From Protonemura montana (taxonomy: Eukaryota > Arthropoda > Insecta > Plecoptera > Nemouridae), in assembly GCA_947568835.1 (NCBI GenBank), contig OX387611.1, positions 9,490,001 through 9,554,000 on the forward strand: a stretch of 64,000 nt of DNA. Direction: 5' to 3'. Position 1 is the stretch's first letter; each line of letters starts with the position of its first letter. A program made the translations under genes and the position numbers. This document shows positions 1-64,000 of the stretch, in pieces. The notes below the pieces were generated by a model. It was not told the DNA's origin. It saw only the letters and a program-made list of their open reading frames with translations, and did not search any database.

Positions 1-61
1 GACATCTGTCAGAGTCTCAATATCAAGAGTTTGCCTGTCAATGAAGAGAATGCCAGCTTAC
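1..61 (-). other. Start of intron 14 of the receptor kinase
   Basis: Follows the gtaagc donor of exon 14 on the minus strand. No further exon or repeat is visible before the window edge. Confidence 0.8.
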
Positions 62-167
62 CGAGCGTCCCAATCTCCCACAAGACAATGGCAAACGCCC
101 AGACATCGCTCTTGCTGGAGTAGAGGTTGTCTCTAATCGCCTCGACCGACAACCATCGTAGAGGCAC
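62..167 (-). CDS. Receptor kinase exon 14: P+1 loop and helix F
   Basis: Acceptor ccttgcag, donor GCTCG|gtaagc. Residues 655-689 read [10 protein letters not shown], then [14 protein letters not shown] and [12 protein letters not shown] is the tyrosine-kinase P+1 motif; SVEA stands where many kinases have APE. The exon leaves one base, so the gene continues to the left of position 1. Confidence 0.95.
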
Positions 168-3100
168 CTGCAAGGTGATGTCATTTGGTTAAGAAACTCT
201 GCGTTGTGGTGGGTTGGGTTGGTGGATAATAGACCAGCGCCAACACAGTGTGTCAAAGGAACAAGGCTAAGTGGTGGCCGGTCCTTGGTGCTGTTGGACA
301 GGAGCAGCCAACACAGTGTGTCAAAGGGACAAGGCTAAGTGGTGGCCGGTCCTTGGTGCTGTTGGACAGGAGCAGCCAACACAGTGTGTCAAAGGGACAA
401 GGCTAAGTGGTGGCCGGTCCTTGGTGCTGTTGGACAGGAGCAGCCAACACAGTGTGTCAAAGGGACAAGGCTAAGTGGTGGCCGGTCCTTGGTGCTGTTG
501 GACAGGAGCAGCCAACACAGTGTGTCAAAGGGACAAGGCTAAGTGGTGGCCGGTCCTTGGTGCTGTTGGACAGGAGCAGCCAACACAGTGTGTCAAAGGG
601 ACAAGGCTAAGCGGTGGCCGGTCCTTCGTGCTGTTGGACAGGAGCAGCCAACACAGTGTGTCAAAGTGACAAGGCTAAGCGGTGGCCGGTCCTTTGTGCT
701 GTTGGATAGGAGCAGCCAACACAGTGTATCAAAGGTACAAGGCTAAGCGGTGGCCGGTCCTTGGTGCTGTTGGACAGGAGCAGCCAACACAGTGTGTCAA
801 AGAATAAGGCAAATAGTTTCTCTACCTTCTTTCTCTTGGTGTTGACATAGATGCCGGACCTCGAAAGACCAAAGTCCGAGATCTTCAGCGTTTTGTTCTC
901 GTCTATGAGTACGTTTCGCGCCGCCAGATCGCGGTGGGTGATCTTTATCTTAGTGAGGTGCTCCATCCCACGCGCGATCTGCACGGCGAAGTTCTGCAAC
1001 TCTTTCGGGTCCAGCGTGTATTCAAGGTACTGTGACTGATCGTCAGGAGCTTGGTGTGCTGGTGTCAACGGGGCTGGGTTGTTTCCGTTACTAAGTAGAC
1101 TCCATTCAGCTAAAAGAGAAATGGAGAGAAATGGTTTTTATCAGGACAAGATCGTTACGAAATCATAACGAAAAATATCACTTATCTTCAATGTACATCC
1201 ATTTTTATTGTCGGGCTGTTCTACTTGCCCTAATGCTACATTAACCTCTACTGCCAAAGACTACTTTACCGTTGAAAATGCAGGATGAATTTGCATTTGA
1301 AACTGGTTTACGGTCAATAAATCTCTATGTATGCTCAACATATTCTTCTTAGTAATATCAATGTACGTGTTTGCTCAATCTTAGCGTCACTGACAATGTT
1401 TATATACATAAAATGTATGGAAAAACTGATATATCTAAATAAATAAATGAGCCTCAACGATTGATGAACAAGTTTCGATATCTTTTGTCGTGTTTTTTTA
1501 GTTGTAGAGAGTTTGTTAAAAAGGATAACTGCAAGAGCCATCCGTAACCACTTGTTGCCGGCTCGTTTGCTCTGCACAATGTTTAACATAAGTGCTTTAA
1601 GAGAAAAGAGGCTCGAAGTTGATTTTATTTGGCTCAAAAGAACACCCGAGACAGATTTGACTTAAATAATAACAAAGATAACAACATTTTGCATGAGCAT
1701 TTTGCATTGAAGTATGCGCTGAATTACGTCGGTTAGATATGTAACCTCTTCAACTAAGTAAACCTCTTCAGCTGATCGCAGTAATTTTCTAAAAATTAAA
1801 TTCTCAACACAACACTAATCTAGCGGTTATTTTGGGCTCACGCACGTAATGCGTACGTACGTGCCACGTACCCACATTTTCTTGCAATAGTGTTCGTCGA
1901 TCACTCATTCCAGGAAAAGTTTGGTCTACTCTACATTTAAATGCAAGAAACACATGCTATTTTTACGTGTTGGTGAACATTTTATTTGGAAATGGCACTC
2001 AGCAGAACGTAGGTACGTAACATAGGAACGTAGGTGATCTCGTAAGATCACCGAAGTTAAGCAACACTGCGCTGAGTCAGATATTGGATGGGTGACAATC
2101 ATACACATGACCAGTTCTGTTCGGGAGAGAGGTCGGAGGGATGAAAGTTAGTACATCAACTTCATTTGCCTTGCTTATCAACCTCTCGACAGCATGAATT
2201 TGTGGAGGAAACTTGCTGTTTGAGTTGTATCGTCCTTCGGAAGGGACGTTAAGCTGGTGGTCCCCTTGGTCTTCGACAGGAGTGGGCTACGTGCCGGCAC
2301 TAGGCTTCCCCTCCTCCCTTCTAGGCTAAGTTAGATTCATCATCATCCTCATCAACATCTACTCATTCACGGACGCCATTAGACCAGTGCCGCATGGCCA
2401 GATGTCAAAACAGTGAGTCGTTAAACACCACAAATAAAAAAAAAAAATATATATATAAAAGCTACCTCACCTAAGTCAGACTTGAACTTGAAGCTACTTG
2501 ATTTTGAAGATCATCATTAAGTCTATTTTCTTTATAAACACTTCACTTGACCTAGCTTTAGAAATTCATCTGGAACTTCCCAACAAAACAAACGGATCAA
2601 GCTCGAGATAACCTACCTTCCCCAAACAATACCCTTAACAACAAAAACCCCTTACTTCTAATGTTTGATGTTGGTGTTTTTTACGTGCTATTACATGCTC
2701 GCAAACATGACGTCTACAATTTCCAAGGAAATGAAGACAATACCTATTTGTTTTCATGGATGAAAGGGTGAAAGCACAGTTTGCGCTTGAGCTATGATGG
2801 TGTAATTTAGTTGATTGTCCCTTTGTGTGTCTATTGGAGCATATCAGTGCCGTTTTTGTGCGTTTTTTCCGTTGGCTTTCTTTGGGAAATGTGTCACAGA
2901 AATAGCCAGCAATGAAAAAAAAATTCCTTAAGCAAACTGTTTTGCTAAAGCAACAAAATTAAAATGCACAGTATTATTTTGGAAAACACAGAGAATGAAA
3001 AAAGTAGAATCGGAAGCTTAAAAGGAAAGCACGAAATAAAATGAAAAATGCTGAGATTTTTTGTTTTCAATGTTTTCACTTTATTTCATTCTCTGTGTTT

Positions 3101-6100
3101 TCCAAAATAATACTGTGCATTTTAATTTTGTTGCTTTAGCACAAAAGTTTGCTTAAGGAATTTTTTTTTCATTGCTGGCTGTTTCTGTGACACATTTCCC
3201 AAAGAAAGCCAATGGGAAAAACGCACAAAAACTGCACTGATATGCTCCAATAGACACACAAAGGGACAATCAACTAAATTACACCATCATAGCTCAAGCG
3301 CAAACTGTGCTTTCACCCTTTCATCCATGAAAACAAATAGGTATTGTCTTCATTTCCTTAGAAATTGTAGACGTCATGTTTGCGAGCATCTAACATCAAA
3401 CATTAGAAGTAAGGGGTTTTTGTTGGGTATTGTTTGGGGGAGGGAAAAAATAAAAAAATAAAAAAAATAAAAATAAAAAATAAATGTCGAAAAAATAAAT
3501 GTTAAATCACATTATTTTTTTTATATACATACAAATATACTCACTATTTTTTTAAATCTGATTTAAATTGCAAACGCTTGCAATGAGCGTTTTTTTAAAT
3601 AATTATTAACACGATAAACATCTCAAAAATTGATTCCCAAACGGTGACACGAATGACTGGGGGGAATAAGGTTGAGATCGGGGTTCGTGTCCCCGTTTGG
3701 GCATCAATTTTTGAGACGGTTATAGTGTTGTTAATAATAAAATACCCCGCGCATTGCAAGCGTTTGCAATTTAAATAAGATGTCATCTAAACGAAAGGTA
3801 GTTCTGGGTGACTTATGTTTGTGCTGGTAAAGCAGTATTCGTTTGGCAATTAGCTAAGAGCGTTTGACATCAGCGCTGAGACTGTGTCAGTGGAGGTGCC
3901 AGTTTTGCTCTGCGGGCTGCATTTAGGAGAAAAACGTTGAATTTGTTTAATTTTAATTAAAATTCTGCATTTTGTTTAGTGCGCACTCAGAAATAACTTA
4001 CAAATCGGAATAATCTGGATCTTTCAGTGTTAAAATTATTTTTTAAACAACGTAAAAGTCTTTTTTCTAGAAGTTACCAAGCTTTTTCTGCGGGATGCAT
4101 TGAGAGGTATTTTTCCAAATGCCAGTTTTTTTTTGTTGTTATTTTGATAAAAATGTTATCTTAAGCTAAAATGCATGAAAATAGAGAAAAAATTGTCTAG
4201 AAGTCAACATAATTCAATCACGTATTTGCGTTCGCCGTATTTTTGTTCCATTTCATTCTCCATTCCGTGTTTTGATATCATTTGTCCGAGGTTTCATCCG
4301 GTGGAAATTGCTGGTAACTGGCATTTTAATGACGGCTGTGGGCTGCTTATGATTGTTTTTAAACTCATGTCTACTTGATGTAAACTTAGCGCTAATTTTG
4401 ATAAAAACTATTTGAAATGGGTTTTGAATGCTTGGTGAAGAACAACTAAATTTCCCGACGTTTCGTAACGTGTACCTGTTACTTTATTAAGGGAAAAAGC
4501 AGTCCTGACAATTTTCCGATAACGAAAGAACCACATAAAATTATAATTGTTTGTTTATTTTTAGTTTGCAATTTAGTTTGTTTGCTAATTGGCTTAATTT
4601 AATCTGCAGGTTTTTTCTATCAGTCTAGCCTCTCCACGCAACACAGAGTCACATTTATAAATGAAACCTGACAACTTTATTTTTCAATTATTCACGCTTG
4701 AAATGGAGTTTACATGTTTTTACTTTCAAGTTCAAATTGGGTTATAGATCAACCGGTTTAAAGTAATTCCTGTCACCCAGAATTTATGTGATTTGTCGAG
4801 ATTCTGATCTTCGAAATTTAAAACACGGTTCATCTCACTGATCTCTAATAAACCAGGAAAGCGGATGATTTGGAACTACTTTATATTCCAGGCTGATATC
4901 TTGACAGTCCATGCTTTTTTAAGTGTTTTCATCAAAAGTGTTTGTCATTTTAAGCACGTTGATGGTCGTAACTGTTTGAATACAGGTTTTTACAGTTTAT
5001 ATCATTAGTTTTGAGATCATTGGGACAACTCGGATTGAGGGATTGAATTGTTGCCAACAATGCATTGCCAAACTTCACTTTCAACCAGCTTGCTGGATCC
5101 TATGCTCTATCCAGGTTATTTGAGATCAGCTGGCTGGATCCTATGCTCTATCCGGGTTATTTGAGATTAGCTGGATGGATCCTATGCTCTATCCAGGTTA
5201 TTTGAGATCAGCTGGCTGGATCCTATGCTCTATCCAGGTTATTTGAGATCAGCTGGCTGGATCCTATGCTCTATCCGGGTTATTTGAGATCAGCTGGCTG
5301 GATCCTATGCTCTATCCAGGTTATTTGGGATCAGCTGGCTGGATCCTATGCTCTATCCAGGTTATTTAAGATCAGCTGGCTGGATCCTATGCTCTATCCG
5401 GGTTATTTGAGATCAGCTGGCTGGATCCTATGCTCTATCCAGGTTATTTGAGATCAGCTGGCTGGATCCTATCGTCTATCGTCTTTGGATCCTATCCAAA
5501 CGTCTACTTACTCTCAGTAGCTGAAGGTCTGCCGCTGCCCCTACGAGCCAGAGGTTGAATGTAAGAACCATCCGAGTCAGAGCTCAGGGTGAGCTCGACG
5601 TAGCGTGGGCTCTTGGGTGGTGGTCGAGATCGCGTCGAGAGGAACGGCAGCGTGGCACCTGTGCGAAGCTCGTACTCAATGCGCAAGCGTCTAGGATAAA
5701 GAGAGAAGGAATTAAATCACAGAGTTTTTTTTTCATATTATTGGCCAGAAGATGATTTTTTTTTTGTGTATAGGTTCTTAAATATTTTGTATAATCTCAC
5801 TTTATATAAGGCTGTTGTATCGGGAGCTTACTCAGGTCTATTGGAGTGGGAGCTTACTCAGGTCTATTGGAGTGGAGCTTACTCAGGTCTATTGGAGTGG
5901 AAGCTTACTCAGGTCTATTGGAGTGGGAGCTTACTCGGGTCTATTGGAGTGGGAGCTTACTCAGGTATATTGGAGTGGGAGCTTACTCAGGTCTATTGGA
6001 GTGGGAGCTTACTCAGGTCTATTGGAGTGGGAGCTTACTCAGGTCTATTGGAGTGGGTGCTTACTCAGGTCTATTGGAGTGGGAGCTAACTCAGGTCTAT

Positions 6101-9100
6101 TGGATTGGGAGCTAACTCAGGTCTATTGGAGTGGGAGCTTACTCAGGTCTATTGGAGTGGGAGCTTACTCAGGTCTATTGGAGTGGGTGCTTACTCAGGT
6201 CTATTGGAGTGGGAGCTTACTCAGGTCTATTGGAGTGGGAGCTAACTCAGGTCTATTGGAGTGGGAGCTTACTCAGGTATATTGGAGTGGGAGCTTACTC
6301 AGGTCTATTGGAGTGGGAGCTTACTCAGGTCTTTTGGAGTGGGAGCTTACTCAGGTCTATTGGAGTGGGAGCTAACTCAGGTCTATTGGAGTGGGAGCTT
6401 ACTCAGGTCTATTGGAGTGGGAGCTTACTCAGGTCTATTGGAGTGGGTGCTTACTCAGGTCTATTGGAGTGGGAGCTTACTCAGGTCTTTTGGAGTGGGA
6501 GCTTACTCAGGTCTATTGGAGTGGGAGCTTACTCATGTCTATATCTTAGCTTACTGGATACAACTAATCGGCCAAACCACTTGTCCTATCGCGACAAAAC
6601 AAAAGCTAGGCGACTCATTGCACTATTGGCAAAAGATTGACACTTTTTAAAATATAAAATATTATTTTGTCTTCTAGTTACACACGTTAAAAAAAAAGCC
6701 AGTTCAAAGCGTTTTTCCGGTGTTTTTCATAAAAAAAATCTGTGTTTTAGTGGCAGCTGTGGATCACATATTTGGTGAACAAGACAGGTGAACCTCACCT
6801 CAGGTACTGCAAAAGATCTCCACACGGAATGTACTCCATTATCATGCAGTACGGCTGTCGGATGGTGACGCACCCCAGGAGGGTAACGATGTTTGGGTGA
6901 CGACCGACTTTCTTGAGCATGGCGATCTCCGACAGGAACTCTTCCACCTCGTCGTTCTTGGCTTTCTCTGGTGGGACAAGTAAAGGAGAAATGCGTTGGG
7001 TTAGTTAGTGCGTATACACCGTACCGAGGTAATTTAAAGAGGTTTCATATATTTTTAGGGACCTCCAATTGGTAAGGTCAAAGAAAGTCTGGACCCGCGT
7101 GCGGTGGGTGTTTAGTTGGAGATGGAATTTTTAAAACAATATTTAAGATTTAACCTAGAGCGTACGGCACCTCCATTGACGAGGAATTAGTACCAATTCA
7201 ATTTCAATTTCAATTTGTTTATTTTGCATTGTAACAAATATTACATGTCAGAGTGCTCTCACAAAATTATGTTAAAACACGCTTTGGAAATTGTCAATGT
7301 TAAAAATAACTTATCATACAACCACAATCTTTCTTGTAAAAAGTTCTTCACTTCATTTTTAAAGATATTCGGCTTTTTAAAATTGTTATTCTGTTGGGAA
7401 GCCGATTATAAAATATTGGGCCCATATAAAAAGCTTTTCTTTTGTGCAATTTCAAGATTTCCTTTCTTGTACCTTATGTCAGCCTTGTTTCTCGTGTTTT
7501 ACTGTGTATATTTTCATTTAATCAAATCTATTTTGAATATCAGCTTTGATTATTTACGGATTTGTTTTAAAAACATAATCTAATAAGTATTGTCATAACT
7601 CATAACATAGAAACATGAATTTGGAATAAAATCTAATAAGAAGAGATCATAAAAATTAAAACGTATTACTTAATTTATATGTTTTAACTTATTTTCCTCT
7701 AACATCACTTTTGCTTCTTCAACATATTTTTTATTTTTTATTATTTTTTTAACTTTCCATTTAAAATTTTTATTAATTTTTTGCCTCAACTTTGAAATAA
7801 TTATCAGACATTTTCGTAGCTTCCAGTCGTGTAAAAGCAAAAAAGTTTGCTCACATTTCAATAGCAAATATAATTAAAATTTCTGGGACCCATGTGAATT
7901 CTGATTGGCTTCCGAGAGCGGGGAACGTTCTAGAAATGACAAATAATGAAGAGCCGTACAATTTTAATGACGTACTTCAACGAATCAAAATTTTGCATTT
8001 CTTCTGTAGATCTCATTTGTTAAAAAACAGCTGCATGCTCGTTAAAAAACATAATTGAATTCAAAATTTGATTGAAAAAAAAATTTATCTTTGGAAAGAT
8101 AGCTACAAGATCAAAAAACCATATGTACGCTTTTTTTAAGCGTCTCGTGCCATCCACCCCAAGACATGTTGAATGAGTATCGATGACGACATCGATACAC
8201 ATTGTCCAGCTATAGCGTCAATGCCAAGTCAATGCTTGTATCCGTAGAGATGGAGTCACCGTAATTTCAAGTAATTAGATATTTTATTTATTTATTTATC
8301 GCACATTTTACCCTTTAAAATCTTGCTTGATCGGCGTTTAAGGAAGGTTCAACCTGAACATACATTTTCCCCTTTCAGCCAACATTTTAAAAGATTTGAA
8401 AGAAAATTTTAAGATAAATACACAAAAAAGATATAATTTTAAATTTAAATTTGGTGATGATTCAGGAAGGCTTTGTTCTGTCACACAAAAGAATTTTATT
8501 TAGCAGCCGTCACTTTTTTCTCTCTGTCCAAATCGCCGTTTAATATTTGAACCTGGAAGGATGGGAGTTTAACTTTTAAACTGTCATTTGGAGGTCAAAG
8601 TTAGAAGTCTCATTGATATTTTGTTTGTATTTCCAAGTCAATAAATATTCCGTTTCGAAGCAAACACATTGTTTAATGCAAATATTTTCTTGTTTTCCGT
8701 GTTTTGTCCCAATTTTTTGGTTAGCAATTATTAAAATATCATTGTTTTAAAGCAAATAACTGCCCCGGTCAAAATCATTCCTAAAAGGCGTTAAGAGCTT
8801 TATAAAATGGCTTTGGTGAAATCTTCCCTCAAATATTGGCTGAAACTCAATTATTATTTATTAATGATACACAAGTGTCGATATCTTAAAGTGAAGTAAA
8901 ATTAAAAAGAGCGACCGCAAGCGCCATAGCGCCATCTTGTGGTCCTTTCTGTAACCACTTGCTGGAGGAAGTTGAACGTTAATTAATTAGCGCTATGACT
9001 CTGACTAATTGTAAATCTAATGCTAGTCAGACAAAGTAGAATCTGTACTGAGTGGATGCCAGGTTTCACATGTTCTATCAAACATGGCATTGCACGATCC

Positions 9101-12100
9101 AACTGAAATCAAGCCACTGTTTTGTATGATAGTGCAGTGAAACTTTATTCGCATACTAATTCAGTATGAGGTTAGTTAATTATCTGCAGGTGTAATTGGA
9201 ATTAATCTCGTTACCTCAGGGGTCTTTTAGTACAATACTAGTCATTCAATACTAGTAGTGCCCACGACCGCCAGTAGGTCTTTTCCATGAATTAGATCGA
9301 TTTGATTGAGGTGTTTGATATATAGATTAGTTAAAATGGGTTCTGGTCAATCCTTCAGAGAATGTTTCACCAAATCCCCGGTTATATCTTGTTTAATCGG
9401 CGAGTCAAGGTCTTAGGACAACATTGAGTTTCTCCGTTTAGCAAAGATTTTGAAAGATGGAAAAGATTATGTTTAAAGAAATACATTAATGTACTAAAAA
9501 AACTATTTTTTCTCTGTCTAATCACCGTTGGTGTTGGTGTTGGTTATGGCGTTGGCGACCTGTGCGATGGAATAGAATTGATTTTTGCCACAAAACCATT
9601 ACAACCCAGTAATTCAAAAAATCAAAAAAATAATTGTGCTCATTAAGCTCATAAAGCATATTAAGGTCATAAGGCTCATAAAGCTAGCGGCCCACATTAT
9701 GAAAGAGCGTAGGTAATAAATCCTATTAATACCAAACACAACAAACGCGCGCTTTCCAATAAGACACAATAAATTATCAAAGCCACACAAGTCCTGAAAA
9801 TCCCGGAAATTGCTTTTTCATTACAAAAAAGTGTTTTTGATGTTTTGTTTTCTTGCTTAGTGAAAAACGACACGGTTTAAAAGCTGACTTGCTAAAAACT
9901 GAAAAAAAAGGTCTATTAACGAACTACTAACGAAGAAATCCACAAATAAAACACACGCTGTAACCTAATTCATGAAATTTTCTATCCAATCATAATTACA
10001 AAATCAAATCACGAGTTAAATAAATACAAATTACTTTCCAGCTAAACTGATTCCGAGAACGCCATGTCTGCCGTGCACTCGGGATGCTCCAGTTTTGATT
10101 CTGGTAACAATAAATCCCTCCCGGGATTGCTTGAAATAAATTGCAAACATTGCAATTACGGGTCGATTGATTATTATTCGGGTTTAACGACGCACTGTTT
10201 TGACATCTGGCCATTTGGCACTGCTCTAATGGTGTCAGTGAATGAGTGAATGATGATGAGGATGAACATAACCAAGCCTAGAAGGGAGAAGGGGAAACCC
10301 TGGGTCAGCACATAGCCTACTCCTGTCGAATAACATCAAGACGACCACCAACTTAACCTACCTTCTGAAGGACGATCCTGATGTACGCGTTGTATCGTCC
10401 TTCGGAAGAGACGTTAAGCCAGTGGTCCGTTTTGTTTTCTTTAACTGAAGTAGGCTACTTGCACCCAAACGGTTTCCTCTCCCCCTTCTAGACTAAAATA
10501 GGTTCATCATCACCCACTCATTCACCAACACCATTTTCCCAGTGCCACAGAGCTGCACTGTCAAAACAGTTCGTCGTTAAACTCAATAAAGCTAATCATT
10601 TTTTACTTATGTGTCATGGTGCCATTAACATAGGTGTTACTCACGTTTTAGTTTCTTCACTGCCACGGTCGTGAACCCAGGAGTTCCGGCGATGCACTCT
10701 GCTCGGGCCACAAACACCCTGCCGAAGGCGCCCTTGCCAATCTCTCTTCCGAGCTCCAGTCGACCATAGCTGACCTCCAGGGTGTCGGCCTCTCCACGTG
10801 CCTTGGCTTCCTGTGGGGTTAAGCAACATTGTGACGTGTCAGTCGCTTTATGGGTGACCGCCAAATGCTTGGTAGAAATGCTTGGTAGAAATGCATTTTT
10901 CTGTTGGAAAAATACCAAATGGTAGTAAAATAGACCACTGGCAATTAGTAAAATTAATAATATTGATAAAAACCAGCACTGTTCGAGCTTAAGTGGGGAT
11001 TAAGCAACATTTTGACGAGTCAGGCGCTTTATGGGTGACCGCCAAATGGTAGAAATGCTTGATATAAATGGTAAAGCTGGTAGAAATGCATTTTTCAGAT
11101 GGAAAAATACCAGATGGTTGTCTGTTGCCAAGCAATTAACTGTCCTACTTACATGAACATACCCAAAAATGTACCAAACAAAAATATTCTTTTTAAAATG
11201 CTTACAGTATTATATCTTGAATCACTAAAGTAAAAGAACTGAAGCTTGTCTACTAGTTTTGTCATGGACTTTGCACTAGTTTTATTGTGAATTTCCAAGT
11301 TTCTTTGAAGAGTTCCAAGCATTACTTAAGCTTAACATTTCAAATCCCATTTAAATTCTAAAAGTAAGAGGTAACAACGACTTCGTTCAACGTTTTGGCT
11401 TTACAGACTTATCCTAGGGAAGATTATTTCAATACCTATTCGAAAGTTCCCACTCTGCTTTAGATAAAACCACAGTTTGAAATCAAAACAATTAAAATAC
11501 TGTCACAACAACAGCTTGCGGCTGTCTAAAATGTTATAAGCTAAGGTTGAACTAAAACACAAAACTAACTTGCAAACCAAACGAAAAGAAAACTTCTCTG
11601 AAGATCTGTCTAATCTAAACTAACACGGTACGAAACACAATGAAATCTGGCATCCACACCTAAAATAACACCAGTAATACTCTAGCCAGAGAAAATTCAT
11701 TCTCATATCATCATCCTAGAAGCGAGGAATAGAATTTCATACAAAGGCAGCTAAAAAAAAGACTTTCCCTTGGTAATAGACCCTTAAATTTGTTTGAACT
11801 AACTCTGTAAGCCTATATCTCCTTTTTGCCAGCGACAGCAAAAGTGGTCTCGGGTTTCGCCATAGCAAATTCCTAATTAGAACGTGAGATTTTGCAAAGT
11901 ATCTCAACTTTCTATGGCCCAGTGAAATCATGATTCTTAACATGTCAGAGCTTGCTTGTTATGAATTGAACGGATCAGCGGTATTAGCAGTATGTTGAAA
12001 CTCATAAAATGGCGATACAAGCAACGAGAGTCGCAGATGTTTCCAGGTGTTTGCACAGAAAGTTGGATAAAAACTCTCCTTTTTAACAAAAACGTTAAAC

Positions 12101-15100
12101 AATTATTTTGTCCAATAATTTTTGTTTGTTATAATGCCGTGTTAGCATTACGATACATTGTGTCAAAGGGACAAGGCTAAGCGGTGGCCGGTCCTTGGTG
12201 CTGTTGGACAAGAGCAGCCAACACAGTGTGTCAAAGGGACAAGGATAAGCGGTGGCCGGTCCTTGGCGCTGTTGGACAGGAGCAGCCAACACAGTGTGTC
12301 AAAGCGACAAGGCTAAGCGGTGGCCGGTCCTTGGTGCTGTTGGACAAGAGCAGCCAACACAGTGTGTCAAAGCGACAAGGCTAAGCGGTGGCCGGTCCTT
12401 GGTGCTGTTGGACAAGAGCAGCCAACACAGTGTGTCAAAGGGACAAGGATAAGCGGTGGCCGGTCCTTGGCGCTGTTGGACAGGAGCAGCCAACACAGTG
12501 TGTCAAAGCGACAAGGCTAAGCGGTGGCCGGTCCTTGGTGCTGTTGGACAAGAGCAGCCAACACAGTGTGTCAAAGCGACAAGGCTAAGCGGTGGCCGGT
12601 CCTTGGTGCTGTTGGACAGGAGCAGCCAACACAGTCTGTCAAAGGGACAAGGCTAAGCGGTGGCCGGTCCTTAGTGCTGTTGGTCAGGAGCAGCCAACAC
12701 AGTGTGTTAAAGGGACAAGGCTAAGCGATGGCCGGCTGTTGGTGCTGTTGGACAGAAGCAGCCAACACAGTGTGTCAAAGGGACAAGGCTAAGCGGTGGT
12801 CGGTCCTTGGTGCTGTTGGACAGAAGCAGCCAACACAGTGTGTCAAAGGGACAAGGCCTAGCGGTGGCCGGTCCTTGGTGTTGTTGGACAGGAGCAGCCA
12901 ACACAGTGTGTCAAAGGGACAAGGCTAAGCGGTGGCCGGTCATTGGTGCTGTTGGACAGGACCGTGCTACATGCCGGCACCGGACTAACTTCGGCTCCCT
13001 GCTATGCTGGGCTCGCATCAATATCAGCCTATCCGACACTGACAGCCAATAATCTAGTGCAATATGAAATCGTTTATAGAATGTGTCATTTAATGTCAAT
13101 CATGTCAATGGCTTTCCACCGAGTAAACATAACAATTTCATATTACTCCAAGCTAGAAGGTTACCTCCTTGAGGACGTGTGCAAGCATGCAACGATGTGA
13201 TTTCAGCGTTCACAATCGTCCGTTGGGTTTGACAGGAAACGGAAACCAATTTCCTGACTCTCGTTTTTCCGTTTTCCTCGAGTCAGTGGCCGGGAAATGT
13301 CTGGGTCCGGAATTCTATAGGAATTTTCCTCGCCATGGCAACAAGTGATTGGCAAATGTTCGACAGGAAACGCATGGGTGAAAAAACTCATACACGTGCG
13401 TGTATTTTTGGTTGATTCTTTCATTCGGTTCGTGAAATAAAATTGATAGACTTTATTTGGAAGTAAGGGAGGAGGGGTCTAAAAGTCTAAGGGGTAAGTC
13501 GTCTCAGTGTGCAAATCTCGACTCCAAATGGTGCCAGAAGCAAAATACTGATCCAGGCTGCTTCGACGTCTAAATATCTTACTATTCTGAAAATTGAATT
13601 CGTTTCGGTGCATAATTCACACTCCTGGAAGAGATTGTTTGTTTTGAAAAGTGGTATAACTTTTCTGCTGCTAAGGTAATCTAATCGAATGTGCATATTT
13701 ATATTCTTTTAAGCAAACATATTGTCTGTTTATAATTTTTCTTAAATGATGCATATATGCACGAGAAGCATATTAATTTTAAATGTAATGCTGAAAGTCT
13801 ATGATTGGTCTAGTTGTCACAGAATGACTTAACCCCAGAAGTTGCTGTCAGTATAAGTTCATTTTGTTTGTTTTGTAAATAATTGATTGTTTTTTTCTCT
13901 CCTTTTTACAGAGCCAATTTACAAAAATTTACCAATCACGAGTTTATAACGAGTTTATAAAAGAAAAACTCATCGGGGTCTGGTAGCACCCGATGTCATG
14001 TTACGCGCTGCTCAATTTGTGTTGCAGGAAAAAGTGGCAAAAGATTTTAACATAAATTATCGAACATTGACTCGGGATTATCATAAAATAACTGATGCAG
14101 ATTTTAATTAAATTATCACCTGTCCATTTTTAAATGAGATACAGAACAAACACCAGAGCTAGTGCCTTTTAATTAAATTATTTTATATACATGAACTAAT
14201 AAGCAATTTACCTACAGCTTTGTAGGCAACTAGCTGACTCAGATTGCATATGGTGACGGAATAAGCCAGTTATTATATATATTTTTTTCTTGTGCTAGGA
14301 ATAGCTTGATTTTAGAGGAATCCAAAGTATGCATGTATGTGCAGATCTGATATATTCAGAATTTCAATGTTTTTAATGTATAAAATAACTGTACAAAGAA
14401 GAACTTTACTAACTGTCTTTTACTGTATTTATTGAGTTTGCTTGGTGTAGGTTTTTATTTTTACAAGATGTAAAGAATGTTGTTGCAGGATGCAAAATGA
14501 GTTTGCAGAATGATTGCAGAATTTGCATGAGTTGATGTTTGAATTTAAATATCGTCAGAAACTTGCTATTCAATGTCTGGTTTGAAAACCGTAATATTGG
14601 GATTTAAGTAGTTTTTTCTTTCTTGAAAAAGCAAGAATTTGTGATTCCAAGTTTATAGCTAAAATGCGCGTATAATGTTGAGTAGTCATAGAATTAAAAA
14701 CAACAACAGGCCAAATAAACATTAGGATAACTTTACCAGCAGTGGCGGCTGGTGAGATATTGAGGTGACAAAGGGTAGATGTAAACATGGGTGAAAAAAA
14801 AAACAAGGGTGGTCGAAGAAAAAGTTAGTTTTGTGGGAGTAGCCACCCCCTAGATACCCCCTAGATCTATACAGTTTTTGAATATTTTAAGCCAGGTAAC
14901 CCTTCTAGAAAACCCAATTTTACACCTGATTTTTTTCAAGGCAAAAAACTTTATAGAAACATATGAGACGCCAAATTATGAATTATTAAACTGTCTTTAT
15001 ATTCAAGTTTAAAGTGTTTTACTATATTACAAACAGTAAGTTATTTCCATATGCTTTTTTTTTCAATTTTCTTTAATAATTTCCTGAAAATATTCATTTG

Positions 15101-18100
15101 AGTTCAAAAACTATTATCGTAGTTTTGGAGTGAGAGTGGGCAGGCCATTGCCACTTGCTACCTGTACGAGACCTGTTGCTTGATTGCGTCGAAGACGGCA
15201 GACAAATTATATATAGGGATACAGTTTTTTCCAATCTTATGAGGCAGTGCCAAAAAACCCCGTTGGTACAAAATTTTTCAACGAATTTTGATAAAATTTA
15301 AATGTAAATTTGCTTAAAACTTGATTATTTACTGGCAGATTTTTAATAAAAACGCGCGGGGTATCAGATGAGAGCTAAAAATAGTTTTCCTATCAGAATT
15401 TAAGCTACAGAATAACACTTCAAGAGCAGGATCAAGCTAATTATTACAAAATATCAAGACAGCTTACCAAATGTATTAAAGAGAGTAAATCAATTTATTT
15501 AGAAATCGACAGCTATCCAAATATATGGTTGACCATAAGGTCTAGATTACTGATCAATATTTTAAATACAAAATCAGAGTTACTGTAAGGGTCAGTTGTT
15601 CAGTGGTCCGTTAAAAACCTAACAGACCGTTATTTTGTAATTTGCTTGTTAACAGCCAATCAAAAGATGTTTTATGTTTGTTAACAGCATGTTTACCACC
15701 TAACGTATCACCGTAAAACCGACAAAGAGTATTCACAGCCTCGTGTTTCTAATCCTTGGAAATCCGTCATTCTCATACACTTAAATCCTCTCAAAAATGG
15801 CACGTCCAAGTAGCTCAATTGGTAAGAACACCAGCGACAGGTGGAGATCGGGGTTCTAATCATCATATAAATAATATTTTAAAAGATAAACAATCAAATC
15901 TAACCTCAATCTCTTTCTCCACGTAGATGACGCTGTGTTGCATTGACGGGAAGTTCGGGCGGCTTCGTGAGACTTCGGGTGCCACCGCCTTGTAGATTCC
16001 TTGCCATTGGACGGGGGGAAGATTGCGATCAAGAAACTTCCGCCTGACCCATGCACCGCAGCGTTGCCAGATCATCGCACAGGCCAGAATACAGGCCAGC
16101 ACGAATGTAACACTCGACAACACTGTCAGCCAAATCTGCTGAGAAATAAAAAAAACAAATCCTTATCAATCTAAATTTTTGCTTTTCTGGTTATTTATTA
16201 AATGTGTGGTGTTTAACGACGCATCGTTGTGGCATTGGGCCATGCGGCTCTGATTCAATAACCTTGGTCAATACGCGGGTGATGATGATGATGATAAAGG
16301 TAGTCTTGTCTAGTTTAGAAGGGAGGAGGTGAAATCCGGTGCCGGCACGTAGCCTACTCCTGTCGATGAGCACCAAGGGTTGGCGAGTTAGAAACAGCGG
16401 TTCTCGTGAGATCACCGAAGTTAAGTAACACTGCACTGAGTCAGGTATTGAATGGGTGACCATCATACACATGACCAGTTCTGTTCGGGAGAGAGGTTGG
16501 AGGGATGAAAGTTAAGCAACACTGAGCTGAGTCAGGTATTGGATGGGTGACCATCATACACATGACCAGTTCTGTTCGGGAGAGAGGTTGGAAGGATGAA
16601 AGTTAGTACAGCAACTTCATTCGCCTTGCTTATCAACCTCTCGACAGCATGAATTTGTGGAGTTATGGTGGTTTTCGCGTTGTACCGGCCTTCGGAAGGG
16701 ACGTTAAGCCGGTGGTCCCTCTGGTGCTCTTCGACAGAAGTAGGCTACGTGCTGGCACCGGGTTTTTACTTCTTTCTTCTAGGCTAGGTTAGTTTAATCA
16801 TCATACTCAAAATCATACTTCTATCATACTTTAAATGGCGTTGGTGAAATCGACCCTCAAAAACTTTCACTGCCATTGATACAATTGACAAGCGGAACGT
16901 AAAAGCACTGCGAGTTTGATTCTAGCCGAGGAGGTGCCGAGTCTTGTGCTCTGCGGGTAGTATCTCGAGTATTTTTTTTTAGCTTAAAATCAAAGTTAAG
17001 AAACGTTTTTCATTAGTCCATACCAACAATCCTTATCTTATTAGTGTCTTTCATTATAAAAAAAATATATATTTGACTTTTCTTTTTACATACGGCAAAA
17101 TAAACCTCTCTGACAATATTGATGGAAGTGCCAAGTTAGTTTGCTTTGCTGGTGGTATTCAGGGGCTACGTCACTGGGTTCTTACTGCTGGTGAAAAGCT
17201 GGCTTAGATATTTTTAAAGTTTGTAAGCCTTTAATATAATTATTATTTGTGGTGTTTAACGACGCACTGTTTTGACATCTGACCATGCGGCACTGGTCTA
17301 ATGGCGTCGGTGAATGAGTGGATGATGATGAGGATGATGATTAACCTAACCTAGCCTAGAAGGGAGGAGGGGAAACCCGGTGCCGGCACGTAGCCTACTC
17401 CTGTCGAAAAGCACCAAGGGGACCACCGGCTTCACGACCCTTCCGAAGGACGGAACAACTCGAACAGCAGGATTCCTCCACAAATCCATGCTGTCGAGAG
17501 GTTAATAAGCAAGGCGAGTGAAGTTGCTGTACTAACTTTCATCCCTCCAACCTCTCTCCCAAACAGAACTGGTCATGTGTATGATGGTCACCCATTCAAT
17601 ACCTGACTCAGCGCAGTGTTGCTTAATTTCGGTGATCTAACGAGAACCGGTGTTTCCCACACGCCAAACCGTACGGTGCCTTTAATATAAACAGATAAAG
17701 TTGTAAGAACATGCATTTCTCAAAAAACAATAAAAGCATTTTGATTATTGGTGTAGATTGCTAATTTATTTAGGAATCCTGTTGTTCGCGTTGTACCGCC
17801 CTTCGAAAGGGACGTTAAGCCGGTGGCCCCACAGGAGTCGGCTTCGTGCCGGCACCGGGTTTCTAGGCTAACCCGGGTTAGTGCTCCCTTCTAGGCTAGG
17901 TTAGGTTCATCATCATCTTTATCATCATCCACTCATTCACCGACGCCATTAGACCAGTGCCGCAGGGCCAGTTGTCAAAACAGTGCGTCGTTAAACCTTA
18001 ATAATCAATAGCACTACCATAACAAGGTCAATAGCTGGATCAGCTGGATTTGTTTAAAATCTGGTTAAAACAAGGATTATGCCAGTATTATTCGTAATTT

Positions 18101-21100
18101 ACCTAATTTTTTTTGTCGCTTTCATATGACAAGACCAACATTTTGCACAAGCAATGCTGTCAGTTTCGTGGAATTAAAAGCTATGTTCGTGATTTTCAAA
18201 TTTTTTTATCCCCTCAATAGCACAACGCAATAAGATTAAATAACGTGAATACCTGCATTTCAGTCTGTTTGAATGAAAACGTGTGGGATTTTTTTTTTAC
18301 TTTGATCTATTTGATAAGCTTAACCTTAAAATAACTCACTGATCTCATATCACATAGTTTTCCCAAAATTTTCTTTTCAATTTTCCCATTTCATCAACGT
18401 TTAGAATATAATTCTACTCTTCCTAAAAACAGCTAACCCGAACCGTATATTGAAACCGTGTGCATGGATATGATGATAGAATTCTTTTCATACTTCATAT
18501 GCACGTAGGTATGATGTCATATCAGACATTTATTGCAATTTTTTTCCTATTTATTATTTGAAAAAGCAAAAGATACGAAAAAATGTCAAAGAAAAAAATA
18601 AGTTGCTCTGGAAGAAGAGTGTGTCTATGAGTGATAAAATTACATTATTTGACAATTGACAGTTGATTGCATTTTAATTTCACTTCAATTGTGATCAGCT
18701 GGCTGGATCCTATGCTCTATCCAGGTTATTTGAGATCAGCTGGCTGGATCCTATGCTCTATCCAGGTTATTTGAGATCAGTTGGCTGGATCCTATGCTCT
18801 ATCCAGGTTATTTGAGATCAGCTGGCTGGATCCTATGCTCTATCCAGGTTATCTGAGATCAGCTGGCTGGATCCTATGCTCTATCCAGGTTATTTGAGAT
18901 CAGCTGGTTGGATCCTATGCTCTATCCAGGTTATTTGAGATCAGCTGGCTGGATCCTATGTTCTATCCCGGTTATTTGAGATCAGCTGGCTGGATCCTAT
19001 GTTCTATCCAGGTTATTTGAGATCAGCTGGCTGGATCCTATGCTCTATCCAGGTTATTTGAGATCAGCTGGCTGGATTCTATACTCTATCCAGGTTATTT
19101 GAGATCAGCTGGCTGGATCCTATGCTCTATCCAGGTTATTTGAGATCAGCTGGCTGGATCCTATGCTCTATCCATGTTATTTGAGATCAGCTGGCTGGAT
19201 CCTATGCTCTATCCAGGTTATTTGAGATCAGCTGGCTGGATCCTATGTTCTATCCAGGTTATTTGAGATCAGCTGGCTGGATCCTTTGCTCTATCCAGGT
19301 TATTTGAGATCAGCTGGCTGGATTCTATACTCTATCCAGGTTATTTGAGATCAGCTGGCTGGATCCTATGCTCTATCCAGGTTATTTGAGGTCAGAGGAT
19401 ATTCCAAATATTTTTTATCTTCAAGTAGATTTTGTTTATGTTCAAAGTTCAAACAAAATCTCGGAGGTCATCTAGTAATGGATCATTCACCCAAAACAAT
19501 CACTTTCTGGACAAGATAATCTGGATTGTCAATCACTGACGATCAAATCACTCGCCTTGATTAATCTCCAGGTAGTCGAGTGTTGTCATGGAAGCAGTTT
19601 GAAATTATGTCGAGCTCGAACAAGATGGACACGTGTGCTAAGCCAACGTCACGTCGCTACGGTGTTTGAATAGCCTAGTTTGTCAAACTGTCACAAGGGT
19701 GAAGGTTACAAGCGATGGAAAAATAAGTTACATATGTGTCAAAAAACCATGTTTCTTTTTTGCTTCCAAAGTATGTCACATGTAAGATATTGTAAGATAT
19801 TGAAATAAAGAAATTGTCTTTAGGTATATTAGATGCCTATAAAAACAATAAAGATGACACATACATACATACATGTGTTTTGACACAAATGTGCCACAAG
19901 TATGGCGATTCTACCAGTAGCTTATGAAAAATAATTTAATAAACTTAATAAAAAATTCACAGACTCTTGGTTCTACTCCTTGGAGATCCGTCATTCTCAT
20001 CAATTACACTAAAATCGTCTCAAAAACCCAGTGTCCAAGTAGCTCAATGGTTTAGAGCAACACCCGCAACAAGTGGAGATCGGGGTTCGCGTCCCCGTTT
20101 GGGCATCAATTTTTGAGACGGTTATAGTGTTCATAATAATCAAATCTAATAAGAAAGTTGGCATATTTTCGTATCATTGGGAGTGAATACTGTTTGGGAA
20201 CGGTGTTCCAGCTCAGAATTCTAGAATGCCCCTTTCCTGTCACTCGGGTGGAAACTACCACTTTTTCACGCAGCTGGTTGAAACAGGCGGGAAAAGTTCT
20301 TTTTTTGTTCTATTAATAACAAGTGTTTATTTAAAAAATACTGAATTTGTGAACCTAGTTTTGTTGTAATCTGATTTTTGATGATTTATCTGTGTTCTCG
20401 TTGGGTTTGAAACCCGTTTTTGGGTTTGTTAGTTAGGTTTGAAATATGAATGTACTTTGAAGGCATCAAAGCTTGGGTTTAGAATGGTCGTTTAGATTTT
20501 TAAAGAAATTCATAAAGTTGTGGAACTCTAAACCAGTTTGTTATATGTAAAAAAATTCCGCTAACTAAATCTCTTTTTTCCAAGTATTTGCTCAGCATTT
20601 CAAGCTGAAACGACTGCAGTTGATTTTAAAACAAAGTGTTATATAAATTAATGCTGTTGTTTGATACATAGTCAACATTATAAAGTTTTACAGAGATAAA
20701 AGACAATTTTGAGAATAATTCAGAAAAAAAAATAGGTAAGTATGTTAACCTATGTATACATACAGATATCTTTGTAGGTAGAAGGCATAGAAAGTGAATA
20801 AATTGAACAAGGCAAAGTTAAGAGGTTGAATTAACATAGATATTAGTTGCTGGGAAGAAAATTGGGAAAAAAGGGAGAAGAAAGTTGAGAGAAAAGAAGT
20901 TTTTTTTGATAGTGGAAAAGGATAAGTGTTATAAATAAAAAAAGTTATGAAGAATGTAAAAAATGATAGAAAATGGCTAAGAGATCCATAGTAAAACTGT
21001 AATTTGTCATGTGATTCTCGGAAAAAAGTATGATTCTGTTTTAAATAAATAAATATATTAAGCACGCTTTCTTCATAATTAGGAACACTTCAACCAACTC

Positions 21101-24100
21101 AAAAAAACTGATGCCCAAACTGGATCTTATGTAGCTCTTCATTAACCCAAATTAACCCAAACCTTTTACCAAAATCCAATTGGGCATCCTTTTTTGAGTG
21201 GGTAGCAGTGTCCATAATAATAAAATACCCCGCGCATTGCAAGCGTTTGCATCTTAAATCAGATTTGATTTAATCAGAACGCATTCGTATATCATCAAAT
21301 CTTTGTTAAAAATGCCGTTACAAGAAACCGTCACTTGAACGCAATTTATCTTCTGAAGCAACATAAAATATTCCTAAAAGCCTGTGACTTTCTCATCTTC
21401 TCTTTTTCCAATAAGCTTCATGAGGGAAAGATTCCATTCTGTTCTATGAAGATGCAGGCAAGTTTTCTGCATACTACAGAAGTGGTTTCGTTTGACTTTA
21501 CATTGCAAAGGTCTATTTAATTTCCATGTAGACTTATGAAATTGAATCGTAAGATGGAAGGTATATAAATCAAAGAATGAGGATGTCATGGCTGTCTAGT
21601 CCAAGGGTGTACAAAGTTTCTTACAGAATAAAAACTAGTAAAATTTCTTTGTCTTTCTTATTATTTCTTGTGCTCCTTTGCTAGTTCCTGAAGTTCCAGA
21701 GGTTTGTTCGTAATTGATGAACGAAGCAACATTTTCAATTTAACTTACCCAAAAAAAATCACTTTCGTGTGTTTTTTCCCATTTTTTTTTTTGTGATTTT
21801 TTGTTGCACTTCATGTGCCAAATACCTTATCCGATTAGAACGAAAATTTGCAGGGCAAATTTTTGTGTTCTCAACCTAGACCCATTGTGTTTTTATTTCG
21901 CAAAATCGGCAAAATTTACGAAAATTTTCAGATTTTGTATAACCGTTTAGAGTTGTGCCGCCAAAAGTGTTTGATATTTTCTTACCAAACTTTGCTGAGA
22001 TGTGAAATGCAACAAAATGAAGGTAGTTGTACAGTTTTTGAGTCCGCATGATGGTTTCTCTCTAATTTTTGGCAATTTTGGCTTTTAAGCTTTGATCATA
22101 TACAATGACTTGGCTGCACATTGAATCACCCCAAAATATCGCTACACACATCTTACAACGCAACTCTAAACTCGTAGTTTTCCTAATTATACCACTTATA
22201 CCCAGGCTTACCACACTGACTTCGTGCAGATATCGTTAACCACTCTCAGTGGTAACACTCAGATCTTTGGGAACCCCAAACAGAACTGTTATCTTGCCAA
22301 ACGGTCATTCTTCTTTCCCAAATAATTCTCACACTCAGTTATTTTAATAATATTGCGAGCCCAAAAGAATCATAGCAAATCACGATTCACGAGTGCCTTG
22401 CGTTTGGCTACAACACCGCTAAGTATTGTTAGGTGACAATAATAACCGTTTCACGAATACCGTTTAAATCTTGCTTAATCGGTGTTTTTGAGAGGATTTA
22501 GGAAATAATAGGGAAATCTCTTTAAGATAATTATTTAATTATTATCATTGTGTTCAAATACGCGTTTAAAATAAAATCTGATGTATTTTTTCTTTTTATA
22601 ATCCGATCATAACTTTTCTATTTCTATTTGTTTTAAGAATGGCTAAAATATGAATTCTCGTGGCGGGATTAAAACGGGCTGTGATTAACTACACGTAGTT
22701 CTGACGTCATTTTGTTGTATCCTTTGCGTTCGCTTCTGTTTTTTGACGTCATACTGACGTCAGTTTTCACTTCATGTCATAAAAAATGGCGACCCTCGTT
22801 TTCGTACGAGATTCAAACGCAAACATTTTAAACAGAGATATTTTATTCAAAATTGGATTAAGAAGAAAATAAAAAAATACGGGTTCATTATTTTCTTACA
22901 AAAAAAAATATAGTTTCAAATTTAAAGAGATTTCCCTATCGATTTTCCCCGCTAAGCCGACATTTTAAAAGATTTTTACTAGAATTTTTATGTAAATACA
23001 CAAACAAGATGTAAATTTAAATTTGAATTCGGTGATGATTCAGGAAGGCTTTGTCCTGTCACATAAAATAAATTTTATTTAGCAGCCGTCACTATTTTCT
23101 CTCTGTCCTAATCGCCGTTTAGTTTAACTTTTCAACTGTCATTTTAAGGTTAAAGTATAAGTAGTCCCATTGATATTTTGTTTGTGGTCACAAAATATTC
23201 CGTTCCGAAGCAACAACAATGTTAAAAGTATACCCAGGGTCTTTCAACCACGTCAAAGGCGCTTAAGGTTGAGTGCCTAAAGGACTTCATGGGGTTTGGG
23301 AGCTTCCTCTTAAATGGGCCCCGGCGACCGCTGCAATGAAGGCTCGCGGGCATCGCGGGCTGCCCGCTCTTTTGACTTTTTATTTCAGGGTTAAGTTCGA
23401 AGTTAAAGTTAAAGTTTGCGCCAATGAAAATAATAGTCATATTTTGATGAGAGTAGCGAGCAAAGCGAAATCTTTAATTTCACAAACCTTAGAAAAAAAT
23501 CGCTTCTAGTTTTTGCGTTTGTCTGTTTGTTCACCCTCTGGTGGCCTACTCTGATTTTTGTGTTTTTAAAATTGGAACTTTTTTTTTTCAAAACAAAAAA
23601 TAAAAATTACCAAGCTCAGTCATCCTTAATGCATCTAACTAACTCTGTCTACAAATATAAAAGTGTAATTAAAAAAAAAAAAGTTCAAAAACTAAAAAGA
23701 TCACAACTAACTCCACAGAGAAACGCGCTAACGTTACAGAAGAGCAATTAAACTCACAATAAAGTAGTCAAATAACATCAAGTTATAAGAAAAAAACTAC
23801 AAAAAATATATAATTGCTTCCGGTGAGGTGCTTCAATAGAAGTTATTTGTGTCGCAACTTGTGAACTTTCCGCTATGCGTGGGTGGCAAAAACTAATTGG
23901 CTCTCACCACCCTGTGACATTCGCCATTTCCCCGGTCATACTAGCGCAAAATATCTGTCGCGAATTCTCACCAGATTGCATACAAGGGTCTGCATAAAGA
24001 AGTTAATCCATTTATCTTAAAGTTAATAACGCATCTCATCACTGACAACATCTTTTAATTGTTTAGTTGTAGTTTTCTTTTCTATAAGTTGCATACAATA

Positions 24101-27100
24101 CCCACTTTAACAACCCGTGACTAAACGATTTATGAACTTTAATTGGGTTGGTTGCATTTTTATTTTTATTTATCGTTGTCCTAGATTTGGTAGATATATC
24201 GAACAGTTTGACGTGTTGGAAACACCGGTTCTCGTTAGATAACCGAAGTTAAGCAACACTGCGCTGAGTCAGGTGTTGGATGGGTGACCATCATACACAT
24301 GACCAGTTCTGTTTGGGAGAGAGGTTGGAGGGATGAAAGTTAAGCAACACTGCGCTGAGTCAGGTATTGGATGGATGACCATCATACACATGACCAGTTC
24401 TGTTCGGGAGAGAGGTTGGAGGGATGAAAGTTAAGCAACACTGCGCTGAGTCAGGTGTTGGATGGGTGACCATCATACACATGACCAGTTCTGTTCGGGA
24501 GAGAGGCTGGAGGGATAAAAGTTAGTACATCAACTTCACTCGCCTTGCTTATCAACCTCTCGACAGCATGGATTTGTGGAGGAATCCAGTTGTTCGCGTT
24601 GTACCGTCCTTCGGAAGGGACGTTAAGCCGGTGGTCCCATTGGTGCTCTTCGACAGGAGTAGGCTACGTGCCAGCATCGAGTTTCCCCTCCATTCTTCTA
24701 GGCTAGGTAAGGTTCATCATCATCCTCTTCATCATAACGATTTTTATCAACTGATTATTTTGATTTGATTCTGGCCGATATCGAATCAAGTTTTTACAAA
24801 GTAACAAAGTTTTTCATCTATGTATTTTATTTTTTAAATAGGAAAGTCCCCATTAAAAGTTCTTCTGTTCCTGATTTGCTTTCACTTGAGACAATTGATA
24901 ACTTTCTGATGGACACTTCAGCCAGGCTTTTAACACAAATTGTTAATGCAGATCCCAATGCGGTCAGACTTTTGAGGGTCGAGATCAATTGGAATAAATC
25001 TTTAAAACAATACAGTTTACAGGAGAGTTACAGTTCTATGACAATGTTGTGATCATCTCTGTTATTATTTGGCACAGTTTTACTCACCCCTGATCCACTA
25101 GGAACGTCATTCTTCGGCTTCTTTGGAACTGCAAATGGAAAAAAAATCAATTAGTTCCGTTTTGTTCCGTAATTGTTCCGGTTGCATTTTTTTCCAATCT
25201 GGTTTTTTTTTATCCTTCGCTTGCTGGTTTCAGCCTCTTGGTGGAAACACAAGAAAAACCAAAATCTCTGCAACAACCGTCTATCTTTCGAGATACAAAC
25301 AGGTTTCGAGGGAAAAGTGACTGTCAATAGGGAATTCTCCTTAAGATTATTATTTAATTATTATCATTGTGTTCAAATACGCGTTTAAAATAAAATCTGA
25401 TGTATTTTTTCTTTTTATAATCCGATCATAACTTTTCTATTTCTATTTGTTTTAAGAATGGCTAAAATATAAAATTCTCGTGGCGGGATGAAAACGGGCT
25501 GTGAATACCTGACAGGTAGTTCTGACGTCTTTCTTTATCACAAAAATCCCGTTTGTTTTCAATTTTGACACTTTGACAAAAGACTTACAATCAAGTATTT
25601 GTAAAGTTTTTGAGCTGTTAAATGAGTGTTCTTTAGTATTTTATTCACAATTTTTCCGACTTGAATTTGTGAATTTTGTCCATTTTACTTTCATCGCAAT
25701 GGATCGGTTTCACATTTTATCATCTCCAAAAATCGCTACGCTCATCCAGCAACGAAGCTCAAATCGCGTCCTCGACGTCCTAGCTTCAAAGTAAATAGTA
25801 ATAGTAAGTAAAAGCGTTTTAAACAGCGAGATTGAAATCGGCCAACAGCAAAAAAAAAATTAAATTTAAAATTTAAAAAATTAGCTCGCTGGCACGTGGT
25901 GACGAGATTAAAGTTACCCACATTTTTAAACTTTAAATCCTCAGCTTCCTGTGATCCAATAACTGTCACGTCCATTACTGTCAGTGTGGATAGACCTAAA
26001 GTGCTGAGACAGCCCCTGTGGAAAATCTCATCCGAAGATTCTATTCTCACTTTTGAAAAAGAAAAAAATTTTCGCAGGTGAAAATTCTTTTAAAATCGAT
26101 TGCGAGCCGTTTATTAAATTGCTTAGCGAATGATACGTTCCGATGTGATATTCTCTCTGATCTCTAAAGGAGACAATTTAAAGGCATGACACAAAAAATT
26201 GACAGCAAAAGAACTGCATACTGAAACGACGCACAGGTTTTTGACCACTCACTGTGGCACTGGTCTAATGGCGTCGGTGAAAGAGTGGGCGATCATTTAA
26301 GTAATCTTGTCTAGAATGGGAAAGAAAAATCATGTGTCAAAACGTAGCCTACTCATATAGAAAAGTACCAATCAGATGAACGTCCCTTCCGAAGGACGGT
26401 ACAACGCGAACAACAGGATTCTAAAACAAATCCATGCAGTCGAGAGGTTGATAAGCAAAGCGAGTGAAGTTGCTGTACTAACTTTCATCCCTCCAACCTC
26501 TCTCCCAAACAGAACTGGTCATGTGTATGATGGTCACCTATCCAATACCTGACTCAGCGCAGTGTTGCTTAACTTTCATCCCTCTAAACTCTCTCCCGAA
26601 CAGAACTGTACAGCTGAGTCTAGCTTTTAATTTTCGCTGAAAATTAGTTAGTATTCGAAACACTCGCAACAGGTGGAGATCGGAGTTAGGGTGCCGTTTG
26701 GGCATCAATTTTTGTGAGGGATGATAATCCCTAATAATAATAATAATAATTGAAATAATAATAATTCTAATAATTGAAAATCGGCTCCGAATAAAGAGCT
26801 GAACTAAGCTGAATTAATCAAAAGTTTCGTTAAAATTTCACCGAAAATCGGTCCAGCCGCTTGTCCAGTTGAGAGCAAAAAAAAAAGGAAAACATTAATT
26901 TTTTCCAACTTTTTTTTTCTTTTGGTATTGACGGGAAACCCGGTAAGCGGATAACGATGGCATCGCCTAACGAGCGTCTTGTGTGTCAATCGATTTACCT
27001 TTCAAGAATGGATGCTTGTTAATGGAAATGTTCCCAAAATAAACCTGTTGCTGGAAGGGCGATGCCTGACCCAACGTCTCAAACAACCAAGTCACCGAGT

Positions 27101-30100
27101 CAGTAAATCATGTACCCTGTACAAGTACCATGTCAAACACCTTACAAACCATACCAAGCCCGTAAGAAAGGATATCAACACCTTTAAAGCTACCAACTCA
27201 TCAAAGAAATTGCAATTTTCTGTACGCGATCGTTTTATGGGGGCACTCACCACTGTCAAAGAAATTATTTCTATTACAAAAGACAGCGATTAAATATCTT
27301 GCTAATGCTAGTTACGACCCTACCGATCCTGGTGTATATTTTAAGGATTCAACGAAACTACTTTTTTAAAAGGTTTGACATAATTATTCTGACCTGTATG
27401 TATATCCATATGTCTGTAATATTATAATATTATAATATTATATTATATAATATTATATATAATATGTATATTATAATTTTCTGACCTGTATGTATGTCAA
27501 TTTTAAGTGCTTATCCGATCATTAAACATGTTTTTAGTAAGATCTGGTAGAGATGTAAAAGGTATTTCACAAGTTTCACTCTCAAAGAAATATTTCAAGA
27601 AATCACCCACGAAAATCTTTTGACAGCCAACGTCGTTTGTTTTCGAAATTGTCATCGTGGTCACTTTGGAATTCACAGAGTTTCCACAATGCAGTGACCC
27701 CGAGTGACATAAGCGGCAAATTTCAAACAAAATAAACGGGGGTACTGTATGGTATTGCATGGTACTTTTGGTTGTGGTCCCATGAGAGGCTTTACATTTG
27801 AAACCAAAATGCCCACTTTCTCAAAATCTTAAGCGGCCGTTAGGCAGCGGGTACTGCTAGTTAAGACATAATAGCAATATGTTTGCTTTTATTAGCAAAT
27901 TACATCCAAACATGGTATTTACTAAAGACCAGCGCTGTTCTCTCACAAAAGAAAATCCATTTTGTGATTTTTCTTTGTGCTGGTCTCAATTTGAAATTTG
28001 AACCTAGTTCAAAATATATCTTAATTTTACAGCGCTTTTCGAGTTATAAAAAAAAAGTATCTAGATATTGACATTGAACGAAATCATCGTCTAATGTTGG
28101 TTAAATTTCTAGCAAATTGTAAAATGTAAATTGTAAATTGTAAATTGTAAATTGCTGGTGAAATTGCTATAGTGGTGAACGCACTGTATAACCATGTCAA
28201 TAAAAAGAGCTGCCATAACAAGTGGAACAAAAACCGAAACGGTAGCTTACCCTGTAGTTCACTTCCACCGCTTGGCCCGTAACATCCACGGTCAAGATTC
28301 TCAGCCGCTACTTCGACCTTGTAGGAAAGTGTCGGTGAAAGGGGCTCTCTCAAAGGTATCACCCAGTCGTATCGGGTCTCATTCCAGTCGTTTCCCGGAG
28401 CTATCGGCACTATGAGGATGGTGCGACGTTGATAGAAGCCTAGTTGTTGGTCACCATGAGAATTCAATAGCCTAAAAAATATTGATATTTTCTTCTTATT
28501 TTGAAAAAAAAAAAAAACGCTTAAGACATATTTTTTTTATCCACTGGAAAGACTGAAACAAAGGTTAAGTTTTAAACAATTGATTAGTCTACGGTAATTT
28601 TCCACCAATCAGCTAATCGCTTTTTGATGATGGGGCGTGGGAGAGGGGCTAAAAGATCCAAGAGAAGATACAAAATTTTTTTATTTGAGTTACATTTAGA
28701 CTGTACAAAATTGCTGACTCTTTTTATAATTTTTGTTTGGCTTTTATGAACTACTTGAGAAAGAGTTTAATGTACAGACCAAGAAAAAATGGTTAAAGAA
28801 GTTTTGCTGAAAACATTTCATGCTAAACCAGAGATCCCTGGCGTTTCCCCCAAATTGTAGAAATGGGGATACGGCCAGATTGTAAAGAAATTGTATTTTG
28901 ATTGCGTACACCCGCGTGCATTGACCACTACATCACTGGCTGGACTGCGTACACCCGCGTGCATTGACCACTACATCACTGGGCGGACTGCGTACACCCG
29001 CGTGCATTGACCACAACATCACTGGCTGGACTGCGTACACCCGCGTGTATTGACCACTACATCACTGGCTGGACTGCGTACACCCGCGTGTATTGACCAC
29101 TACATCACTGGGTGGACTGCGTACACCCACGTGCATTGACCACTACATCACTGGGTGAACTGCGTACAACCGCGTGCATTGACCACTACATCACTGGCTG
29201 GACTGCGTACACCCGCGTGCATTGACCACTACATCACTGAGTGGACTGCGTACACCCGCGTGCATTGACCACTACATCACTGGGTGAACTGCGTATCGAG
29301 CATTGACCACTACATCACTGGGTGAACTGCGTATACCCGCGTGCATTGACCACTACATCACTGGGTGGACTGCGTACACCCGCGTGCATTGACCACTACA
29401 TCACTGGGTGGAGAGCGTACACCCGCGTGCATTGACCACTACATCACTGGGTGGACTGCGTACACCCGCGTGCATTGACCACTACATCACTGGGTGGACT
29501 GCGTACACCCGCGTGCATTGACCACTACATCACTGAGTGGACTGCGTACACCCGCGTGTATTGACCACTACATCACTGGCTGGACTGCGTACACCCGCGT
29601 GCATTGACCACTACATCACTGGCTGGACTGCGTACACCCGCGTGTATTGACCACTACATCACTGGCTGGACTGCGTACACCCGCGTGCATTGACTACTAC
29701 ATCACTGGCTGGACTGCGTACACCCGCGTGCATTGACCACTACATCACTGGCTGGACTGCGTACACCCGCGTGTATTGACCACTACATCACTGGGTGGAC
29801 TGCGTACAACCGCGTGCATTGACCACTACATCACTGGCTGGACTGCGTACACCCGCGTGCATTGACCACTACATCACTGGCTGGACTGCGTACACCCGCG
29901 TGCATTGACCACTACATCACTGGGTGGACTGCGTACACCCGCGTGCATTGACCACTACATCACTGGCTGGACTGCGTACACCCGCGTGCATTGACCACTA
30001 CATCACTGGGTGGACTGCGTACACCCGCGTGCATTGACCACTACATCACTGGGTGGACTGCGTACACCCGCGTGCATTGACCACTACATCACTGGGTGAA

Positions 30101-33100
30101 CTGCGTATCGAGCATTGACCACTACATCACTGGGTGAACTGCGTATACCCGCGTGCATTGACCACTACATCACTGGGTGGACTGCGTACACCCGCGTGCA
30201 TTGACCACTACATCACTGGGTGGACTGCGTACACCCGCGTGCATTGACCACTACATCACTGGGTGGACTGCGTACAACCGCGTGCATTGACCACTACATC
30301 ACTGGCTGGACTGCGTACACCCGCTTGCATTGACCACTACATCACTGGGTGGACTGCGTACACCCGCGTGCATTGACCACTACATCACTGGGCGGACTGC
30401 GTACACCCGCGTGCATTGACCACTACATCACTGGGTGGACTGCGTAAACCCGCGTGCATTGACCATTTCATCACTGGGTGGACTGCGTACACCCACCTAT
30501 CTTGAGAACGTGCGTAGGACTGGAATCTAAAATTGTAAAAAATGTTCTTAATTTTCAGGCAAAGCGCACGGCACCTCCGTTGACATCACACATTACTTTC
30601 TATGTTTGAGGTTGAACCTTAGATGATTAACGTTTTTAATAAGATAAAAAAATGTTATGAATAATAGTAATAATTAAACTGTTTAATATTTTTCTCCTTA
30701 GCACCCACGCTGATAAACAACAACTTTGATATTTAAAACTCAGAGTTGTTTGAATTATCTAATTTTGTATGTTTTTATTGATGAAACCTTTAATTTTATT
30801 TGTGCGTTTTTTTTTTGTGGTTTAAAATCATAAAGTTTGAATTTAAGTTCAATGATATCTTGAATAATTAATTTTTTTGGGTAGAAAGAAGAAACAGACC
30901 AAATTTACTAGAAAAAAACTGGATCTTCTTTTCCGTGGATTAAAAAAAAATTCGAGTATGTGTAAGATAAGTGATTGAATGACGAAGGATTCAGTAACTA
31001 TCGCTCCTAAATGTAAAAACTGCAAGAGAATTTTCTTATTATCAACACTATAACAGTCTCAAAAATCGATGCCCAAACGGGGAGTCCCCCTTTGGAGATC
31101 GATTTTTGAGACGGTTCTAGTGTTGATAATAATAAAATACCCCGCGCATTGCAAGCGTTTGCAATTTTAATAAGATTTCATCCAAATACAGCAAGAGAAT
31201 ATTTGATTTGAGACTCACGCCACGGTAAAGTTTGTTATTTTCACGCCGACAGCGCCAATCTCGCTCGCCGGGTAAGACCACGTGATGTTCACGGAGGTCG
31301 CGTTTAGCTGTTTTGCTAGCGTAACTTTCGGTCTGGCGATCCCCCCGAATGGCTTGCAGTTACATTTCGTACCGACGCAGTCTGCAGATGACCGCAAACA
31401 CAAAAACAAGTTAGTAAGCTTGACTAGCTTAGCAGGGAACTGAGGGTCAACCAGGTGTCGGCACGCATCCTGCTCCTAAACAACAGCACCAAGGACCAGC
31501 CACCGCTTAGCTTTGTCCCTTTGACACACTGCGTTGGCTGCTCCTGTCGGACAGCACCAAGGACCAGCCACCGCTTGGCTTTGTCCCTTTGACACACTGT
31601 GTTGGCTGCTCCTGTCCAACAGCACCAAGGACCGGCCACCGCTTAGCCTTGTCCCTTTGACAAACTGTGTTGGCTGCTCCTGTTCAACAGCACCAAGGAC
31701 CGGCCACCGCTTAGCCTTGTCCCTTTGACACACTGTGTTGGCTGCTCATGTCCAACAGCACCAAGGACCGGCCACCGCTTAGCCTTGTCTCTTTGACACA
31801 CTGTGTTGGCATTTTTTCTGTGTTTGCGCTGTCTATTGGTTGTACAGTCTGTTGATAAAGTAAAACTGGTCTGGGAAAGAGTCGATGGTTGGCAACGTCA
31901 CGTACCTGGGACCGTGTAATTGACTGTGATCCCCTGCTTTGGCACGTGTTCGTCGTTGAATAGAGTCACGTTGTAGTTGCAGCCTGGCATGATCTTCAAG
32001 CCCGTTGAGCCATGATTATGCTCTGACTTGGTTGGCATCAGAAAAGACGTAGTGGTCTGGAGAGAAAACAATACTTGCTTTTGTCTTGAAATTTAGCATA
32101 GTTTGGTAATAGTTTGGAAATAATTTGGTATTTTCAGGCGATTGCTGACTAGAATCAGGAAGAAATATTTAACCTTTTTGGTGGCATAAATCAAAGCTGC
32201 TTTATTGTAGTGCTACCATGGTGCTACTTGATAAAACCGGTGGTTACCATATAACGGAGATTCTACGATAGTGGCATAATCAAGAATTCGTACTATATTT
32301 CATTTGATCATCACAGTGCAGTGGGGACAAAGCAACCAATTGCACGAAACATTGGTCAGGGTTACTGCTTGGTGCTAGTTAGCACGGTGCTACTGACAGT
32401 AATACCAGGGTTACGAATCACCGCTCTAGGTCGGGGTCACTGCTTGGTGCTATGGTTGTGCTAGTTAGCACGGTGCTACTGACAGTAATACCAGGGTTAC
32501 GAATCACCGCTCTAGGTCGGGGTCACTGCTTGGTGCTATGGTTGTGCTAGTTAGCACGGTGCTACTGACAGTAATACCAGGGTTACGAATCACCGCTCTA
32601 GGTCGGGGTTACTGCTTGGTGCTTTGGTGGTGCTAGTTAGCACAGTGCTACTGACAGTAATACCAGGGTTACAAATCACCGCTCTAGGTCGGGGTTACTG
32701 CTTGGTGCTATGGTGGTTCTTGTTAGCACGGTGCTACTGACAGTAATACCAGGGTTACGAATCACCGCTCTAGGTCGGGGTTACTGCTTGGTGCTTTGGT
32801 GGTGCTAGTTAGCACTGTGCTACTGACAGGAATACCAAGATTACGAATTACCGCTCTCGGAAAGGCCCCTGAATATTATGATGAATAGATCTTGTAAACC
32901 TTAAACAGATTTAGATAAGACAAGGATAAGATAAACAGTCATAAATTCACGTCATAATGAGGTCAATGTTTGTATAGACAGAACACAATATGGATCCTCT
33001 TTCAATGTCCAGCTAAAAATATTCCTTTTATTGACTTATTTCCATGGTCACAGCCAATGAGGTTCTTTTATATGCATTTCTACCTCCGAATATTGTTCTA

Positions 33101-36100
33101 CCTAGACGTGGTTAAACAGGAGTATGTTTCTAAATGGCAATTCTACGTTACGGGCTAAACCATTGTCACAAGCTCTGATCAAGACTTTGTAGGGTGTAGA
33201 GCTCGAGGCTTGGTCTTGGTAACTGATCTGTATTTGATGTGGTAAATGAAACTCACATTGAGGTTGTTGACTTTTTATTTACGAATACGCGACAGTAAGA
33301 GCTACCACGATCAAGGCAGGCAAGACCAGGACCAAGTAAAATCGCTTTTAACAAACGCGTCTACTTTATTAAACCATCTTTTAAAAGAATATTAAAAAAA
33401 AAAATATATATATATATGTATATTTGCAATGTTTTTTGGTTTTTCTGGCATTTTCTTTAGGGCGCTTAAGCCAGCAAGCGGATGATGAAAAGAAAGCTAG
33501 ACTAGAAAAGTGTGCAACTGAACCGGGATACGAACCCTGGACCAATTGCCGGTCGGGTGCTCAAGGGGGAGAGGATCCTTTATCCCACCCCCGTGAAAGC
33601 TAGAATATGTGTGTCCGGATAGTTCAGTTGGTAGAGAACACGACCGGCAATTGGGAGGTCCCGGGTTCGTATCCCGATTCGGTTGCACATTCTCCCAGTC
33701 TAGCTTCCTTTCAATATATATATATATATATGTTTCACAAGACAGCTAATTTTCTCAATGATTTGCAATCTTTGCCTGTTTCTTCACTTAGGGTAAGCAC
33801 AGATATTGCTCTGCACCTTTCTTGCTTTCACCCTTGTTGAAAAAAGGCTATAGTTGCGTTGCGCTAGGATAATTGGTTGCTTTACGATAAAAAAATAATC
33901 CAGGCTTTGAACGTTTATTTTCGTGTCAAATTCGTTTTTCTCTTTTCCTATTAGCTTAAAGCTACTTTACTTGTTTACGATACTTTCCCATGTCAAGTGT
34001 GGTTCATGCAAAGCAATTTCAAAACGTGCCTGACAATGGTATTTACTGCACGTGTGAACATGCAACATGAAGTTGCCGTTAATGACAAAGTCTACGTCGA
34101 ATTCTGCAACCAGATCAGATAACAAATGGAGCTAATTAATTTAAACTAACCAGATAGCAGGGCATTTCACACAATAGAAATCACTTCAGAATTATGATAC
34201 AGGTGACATCGCTAAAACTGCCTCAGACCACCAAATGATGTATTTGATTGATTAGCATTGTTTAATAACAATAATAGTGAGCGTTAGACTAACCTAACCT
34301 AGGTAGGATAAATTAACCTGGTACCGGCACGTAGCCTACTCCTGTCGAAGAGCACCAAAGGGACAACAGGCTTAACGTATCTTCCGAAGGACGGTACAAC
34401 GTAAACAACACCAAAAATCCATGCAGTCGAGAGACAGAAAAGCAAGGCGAGTGAAGTTGAACTAACTTTCAACCCTCTAGCCTCCCTGCCGATCAGAACT
34501 GGTCATGTGTATGATGGTCACACATCCAATACCTGACTCAGCGCAGTGTTGCTTAACTTCGGTGATCTCACGAGAACCGGTGTTTCCAACACGCCAAATC
34601 GTTCGGGAAAGAACATTGAATACACATTTCTTAGCTTAGGGAAAGATATAAAAAATGAGGTCTGGGAAATAACTTATAAGGTCTTGAAGGAAAAGTTGAT
34701 ATAAAAGGTACAATTGAAGTAATTAGAAGTGAAATTCGTGCTGTACGTTGATTTTAAAAGATACCGACGAGATGTTTGCTAGCGGGCTACGCGAGCCACG
34801 AGATTAAAATCTATCAAACTTCTCTTACTGTAGACGCAAATTTTCAATTACGTGTCACGGAGATTTCTTCTTTCTGCGCTTGAAGCATTAATGACTTTTT
34901 GACATTTTAAAGACCTCTTTTCTTGAATAAGCCGCTCTCACTAGGAAATCGAAAGTGTCATGTAATAGGAAAATGTGTCACCGATCTAATTTCTATTTGG
35001 AAAAGAGTTCTACAGTAAAGCATACTCATGGCATAACTGTCAGTAGCACTGCACTAACTAGCACCAAGCAGTAACCCCGACCTAGAGCGGTGATTCTTTA
35101 CCCTGGGATAACTGTCAGTAGCACCGTGCTAACTAGCACCACCATAGCACCAAGCAGTAACCCCGACCTAGAGCGGTGATTCGTAACCCTGGTATTACTG
35201 TCAGTAGCACCGTGCTCACTAGCTCCACCATAGCACCAAGCAGTGACCCCGACCTAGAGCGGTGATTCGTAACTCTGGTATTACTGTCAGTAGCACCGTG
35301 CTAACTAGCATCACCATATCACCAAGCAGTAACCCCGACCTAGAGCGGTGATTCGTAACCTTGGTATTACTGTCAGTGGCACCGTGCTAACTAGCACCAC
35401 CATAGCACCAAGCAGTAACCCTGGTATTACTGTCAGTAGCACCGTGCTAACTAGCACCACCATAGCAGCAAGCAGTAACCCCGACCTAGAGCGGTGATTC
35501 GTAACCCAAGTATTACTGTCAGTAGCACCGTGCTATTTGGCACCACCATTACACCAAGTGATAACCCTGACCTAGATCGGTGATTCGTAACCCTGGTGCA
35601 CTATCAGTTGATGCTTTTAATTAGCTAATTTTAAACACTAGTACAAAGGTTGAATGAAATACACATGTGTCGATTGTAAACAAACTAGAATTATTGACAT
35701 AGATGACTAGTTCCAAAATAAAAGAGAAATATGTTAGCACTCACGCCTGGTAAGTTGTCTTTCGCTGAATACTCCCAAGGCTGGCAGTACTTGTCATCGT
35801 CCGGTGCCATGGAGTATATCTGGATGTGGGACATGGAAGACTGGCTACCTTTGTCTGGAAAACGCAAAACATTGGATTTTTGAAAAGCGCAGCATAAAAT
35901 AAACATTTGGAGGTGCTTAAGAATGTAGAGTTTTCAAGTCCCGGCAGTTTTTATTTTTGAATATTTTTTGGGACCCGAACTTTGTACAGCTAATAATAAA
36001 TTGCCTGGCCTAAATTTTTACTAGCTGGTTAGATCCTTTGCTCTTATCCAGGTTATTAGAGATCAGCTGGCTGGATCCTATGTTCTATCCAGGTTATTTG

Positions 36101-39100
36101 AGATCATCTGGCTGGATCCTATGTTCTATCCAGGTTATTTGAGATCATCTGGCTGGATCCTTTGCTCTTATCCAGGTTATTAGAGATCAGCTGGCTGGAT
36201 CCTATGTTCTATCCAGGTTATTTGAGATCATCTGGCTGGATCCTATGTTCTATTCAGGTTATTTGAGATCAGCTGACTGGATCCTATGTTCTATCCAGGT
36301 TATTTGAGATCAGCTGGCTGGATCCTATGCTCTATCCAGGTTATTTGAGATCAGCTGGATGGATCCTATGCTCTATCCAGGTTATTTGAGATCAGCAGGC
36401 TGGATCCTGTGCTCTATCCAGGTTATTTGAGATCAGCTGGCTGGATCCTATGCTCTATCCAGGTTAATTGAGATCAGCTGGCTGGATCCTATGTTCTATC
36501 CAGGTTATTAGAGATCAGCTGGCTGGATCCTATGTTCTATCCAGGTTATTTGAGATCAGCTGGCTGGATCCTATGCTCTATCCAGGTTAATTGAGATCAG
36601 CTGGCTGGATCCTATGTTCTATCCAGGTTATTTGAGATCAGCAGGCTGGATCCTGTGCTCTATCCAGGTTATTTGAGATCAGCTGGCTGGATCCTATGCT
36701 CTATCCAGGTTAATTGAGATCAGCTGGCTGGATCCTATGTTCTATCCAGGTTATTAGAGATCAGCTGGCTGGATCCTATGTTCTATCCAGGTTATTTGAA
36801 ATCAGCTGACTGGATCCTATGTTCTATCCAGGTTATTTGAAATCAGCTGACTGGATCCTATGTTCTATTTGGGTTGTTTGAGATCAGCTGACTGGATCCT
36901 ATGTTCTATTTGGGTTGTTTGAGATCAGCTGGCTGGATCCGTTGCTCTATCCAGGTTGTTTGAGATCAGCTGGCTGGATCCTATGTTCTATTTGGGTTGT
37001 TTGAGATCAGCTGGCTGGATCCTATGCTCTATCCAGGTTATTTGAGATCAGCTGGCTGGATCCTATGTTCTATTTGGGTTGTTTGAGATCAGCTGGCTGG
37101 ATCCTATGTTCTATCCAGGTTATTTGAGATCAGCTGGCTGGATCCTATGCTCTATCCAGGTTGTTTGAGATCAGCTGGCTGGATCCTGTGCTCTATTTGG
37201 GTTGTTTGAGTATCTCAGAGATACCAACGTCACAGAATTTGGTTGAAAAAAGTCGGGAAGTAAAACACATTCTAGATATTTTTATATTATAATTATTGAG
37301 TGTATTGGAGATAAAGGATTCAATTTCAACACACCAATTGCAATTTTTTTTTTAATGTGTAATCTTGTCATTTACGGTGTTTTAAGACTTGAGTAAAAAT
37401 ATCATAGGAATTTTCTCAAATGCTAGGACATTGCTTTTGGTTGACTTGCTAGGCTTTCTGAATAAATAAAATAATCCCATACTGATAATGAATACCTATG
37501 TTTCACAAAAGTCAAATTTACTAGGTGCTAGGGTTTCAAAAATGCCAGTGTAATATTGCACGAAACCATGCTTTTCAATGTCGAAAAATGTCATCTTTGT
37601 ATTTTGCTACATAGCAACATAGACATTTTCCAAGATCACAATTAATTCGCTGCAAGACAAACAAACATTTGGTTAAATTAAATTGTGGAATGGAATTGGT
37701 ATATTAATAACAATTTAACTCTTGTAGGTTGGTGAGTAAATACTTTTAAAATAAGAAGAAATTAATTATTTTTCGAAAATAACTCTTTGGTTTGTGATCA
37801 AACGTAATGAAGGTTCCAATTAAATATCAAGCGCACCGAGGGCGCTTGCGCGAGCGTATTTACATGAAGTTCTCTTGGACGTTCGTTGAAGCTCAAGTGA
37901 CTTCCCCCCTCCCCTCCCCGCCCCCTCAACACACCGACGCTTTCATTGCCGTTTGCCAAGGGGCTTTGACTTGTCTTTCCCTGCAAAGCCTCCGGGTCAT
38001 GTATCTCCTATTCACTAAAAGCCCCATATGAAGAGATTAATTCACAAAACCCAGTTTTGTACATGACTAGAACTTGTCAAAGATTGTCGATTTGGTTGGC
38101 TTTGAAAAGGTCAGTTCAATCTGCCATATTTTTCAGTCTATGACTCCTGGAAACCATTTTTCGCGGAATTTCCAATGTATTAAAAAATGAGCAGCTTAAT
38201 TCAATGGGAAAAATGTATCTTCTCTCAAGGGCTGGACTGTAGCAATACAGGGGATAGTCCTTGTGCTGGTATCTTCTCTCAAGGACTGTCCTCTGCATTG
38301 CTACAGTCCAGCCCGTGAGAGAAGATACCAGCACAAGGACTGTCCCCTGCATTGCTACTGTCTAGCCCGTGAGAGAAGATACCAGCACAAGGACTGTCCC
38401 CTGCATTGCTACAGTCTAGCCCGTGAGAGAAGATACCAGCACAAGGACTGTCCCCTGCATTGCTACAGTCTAGCCCGTGAGAGAAGATACCAGCACAAGG
38501 ACTGTCCCCTGCATTGCTACAGTCCAGCCCGTGAGAGAAAATACCAGTACAAGGGCTGTCCCCTGCATTGCTACAGTCTAGCCCGTGAGAGAAGATACCA
38601 GCACAAGGACTGTCCCCTGCATTGCTACAGTCTAGCCCGTGAGAGAAGATACCAGCACAAGGACTGTCCCCTGCATTGCTACAGTCTATCCCGTGAGAGA
38701 AAAAAACAGCACAAGGGCTGTCCCCTGCATTGCTACAGTCTAGCCCGTGAGAGAATATACCAGCACAAGGACTGTCCCCTGTATTGCTACAGTCTAGCTC
38801 GTGAGAGAAGATACCAGCACAAGGACTGTCCCCTGCATTGCTACAGTCTAGCCCGTGAGAGAAGATACCAGCACAAGGACTGTCTCCAGCATTGCTACAG
38901 TCTAGCCCGTGAGAGAATATACCAGCACAAGGACTGTCCCCTGTATTGCTACAGTCTAGCCCATGAGAGAAGATACCAACACAAGGACTGTCACCTGTAT
39001 TGCTACAGTCTAGCTCGTGAGAGAAGATACCAGCACAAGGACTGTCCCCTGTATTGCTACAGTCCAGCCCGTGAGTAGGGTATAATTGCCATCGAGTGTT

Positions 39101-42100
39101 TTTTACGAAGTTAAACCGGTGGTCCCCTTAGTGCTTTTAACAGGATTAATTGATTCCCCATATAATAAAACTGTTAAAATTAAAAAAAAAAAAATCAATA
39201 ATATGGGAAACAAAATATGTGTTGTAACGAGACAAAAAAGAAGGCCTTTAAGTTACTTGAAATCTTATTTAAATTGCAAACGCTTGCAATGCGTGGAGTG
39301 TTTTATTATTAACAACACTAATACCATCTATCGCGGGTCTTGCTCTAACCCATTGAGCTACTTGAACACATGATTTTTGAGACATTTTTTGTGTATTTGA
39401 GTTGGGTAGACCTGAACACTGGTTTAGGGTCAAGATTGCAGAATGCAGTTCAATTTAACAGTTGACTCACCTGGCGGCAAGTTCCACGTGACGTTGAGCA
39501 TGACGACAGGTTTTGGGTTGTACATGAACAGCGCTGTAGCAGACAAGCGCACGGACTGCAAGGCGGATTCGATGGACGCCACTGCAAGAAAAAACAGAAC
39601 ATTCATATATAACAGAAAAACGTTACAAACAAAAAAAAAGATTAGTGGGGTTTAAAGCGACACACTGTTTTGTCAACGGGTCATTTGGCACGGGTCTAAT
39701 GGTGTCGGTGAGCGAGTGGATGATGATAATGATGATTATAAAGATGTTGATGAACCTAACCTAGTCTAGAGATTATAATAAGTGGAGAAGGGAGGAGAGA
39801 GGAGAATAAATCTGGTGCTGGTCCACAACCTGACCCTGTCAAAGAGCACCTAGGGGACCACTGGTTGAACGCCCCTTCCAAATGACGGTAAAACGTGAGT
39901 AACTTCATAAATCCATGCTGTCGAGAGGTTGATAAGCAAGGCGAATGAAGTTGCTGTACTAACTATCATCCCTCCAACCTCTCTCCCGAACAGAACTGGT
40001 CATTTGTATGATGGTCACCCATCCAATACCTGACTCAGCGCAGTGTTGATTAACTTTCATCCCTCCAACCTCTCTCCCGAACAGAACTGGTCATGTGTAT
40101 GATGATCAACCATCCAATACCTGACTCAGCGCAGTGTTGCTTAACTTTCATCCCTCCAACCTCTCTCCCAAACAGAACTGGTCATGTGTATGATGGTCAC
40201 CCATCCAATACCTGACCTAGCGCAGTGTTGATTAACTTTCATCCCTCCAACCTCTCTCCCGAACAAAACTGGTCATGTGTATGATGGTCACCCATCCAAT
40301 ACCTGACCCCGCGCAGTGTTGCTTAACTTTCATCCCTCCAACCTCTCTCCCGAACAAAACTGGTCATGTGTATGATGGTCACCCAACCAATACCTGACTT
40401 AGCGCAGTTCATCTCAACCCTTTCCGAACATCTATATATATGTGTTGGTCCTCAATAGATTTACATTCTTACAATTGAACCATATATTTTCACTTAGCAA
40501 AAAAACGATTTTTAGTAGCAATAAAATTTATTTGCGAAATGTATGCAAGAATTAAGTCATTATTTACATTTTTAAAACTTTTAAAGTAGGTATGATAGCT
40601 GTGAAAGCATTTCTTACACTTAATTTTGAATATTAGGAAAACAAAATTTCGAATGACACCCGCCATAAGACCCACGAGAATAATACCGATAAATCGAACA
40701 GTTTGTCGTGTTGGAAACATCGGTTCTCGTTGGATCACCGAAGTTAAGCAACACTGCGCTGGGTCAGGTATTGGATGGGTGACCATTATACACATGACCA
40801 GTTCTGTTTGGGAGAGAGGTTGCAGGGATGAAAGTTAAGCAACACTGCGCTGGGTCAGGTATTGGATGAGTGACCATCATACACATGACCAGTTCTGTTC
40901 GGGAGAGAGGTTGCAGGGATGAAAGTTAAGCAACACTGCGCTGGGTCAGGTATTGGATGAGTGACCATCATACACATGACCAGTTCTGTTCGGGAGAGAG
41001 GTTGGAGGGATGAAAGTTAGTACAACAACTTCACTCGCCTTGCTTATCAACCTCTCGACAGCATGGGTTTGTAGAGGAATCCTGTTGTTCGCGTTGTACT
41101 GTCCTTCGGAAGGGACGTGAAGCCGGTGGTCCCCTTGGTCTTCGACAGGAGTAGGCTACGTGCCGGCACCGGGTCTCCCTCCCTCCCTTCTAGGCTAGGT
41201 TAGGTTCATCATCATCCTCATCCTCATCCGCTCATTCACCGACGCCATTAGACCAGTGCCGTATGGCCAGATGTCAAAACAGTGCGTCGTTAAACACCAA
41301 TAATCATTTAATAAAATTGGCTTGAATGAGATTTTCGTTTTTTTCATTTACTGTAAATATATGGTTCTATTTAATAGAGTAAATAGAAGTAACTAGTATA
41401 TGTTACGAAACGTCGGGAGATTTAGTTGTCCCTTACTAAGCATTTAAAACCTATTTCAAATAGTTTTTCTTTAATTTACGATATTTATATATTTTTTTAT
41501 TGATTTAACTAAAAATATTTTAATCTCACCCTGAAGATGGCAGTTCAAACTTGGCTGAAATATCGGGAGAAGTTATTTTTAGCACAGAAACCTTTGAAAA
41601 AGAGTATAAACCGAAAAATCACTAGTATCATACACCCAACGGCTCTCAAAACCTTAAGGAAATAAAAAAAATATATATATTTGTATTTCATCAGATTCCG
41701 TATGGCCCTTAAGGGATTTAATTTTGTTGTTCTTGTAATTTGAAAATTTCTGTTTGGTCAAAAGATATAAATTGGATTTTATTTATTTAGGTTCTTTGAA
41801 AATAGATGCTATATCATTGTCTGGACGTGTAAAAGCTATTCGTGTTTTTCTATCCAGTTTCAATCCACGCAAGTTTTGTGCCCGATCGATATCGATCCTT
41901 GCAAATCGATGCCCAAACGGGGACTCAAACCCCGATCTCCACCTATTGCGGGTGTTGCTCTAGCTCATTGAGCTACTTGGACACTGGCTTTTTGAGACGA
42001 TTTTAGTGTATTTGATGAGAATGACAGTTCTCCAAGGAGTAGAACCAAGAGGCTGTGAATACTCACAGTCACTCTGATTCTAGTGACGCTATATCACATC

Positions 42101-45100
42101 ACAACCTGTCAAACTTCAGTAACTACAATTTGACTTTCGATGCATATGCTGTGAAATCTGGTTTATATCGCAAACGCTTGCAATTTGTTGGGTATTTTAT
42201 TAAAAGGAACACTATTACCCTCTCAAAAGTCGATGCCTGAATCAAAGGGCAACGTTTTTTGAGATGGTGATAGAGTTGATAATAATAAAATATCCCGCGC
42301 ATTGCAAGCGTTTGCAATTTAAATTAGATTTCACCGTATATTTGCTTTGCACATAAATAGTCTCGTAAAAAATTCTGAATAAAGGATGTAATTTATTTGA
42401 TTACTAAATTTCAATGAATTGCAACTCTGCGATTCGTGAAGCACTGTAAATAATAGCTTGCAAAATGGCAAAGTGTACCAATCAAAATTTTGATACGAAT
42501 ATAGATTTTCAAGAAGCAATGTTTTGCAAACAGTCAGAAAGACTTCTCCGTTTTGTGGTAAAAACCCTAAAATGGAACATGTGGATGTCAAAAGCTATAA
42601 GCAACAAGAGAAATGTTGGTACAGCGATTTTGACACAGATTATGACACCGGTCGGGTTCCGCTTTAATTCAGTCTGAAGACGAGAGGTTTAAACAACTAA
42701 AATCTTTCCAGTAAGTATTTTGCGGAAAGGCGTAAAAGCAAAATTAACCGGATTAAAGTTTTGGCTAATTATCAATTAAAGAATCCATTGAACCTCCTAT
42801 GCTAGACCATGATATACCCGTGGTAACATAAGATAGCAGAATTGAGAAGCTCTGTCAGGTGATCTCAGCATCTCCATGGCTACCAAACATTGAATCTACC
42901 ATTGAACCTCCTATGCTAGGCCATGATATACCCGTGGTAACATAAGATAGCAGAATTGAGAAGCTCTGTCAGGTGATCTCAGCATCTCCATGGCTAAAAA
43001 AACGTTGAATCTACCATTGAACCTCCTATGCTAGGCCATGATATACCCGTGGTAACATAAGATAGCAGAATTGAGAAGCTCTGTCAGGCGATCTCAACAT
43101 CTCCATGGCTACCAAACGTTGAATCTCCCATTGCACCTCCTATGCTAGGCCATGATATACCCGTGGTAACATAAGATAGCAGAATTGAGAAGCTCTGTCA
43201 GGCGATCTCAACATCTCCATGGCTACCAAACGTTGAATCTACCATTGAACCTCCTATGCTAGGCCATGATATACCCGTGGTAACATAAGATAGCAGAATT
43301 GAGAAGCTCTGTCAGGCGATCTCAGCATCTCCATGGCTACCAAACTTTGAATCTACCATTGAACCTCCTATGCTAGGCCGTGATATACCCGTGGTAACAT
43401 AAGATAGCAGAATTGAGAAGCTCTGTCAGGCGATCTCAGCATCTCCATGGCTACCAAACGTTGAATCTACCATTGAACCTCCTATGCTAGGCCATGATAT
43501 ACCCGTGGTAACATAAGATAGCAGAATTAAGAAGCTCTGTCAGGCGATCTCAGCATCTCCATGGCTACCAAACGTTGAATCTAGCATTGAACCTCCTATG
43601 CTAGGCCATGATGTACCCGTGGTAACATAAGATAGCAAAATTGAGAAGCTCTGTCAGGCGATCTCAGCATCTCCATGGCTACCAAACGTTGAATCTACCA
43701 TTGAACCTCCTATGTTAGGCCATGATATACCCGTGGTAACATAAGATAGCAGAATTGAGAAGCTCTGTCAGGCGATCTCAGCATCTCCATGGCTACCAAA
43801 CGTTGAATCTACCATTGAACCTCCTATGCTAGGCCATGATATACCCGTGGTAACATAAGATAGCAGAATTGAAGAGCTCTGTCAGGCGATCTCAGCATCT
43901 TCATGGCTACCAAACGTTGAATCTACCATTGAACCTCCTATGCTAGGCCATGATATACCCGTGGTAACATAAGATAGCAGAATTGAGAAGCTCTGTCAGG
44001 TGATCTCAGCATCTCCATGGCTACCAAACGTTGAATCTACCATTGAACCTCCTATGCTAGGCCATGATATACCCGTGGTAACATAAGATAGCAGAATTGA
44101 GAAGCTCTGTCAGGTGATCTCAGCATCTCCATGGCTACCAAACGTTGAATCTACCATAGAACCTCCTATGTTAGACCATAATATACCCGTGGTAACATAA
44201 GATAGCAGAATTGAGAAGCTCTGTCAGGCGATCTCAGCATCTCCATGGCTACCAAACGTTGAATCTACCATTGAACCTCCTATGCTAGGCCATGATATAC
44301 CCGTGGTAACATAAGATAGCAGAATTGAGAAGCTCTGTCAGGCGATCTCAGCATCTCCATGGCTAACAAACGTTGAATATACGATTGAACCTCCTATGCT
44401 TGAAAGTTTGTTTTGTTAACAAAGTTGGCAACGAAAATGACCTTCTTAGGTTAAATATAAATGTGACTACATTTTCGCGTGGATGGAGGTGCCGTTAGCG
44501 CCGGCTGAAATCGTAGATTCGATCTTAGAAATGCCAGCGCCTGCTGGAAAAGTAGGTTTTGAGTTAAGACTTTTTTTTTGTACATCAAAGTAGTTCTAGT
44601 TGAAGTATTTTCTAGTATAAGTCCTCTTCACATGCAGTGATATTCGGATTATTCTCTTTGTATGAAGAATTAAAGCGCATCTATATTGTTATCGACCTCT
44701 GTCTAAAATGTTGAATATTTCTACATGCAAATATATAGATAAAAGTACGCTGGAGAACTTAAGGAAAAGCAAAAATTCATCTTGAGAGCGTGATCCACCT
44801 CTCGAGGGAAATCACTTTAAGATTCTACTAGGCACGCGTATACAAAACTCTTGGTAGACCACGAAATATATTGTTTTATAGAACGTTACGTCACAAGGTC
44901 GTTATTTAGAGTGGTGATTCGTAACCCTGGTATTACTGTCAGTAGCACCGTGCTAACTAGCACCGCCATAGCACCAAGCAGTAACCCCGACCTAGAGCGG
45001 TGATTTGTAACCCCGTTATTACTGTCAGTAGCACCGTGTTAACTAGCACCACCAGAGCACCAAGCAGTAACCCCGACCTAGAGCGGTGATTCGTAACCCT

Positions 45101-48100
45101 GGTATTACTGTCAGTAGCATCGTGCTAACTAGCACCACCATAGCACCAAGCAGTAACCCCGACCTAGAGCGGTGATTCGTAACCCTGGTATTACTGTCAG
45201 TAGCATCGTGCTAACTAGCACCACAATAGCACCAAGCAGTGACCCCGACCTAGAGCGGTGATTCGTAACCCTGGTATTACTGCTAGAAGCACCGTGCTAA
45301 CTAGCACCACCATAGCACCAAGCAGTAACTCCGACCTAGAGCGGTGATTCGTAACCCTGGTATTACTGTCAGTGGCACCGTGCTAACTAGCACCACCATA
45401 GCACCAAGCAGTAACCCCGACCTAGAGCGGTGATTTGTAACCCTGGTATTACTGTCAGTAGCATCGTGCCAACTAGCACCACCATAGCATCAAGCAGTAA
45501 CCCCGACCTAGAGCGGTGATTCGTAACCCTGGTATTACTGTCAGTAGCACCGTGCTAACTAGCACCACCATAGCACCAAGCAGTGACCCCGACCTAGAGC
45601 GGTGATTCGTAACCCTGGTATTACTGTCAGTAGCACCGTGCTAACTAGCACCACCATAGCACCAAGCAGTGACCCCGACCTAGAGCGGTGATTCGTAACC
45701 CTGGTATTACTGTCAGTAGCACCGTGCTAACTAGCACCACCATAGCACCAAGCAGTAACCCCGACCAAGAGCGGGGATTCGTTACCCTGGTATTACTGTC
45801 AGTAGCACCGTGCTAACTAGCACCACCATTGCACCAAGCAGTAACCCCAACCTAGAGCGGTGATTCGTAACCCTGGTATTACTGTCAGTAGCATCGTGCT
45901 AACTAGCACCACCATAGCACCAAGCAGTAACCCCAACCTAGAGCGGTGATTCGTAACCCTGGTATTACTGTCAGTAGCACCGTGCTAACTAGCACCACCA
46001 CAGCACCAAGCAGTAACCCCGACCCAGAGCGGCAGTATTAATACGCACAATTTTCAGTAACTCTGGCTTCAGTAACGCTTCATGCAATTGGTTGCTTTGT
46101 CCTCACTGCACTGTGATGATCAACTGAAACCCAGGATGTCATTTTGACAGTGCTATTGGCAAAATAACGGTCACCAGCGCCGTTATCGTTTGCTCGGCAG
46201 AAAGTTTTAATTAAAAGTGGTCCTCTGATTAAACCAATAAACTCATCGGTCACGTTATAAATAATTAAATGAACTATAATTTCTTATGTGAAGGGACAAA
46301 AAGAAGACCTACTGAACAAACATCTCCTGAATCTGCCCTAATTGAAAGTTCCACATTGCTTTACCTTTCAAAGTTTGTAGACATTTATCTGAAATGAAAA
46401 GATTTTTCGAAGATAACCGAATGCGAGGAGAAAAGTGTTTAAGCTTTGTTGCAAGCAGGTCTTAACAAGTGCTTCGTTTTTGTTATTTCCTTCACCTGTT
46501 GCATAGCTATACACAATGACGCTGCATAAAAATAATAAAAAAGCATGTGAAACTACTTAACTTTTTATTTACTAACTTAACTTTCAAGTGTACTTTTAGT
46601 ATGAGTACTCTGGAACCACTTTAAAACAAGTTTACATGAGCATCAAGTGAATTACGCTAACAATGACAACTCTTGTTTCACCCACCCATTACTATTACAT
46701 TGTGATGAACTGCCCGATGCCGGGCACGGGTTACTTGTTTTAGATTGCCATGACAGCTCTTGTTTCACCCACACATTACTAGGACTTTGTGATGAACTAT
46801 CCGATGCCGGGCACGGGTTACTTGTTTTAGATTTCCATGACAACCCTTGTTTCACCCACCCATTACTATTACATTGTGATGAGCTGCCCGATGCCGAGCA
46901 CGGGTTACTTGTTTTAGATTGCCATGACAACCTTTGTTTCACCCACCCATTACTATTACATTGTGATGAACTGCCCGATGCCAGGCACGGGTTACTTGTT
47001 TTAGATTGCCATGACAACCCTTGTTTCACCCACCCATTACTATTACATTGTGATGAACTGCCCGATGCCGGACACGGGTTACCTGTTTTAGATTGCCATG
47101 AAAACCCTTGTTTCACCCACCCATTACTATTACATTGTGATGAACTGCCCGATGTAGGGCAGGTGTTACTGGTTTTTTTTACCCTTTTCGATACAAAGTT
47201 TTAGTGATTGACTTTTGCCCCTTTGCAATTTCTCTTACAGACTAATTGTATAGAAGGTGAGAAATACCAGGCAAAGTCACCTGATTCAGACGGGGTTTGT
47301 CAAACAGAATTGTATTCATCTATCTTGATGAGGGTCTGGTTTTGAAAGGACCCGATACATTTTGGTTTTGCAAAGTCGGCTTTTGGTGGGTTGGGAGTGA
47401 GGGTTGGAAGATTATTAAGTAAATCCTTGACCCGGCCAATACTTGCAAATTAACTTGGCCGTGTGTAGCAAAACCTTACCTGTTGTGATTGCTTCGTCTT
47501 CTGCCTGGGCGGAATATTCTCCATTAGAACCCATCTGCAACAAGAGATGACCACAGCATGTTAGGAAGTTTAACCACCGAACGGTTTGGTGTGTTGGAAA
47601 CACCGGTCCTTGTGAGATCACCAAAGTTTAGCAACACTGCGCTGGGTCAGGTATTGGATGGGTGACCACCGAATGGTTTGGCGTGTTAGAAAAACCGGCT
47701 CTCGTGAGAGGACCAATTAAATTAAAATAAAAGAATATTGGTGACCTTAAAGTTGTTTTCTTAAAAGCGATTTTCCCAAAATGCGCACAAATTTCAATTG
47801 AAAGTAAAAATGATCCCAAAAGGGCTACTAAGCCCTATTCTAAAAAAAAATCTTTTTCGCAGATTTCTCACAAAGTTAATAGATTTTGTTCACACAAAAT
47901 AATTTTCAAATAGATCACTGGCTTACGACTTTTCAAAGAAATCATGAAAAGGCAGCTGTGACAACGTTTCATAATGCTTAATAAGACTTGAAATAGAATA
48001 CTGCTTGTGCTAGCAGCAAGCCTTTGAAAGAAGACACAGAACTCTGCTTTCGACTGGCTCATTTCTGCGCAGACATCAAAAGGTAGGTGATTAAGGGAAA

Positions 48101-51100
48101 GTGTATTTACTTAGAGTCGCTGGATGCCGCTGGGGAATCGCTGGGAATTTTGTAAATGTTCATACAGGTAATGTTCTGGACAACGAAAATGGTTTTGATG
48201 TTGCCTTTACGATTATAACATAATTAATGAGATTATCATTGGGTTTCTCATTGATGTTCTGACCGCTCGATGGCGCTTGTAGCCGTCTTTGTAAACATAC
48301 TTCAACAGTTCAATAATTACGACTCAAAATATTTGTATATGAACACAAATCGTTGAGATGAACATTAAAGAAGATTAACTGAAAGAAAACCAGACTCAAA
48401 TGCGAGAAATCTTCGAGAAATAACAGAATACAATTTCTGAACTCTCTAAATGACAGTAGCGCTATCTCTGAGCGACCACAATTTTTGTCGGTATAGCAGT
48501 TTTGGTCAACAATGTTTTGCTGTTGCATTTTAGCGCTGGGACTCTTTGGGACATATACAAGCCCTATGGTAAAAGGGTATAAATTGCGATATAAATACAT
48601 AAAGAAATAAAAAAAAAAGATATTCTCTTTTGCAGTAAAAATCAATGCTTCACGCCTGAGAGTTTATTAGCTTTTCGAGAAGCTTTGTTGAAGTTAATAA
48701 AGTTTGACGCTGGAAGTCTTACTTAACGTAAATACCCGACGATGTCAGGAAATAGAGTGGATTTGAAAATATTTCGCGTAAAATGTGATGTATTTTTTTT
48801 TAATAACACAAAAAAAATCACAATATTCCTATTTTTTTTTTTAGCTTTTTGCTACGATGTGAAAAATGTAATGCAAAATAAAAGCATGCTCTTGATTCTA
48901 GAGTGTGAAAAGGTCATTGAAATGAATGAAAATTTTCAATAAATGTACATGCTCTAAAATCTGTTAGAGCAGCATCTCAGCAAACGCATTAAGTGTAGAA
49001 TGAGAACCAGACAGGTGCCCTGAATCAAAGAAATTTTTTTAAAGTATGGGTTTAAATTTAGGCTATTTACAAGCTATTTAGCTATTTAGCTATTTATGGC
49101 TCAAATTGTTAGACCAATTTCGATGAAATTTGCAAAACACATCCAAAATTTCGATACTTGAATCTGCAGCGTTTGCTCCAGAGTCAAAATATTTTTACGG
49201 TAGGTTCATATTTAAAAGCAATCCGTTGGTGATCTGAGCACACCAAAATAATCAAGATGGCTACCAATTAAAAAAAATATACAAAACAAAACAAAGAAAT
49301 AAAAAATAAAAGAAAAAACGCTCATCCTAAACGGGACCCAAATTACGTTCAAGAAGCCTTAATTTATTTTGCTTCGTTCGTCCAATCAGCGATCCTCACT
49401 GGACTCAGAGACTGCGTTTCTTGTTGCCGCTGTCAAAACAGTGCGTCGTTAAACAGCACATAAGCGATCGATATACTCGCTCAGAGATAGGCTTATGTTT
49501 CCGCGTTATTGACATTTGTGACCTAAGCATCCAATCATCATCAATCGCCGTCGCCTCCTCTCCGATGTCGACGTCGGCGTCGAGGTTGACAAGGCGACGC
49601 CCGGAACGACGCTGCAATAATCACAGTGGGAAGTCGTCGAGAAAAGAGCTGTCATAGGACCACGATGACATGCGATTTTGGGCTTGCTAGCGGAGCGAAA
49701 TTCTAAAGCCACAAGTAGAAAAATCCTTTTGTACTTTATTATTAGGAACACTATAACCGTCTCAAAAATAGATGCCCAAACGAGGAATCAAACTTCGATC
49801 AATACCTACCGTGGGTGTTGCTCTAACCAATTGAGCTAGTTGGACACATCATTTTTGAAAGGATTTTAGTGTATCTGATGAGAATGACGGATCTCCAAGG
49901 AGTAGAACCATGAGGCTGTGAATACTCACAGTCACTCTGATTCTAGTGACGCTATATCACGTCACAACCTGTCAAACTCGAAAAACTCCAATTTGACGAT
50001 GTGTTCGTTTAAATATGTCAAATAACTAAAAATAACCTATTTGGGCATCAATTCTTAAGAAGGGTGTGTATTATAATAAAAAAAATTGGTGTAGCTGTAT
50101 CTTGTTGATACGGCCGATATTTGAGCGATGACTACGTTCAACTACCGCGTAGGCACGTAGGTCAACTACAGTACTGACCGCACTTCACATGCAAGAAACC
50201 ATAAAATCATAAAAGATCTTCATCTGAGATCATTCAACAAGTCATCAATACGTGTGCTGGTAAAACGCCACTGCGTTTGGAAATGTTTCTCACGTGTAGT
50301 TCACATGCCGGGGGTCAGCGACGTACCTACCCCATCTACGTACCTACCCCATCTACGTACCTACCCCATCTCCGTACCTACCTCATATACGTACCTACCC
50401 CATATACGTACCTACCCCATCTACGTACCTACCCCATCTACGTACCTACCCCATCTACGTACCTACCCCATCTACGTACCTACCCCATCTCCGTACCTAC
50501 CCCATATACGTACCTACCCCATCTACGTACCTACCCCATCTCCGTACCTACCCCATATACGTACCTACCCCATATACGTACCTACCCCATCTACGTACCT
50601 ACCCCATCTACGTACCTACCCCATCTCCGTACCTACCTCATATACGTACCTACCCCATATACGTACCTACCCCATCTACGTACCTACCCCATATACGTAC
50701 CTACCCCATCTACGTACCTACCCCATCTACGTACCTACCCCATCTACGTACCTACCCCATCTACGTACCTACCCCATCTCCGTACCTACCCCATATACGT
50801 ACCTACCCCATCTACGTACCTACCCCATCTCCGTACCTACCCCATATACGTACCTACCCCATATACGTACCTACCCCATCTACGTACCTACCCCATCTAC
50901 GTACCTACCTCATCTACGTACCTACCCCATCTACGTACCTACCCCATCTACGTACCTACCCCATCTACGTACCTACCCCATCTACGTACCTACCTCATCT
51001 ACGTACCTGCCTCATTTACGTACCTACCTCATCTACGTACCTACCCCATCTACGTACCTACCCCATCTCCGTACCTACCCCATCTACGTACCAACCCCAT

Positions 51101-54100
51101 CTACGTACCTACCTCATCTACGTACCTACCCCATCTACGTACCTACCCCATCTACGTACCTACCCCATCTACGTACCTACCCCATATACGTACCTGCCCC
51201 ATCTACGTACCTACCCCATCTACGTACCTACCCCATCTACGTACCTACCCCATATACGTACCTACCCCATCTACGTACCTACCCCATCTACGTACCTACC
51301 CCATCTACGTACCTACCCCATCTACGTACCTACCCCATCTACGTACCTACCTCATCTACGTACCTACCTCATCTACGTACCTACCCCATCTACGTACCTA
51401 CCCCATCTACGTACCTACCCCATCTACGTACCTACCTCATCTACGTACCTACCTCATCTACGTACCTACCCCATCTACGTACCTACCCCATCTACGTACC
51501 TACCCCATATACGTACCTACCCCATCTACGTACCTACCCCATCTACGTACCTACCTCATCTACGTACCTACCTCATCTACGTACCTACCCCATCTACGTA
51601 CCTACCCCATCTACGTACCTACCTCATCTACGTACCTACCCCATCTACGTACCTACCCCATATACGTACCTACCCCATCTACGTACCTACCCCATCTACG
51701 TACCAACCCCATCTACGTACCTATCCCATCTACGTACCTACCCCATCTACGTACCTACCTCATCTACGTACCTACCCCATATACGTACCTACCCCATCTA
51801 CGTACCTACCCCATCTACGTACCAACCCCGTCTACGTACCTACCCCATCTACGTCCCTACCCCATCTCCGTACCTACCCCATATACGTACCTACCCCATA
51901 TACGTACCTACCCCATCTACGTACCTACCCCATCTACGTACCTACCCCATCTACGTACCTGCCTCATTTACGTACCTACCCCATCTACGTACCTACCCCA
52001 TCTACGTACCTACCCCATCTACGTACCTACCCCATCTACGTACCTACCTCATCTACGTACCTACCTCATCTACGTACCTACCCCATCTACGTACCTACCT
52101 CATCTACGTACCTACCCCATCTACGTATCGTCACTAAACTTCCAGGCAAGTTTCAACAATTCTAGAACTTTCTGTAAGTTAGACGATTAGTTGACACCCA
52201 CACTTCGCCTCAGCGCCACCAGACCGCTTTCCATTTCGCGGTAGTACATCTGTCACAAATGAAACGAGCTCGAGGAACACTTTCACTGTCGTAACATGAT
52301 TGCACTCTGTCAGTTGAATTTCTATGAGCATTGTTCAACTGCATTATTTTAAGTTCAATTCTATTCATTATTTAAAGTGCGTTACTTCGTACGCTGATTG
52401 CGTTCCATGACCCCTGAATTTAAAACTAGAATCTATTTCAGTTAAAGGTTTATCTTTATTTGATACGCGTTGCGAGCGAAGGGAGATATATTGATATACA
52501 TTAGCTAAAAACGGCTTTTTCACATGATGGTTTTTAGACTCATGTCTACTTGATTGATCCTTAGCACTAGTTTTAAGAAAAACTATTTTAAATGGGTTTT
52601 GAATGCTAAGTAAAGGACAACTAAATTTCCCGACGTTTCGTAACATATACTAGTTACTTCTTCAAGGGTTAGAGCAGTCCTGACAATTTTCCAATAACAA
52701 AAGAACTTGTTCGTTGTTCATTAACGTCAATTAATGTCAATTGGTTTTAAACGGTGTTCAACGGTGTCACAGCTTCGTGGTTCTACTCCTTGGAGAACTG
52801 TCATTCTCATCAAATTCACAAGAATCGTCTCAAAAAGCCAGTGTCCAAGTAGCTAAATAGTTCAGAGCAACACCCGCGATAGGTGGAGATCAGGGTTCGA
52901 GTCCCCGTTTGGGCATCAATTTTTGAGACGGTTATAGTGTTCACAATAATAAAGCATTTATATAATTTTTAAAGACAACGCATGTTTTGGCGATACTGTA
53001 AAATAAATGTTCAGCACAAGTTTTATCTGTGAAGTGCAACTGAATGTGTGATATCAAAGTTATAAGTGATTACCATATCCATCAATAAATCAATCAGATT
53101 GATAGTCAAAGTCAGCTCAACGCCATTCGAGTCTTCAAGTGATAAGCATTATCTTCACACACGTTTCACCCTTTAAAACAATAACTGACAGGTCATGCAG
53201 GTTCCAGAAATAGTGCTCAAGTTGATATCATCCCGGATGGCAGGTCATATAACACTGCGTAAAACGTTAGAGGAAATACGCAGGCGTTTTTTGTAAATCT
53301 ATCAAAAATCTAAAAAAAATAACTGATGTTTGGTGATATCACCGAAGTTGAGCAACACTGCGCTGGGTCAGGTATTGGATGGGTGACCACCGAACGGTTT
53401 GCTGTGTTGGAAACACCGGTTCTTGTCATATCACCGAAGTTAAGCAACACTGCGCAGGGTCAGGTATTGAATAAGTGACCATTATACACATAACCAGTTC
53501 TAGGAGAGAGGTTGGAGCGATTAATGTTATAACAACTTTATTCGCTTTGCTTGTCAACCTCTCGACAGCGTGGATTTGTGGAGGAATCCTGCAGTTTGAG
53601 TTGTACCGTCCTTCGGAAGAGACGTTAAGCCGGTGGTCCCCTTAGTGCGCTAACAGATTTAAGCCCTTCCCTGCATAGCTGGTTTCCCTTCGTTCCTCTA
53701 GGCTAGGTTAGGTTAGGTTCATCATCATCCTCTTTATCATCCGCTCATTCACCGACGGCATTAGACTTGTGCCACGGGTGCGTTGACAAAACAGGAGAAA
53801 CATCATAGCTTTGCTTCGCGTAAAAGAAAATTCTCCACCATTGCAAAATTAGCTTCTGCTAATATTTTTGTATTAAATATTTAACTAAAGCAAAAAATTG
53901 ATGAGCGTAGCGAGCCTCCCATTTGTTTAGTCAAAGTCTCAGCGCTTATGTTAAACGTCCTTCCATTGGGTTTACAGGTTTAGTCACAGTCTCAGCGCTA
54001 ATGCTAAACGTCCTCACATTGGATTTACAGGTTTAGTTAGAGTCACAGCGCTAATGTTAAACGTCCTGTCATTGGATTTACAGGTTTAGTCAGAGTCTTA

Positions 54101-55474
54101 GCGCTAATGTTAAACGTCCTGTCATTGGGTTTACAGGTTTAGTCAGAGTCACAGCGCTAATGTTAAACGTCCTGCTATTGGGTTTACTGGTTTAGTCAGA
54201 GTCTCAGCGCTAATGCTAAACGTCCTGCTATTGGGTTTACTGGTTTAGTCAGAGTCACAGCGCTAAAGTTAAACGTCCTGCTATTGGGTTTACTGGTTTA
54301 GTCAGAGTCACAGCGCTAATGCTAAACGTCCTTACATTGGATTTACAGGTTTGATTAGAATACCAGTGCTAATGTCACAACACCCTGCCATTCACAAATT
54401 TAGTCTGAGTCCTAGCGCTAATATTAAACGTTCTGTTATTGGGTTTACAGGTTTATTCAGATGTTCAACTCCAATGTGAAACGTCTTGCCATTTCTTCTA
54501 GAATCAATAATAGAGTCACTTCACTTCCTACAAAAGAGCGGACACTTGCCAGGATCCCTATTCTGTAACTTTTTGTAGTGAAATGCAGTGAGATGAAATA
54601 GGCAATCGTTTCGTATGCTAAAAATGTTAGAAATGAACGTTTCTCGTCTCATTCGATTCTATTCTACTGAAAAGAAGTTACAGAACCAATATCCAAGGAG
54701 TCTAGGCTTAGTTGGTTTGTAGTTCTTTGTCACGAAATGTCTTGTCGGTCGAGTTTTTATCCTTGACTACCAACTGGAGCATGTATCGAAATAAAAGAAT
54801 AAGAGTTTGACTTCACTTGCTAGAAAATTCCATCTCAAGATTGTTTTCATAGGAAACTCTCTTAAGTTTATTTGTAGAAATTGTTGACTTTTACAAAGAC
54901 AGTTATTTGCTTATTTATTAGTAGTACGTTGAGGCTGTTAGAAGGAAGAAAACAGCGAAGAAGCAAACATCAAAATGGACATCCAAATGAACTCTCGACC
55001 TGTCAAGGAATAAACATAAATTTAAAAGTATGTCCTCGTTTCGCTTTCCCCGAATTGACATTTGAAAACAAGCTTGGATTTCGACAGTGTTGTTCTTTTT
55101 GATTCGACTTTGAATTTTAATTTGACAGCGTTGTCTCATCTCCTTCTTGGAACCGGAAGCCAATAAAAAAAAATATAGCAAAACCATAAACCACTATCAG
55201 TTAGCGGCTCTGAATTTCTTCTCGGTTCCAAGTCAAGATTTATAATTGAACATGTTAAGTGCAGTTACATGCTTGCAATAAAAACAACTTGACAATAGAG
55301 TAACGTTATTTTATCACATGTAATGTAGCGAACAAATATTAAACATCCTGCGACAATACAGCTGACAATCTCAAAGTTAACAATCACTCGGCTTACCTGA
55401 CTGGAAAGAGACGCCTGACAGTTGCTCGCTGCCACGAAACACACCAGCGCCATTACGCGCAGAAACGACGCCAT
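62..55474 (-). CDS. Receptor tyrosine kinase with two FnIII-like domains, 14 exons, 3' end outside window
   Basis: Single-pass plasma-membrane receptor expected to phosphorylate tyrosines after ligand binding; ligand unknown. The spliced frame gives 689 residues: signal peptide 1-20, FnIII-like domains about 46-168 and 170-293, transmembrane helix about 312-334, juxtamembrane to 405, then the kinase. Visible kinase residues are the glycine loop GKGAFGRV (413-420), lysine 440 in VAVKK, helix-C glutamate 457, HRDLAARN (618-625), DFG (638-640), PLRW and SDVWAF. A kinase insert spans about 500-594. Exons sit at 55397-55474, 47480-47534, 39471-39581, 35745-35854, 31906-32056, 31219-31381, 28251-28471, 25088-25128, 15905-16138, 10645-10810, 6799-6967, 5512-5690, 826-1109 and 62-167. 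All junction phases agree. The split kinase resembles the FGFR/VEGFR/RET grouping, but FnIII domains instead of Ig domains argue against a true FGFR. I do not assign an orthologue. Confidence 0.93.
241..803 (+). repeat. 68-bp minisatellite, array 1 (intron 13)
   Basis: About eight units of 68 bp containing ggtccttggtgctgttggac and cagccaacacagtgtgtcaa. The first five are nearly identical and the last three vary slightly (for example aagtgg to aagcgg). The array fills most of the 658-bp intron and ends about 22 bp from the donor of exon 13. The same unit recurs in introns 9 and 5. Confidence 0.97.
826..1109 (-). CDS. Receptor kinase exon 13: rest of insert, catalytic loop, DFG
   Basis: Acceptor ttctcttttag, donor AAG|gtagag. 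Residues 561-654 hold the end of the insert ([10 protein letters not shown]), helix E ([15 protein letters not shown]), the catalytic loop HRDLAARN with Asp 620, and [11 protein letters not shown] of the activation segment. The HRDLAARN form is diagnostic of tyrosine rather than Ser/Thr kinases. The exon ends in phase 0. Confidence 0.96.
1110..2020. other. Intron 12 sequence without recognised feature
   Basis: AT-rich intron sequence. Near 1835-1875 and 2005-2030 there are clusters of ACGTAC/ACGTGC words (for example gcgtacgtacgtgccacgta). No exon, RNA gene or classed repeat seen. Confidence 0.5.
2025..2440 (+). mobile_element. 5S-headed SINE, full-length copy
   Basis: Starts with a 5S-rRNA-like head (gatcaccgaagttaagcaac, then tattggatgggtgac, which correspond to the 5S internal promoter boxes). 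It continues through a linker (cagttctgttcgggagagag), a conserved central part (ttcggaagggacgttaagc), a region with atc-rich tail words, and ends at gtcgttaaacaccacaaat followed by an A-rich tract. Plus strand, antisense to the host gene. Confidence 0.8.
2617..3443. repeat. 827-bp foldback palindrome
   Basis: Two arms of about 380-390 bp are near-perfect inverted copies. For example tgttttcatggatgaaaggg near 2750 answers ccctttcatccatgaaaaca near 3318, and ccccaaacaataccc near 2622 answers gggtattgtttgggg near 3425. A spacer of roughly 60 bp lies at 3000-3060. An A-rich tract follows the right arm. No protein is encoded. It could be a foldback-type non-autonomous element or a local inverted duplication. 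Confidence 0.9.
3445..3485 (+). repeat. A-rich (AAAAAT)n tract
   Basis: Simple A/T repeat directly after the right arm of the foldback palindrome. Confidence 0.8.
3565..3785. mobile_element. Palindromic element with tRNA-like B box
   Basis: Outer ends are inverted repeats (attgcaaacgcttgcaat left, attgcaagcgtttgcaattt right), then tctcaaaaattgat versus atcaatttttgagacggtta. The centre contains gagatcggggttcgtgtccc, a tRNA-type B box. The same family recurs at about 20.0, 21.1, 31.1, 39.3, 41.9, 42.2, 49.8, 52.8 and 63.2 kb. Confidence 0.75.
3850..3892 (-). repeat. Solo monomer related to the 53-bp minisatellite
   Basis: Read on the minus strand this contains agtctcagcgctgatgtcaa, close to agtctcagcgctaatgttaa of the 53-bp array in intron 1. 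Confidence 0.5.
3893..4395. other. Intron 12 sequence without recognised feature
   Basis: AT-rich, no supported exon. Short open frames here have no recognisable domain. Confidence 0.5.
4400..4535 (+). repeat. Dispersed repeat with 'cccgacgtttcgtaac' motif, copy 1
   Basis: Contains gggttttgaatgcttggtga, aaatttcccgacgtttcgta and agcagtcctgacaattttcc. Close copy at 52570-52700 and a reverse fragment at 41395-41475. No coding sequence; class unknown. Confidence 0.7.
4540..5085. other. Intron 12 sequence without recognised feature
   Basis: AT-rich single-copy-looking sequence between a dispersed repeat and the 41-bp array. Nothing recognised. Confidence 0.5.
5086..5500 (+). repeat. 41-bp minisatellite, array 1 (intron 12)
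   Basis: About ten units of 41 bp, core gatcagctggctggatccta. Each normally carries a CAGCTG E-box and a BamHI site. The array stops about 11 bp before the donor of exon 12. Same family at 18690-19395 and 36020-37212. Confidence 0.97.
5512..5690 (-). CDS. Receptor kinase exon 12: kinase-insert exon
   Basis: Acceptor tatcctag, donor GAGA|gtaagt. Residues 501-559 begin [11 protein letters not shown] and consist largely of low-complexity insert with a proline run RPPPKSPR and tyrosines in RYVEL and SYIQP. The exon lies between hinge exon 11 and exon 13. It links them in phase (AG|A in, A|CT out), whereas joining 11 directly to 13 would need a different acceptor. No family is recognisable in the insert itself. 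Confidence 0.87.
5820..6545 (+). repeat. 26-bp minisatellite (intron 11)
   Basis: About 28 copies of a 26-bp unit (gagcttactcaggtctattg core) with point variants such as gagctaactc and gtatattgg. Each holds ATTGG, the reverse of CCAAT. The open frames across it are repeat artefacts, since 26 is not a multiple of 3. Confidence 0.97.
6555..6640 (+). repeat. Dispersed repeat fragment, partner at 63395
   Basis: Contains atcggccaaaccacttgtcc and ctaggcgactcattgc. It matches 63395-63482 in reverse orientation (ttgcctagt, ggacaagtggtttggccgat). Class unknown. Confidence 0.7.
6799..6967 (-). CDS. Receptor kinase exon 11: helix C and hinge
   Basis: Acceptor cccaccag, donor CTGAG|gtgagg. Residues 445-499 include [19 protein letters not shown] (helix-C Glu at 457), VTLLGC, and the hinge [16 protein letters not shown]. 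Helix-C and hinge motifs are typical of receptor tyrosine kinases. Two leftover bases form an Arg codon with exon 12. Confidence 0.95.
6968..8290. other. Intron 10, AT-rich, no supported gene
   Basis: From about 7190 a run of aatttcaatttcaatttg leads into strongly AT-rich sequence to 7890. This could be the end of an old LINE-like element but has no recognisable domain. Open frames at 7215-7583 and 7670-7867 have low-complexity composition and are not supported as genes. Confidence 0.5.
8375..8690 (+). repeat. Dispersed non-coding repeat, copy 1
   Basis: Contains ggtgatgattcaggaaggct and tttatttagcagccgtcact. About 80% similar by eye to 22955-23222, sharing the order of all these words. No coding potential or terminal repeats seen. 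A related weaker stretch lies at about 9360-9530. Confidence 0.75.
8968..9030 (-). repeat. Solo monomer related to the 53-bp minisatellite
   Basis: On the minus strand reads ttagtcagagtcatagcgct, nearly the 53-bp array word ttagtcagagtctcagcgct. The surrounding words also correspond (agatttac upstream, ttaacgttc downstream). Confidence 0.6.
9031..10175. other. Intron 10 sequence without recognised feature
   Basis: AT-rich intron sequence with weak similarity to the 8375-8690 repeat at 9360-9530. No gene or RNA supported. Confidence 0.45.
10180..10380 (-). mobile_element. 5S-headed SINE, 3' half, inverted partner of next copy
   Basis: Minus-strand 3' part from the end (tttaacgacgcactgttttg) through gatgatgaggatga and cctactcctgtcga to ccttctgaaggacg. 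The 5S-like head is missing. It meets the next copy head to head at about 10380. Confidence 0.75.
10383..10590 (+). mobile_element. 5S-headed SINE, 3' half
   Basis: Plus-strand copy of the SINE central and 3' parts: gttgtatcgtccttcggaag, gttaagccagtggtcc, tcattcaccaaca and cagttcgtcgttaaac. The head is absent. With the preceding copy it forms an inverted pair about 410 bp long. Confidence 0.75.
10645..10810 (-). CDS. Receptor kinase exon 10: glycine-rich loop and catalytic lysine
   Basis: Acceptor ccccacag, donor AAAC|gtgagt. Residues 389-443 contain [20 protein letters not shown], the nucleotide-binding loop, and VAVKKLK with the ATP-binding lysine 440. It enters in phase 0 from exon 9 and leaves one base for exon 11. 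Confidence 0.95.
10815..11115. repeat. Tandem duplication with 5S-like words beside exon 10
   Basis: The segment starting at about 10815 (ggttaagcaacattgtgacg ... tttatgggtgaccgccaaat) is repeated from about 10988 (gattaagcaacattttgacg ...). The words 'taagcaaca' and 'atgggtgaccgcc' match the 5S promoter boxes, so these may be diverged SINE heads. The first copy lies against the exon 10 acceptor. Confidence 0.55.
11120..12155. other. Intron 9 sequence without recognised feature
   Basis: AT-rich intron sequence, nothing recognised. Confidence 0.5.
12157..12985 (+). repeat. 68-bp minisatellite, array 2 (intron 9)
   Basis: About twelve units of the 68-bp family. Variants (caagagcag/caggagcag and gggacaaggat/gcgacaaggct) repeat every three units, so 12195-12398 and 12399-12602 form a 204-bp higher-order repeat. 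The right end runs into ggaccgtgctacatgccggc, which matches the continuation of the 5S-headed SINE. Confidence 0.97.
12986..14735. other. Intron 9 sequence, SINE-like remnant then nothing recognised
   Basis: The first about 50 bases (caccggactaact...gctgggctcgcatcaatatc) align with the SINE part after the repeat-related core. The rest is AT-rich intron sequence without supported features. Confidence 0.5.
14740..14755 (+). other. Possible orphan hAT-like transposon end
   Basis: cagtggcggctggtga has the CAGTGG start typical of hAT terminal repeats. I found no matching inverted end, so this is weak. Confidence 0.25.
14760..15730. other. Intron 9 sequence without recognised feature
   Basis: AT-rich, no supported gene or repeat. 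Confidence 0.5.
15735..15858 (+). mobile_element. tRNA-like element, truncated copy
   Basis: Contains ccttggaaatccgtcattct, then the tRNA-like part gtccaagtagctcaattggt and ggtggagatcggggttc. It stops at the B box, about 45 bp from the donor of exon 9. Confidence 0.7.
15905..16138 (-). CDS. Receptor kinase exon 9: transmembrane helix and juxtamembrane
   Basis: Acceptor tttctcag, donor GAG|gttaga. Residues 311-388 begin [20 protein letters not shown], a single membrane helix of about 23 residues, followed by the basic stop-transfer stretch [12 protein letters not shown]. Two juxtamembrane tyrosines (QGIYKAV and SVIYVEKEI) are candidate phosphosites. The acceptor could lie three bases further on (CAG CAG), which would remove one Gln. 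Confidence 0.92.
16204..16375 (-). mobile_element. 5S-headed SINE 3' half, inverted against next copy
   Basis: Minus-strand copy: tgtttaacgacgcatcg, (gat)5 simple repeat, ggtgccggcacgtagcctac. It is joined head to head with a plus-strand copy at about 16378. Confidence 0.8.
16378..16802 (+). mobile_element. 5S-headed SINE with two head units
   Basis: Head one (ctcgtgagatcaccgaagtt) and a second 91-bp head unit beginning near 16512 (gttaagcaacactgagctga), then the linker cttgcttatcaacctctcga and the core ccttcggaagggacgttaag. The 3' end is truncated near the tail. Confidence 0.82.
16803..17245. other. Intron 8 sequence without recognised feature
   Basis: AT-rich; nothing supported. Confidence 0.45.
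17248..17690 (-). mobile_element. 5S-headed SINE, full-length minus copy
   Basis: Minus-strand copy with all parts: 3' end gtgtttaacgacgcactg, gatgatgaggatgatg tail words, core gcttcacgacccttccgaag, linker, and head ggtgatctaacgagaaccgg ending at acgccaaaccgtacgg. Confidence 0.85.
17787..18003 (+). mobile_element. 5S-headed SINE, 3' half
   Basis: gcgttgtaccgcccttcgaa, gggacgttaagccggtgg, ctaggctaggttaggttcat, and end cagtgcgtcgttaaac. The 5S head is absent. Confidence 0.8.
18005..18689. other. Intron 8 sequence without recognised feature
   Basis: AT-rich; nothing supported. Confidence 0.45.
18690..19395 (+). repeat. 41-bp minisatellite, array 2 (intron 8)
   Basis: About 17 units of the same family as 5086-5500 (gatcagctggctggatccta). 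Scattered variants (ggattctatactc) recur about six units apart, suggesting block duplication. Confidence 0.97.
19396..19960. other. Intron 8 sequence without recognised feature
   Basis: AT-rich, includes a short (catacata) run near 19858. No gene supported. Confidence 0.45.
19965..20150 (+). mobile_element. tRNA-like element with inverted flanks
   Basis: A cloverleaf can be drawn at about 20034-20106: acceptor GTCCAAG with TTTGGGC, D arm gctc/gagc, anticodon arm cacc with weak pairing, and T arm cgggg/ccccg around ttcgcgt. The loop lacks U33, so it is not a working tRNA. Flanking words cgtctcaaaaa and tttttgagacg form an inverted repeat. Confidence 0.78.
20151..21085. other. Intron 8 sequence without recognised feature
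   Basis: AT-rich. The open frame 20745-21065 on the minus strand is low-complexity and unsupported. Confidence 0.45.
21090..21270. mobile_element. Palindromic tRNA-like family member, degraded
   Basis: ctcaaaaaaactgatgccca on the left and tgggcatccttttttgagtg on the right are inverted. The outer right end is taccccgcgcattgcaagcg as in other copies. The tRNA-like centre is replaced by unrelated sequence. Confidence 0.68.
21271..22440. other. Intron 8 sequence without recognised feature
   Basis: AT-rich, no supported feature. Confidence 0.45.
22511..22709 (+). repeat. Promoter-like dispersed repeat, copy 1
   Basis: About 200 bp nearly identical to 25330-25529, including gtgttcaaatacgcgtttaa, ttttaagaatggctaaaata and tggcgggatt (E2F-like). 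Both copies end at gtagttctgacgtc and are followed on the plus strand by short ATG-initiated frames. Confidence 0.85.
22702..22762 (+). promoter_or_regulatory. Cluster of three perfect CRE sites
   Basis: TGACGTCA occurs at 22702-22709, 22744-22751 and 22755-22762, immediately upstream of an ATG at 22786. CRE (CREB/ATF) is an established motif; activity here is inferred. Confidence 0.5.
22786..22872 (+). other. Short frame after the CRE cluster, possible first exon remnant
   Basis: ATG with A-rich context opens 28 codons beginning [17 protein letters not shown] before a stop. Composition looks coding-like but no domain is recognised. Possibly the first exon of a small nested gene on the strand opposite the receptor kinase. 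Confidence 0.22.
22955..23222 (+). repeat. Dispersed non-coding repeat, copy 2
   Basis: Second copy of the 8375-8690 family: ggtgatgattcaggaaggct, tttatttagcagccgtcact, cattgatattttgtttg. Confidence 0.75.
23387..23509 (+). other. Coding-like fragment after an acceptor-like site
   Basis: tttatttcag is followed by about 40 codons ([15 protein letters not shown], then [20 protein letters not shown]) to a stop. It could be an exon of the putative nested plus-strand gene. No family recognised. Confidence 0.2.
23560..24200. other. Intron 8 sequence without recognised feature
   Basis: AT-rich, no supported feature. Confidence 0.45.
24205..24735 (+). mobile_element. 5S-headed SINE with three tandem heads
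   Basis: Head units start taagcaacac at 24250, 24341 and 24432, exactly 91 bp apart. The first carries the full 5' part (gtgttggaaacaccggttct). Then linker, core ccttcggaagggacgttaag and the start of the tail. Confidence 0.88.
24841..25052 (+). other. Coding-like fragment, unknown
   Basis: After an acceptor-like tttttaaatag, a frame of about 70 codons includes [20 protein letters not shown] and [15 protein letters not shown]. It is free of stops, less low-complexity than nearby frames, and lies next to exon 8 on the other strand. No homologue recognised. Confidence 0.25.
25088..25128 (-). CDS. Receptor kinase exon 8: 41-bp micro-exon before the membrane helix
   Basis: Acceptor tttgcag, donor GGG|gtgagt. 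With the base carried from exon 7 it encodes [14 protein letters not shown] (297-310), the stalk between FnIII domain 2 and the membrane. Exon 7 ends in phase 1 and exon 9 starts in phase 0, so a linker of 3n+2 bases is needed unless other splice sites are used. This 41-bp exon fits exactly, which is the main support. Confidence 0.82.
25330..25529 (+). repeat. Promoter-like dispersed repeat, copy 2
   Basis: Near-identical to 22511-22709. The CRE region after it is degraded (tctgacgtctttc), leaving one partial site. Confidence 0.85.
26225..26620 (-). mobile_element. 5S-headed SINE, minus copy
   Basis: aaacgacgcacaggtttttg, aatggcgtcggtgaaagagt, ccttccgaaggacggtacaa, and head region atacctgactcagcgcagtg. 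The tail is shortened. Confidence 0.8.
26640..26760 (+). mobile_element. tRNA-like element, degraded copy
   Basis: aacaggtggagatcggagtt and gtttgggcatcaatttttg, followed by an (aat)n tract. Confidence 0.6.
27415..27475. repeat. (TA/ATT)n low-complexity tract
   Basis: About 60 bp of alternating ataatatt words. Confidence 0.8.
27480..28100. other. Intron 7 sequence without recognised feature
   Basis: AT-rich; nothing supported. Confidence 0.45.
28112..28152 (+). repeat. Short 9-bp tandem repeat (ttgtaaatt)
   Basis: About five copies of ttgtaaatt lying about 100 bp from the donor of exon 7. Confidence 0.85.
28251..28471 (-). CDS. Receptor kinase exon 7: end of FnIII-like domain 2
   Basis: Acceptor ttttttag, donor ACAGG|gtaagc. 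Residues 224-296 include [14 protein letters not shown], a sequon in NETRYDW, and [12 protein letters not shown], which matches the FnIII F-G strands ('Y.V.V.A.N'). The following [10 protein letters not shown] closes the domain. One base is left over for exon 8. Confidence 0.9.
28475..28895. other. Intron 6 sequence without recognised feature
   Basis: AT-rich, starts next to the exon 7 acceptor. Nothing recognised. Confidence 0.45.
28903..30500 (+). repeat. 43-bp minisatellite (intron 6)
   Basis: About 37 units of 43 bp, core ggactgcgtacacccgcgtg and cattgaccactacatcactg. The odd shortened unit 'gcgtatcgagcattgacc' appears at about 29290 and again at about 30104, so an internal block of about 814 bp was duplicated. 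Confidence 0.97.
30501..31040. other. Intron 6 sequence without recognised feature
   Basis: AT-rich; nothing supported. Confidence 0.45.
31043..31195. mobile_element. Compact palindromic tRNA-like family member
   Basis: attatcaacactataacagt / ttctagtgttgataataata and tctcaaaaatcgatgccc / gatcgatttttgagac form the inverted arms. Only a few bases of the tRNA-like centre remain. It ends about 25 bp from the donor of exon 6. Confidence 0.78.
31219..31381 (-). CDS. Receptor kinase exon 6: start of FnIII-like domain 2
   Basis: Acceptor tctgcag, donor GTGGC|gtgagt. Residues 170-222 start with a short cysteine-rich linker ([13 protein letters not shown]), then PKVTL and the B-strand motif SVNITWSYP with the FnIII tryptophan. 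Sequons NATS, NITW and NFTV are present. Two leftover bases join exon 7 as an Ala codon. Confidence 0.9.
31420..31480 (-). mobile_element. Remnant of 5S-headed SINE bordering the 68-bp array
   Basis: gactagcttagcagggaact and ggtgtcggcacgcatcctgc align with the SINE minus-strand words aacctagcctagaagggagg and ggtgccggcacgtagcctac, in the same order and spacing. Confidence 0.7.
31480..31812 (-). repeat. 68-bp minisatellite, array 3 (intron 5)
   Basis: About five units in reverse orientation to arrays 1 and 2 (cagcaccaaggaccggccac). Fills most of the 524-bp intron, ending about 95 bp from the donor of exon 5. Confidence 0.96.
31906..32056 (-). CDS. Receptor kinase exon 5: end of FnIII-like domain 1
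   Basis: Acceptor ctctccag, donor CCAG|gtacgt. Residues 119-168 contain [16 protein letters not shown], the usual 'L.PG..Y.V.V' F-strand signature of FnIII domains, plus sequons NVT and NYT. The exon leaves one base that completes an Asp codon with exon 6. Confidence 0.9.
32300..32350 (-). repeat. Flank shared with the 86-bp array in intron 2
   Basis: catcacagtgcagtggggac and aaagcaaccaattgca are the reverse complement of words at about 46085-46122 (tgcaattggttgctttgtcc, tcactgcactgtgatg), which border another array of the same 86-bp family. Confidence 0.8.
32360..32860 (-). repeat. 86-bp minisatellite, array 1 (intron 4, reverse)
   Basis: About six units containing gttactgcttggtgctatgg and tactgacagtaataccaggg. 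Opposite orientation to arrays at 35030 and 44910. Confidence 0.96.
32865..33490. other. Intron 4 sequence without recognised feature
   Basis: AT-rich; ends in a (ta)n run near 33405. Nothing supported. Confidence 0.45.
33492..33712. mobile_element. Inverted repeat of a second tRNA-like sequence
   Basis: Arms of about 70 bp: gctagactagaaaagtgtgc ... and its reverse gcacattctcccagtctagc. The right arm contains tagttcagttggtagagaac (A-box-like) and cccgggttcgtatcccg (B-box-like). The acceptor stem does not pair well. (ta)n tracts lie on both sides. Distinct from the gtccaagtagctc family. Confidence 0.75.
33715..34270. other. Intron 4 sequence without recognised feature
   Basis: AT-rich; nothing supported. 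Confidence 0.45.
34275..34612 (-). mobile_element. 5S-headed SINE, minus copy lacking 3' end
   Basis: ggtaccggcacgtagcctac, cttccgaaggacggtacaac, linker, and head acttcggtgatctcacgaga ending gtgtttccaacacgccaaat. Confidence 0.8.
34613..35028. other. Intron 4 sequence without recognised feature
   Basis: AT-rich; nothing supported. Confidence 0.45.
35030..35600 (+). repeat. 86-bp minisatellite, array 2 (intron 4, forward)
   Basis: About six and a half units (gtaaccctggtattactgtc, tagcaccaagcagtaacccc), one of them shortened near 35410. Inverted relative to 32360-32860 in the same intron; ends about 145 bp from the donor of exon 4. Confidence 0.96.
35745..35854 (-). CDS. Receptor kinase exon 4: middle of FnIII-like domain 1
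   Basis: Acceptor ttttccag, donor GGC|gtgagt. Residues 83-118 begin [15 protein letters not shown] and contain the segment YCQPWEY. This matches the C/C' strand region of an FnIII fold. It enters in phase 1 and exits in phase 0, consistent with both neighbours. Confidence 0.87.
36020..37212 (+). repeat. 41-bp minisatellite, array 3 (intron 3)
   Basis: About 29 units of the gatcagctggctggatccta family. The right half contains a variant subtype (tatttgggttgtttgag) that alternates with standard units, indicating unequal exchange or block copying. Confidence 0.97.
37213..38220. other. Intron 3 sequence without recognised feature
   Basis: AT-rich except for a C-rich stretch near 37905-37930. No supported gene. 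Confidence 0.45.
38222..38277 (-). repeat. Inverted unit at the start of the 54-bp array
   Basis: ctggactgtagcaatacagg and ccttgtgctggtatcttctc are the reverse complement of the 54-bp unit that follows, forming a hairpin-capable junction. Confidence 0.9.
38278..39075 (+). repeat. 54-bp minisatellite (intron 3)
   Basis: About 15 units, core agaagataccagcacaagga and ctgtcccctgcattgctaca. Because 54 is a multiple of 3, one frame stays open for 271 codons as an 18-residue repeat ([17 protein letters not shown]). It lies antisense in an intron, has no signal of translation, and is best read as an array artefact. Confidence 0.96.
39270..39400. mobile_element. tRNA-like family member, short copy
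   Basis: aaattgcaaacgcttgcaat, then ttgctctaacccattgagct (reverse A-box side) and acatgatttttgagac. It ends about 70 bp from the exon 3 donor. Confidence 0.68.
39471..39581 (-). CDS. Receptor kinase exon 3: first half of FnIII-like domain 1
   Basis: Acceptor cttgcag, donor CCAG|gtgagt. Residues 46-81 include the B-strand hallmark [11 protein letters not shown], with the conserved Trp and an N-glycosylation sequon at N74. One base is left over and joins exon 4 as an Asp codon, giving the continuous motif WNLPPDKGSQ. Confidence 0.88.
39645..40410 (-). mobile_element. 5S-headed SINE with five tandem heads, minus strand
   Basis: Tail and core at 39645-39900 (aagcgacacactgttttgtc, gatgatgataatgatg, cccttccaaatgacgg). 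From about 39960 come five 91-bp head units, each with ctttcatccctccaacctct and atacctgactcagcgcagtg. The outermost is truncated at about 40410. Confidence 0.88.
40690..41310 (+). mobile_element. 5S-headed SINE with three tandem heads
   Basis: First head complete (gtgttggaaacatcggttct), two more 91-bp units, then linker, core ccttcggaagggacgtgaag, tail and end cagtgcgtcgttaaacacca. Lies about 280 bp from the five-headed minus copy, so the two form a head-facing pair. Confidence 0.88.
41315..41885. repeat. Intron 2 stretch with fragment of the 'gacgtttcg' repeat
   Basis: 41395-41475 (gttacgaaacgtcgggagat) matches the 4400 and 52570 repeats in reverse. The rest is AT-rich without supported features. 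Confidence 0.55.
41890..42115 (-). mobile_element. tRNA-like element, long copy
   Basis: Reverse orientation: gatgcccaaacggggactca, ctccacctattgcgggtgtt, ctcattgagctacttggaca, then a shared arm gttctccaaggagtagaacc and gtcactctgattctagtgac. Near-identical arm at 49875-49985. Confidence 0.82.
42155..42335. mobile_element. Palindromic family member without tRNA core
   Basis: atcgcaaacgcttgcaattt left and cattgcaagcgtttgcaatt right, inner arms ctctcaaaagtcgatgcc and gttttttgagatgg. Confidence 0.75.
42340..42780. other. Intron 2 sequence without recognised feature
   Basis: AT-rich; nothing supported. Confidence 0.45.
42785..44400 (+). repeat. 114-bp minisatellite (intron 2)
   Basis: About 14 highly similar units, with core words attgaacctcctatgctagg, acccgtggtaacataagata and gcatctccatggctaccaaa. 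Variants (aggcgatctc / aggtgatctc) are shared by neighbouring units. Confidence 0.97.
44405..44905. other. Intron 2 sequence without recognised feature
   Basis: AT-rich; nothing supported. Confidence 0.45.
44910..46035 (+). repeat. 86-bp minisatellite, array 3 (intron 2)
   Basis: About 13 units (gtaaccctggtattactgtc, tagcaccgtgctaactagca). Same family as the two arrays of intron 4; the right flank to about 46125 is shared with array 1. Confidence 0.97.
46130..46645. other. Intron 2 sequence without recognised feature
   Basis: AT-rich; nothing supported. Confidence 0.45.
46660..47170 (+). repeat. 87-bp minisatellite (intron 2)
   Basis: About six units containing cttgtttcacccacccatta and gccgggcacgggttacttgt. 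The unit is 29 codons, so open frames occur on both strands (about 185 and 154 codons). No start context, splice support or known domain, so treated as array artefact. Confidence 0.95.
47480..47534 (-). CDS. Receptor kinase exon 2 (55 bp)
   Basis: Acceptor ttgcag, donor ACAG|gtaagg. Encodes 18 residues starting [15 protein letters not shown] and one extra base. It enters in phase 0 from exon 1 and leaves one base that joins exon 3 to make a valine codon. It forms the N-terminal linker of the mature ectodomain. It is short and has little diagnostic sequence, so phase and splice sites are the main support. Confidence 0.8.
47575..47700 (+). mobile_element. Isolated 5S-like head, one and a half units
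   Basis: gaacggtttggtgtgttgga, gagatcaccaaagtttagca, attggatgggtgaccaccga, then a second incomplete 5' part. It lies 40 bp from exon 2. The end 'gggtgaccaccgaa' is closer to true 5S rRNA than in the other SINE copies. Confidence 0.75.
47705..49425. other. Intron 1 sequence without recognised feature
   Basis: AT-rich. Open frames at 48310-48645 and elsewhere are low-complexity and not supported. Confidence 0.45.
49430..49660. other. GC-rich patch with SINE 3' fragment
   Basis: cagtgcgtcgttaaacagca is a SINE 3' end fragment. The adjoining CpG-rich stretch (ccgatgtcgacgtcggcgtc) has open frames on both strands. A minus-strand exon here was considered and rejected (see rejected list). Confidence 0.4.
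49740..49985 (-). mobile_element. tRNA-like element, long copy
   Basis: Reverse orientation: attaggaacactataaccgt, gatgcccaaacgaggaatca, ctctaaccaattgagctagt, then arm gatctccaaggagtagaacc and gtcactctgattctagtgac. About 90% similar by eye to 41890-42115. Confidence 0.82.
50318..52130 (+). repeat. 17-bp minisatellite, about 107 copies (intron 1)
   Basis: Unit acgtacctaccccatct with variants (cctcat, catatacg, ctccgt). Since 17 is not a multiple of 3 and the unit has no stop in any forward frame, two frames stay open for over 600 codons as [17 protein letters not shown]-type repeats. No evidence of a gene. Confidence 0.98.
52140..52565. other. Intron 1 sequence without recognised feature
   Basis: AT-rich; nothing supported. 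Confidence 0.45.
52570..52700 (+). repeat. Dispersed repeat with 'cccgacgtttcgtaac' motif, copy 2
   Basis: gggttttgaatgctaagtaa, aaatttcccgacgtttcgta, agcagtcctgacaattttcc; partner of 4400-4535. Confidence 0.75.
52760..52955 (+). mobile_element. tRNA-like element
   Basis: gttctactccttggagaact, cgtctcaaaaagccagtgtc, gtccaagtagctaaatagtt, ggtggagatcagggttcgag, then atcaatttttgagacggtta. Same layout as 19965-20150. Confidence 0.8.
52956..53330. other. Intron 1 sequence without recognised feature
   Basis: AT-rich; nothing supported. Confidence 0.45.
53335..53795 (+). mobile_element. 5S-headed SINE with two heads
   Basis: The first head runs gatatcaccgaagttgagca to gatgggtgaccaccgaacgg, then a second complete head, linker, core ccttcggaagagacgttaag and tail up to gcattagac. 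As at 47575, the heads are joined as 5S-like dimers without the cagttctg linker. Confidence 0.85.
53930..54480 (+). repeat. 53-bp minisatellite (intron 1)
   Basis: About ten units, core ttagtcagagtctcagcgct and ttgggtttacaggtttag, diverging towards the right end. Related solo monomers lie at about 3855, 8968 and 56228. Confidence 0.95.
54481..55390. other. Intron 1 sequence next to exon 1
   Basis: AT-rich; open frames on both strands at 54881-55187 have no recognisable domain. Nothing supported. Confidence 0.45.
55397..55474 (-). CDS. Receptor kinase exon 1: start codon and signal peptide
   Basis: Encodes 26 residues beginning [20 protein letters not shown], a typical signal peptide (one Arg, hydrophobic core LVCFVAA, small residues before the likely cut near residues 19-20). 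The ATG has A at -3 and G at +4. The exon ends in phase 0 at a CAG|gtaagc donor. The first in-frame Met was chosen because the hydrophobic core follows it directly. Confidence 0.88.
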
Positions 55475-55502
55475 TTTGATCTGACTACACTACACACGGA
55501 TA

Positions 55503-55510
55503 TGACGTCA
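55503..55510. promoter_or_regulatory. Perfect CRE, TGACGTCA, upstream of the receptor start codon
   Basis: Eight-base palindrome 29 bp upstream of the ATG on the minus strand. CREB/ATF sites near transcription starts are well known. The transcription start here is not visible, so this may lie in the promoter or the 5' UTR. Confidence 0.45.
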
Positions 55511-55557
55511 CAAGCGCACTTCACAACGCAGTGGAAATCTTTAAAAAGGGACGAAAA

Positions 55558-55573
55558 ACACACACACACACAC
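55558..55573 (+). repeat. (CA)n microsatellite
   Basis: About eight CA dinucleotides, 85-100 bp upstream of the receptor start codon. Confidence 0.9.
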
Positions 55574-55742
55574 GTCACACGAATATTATTGCACGGTGTT
55601 AATTTGAGAAATCGTACGAAAAGATATAACAGTAAGAGAGAAATTTAAAGAAAAGTGACACCCCAAGTCTTTAGTTTACGTATTTAAGTTCAATGAATAC
55701 AAAGGTATCTTCGTCAGCAAATTATTCCGAAACTTGTTCACT

Positions 55743-55770
55743 GTATCCTTCGAAAAGAAAAGAAGGATAC
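55743..55770. other. Hairpin gtatccttc/gaaggatac
   Basis: Nine-base perfect stem with a 10-base loop in the 5' flank of the receptor gene. Function unknown. Confidence 0.5.
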
Positions 55771-56227
55771 GATTATTAAAGCGAACAAGTATTCAAGTAG
55801 TTTTTTTTATCCTATTTTAATCGAATACAAAGCTATCGGTGGTTTTATTCGCAAGTCAAAAACACGCCATACCACTTACACACATGTTTTACTTGGGCGC
55901 TAAGAAATCCCCGACAATAAAGTGCTCAAGGTGTATTGCCAAGTCTGCAATAGACTCAATGGTGCTTTTCAGAAAAGCGGTGAAAACCTCTCACACCAGA
56001 CGCGTTTATTCTCGAAATCTCTTGGGTGTGGTGAAAGTAGTTTCAGTTATTTTCCAACTGTTGCTCGAAAGACGTTTTAGTCCCCGACGTCGTCACGAAA
56101 CGGTGAAACGCCGACGTCTGGAGTCGACGGTGGAAAGGAGCCAGCTTTGTGACGTCATCTGAAACAGGGTGCATCGGTTTGTAGTTCATTTCCGCACCCA
56201 AGAGAGAAGGAACATGCCATTTGGTGA

Positions 56228-56295
56228 AGAAACATAGTCCCTGCGCTGATGTTAAATATCCTGCCATTGGGTTTATAGGTTGAAAATAGTCACAG
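56228..56295 (+). repeat. Solo monomer related to the 53-bp minisatellite
   Basis: gcgctgatgttaaatatcct, ccattgggtttataggtt and agtcacagc keep the order of the 53-bp unit. It sits exactly at the edge of the 70-bp array. Confidence 0.75.
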
Positions 56296-56299
56296 CAAT

Positions 56300-59200
56300 T
56301 AGTTGGTTGTTTCGCTCCACGCAAAGGAGCGGACGCTCGCCGTCGCCTCTGTGCTGGATATTCCGTGACAGGGTGCTTGTTTCGCTCCACGCAAAGGAGC
56401 GGACACTCGCCGTCGCCTCTGTGCTAGACATTCCGTGACAGGCTGCTTGTTTCGCTCCACGCAAAGGAGCGGACGCTCGCCGTCGCCTCTGTGCTGGACA
56501 TTCCGTGACAGGGTGCTTGTTTCGCTCCACGCAAAGGAGCGGACACTCGCCGTCGCCTCTGTGCTGTACATTCCGTGACAGGGTGCTTGTTTCGCTCCAC
56601 GCAAAGGAGCGGACACTCGCCGTCACCTCTGTGCTGGATATTCCGTGACAGGGTGCTTGTTTCGCTCCACGCAAAGGAGCGGACACTCGCCGTCGCCTCT
56701 GTGCTGTACATTCCGTGACAGGGTGCTTGTTTCACTCCACGCACAGGAGCGAACACTCGCCGTCACCTCTGTGCTGGATATTCCGTGACAGGGTGCTTGT
56801 TTCGCTCCACGCAAAGGAGCGGACACTCGCCGTCGCCTCTGTGCTGTACATTCCGTGACAGGGCGCTTGTTTCGCTCCACGCAAAGGAGCGGACACTCGC
56901 CGTCACCTCTGTACTGGACATTCCGTGACAGGGTGCTTGTTTCACTCCACGCAAATGAGCGGACACTCGCCGTCGCCTCTGTGATGGACATTCCGTGACA
57001 GGGCGCTTGTTTCGCTCCACGCAAAGGAGCGGACACTCGCCGTCGCCTCTGTGCTGGACATTCCGTGACAGGGTGCTTGTTTCACTCCACACAAAGGAGC
57101 GGACACTCGCCGTCGCCTCTGTGCTGGACATTCCGTGACAGGGTGCTTGTTTCACTCCACGCAAAGGAGCGGACACTCGCCGTCGCCTCTGTGCTGGACA
57201 TTCCGTGACAGGGTGCTTGTTTCGCTCCTAGCAAAGGAGCGGACACTCGCCGTCGCCTCTGTGCTGGACATTCCGTGACAGGGTGCTTGTTTCGCTCCTA
57301 GCAAAGGAGCGGACACTCGCCGTCGCCTCTGTGCTGGACATTCCGTGACAGGGCGCTTGTTTCGCTCCACGCAAAGGAGCGGACGCTCGCCGTCGCCTCT
57401 GTGCTGGAAATTCCGTGACAGGGTGCTTGTTTCACTCCACGCAAAGGAGCGGACACTCGCCGTCGCCTCTGTGCTGGACATTCCGTGACAGGGTGCTTGT
57501 TTCGCTCCACGCAAAGGAGCGGAAACTCGCCGTCGCCTCTGTGCTGGATATTCCGTGACAGGGTGCTTGTTTCGCTCCACGCAAAGGAGCGGACACTCGC
57601 CGTCGCCTCTGTGCTGTACATTCCGTGACAGGGCGCTTGTTTCGCTCCACGCAAAGGAGCGGACACTCGCCGTCACCTCTGTACTAGACATTCCGTGACA
57701 GGGTGCTTGTTTAACTCCACGCAAATGAGCGGACACTCGCCGTCGCCTCTGTGATGGACATTCCGTGACAGGGCGCTTGTTTCGCTCCACGCAAAGGAGC
57801 GGACACTCGCCGTCGCCTCTGTGCTGGACATTCCGTGACAGGGTGCTTGTTTCACTCCACACAAAGGAGCGGACACTCGCCGTCGCCTCTGTGCTGGACA
57901 TTCCGTGACAGGGTGCTTGTTTCACTCCACGCAAAGGAGCGGACACTCGCCGTCGCCTCTGTGCTGGACATTCCGTGACAGGGTGCTTGTTTCGCTCCTA
58001 GCAAAGGAGCGGACACTCGCCGTCGCCTCTGTGCTGGACATTCCGTGACAGGGTGCTTGTTTCGCTCCTAGCAAAGGAGCGGACACTCGCCGTCGCCTCT
58101 GTGCTGGACATTCCGTGACAGGGCGCTTGTTTCGCTCCACGCAAAGGAGCGGACGCTCGCCGTCGCCTCTGTGCTGGACATTCCGTGACAGGGTGCTTGT
58201 TTCACTCCACGCAAAGGAGCGGACACTCGCCGTCGCCTCTGTGCTGGACATTCCGTGACAGGGTGCTTGTTTCACTCCACGCAAAGGAGCGGAAATTCGC
58301 CGTCGCCTCTGTGCTGGACATTCCGTGACAGGATGCTTTTTTCGCTCCACGCAAAGAAGCGGACACTCGCCGTCGCCTCTGTGCTGGACATTCCGTGACA
58401 GGGTGCTTGTTTCGCTCCACGCAAATGAGCGGACACTCGCCGTCGCCTCTGTGATGGACATTCCGTGACAGGGCGCTTGTTTCGCTCCACGCAAAGGAGC
58501 GGACACTCGCCGTCGCCTCTGTGCTGGACATTCCGTGACAGGGTGCTTGTTTCACTCCACACAAAGGAGCGGACACTCGCCGTCGCCTCTGTGCTGGACA
58601 TTCCGTGACAGGGTGCTTGTTTCACTCCACGCAAAGGAGCGGACACTCGCCGTCGCCTCTGTGCTGGACATTCCGTGACAGGGTGCTTGTTTCGCTCCTA
58701 GCAAAGGAGCGGACACTCGCCGTCGCCTCTGTGCTGGACATTCCGTGACAGGGTGCTTATTTCGCTCCTAGCAAAGGAGCGGACACTCGCCGTCGCCTCT
58801 GTGCTGGACATTCCGTGACAGGGTGCTTGTTTCGCTCCACGCAAAGGAGCGGACGCTCGCCGTCGCCTCTGTGCTGGACATTCCGTGACAGGGTGCTTGT
58901 TTCACTCCACTCAAAGGAGCGGACACTCGCCGTCGCCTCTGTGCTGGACATTCCGTGACAGGGTGCTTGTTTCGCTCCACGCAAAGGAGCGGAACTCGCC
59001 ATCGCCTCTGTGCTGGACATTCCGTGACAGGATGCTTTTTTCGCTCCACGCAAAGAAGCGGACACTCGCCGTCGCCTCTGTGCTGGACATTCCGTGACAG
59101 GGTGCTTGTTTCGCTCCACGCAAAGGAGCGGACACTCGCCGTCGCCTCTGTGCTGGACATTCCGTGACAGGGTGCTTGTTTCGCTCCACGAAAAGGAGCG

Positions 59201-59580
59201 GAAACTCGCCGTCGCCTCTGTGCTGGACATTCTGTGACAGGGTGCTTGTTTCGCTCCACGCAAAGAAGCGGACGCTCGCCGTCGCCTCTGTGCTGGACAT
59301 TCCGTGACAGGGTGCTTGTTTCGCTCCACGCAAAGGAGCGGACACTCGCCGTCGCCTCTGTGCTGGACATTCCGTGACAGGGTGCTTTTTTCGCTCCACG
59401 CAAAGGAGCGGACACTCGCCGTCGCCTCTGTGCTGGACATTCCGTGACAGGGTGCTTGTTTCGCTCCACGCAAAGGAGCGGACACTCGCCGTCGCCTCTG
59501 TGCTGGACATTCCGTGACAGGCTGCTTGTTTCGCTCCACGCAAAGAAGCGGACACTCGCCGTAGCATCTATGCTGGACAT
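56300..59580 (+). repeat. 70-bp CpG-rich minisatellite, about 47 copies, upstream of the receptor
   Basis: Unit of 70 bp with about seven CpGs, words ttgtttcgctccacgcaaag, gagcggacactcgccgtcgc and ggacattccgtgacagggtg; gctcc/ggagc can form a small hairpin. Marker variants recur as blocks: gcaaatgagc at 56951, 57721 and 58421, and acaaaggagc at 57091, 57861 and 58561, that is 770 and then 700 bp apart (11 and 10 units). Long open frames on the minus strand arise because the unit lacks stops and are not supported as genes. Confidence 0.98.
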
Positions 59581-59584
59581 TGCA

Positions 59585-60885
59585 CTCTTGTGATGTGATT
59601 ATTATTTGTTTTTGAAAGCAACAGCTCTAGTTTTGATTACTCTCTGGCTAGAAACAAGATTAAATAAATATCGATTGTGACTAGTTTGATAATTATAGCT
59701 TAGTTACCAAACAACCTAGTGTGGCTTTTCTCAAATCAAAGGCGGCTGAAATCTTTGAAAGACATGCAGATAAACAGATATTATATTTATATCGAGATAT
59801 GCGTATATAACCACAGATGTTTGCTGCTAAGCCGTCAGGAATTCCAGGAATCCTAGGAATGTATGGAATGATTTAATGTAAGGTTTTACAAGGTTCAGCA
59901 AAGAAGATAACTCATTGTTGGGATGTTTATAGACTGGGGCCATGGAGTTTTATGGTTTGTTTAGTAGAATCACGTCAAGTCATTAACAGGCAGTTAACGA
60001 ACGAAATAGCGTGCTTTAATTGGTTGTTGTCAAGCAAAAAAAAAAAAAAAAATTATTTATTAATTTATTATTTTTTGTAATAAAAACATGCAATTTGCAC
60101 GTTAAATACCTACAGGTGGCAGAAAAAAATACTAAAACTATTTAGTATTTAGTGTTCCTTTATGAATATATAGAATAGATCTGTAAGGTGAGGTGTTGGA
60201 TTTTTGCCGGATAATTACATCTGGTCATTTATTATATCATCTTGCCCAGGAGCTTTTCCAATTTTCAGCTTCCTAATTATTTGTTCATACTTCCATATCT
60301 GGAGTTAATATTTCTTCCCCTACACCAACTGCCTCTTACATAGAATACCTGTTTATGCCACATTCATTAAATACTTTTGCCTATTGACTGTTTTAAGCAT
60401 TTTCTTTACCGATTTCATCACCCTATTCATTTCTCAATTGATCCCTTAGTTGATCCCATAGATTACCCTTTTGCTCTCCAATGTATCGAAACATTATATT
60501 ACAACTATTCTAATAAAGAAATAATAAATAATAAAGAAATAAATAAAGAAACTGAGACTCTTGACTAAACCTAACTGGTGCGATTGTTAAAATATATCTG
60601 TAGTAACTAGACGATTGTTTGATGTTTCTTATAACAAAAATATCAGATTTGTAAATACAAATCTTATCTGCGTACATTTTACTAAAGATTCAAGATAAAC
60701 TGCGCTAAGATAGGATTTCAGTTTGACTCAACTGATAAAAAATTAGTCGTAGTCATAGGTTGTTATCAAATGGTCAACATGCAAGGCAGACACCAACGCG
60801 TGCACAACGAGAGCGTAGGATAATAATAAAAGTAAAACTCATTTCAGATTGAATTTGTTATCAGAAATGTAGAAAAATGTCTGTA
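59585..60885. other. Intergenic sequence without recognised feature
   Basis: AT-rich with a poly-A tract near 60035. No gene supported. Confidence 0.45.
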
Positions 60886-60887
60886 AA

Positions 60888-61626
60888 GATCACAGCAGTG
60901 GTTAATTTCAGGGTGGACGTGGGTGGACGCCGTCCACCAACCTAATTATTTTCGAAATGGCTTTTATTTTAATTTTGCCTTGTCAACGTGCTGTTCTAAT
61001 TTAATCAGAGAGCAAACGATACATCATTTTTATTTTGTACAAACTTACGCTTCATAAGTTTGACAGAATTCCTTCCGATCCCGTTGTTTCGGGCTAATGT
61101 TTTGGTCAGAAGATATTAGCAAGATTGCCTTCAAATTCCTACCCCAACTCCTCTTGCGAGCAGAGGTAGGCAAAGTTAGTTGATCGATATTTTCAACAAT
61201 TTATTTCCAGGAAGAAACATTTGCACTAGCAGGGAAATTTAGGTTGACTTTGCTACTTTGTTCTCCAGGAAAGTGCCTTGTTGTTTTAAAAGCCCCGTCA
61301 GTCACTTGTACTGTTCGCTTCCTATTTCGTTTGAAATTCCCACAAATTGGAAGGTAATATTACAAGGATTTTACTGAAACAAATAAAATTCGTTGGGTTA
61401 AAATTCATGTGGGATGGTTACGTCCTCTTCAGGTAAGTCTCATTTTAGTTACACAAAGTCTTTTTGCCGACAACAAACCACAACTATCAACCAATTAGTC
61501 CACTAATTACTGACAAAAAACAAAAAGAGCTAACCCCCACCCCTTCCCTCCCCCTACCCACAAAAAAGAAGATCGTTAAGCGTCCACCCACTTGTTTTTT
61601 TTTAGAAATTAACCACTGGATCGCAG
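60888..61626. mobile_element. Non-autonomous hAT-type DNA transposon with target duplication
   Basis: The element is 60896-61618 (723 bp). Terminal inverted repeats begin cagtggttaatttc and end gaaattaaccactg (14 of 14), followed inward on both sides by gtgggtggacgc. Flanking 8-bp direct repeats are gatcacag and gatcgcag (7 of 8). CAGTGG ends and 8-bp duplications are hallmarks of the hAT superfamily. No transposase is encoded. Confidence 0.85.
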
Positions 61627-61689
61627 GGTAATGTACCTTCCTCCATCCCATCATTTGTTCGATTCATGTCCATCTTGTCAGGTGTTAAC

Positions 61690-63170
61690 ATTTCTACCCG
61701 TCTCGACTCGATCATCTAAGCTGTGTTGCCAACTCACGTGCCTACCCCCACCTCTTCCCATCAGGAGGGTCTTTGTTTGATTCATGTCCATCTTGTCAGG
61801 TGTCAACATTTCAACCCGTCTCGACTCGATCTAAGCTGTGTTGCCAACTCACGTACCTACCCCCACCCCTTCCCATCAGGAGGGTCTTTGTTTGATTCAT
61901 GTCCATCTTGTCAGGTGTCAACATTTCAACCCGTCTCGACTCGATCTAAGCTGTGTTGCCAACTCACGTACCTACCCCCACCCCTTCCCATCAGGAGGGT
62001 CTTTGTTTGATTCATGTCCATCTTGTCAGGTGTCAACATTTCAACCCGTCTCGACTCGATCTAAGCTGTGTTGCCAACTCACGTACCTACCCCCACCCCT
62101 TCCCATCAGGAGGGTCTTTGTTTGATTCATGTCCATCTTGTCAGGTGTCAACATTTCAACCCGTCTCGACTCGACCATCTAAGCTGTGTTGCCAACTCAC
62201 GTACCTACCCCCACCCCTTCCCATCAGGAGGGTCTTTGTTTGATTCATGTCCATCTTGTCAGGTGTCAACATTTCAACCCGTCTCGACTCGACCATCTAA
62301 GCTGTGTTTCCAACTCACGTACCTACCCCCACCCCTTCCCATCAGGAGGGTCTTTGTTTGATTCATGTCCATCTTGTCGGGTGTCAACATTTCAACCCGT
62401 CTCGACTCGATCTAAGCTGTGTTGCCAACTCACGTATCTACCCCCACCCCTTCCCATCAGGAGGGTCTTTGTTTGATTCATGTCCATCTTGTCAGGTGTC
62501 AACATTTCAACCCGTCTCGACTCGACCATTTAAGCTGTGTTGCCAACTCACGTACCTACCCCCACCCCTTCCCATCAGGAGGGTCTTTGTTCGATTCATG
62601 TCCATCTTGTCAGGTGTCAACATTTCAACCCGTCTCGACTCGACCATCTAAGCTGTGTTGCCAACTCACGTACCTACCCCCACCCCTTCCCATCAGGAGG
62701 GTCTTTGTTTGATTCATGTCCATCTTGTCAGGTGTCAACATTTCAACCCGTCTCGACTCGATCATCTAAGCTGTGTTACCAACTCACATACCTACCACCA
62801 CCCCTTCCCATCAGGAGGGTCTTTGTTTGATTCATGTCCATCTTGTCAGGTGTCAACATTTCAACCCGTCTCGACTCGACCATCTTAGCTGTGTTGCCAA
62901 CTCACGTAGCTACCCCCACCCCTTCCCATCAGGAGGGTCTTTGTTCGATTCATGTCCATCTTGTCAGGTGTCAACATTTCAACCCGTCTCGACTCGACCA
63001 TCTTAGCTGTGTTGCCAACTCACCTACCTACCCCCGCCCCTTTCCATCAGGAGAGTCTTTGTTCGATTCATGTCCATCTTGTCAGGTGTCAACATTTCAA
63101 CCCGTCTCGACTCGACCATCTTAGCTGTGTTGCCAACTCACCTACCTACCCACACCCCTTCCCATGAGGA
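61690..63170 (+). repeat. 115/118-bp minisatellite, about 12-13 copies
   Basis: Words agctgtgttgccaactcacg, cttcccatcaggagggtctt and cttgtcaggtgtcaacattt. Units are 115 bp (ending ctcgat) or 118 bp (ctcgaccat or ctcgatcat). The word acgtacctacccc is shared with the 17-bp array of intron 1. Confidence 0.96.
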
Positions 63171-63174
63171 GATC

Positions 63175-63250
63175 AGATGCCCAAAACAAATTGATGCCCC
63201 CGTTTTGGCATCAATTTTTGAGACGGTTATAGTGTCAATACTAATCAAAT
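63175..63250 (+). mobile_element. tRNA-like family fragment
   Basis: gatgcccccgttttggcatc and atttttgagacggttatagt: the right flank of the tRNA-like family joined to the end of the 115/118-bp array. Confidence 0.65.
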
Positions 63251-63394
63251 GTCCACACCCTGTCACAACCGGTTTTTAAACTCGTTGTCTCAGCGGAAAG
63301 TTGAAGTGGGTTGTATCACCTCCATTTCCTTTTGATTTTTTTTTCTGAAAAACATCGAAGAATGCCTTGAATATGTACTCTTACAGACAAAATA

Positions 63395-63482
63395 ATTTTT
63401 TCTAAATCGCCAATCTGTTGCCAATGTTGTGATGAGTTGCCTAGTTTTTGTTTCGTCGCGATCGGACAAGTGGTTTGGCCGA
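63395..63482 (-). repeat. Dispersed repeat fragment, partner at 6555
   Basis: aatctgttgccaatgttgtg and ggacaagtggtttggccgat in reverse of 6555-6640. Confidence 0.7.
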
Positions 63483-63484
63483 TC

Positions 63485-64000
63485 ATTCATTTATATATTT
63501 AAGTTATTCATCCCAATTGAATTGTTGAACAATATTGGACATGTCAGTAAAAAACAGAAGTTGATAGAAGCACATTTAAAACATAAAACAGTAAGGAAGT
63601 CAGAATGATAAAAACTCTTGTACTGAGTAATAGCAGGCATTGATAAGAAAAGATTTTAATAAAATACAAAAATCTTTGTCATTTTGTTTTCTTTTAAATG
63701 AGCAGAAAGTCTGTCAAACAGTTCTTTTCATATAAACAGTTTTTTGAATCAATGTACATTCTCTCTATCATTATGCTAATGTTTCACTTCAGATAACCCA
63801 TACAAATGTTTGTTGGATAATATAGAAATAATCATGTTATAAATATACACACATGACAGAGATAATATTGCAAATTTCACAAAAAGTGGTTTAAAATAAT
63901 CTTTGTCGAAAAACCCTGTAGTAACTGGATCATAGCTTAAATTGGCAAGGTTTCTAATGGCACGTTTTTGAAATGTGAAATTCTTTGTATTGAATGACCC
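63485..64000. other. AT-rich end of window
   Basis: Nothing recognised. Confidence 0.45.

Follow-up and report, generated by a model that had tools for sequence, protein, structure and literature searches.

A 68-bp minisatellite in Protonemura montana and its probable origin in the 3' half of a 5S-headed SINE

Arrays, SINE copies and gene settings in the window

The window analyzed here is a 64,000-nucleotide stretch of the Protonemura montana genome assembly (contig C14, positions 9490001–9554000; the genome comprises 258 Mb in 34 contigs). A 68-bp minisatellite array lies near its left side, two further arrays of the same family occur elsewhere in it, and copies of a 5S-headed SINE are found in both orientations (Table 1).

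Table 1. Arrays of the 68-bp minisatellite, SINE-tail remnants and SINE copies in the window
Feature	Position	Strand	Basis and remarks
68-bp minisatellite array	12155..12961	+	TRF: 11.9 copies, 93% matches
Terminal "long unit" (final core followed by SINE-derived tail)	12913..13087	+	137/175 aligned bases match
Second 68-bp array	239..813	+	TRF; in intron of tyrosine-kinase gene on - strand
Third 68-bp array, ~5 copies	31470..31810	-	TRF
SINE-tail remnant (long unit 76–177), upstream of third array in unit orientation	31795..31889	-	71/92 aligned bases
SINE-tail remnant (long unit 46–107), downstream of third array	31416..31477	-	51/62 aligned bases
Full-length 5S-headed SINE, single 91-bp head unit	17236..17677	-	96.8% to consensus; Rfam 5S 17558–17676
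5S-headed SINE copy	2038..2443	+	Consensus 33–441, 92%
5S-headed SINE copy, single head unit	34289..34606	-	Rfam 5S, SINE alignment
SINE copy, two 91-bp head units	16377..16816	+	TRF, SINE alignment
SINE copy, three 91-bp head units	24200..24735	+	TRF, SINE alignment
SINE copy, three 91-bp head units	40695..41314	+	TRF; aligned as far as consensus 441
SINE copy, ~five 91-bp head units	39641..40408	-	TRF, SINE alignment

Exons of a tyrosine kinase flank the second array on both sides, as identified by Pfam PF07714 (E 3.7e-20 and 9.5e-13) together with reading frames. The third array apparently also sits in an intron, in the sense orientation of its gene, judging by splice words and exons identified visually; an exon tried beside it had no Pfam match. 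Read in unit orientation, this locus consists of a SINE-tail remnant (31889–31795), about five short units and a second remnant (31477–31416), flanked by donor-like and acceptor-like splice words. Outside the window, the array at locus L028 is flanked by two Pfam Ldh_1_C matches, one of them below the curated cut-off. Because three of seven peptides searched against Pfam had no family match, some flanking exons are read as protease or fibronectin-like from visual inspection only.

Splice signals at the array flanks were scored with general splice-site weights. In sense, they exceeded the 95% level of the null at 8 of 47 left flanks and 8 of 59 right flanks; in antisense, the counts were 5/47 and 4/59, with about 5% expected. 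The proposal that arrays generally occupy whole introns, from one splice site to the other and in sense, was rejected because this excess is weak, and intron-filling is therefore claimed for single examples only. The array probably lacks a coded function and behaves as a passenger tandem repeat.

Five window matches to 5S rRNA (Rfam RF00001) lie above the gathering score, each heading a longer repeat that is a SINE copy. We built a SINE consensus from 30 genome copies found with the copy at 17236–17677 and trimmed it to 442 bases; it consists of a 5S head, a body, the 3' end GTCGTTAAACACC and an AAT tail. For comparisons of distribution, the SINE set was the 40 best-scored of 2853 candidates, which is not a random sample. 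Target-site duplications (TSDs) scored at least 8 in 27 of the 30 copies, with 0.3 expected from re-pairing of flanks. The element therefore has the hallmarks of a 5S-headed SINE, namely a 5S rRNA-derived head, a simple-repeat AAT tail and TSDs. Its 3' end has 6,865 genome matches at up to three mismatches (reversed control, 0). Two diverged SINE 3' halves also lie in opposite orientations with overlapping starts at 10170–10599 (one running from 10374 to 10170, the other from 10363 to 10599).

Unit structure, relic arrays and the 91-bp head minisatellite

The 68-bp unit aligned to positions 236–288 of the 30-copy SINE consensus with a score of 50, which none of 1000 dinucleotide shuffles reached (maximum 33), and its match to the 5S-headed SINE, proposed in the earlier note, is upheld. 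The right flank alone (12962–13110) also aligned to the SINE (score 56; maximum of 1000 shuffles, 42). No SINE sequence was recognized in the left flank (12001–12154), whose score of 18 was matched or exceeded in 873 of 1000 shuffles. The continuation of the array's right end in SINE sequence had previously been placed as far as 13010, and the homology reaches 13087, about 77 bases further. The segment 12913–13087 tracks a long unit from its first to its last base, and direct alignment to the SINE covers 236–388.

The long unit, which many array ends carry, has a consensus of 177 bp that is colinear with SINE positions 236–417 of 442 (score 186; shuffle maximum 39; 0/1000 shuffles reach it). 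Because its last base joins its first, it is the SINE 3' half arranged head to tail, and it ends immediately short of GTTAAACACC in the SINE. Removing 109 internal bases from this long unit yields the 68-bp unit. The latter is itself colinear with SINE 236–288, and its last part is matched only via the long unit. The description of the unit as SINE core was thus right about its derivation and too simple about its make-up, since the SINE 3' end and the core are joined with 109 bases missing between them.

Several loci combine the two unit types. L111/L094 contains tandem long units with no short unit in that orientation and an inverted short array nearby. L109 carries, in order, a partial long unit, a long unit, one short unit and a partial long unit; at L079 a pair of short units stands between long ones; and at L084 a 5S-head remnant is followed by a long unit and then by short units. 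Intermediates between SINE and array, which the earlier note had suggested seeking, therefore exist. Twenty loci fetched by a core-tail match all had a longer unit (at least 120 aligned bases), as their selection dictates. Genome-wide, 10,542 short-unit junctions and 78 long-unit junctions were found at up to three mismatches, and reversed-pattern controls gave 0 for both. The head-to-tail junction written in modern SINE letters had no genome match at up to three mismatches, though SINE 3' ends match thousands of times at the same tolerance, so the joining looks old; the idea that the emergence of the minisatellite had been caught in the act fails on this comparison (0 matches versus 6,865). 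The SINE copies that we compared match the long unit at only about 64–77%, too little to single out one copy or subfamily as the donor.

A second minisatellite of the window, with a 91-bp unit, matches this SINE at its 5S head (score 186; maximum of 400 shuffles, 43). SINE copies in the window carry one, two, three or about five of these head units, and expanded head units with an ordinary 3' end also occur outside it, at L018 and, to the locus limit, at L040. The 91-bp unit could be explained by a slip between two AAGTTA words in a consensus read by eye; no such repeated word was noticed at the 177-bp join. At 47576–47714 the first 93 bases of the SINE head are repeated head to tail (1–93 then 1–47), with a joint that differs from that of the 91-bp unit, and the SINE copy at 53333–53794 has a doubled head at its start.

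The 11 other minisatellite families of the window (17 to 118 bp) scored within their own shuffles against the SINE. A SINE origin of the window's minisatellites in general was rejected, as only 2 of 13 unit families match, and the test is one that can fail, because 11 of 13 did so. Unit-to-unit scores, which have no shuffle control, were weak (42 for the 91- and 118-bp units, 39 for the 68- and 70-bp units).

Array ends, homogeneity and chromosomal distribution

We mapped 66 array elements, 41 of them with both ends. A TSD score of at least 8 was found in 1 of these 41 (0.44 expected), compared with 27/30 SINEs, SINE ends having been set by sequence words and array ends by BLAST. One array, at L032, has a 9-base flanking repeat. 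The ends are ragged and stop at many different points in the SINE tail or the short unit; at L037, L079 and L083 the right end reaches SINE position 425, 439 and 440, respectively.

SINE tail lies beside at least one end in 19 of 43 array rows (left 9/37, right 13/40, both 3) and in 0 of 69 distal flanks; the 43 rows count both ends of one long array separately. In the other 24 rows, such flanking sequence as was available lacked SINE tail. The prediction that flanks of other arrays would contain SINE sequence accordingly holds for the first group of rows and not for the second. A longer, SINE-matching terminal unit, as in SINE-derived satellites, is thus present in those 19 rows and in the window array.

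5S sequence adjoins an array element at 4 of 60 loci (upstream at L023, L041 and L084, inverted at L089), in a scan that includes some loci without the left end of the array. Of the 40 scored candidates for a query running from 5S to core, taken from L084, two included the 5S portion, namely L084 itself and L023. Because of these two counts, the link to the head is thin. The arrays therefore lack the marks of retroposed SINEs, with TSDs in 1/41 and an upstream 5S head at 3/60 loci. At L089 (297–356) the inverted 5S SINE head directly abuts the end of the 68-bp array. At L093 (545–901) 31 bases separate a 68-bp array from the array that comes next, which belongs to a 26-bp family also found in the window at 5822–6542; the 26-bp unit has no SINE match.

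Units of the same locus were 96.6% identical and units of different loci 96.2%, as measured on the 42 loci that have five or more units, out of 59 loci and 1,182 units in all, with the three window arrays pooled as one locus. The arrays studied were the best 40 scored of 794 candidates by query match, a choice that favors similarity between loci.

Contigs C12 to C15, which make up 24% of the genome, hold 31/38 arrays and 71/78 long junctions versus 11/40 SINEs, although some of the 38 array positions are close neighbors and not independent. Elsewhere, six of seven arrays lie within 10% of a contig end, compared with 1 of 29 SINEs. The median relative distance to the nearest contig end was 0.199 for the 38 arrays versus 0.349 for the 40 SINEs (p 4e-10); the 78 long junctions had no contig-end preference (median relative distance 0.338, p 0.31). 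On the large contigs C1, C2, C4 and C11, arrays lie near the ends among the matches listed; on C1, for example, exact short-unit matches are at 0.92 and 31.2–31.8 of 33.1 Mb.

Proposed origin, dispersal and related systems

We propose that the 68-bp repeat is probably a SINE-derived minisatellite, whose founding 3' half was joined, shortened and then dispersed at the DNA level. From the alignment, the SINE 3' half (236–417 of 442) would have been joined head to tail into a 177-bp tandem unit, and, as the alignment and the relic arrays suggest, one long unit would have lost 109 internal bases to give the 68-bp unit. The pattern of near-equal likeness between and within loci is consistent with subsequent expansion and dispersal of the short unit to about 10,500 copies. 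We infer that this dispersal took place at the DNA level. Broken pieces of a parent array of long and short units may have been captured at breaks or exchanged ectopically, with local expansion after landing and no reverse transcription of the SINE. More tentatively, a SINE fragment may have become a minisatellite mobile at the DNA level, pieces of array with arbitrary ends having been inserted repeatedly without TSDs and then grown, mostly on four chromosomes and at the ends of large ones, so that some introns would now consist mostly of array.

The earlier note held that the minisatellite was born in the SINE and spread with it. The birth is supported; the spread is not, as the arrays examined lack TSDs, end at varying points, seldom adjoin a 5S head and are distributed over the chromosomes differently from the SINE. 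These same observations (TSDs in 1/41 arrays versus 27/30 SINEs, ragged 5' and 3' ends, a different distribution) make it improbable that arrays spread by being retroposed inside the SINE, in spite of the SINE tails in 19/43 rows, the three right ends that reach SINE 425, 439 and 440, the flanking repeat at L032 and the 91-bp head arrays that do occur inside SINE copies with normal 3' ends; as the main route, retroposition with the SINE was rejected on the TSD comparison. Growth of every array independently from a resident SINE copy would draw on plentiful SINE copies (6,865 3' ends at up to three mismatches), and the 91-bp arrays, with 1 to about 5 units, do resemble growth in place. However, a single deletion junction is common to 10,542 units at up to three mismatches and units are 96% identical between loci, on which grounds independent growth of the 68-bp unit at each SINE was rejected and is given very little credence.

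The unit might instead have been born in a relative that shares the SINE 3' half, such as a partner LINE or a differently headed SINE. The match of SINE copies to the long unit at only about 64–77%, the missing modern-letter junction and the small number of arrays adjoining a 5S head all favor such a source, but 3'-half copies that are not 5'-truncated run into 5S-derived sequence, and no other head appeared among 11 copies and the window matches. We consider a relative unlikely, though less so than retroposition. That the resemblance to the SINE arose by chance is barely conceivable given alignment scores far outside those of shuffles. Derivation from the 5S-headed SINE followed by dispersal at the DNA level remains our preferred reading.

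The beginnings of dispersed minisatellites and satellites are mostly inferred; here one genome contains the donor, the intermediate head-to-tail unit, the shorter unit derived from it and relic arrays that mix the two. Insertions of the donor SINE serve as an internal control, and by that standard the derived arrays seem to move in another way. Since one SINE appears to have given rise to two different minisatellites, elements of this type may repeatedly seed tandem repeats.

A word-matched search of titles and abstract openings in the open-licence literature found no report of a minisatellite from a 5S-headed SINE. As far as the available parts of the relevant reports describe, the "mirage" minisatellites of amphioxus duplicate an intron-exon boundary, with splicing reportedly undisturbed (PMC3087553, PMC3902484). 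The arrays described here resemble them in being minisatellite-like and located at introns, undisturbed splicing being a feature of the mirages; unlike mirages, their units are SINE-derived, and visual inspection of the 68-bp units at 239–813 and 31416–31889 showed no exon edge. In maize, tandem repeats derived from centromeric retrotransposons are described in the accessible portion of one report (PMC3648361). They share with the 68-bp repeat a relation to retrotransposon sequence, and differ from it in their Ty3/gypsy source and centromeric setting.

We judge the SINE-derived satellites (sSats) of squamates to be the closest known kind, with the 68-bp repeat as a variant. In the sections available, squamate sSats are described as having a tandem unit from part of a SINE with longer SINE-matching terminal units, and as being alike within and between loci and biased toward chromosome ends, in contrast to their SINE, which is dispersed (Vassetzky et al. 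2023; PMC10702118). The arrays here likewise have a SINE-colinear unit from part of the SINE, a long terminal unit, homogeneity (among query-like arrays) and a subtelomeric preference (for arrays, not for long junctions). Judged against the same sections, four differences stand out (PMC10702118): the squamate sSat SINEs are tRNA-related whereas the SINE here is 5S-headed; the unit here is a head-to-tail join with an internal deletion; the head of this SINE has also yielded a second minisatellite; and some arrays at least are intronic, with four contigs holding most of those examined.
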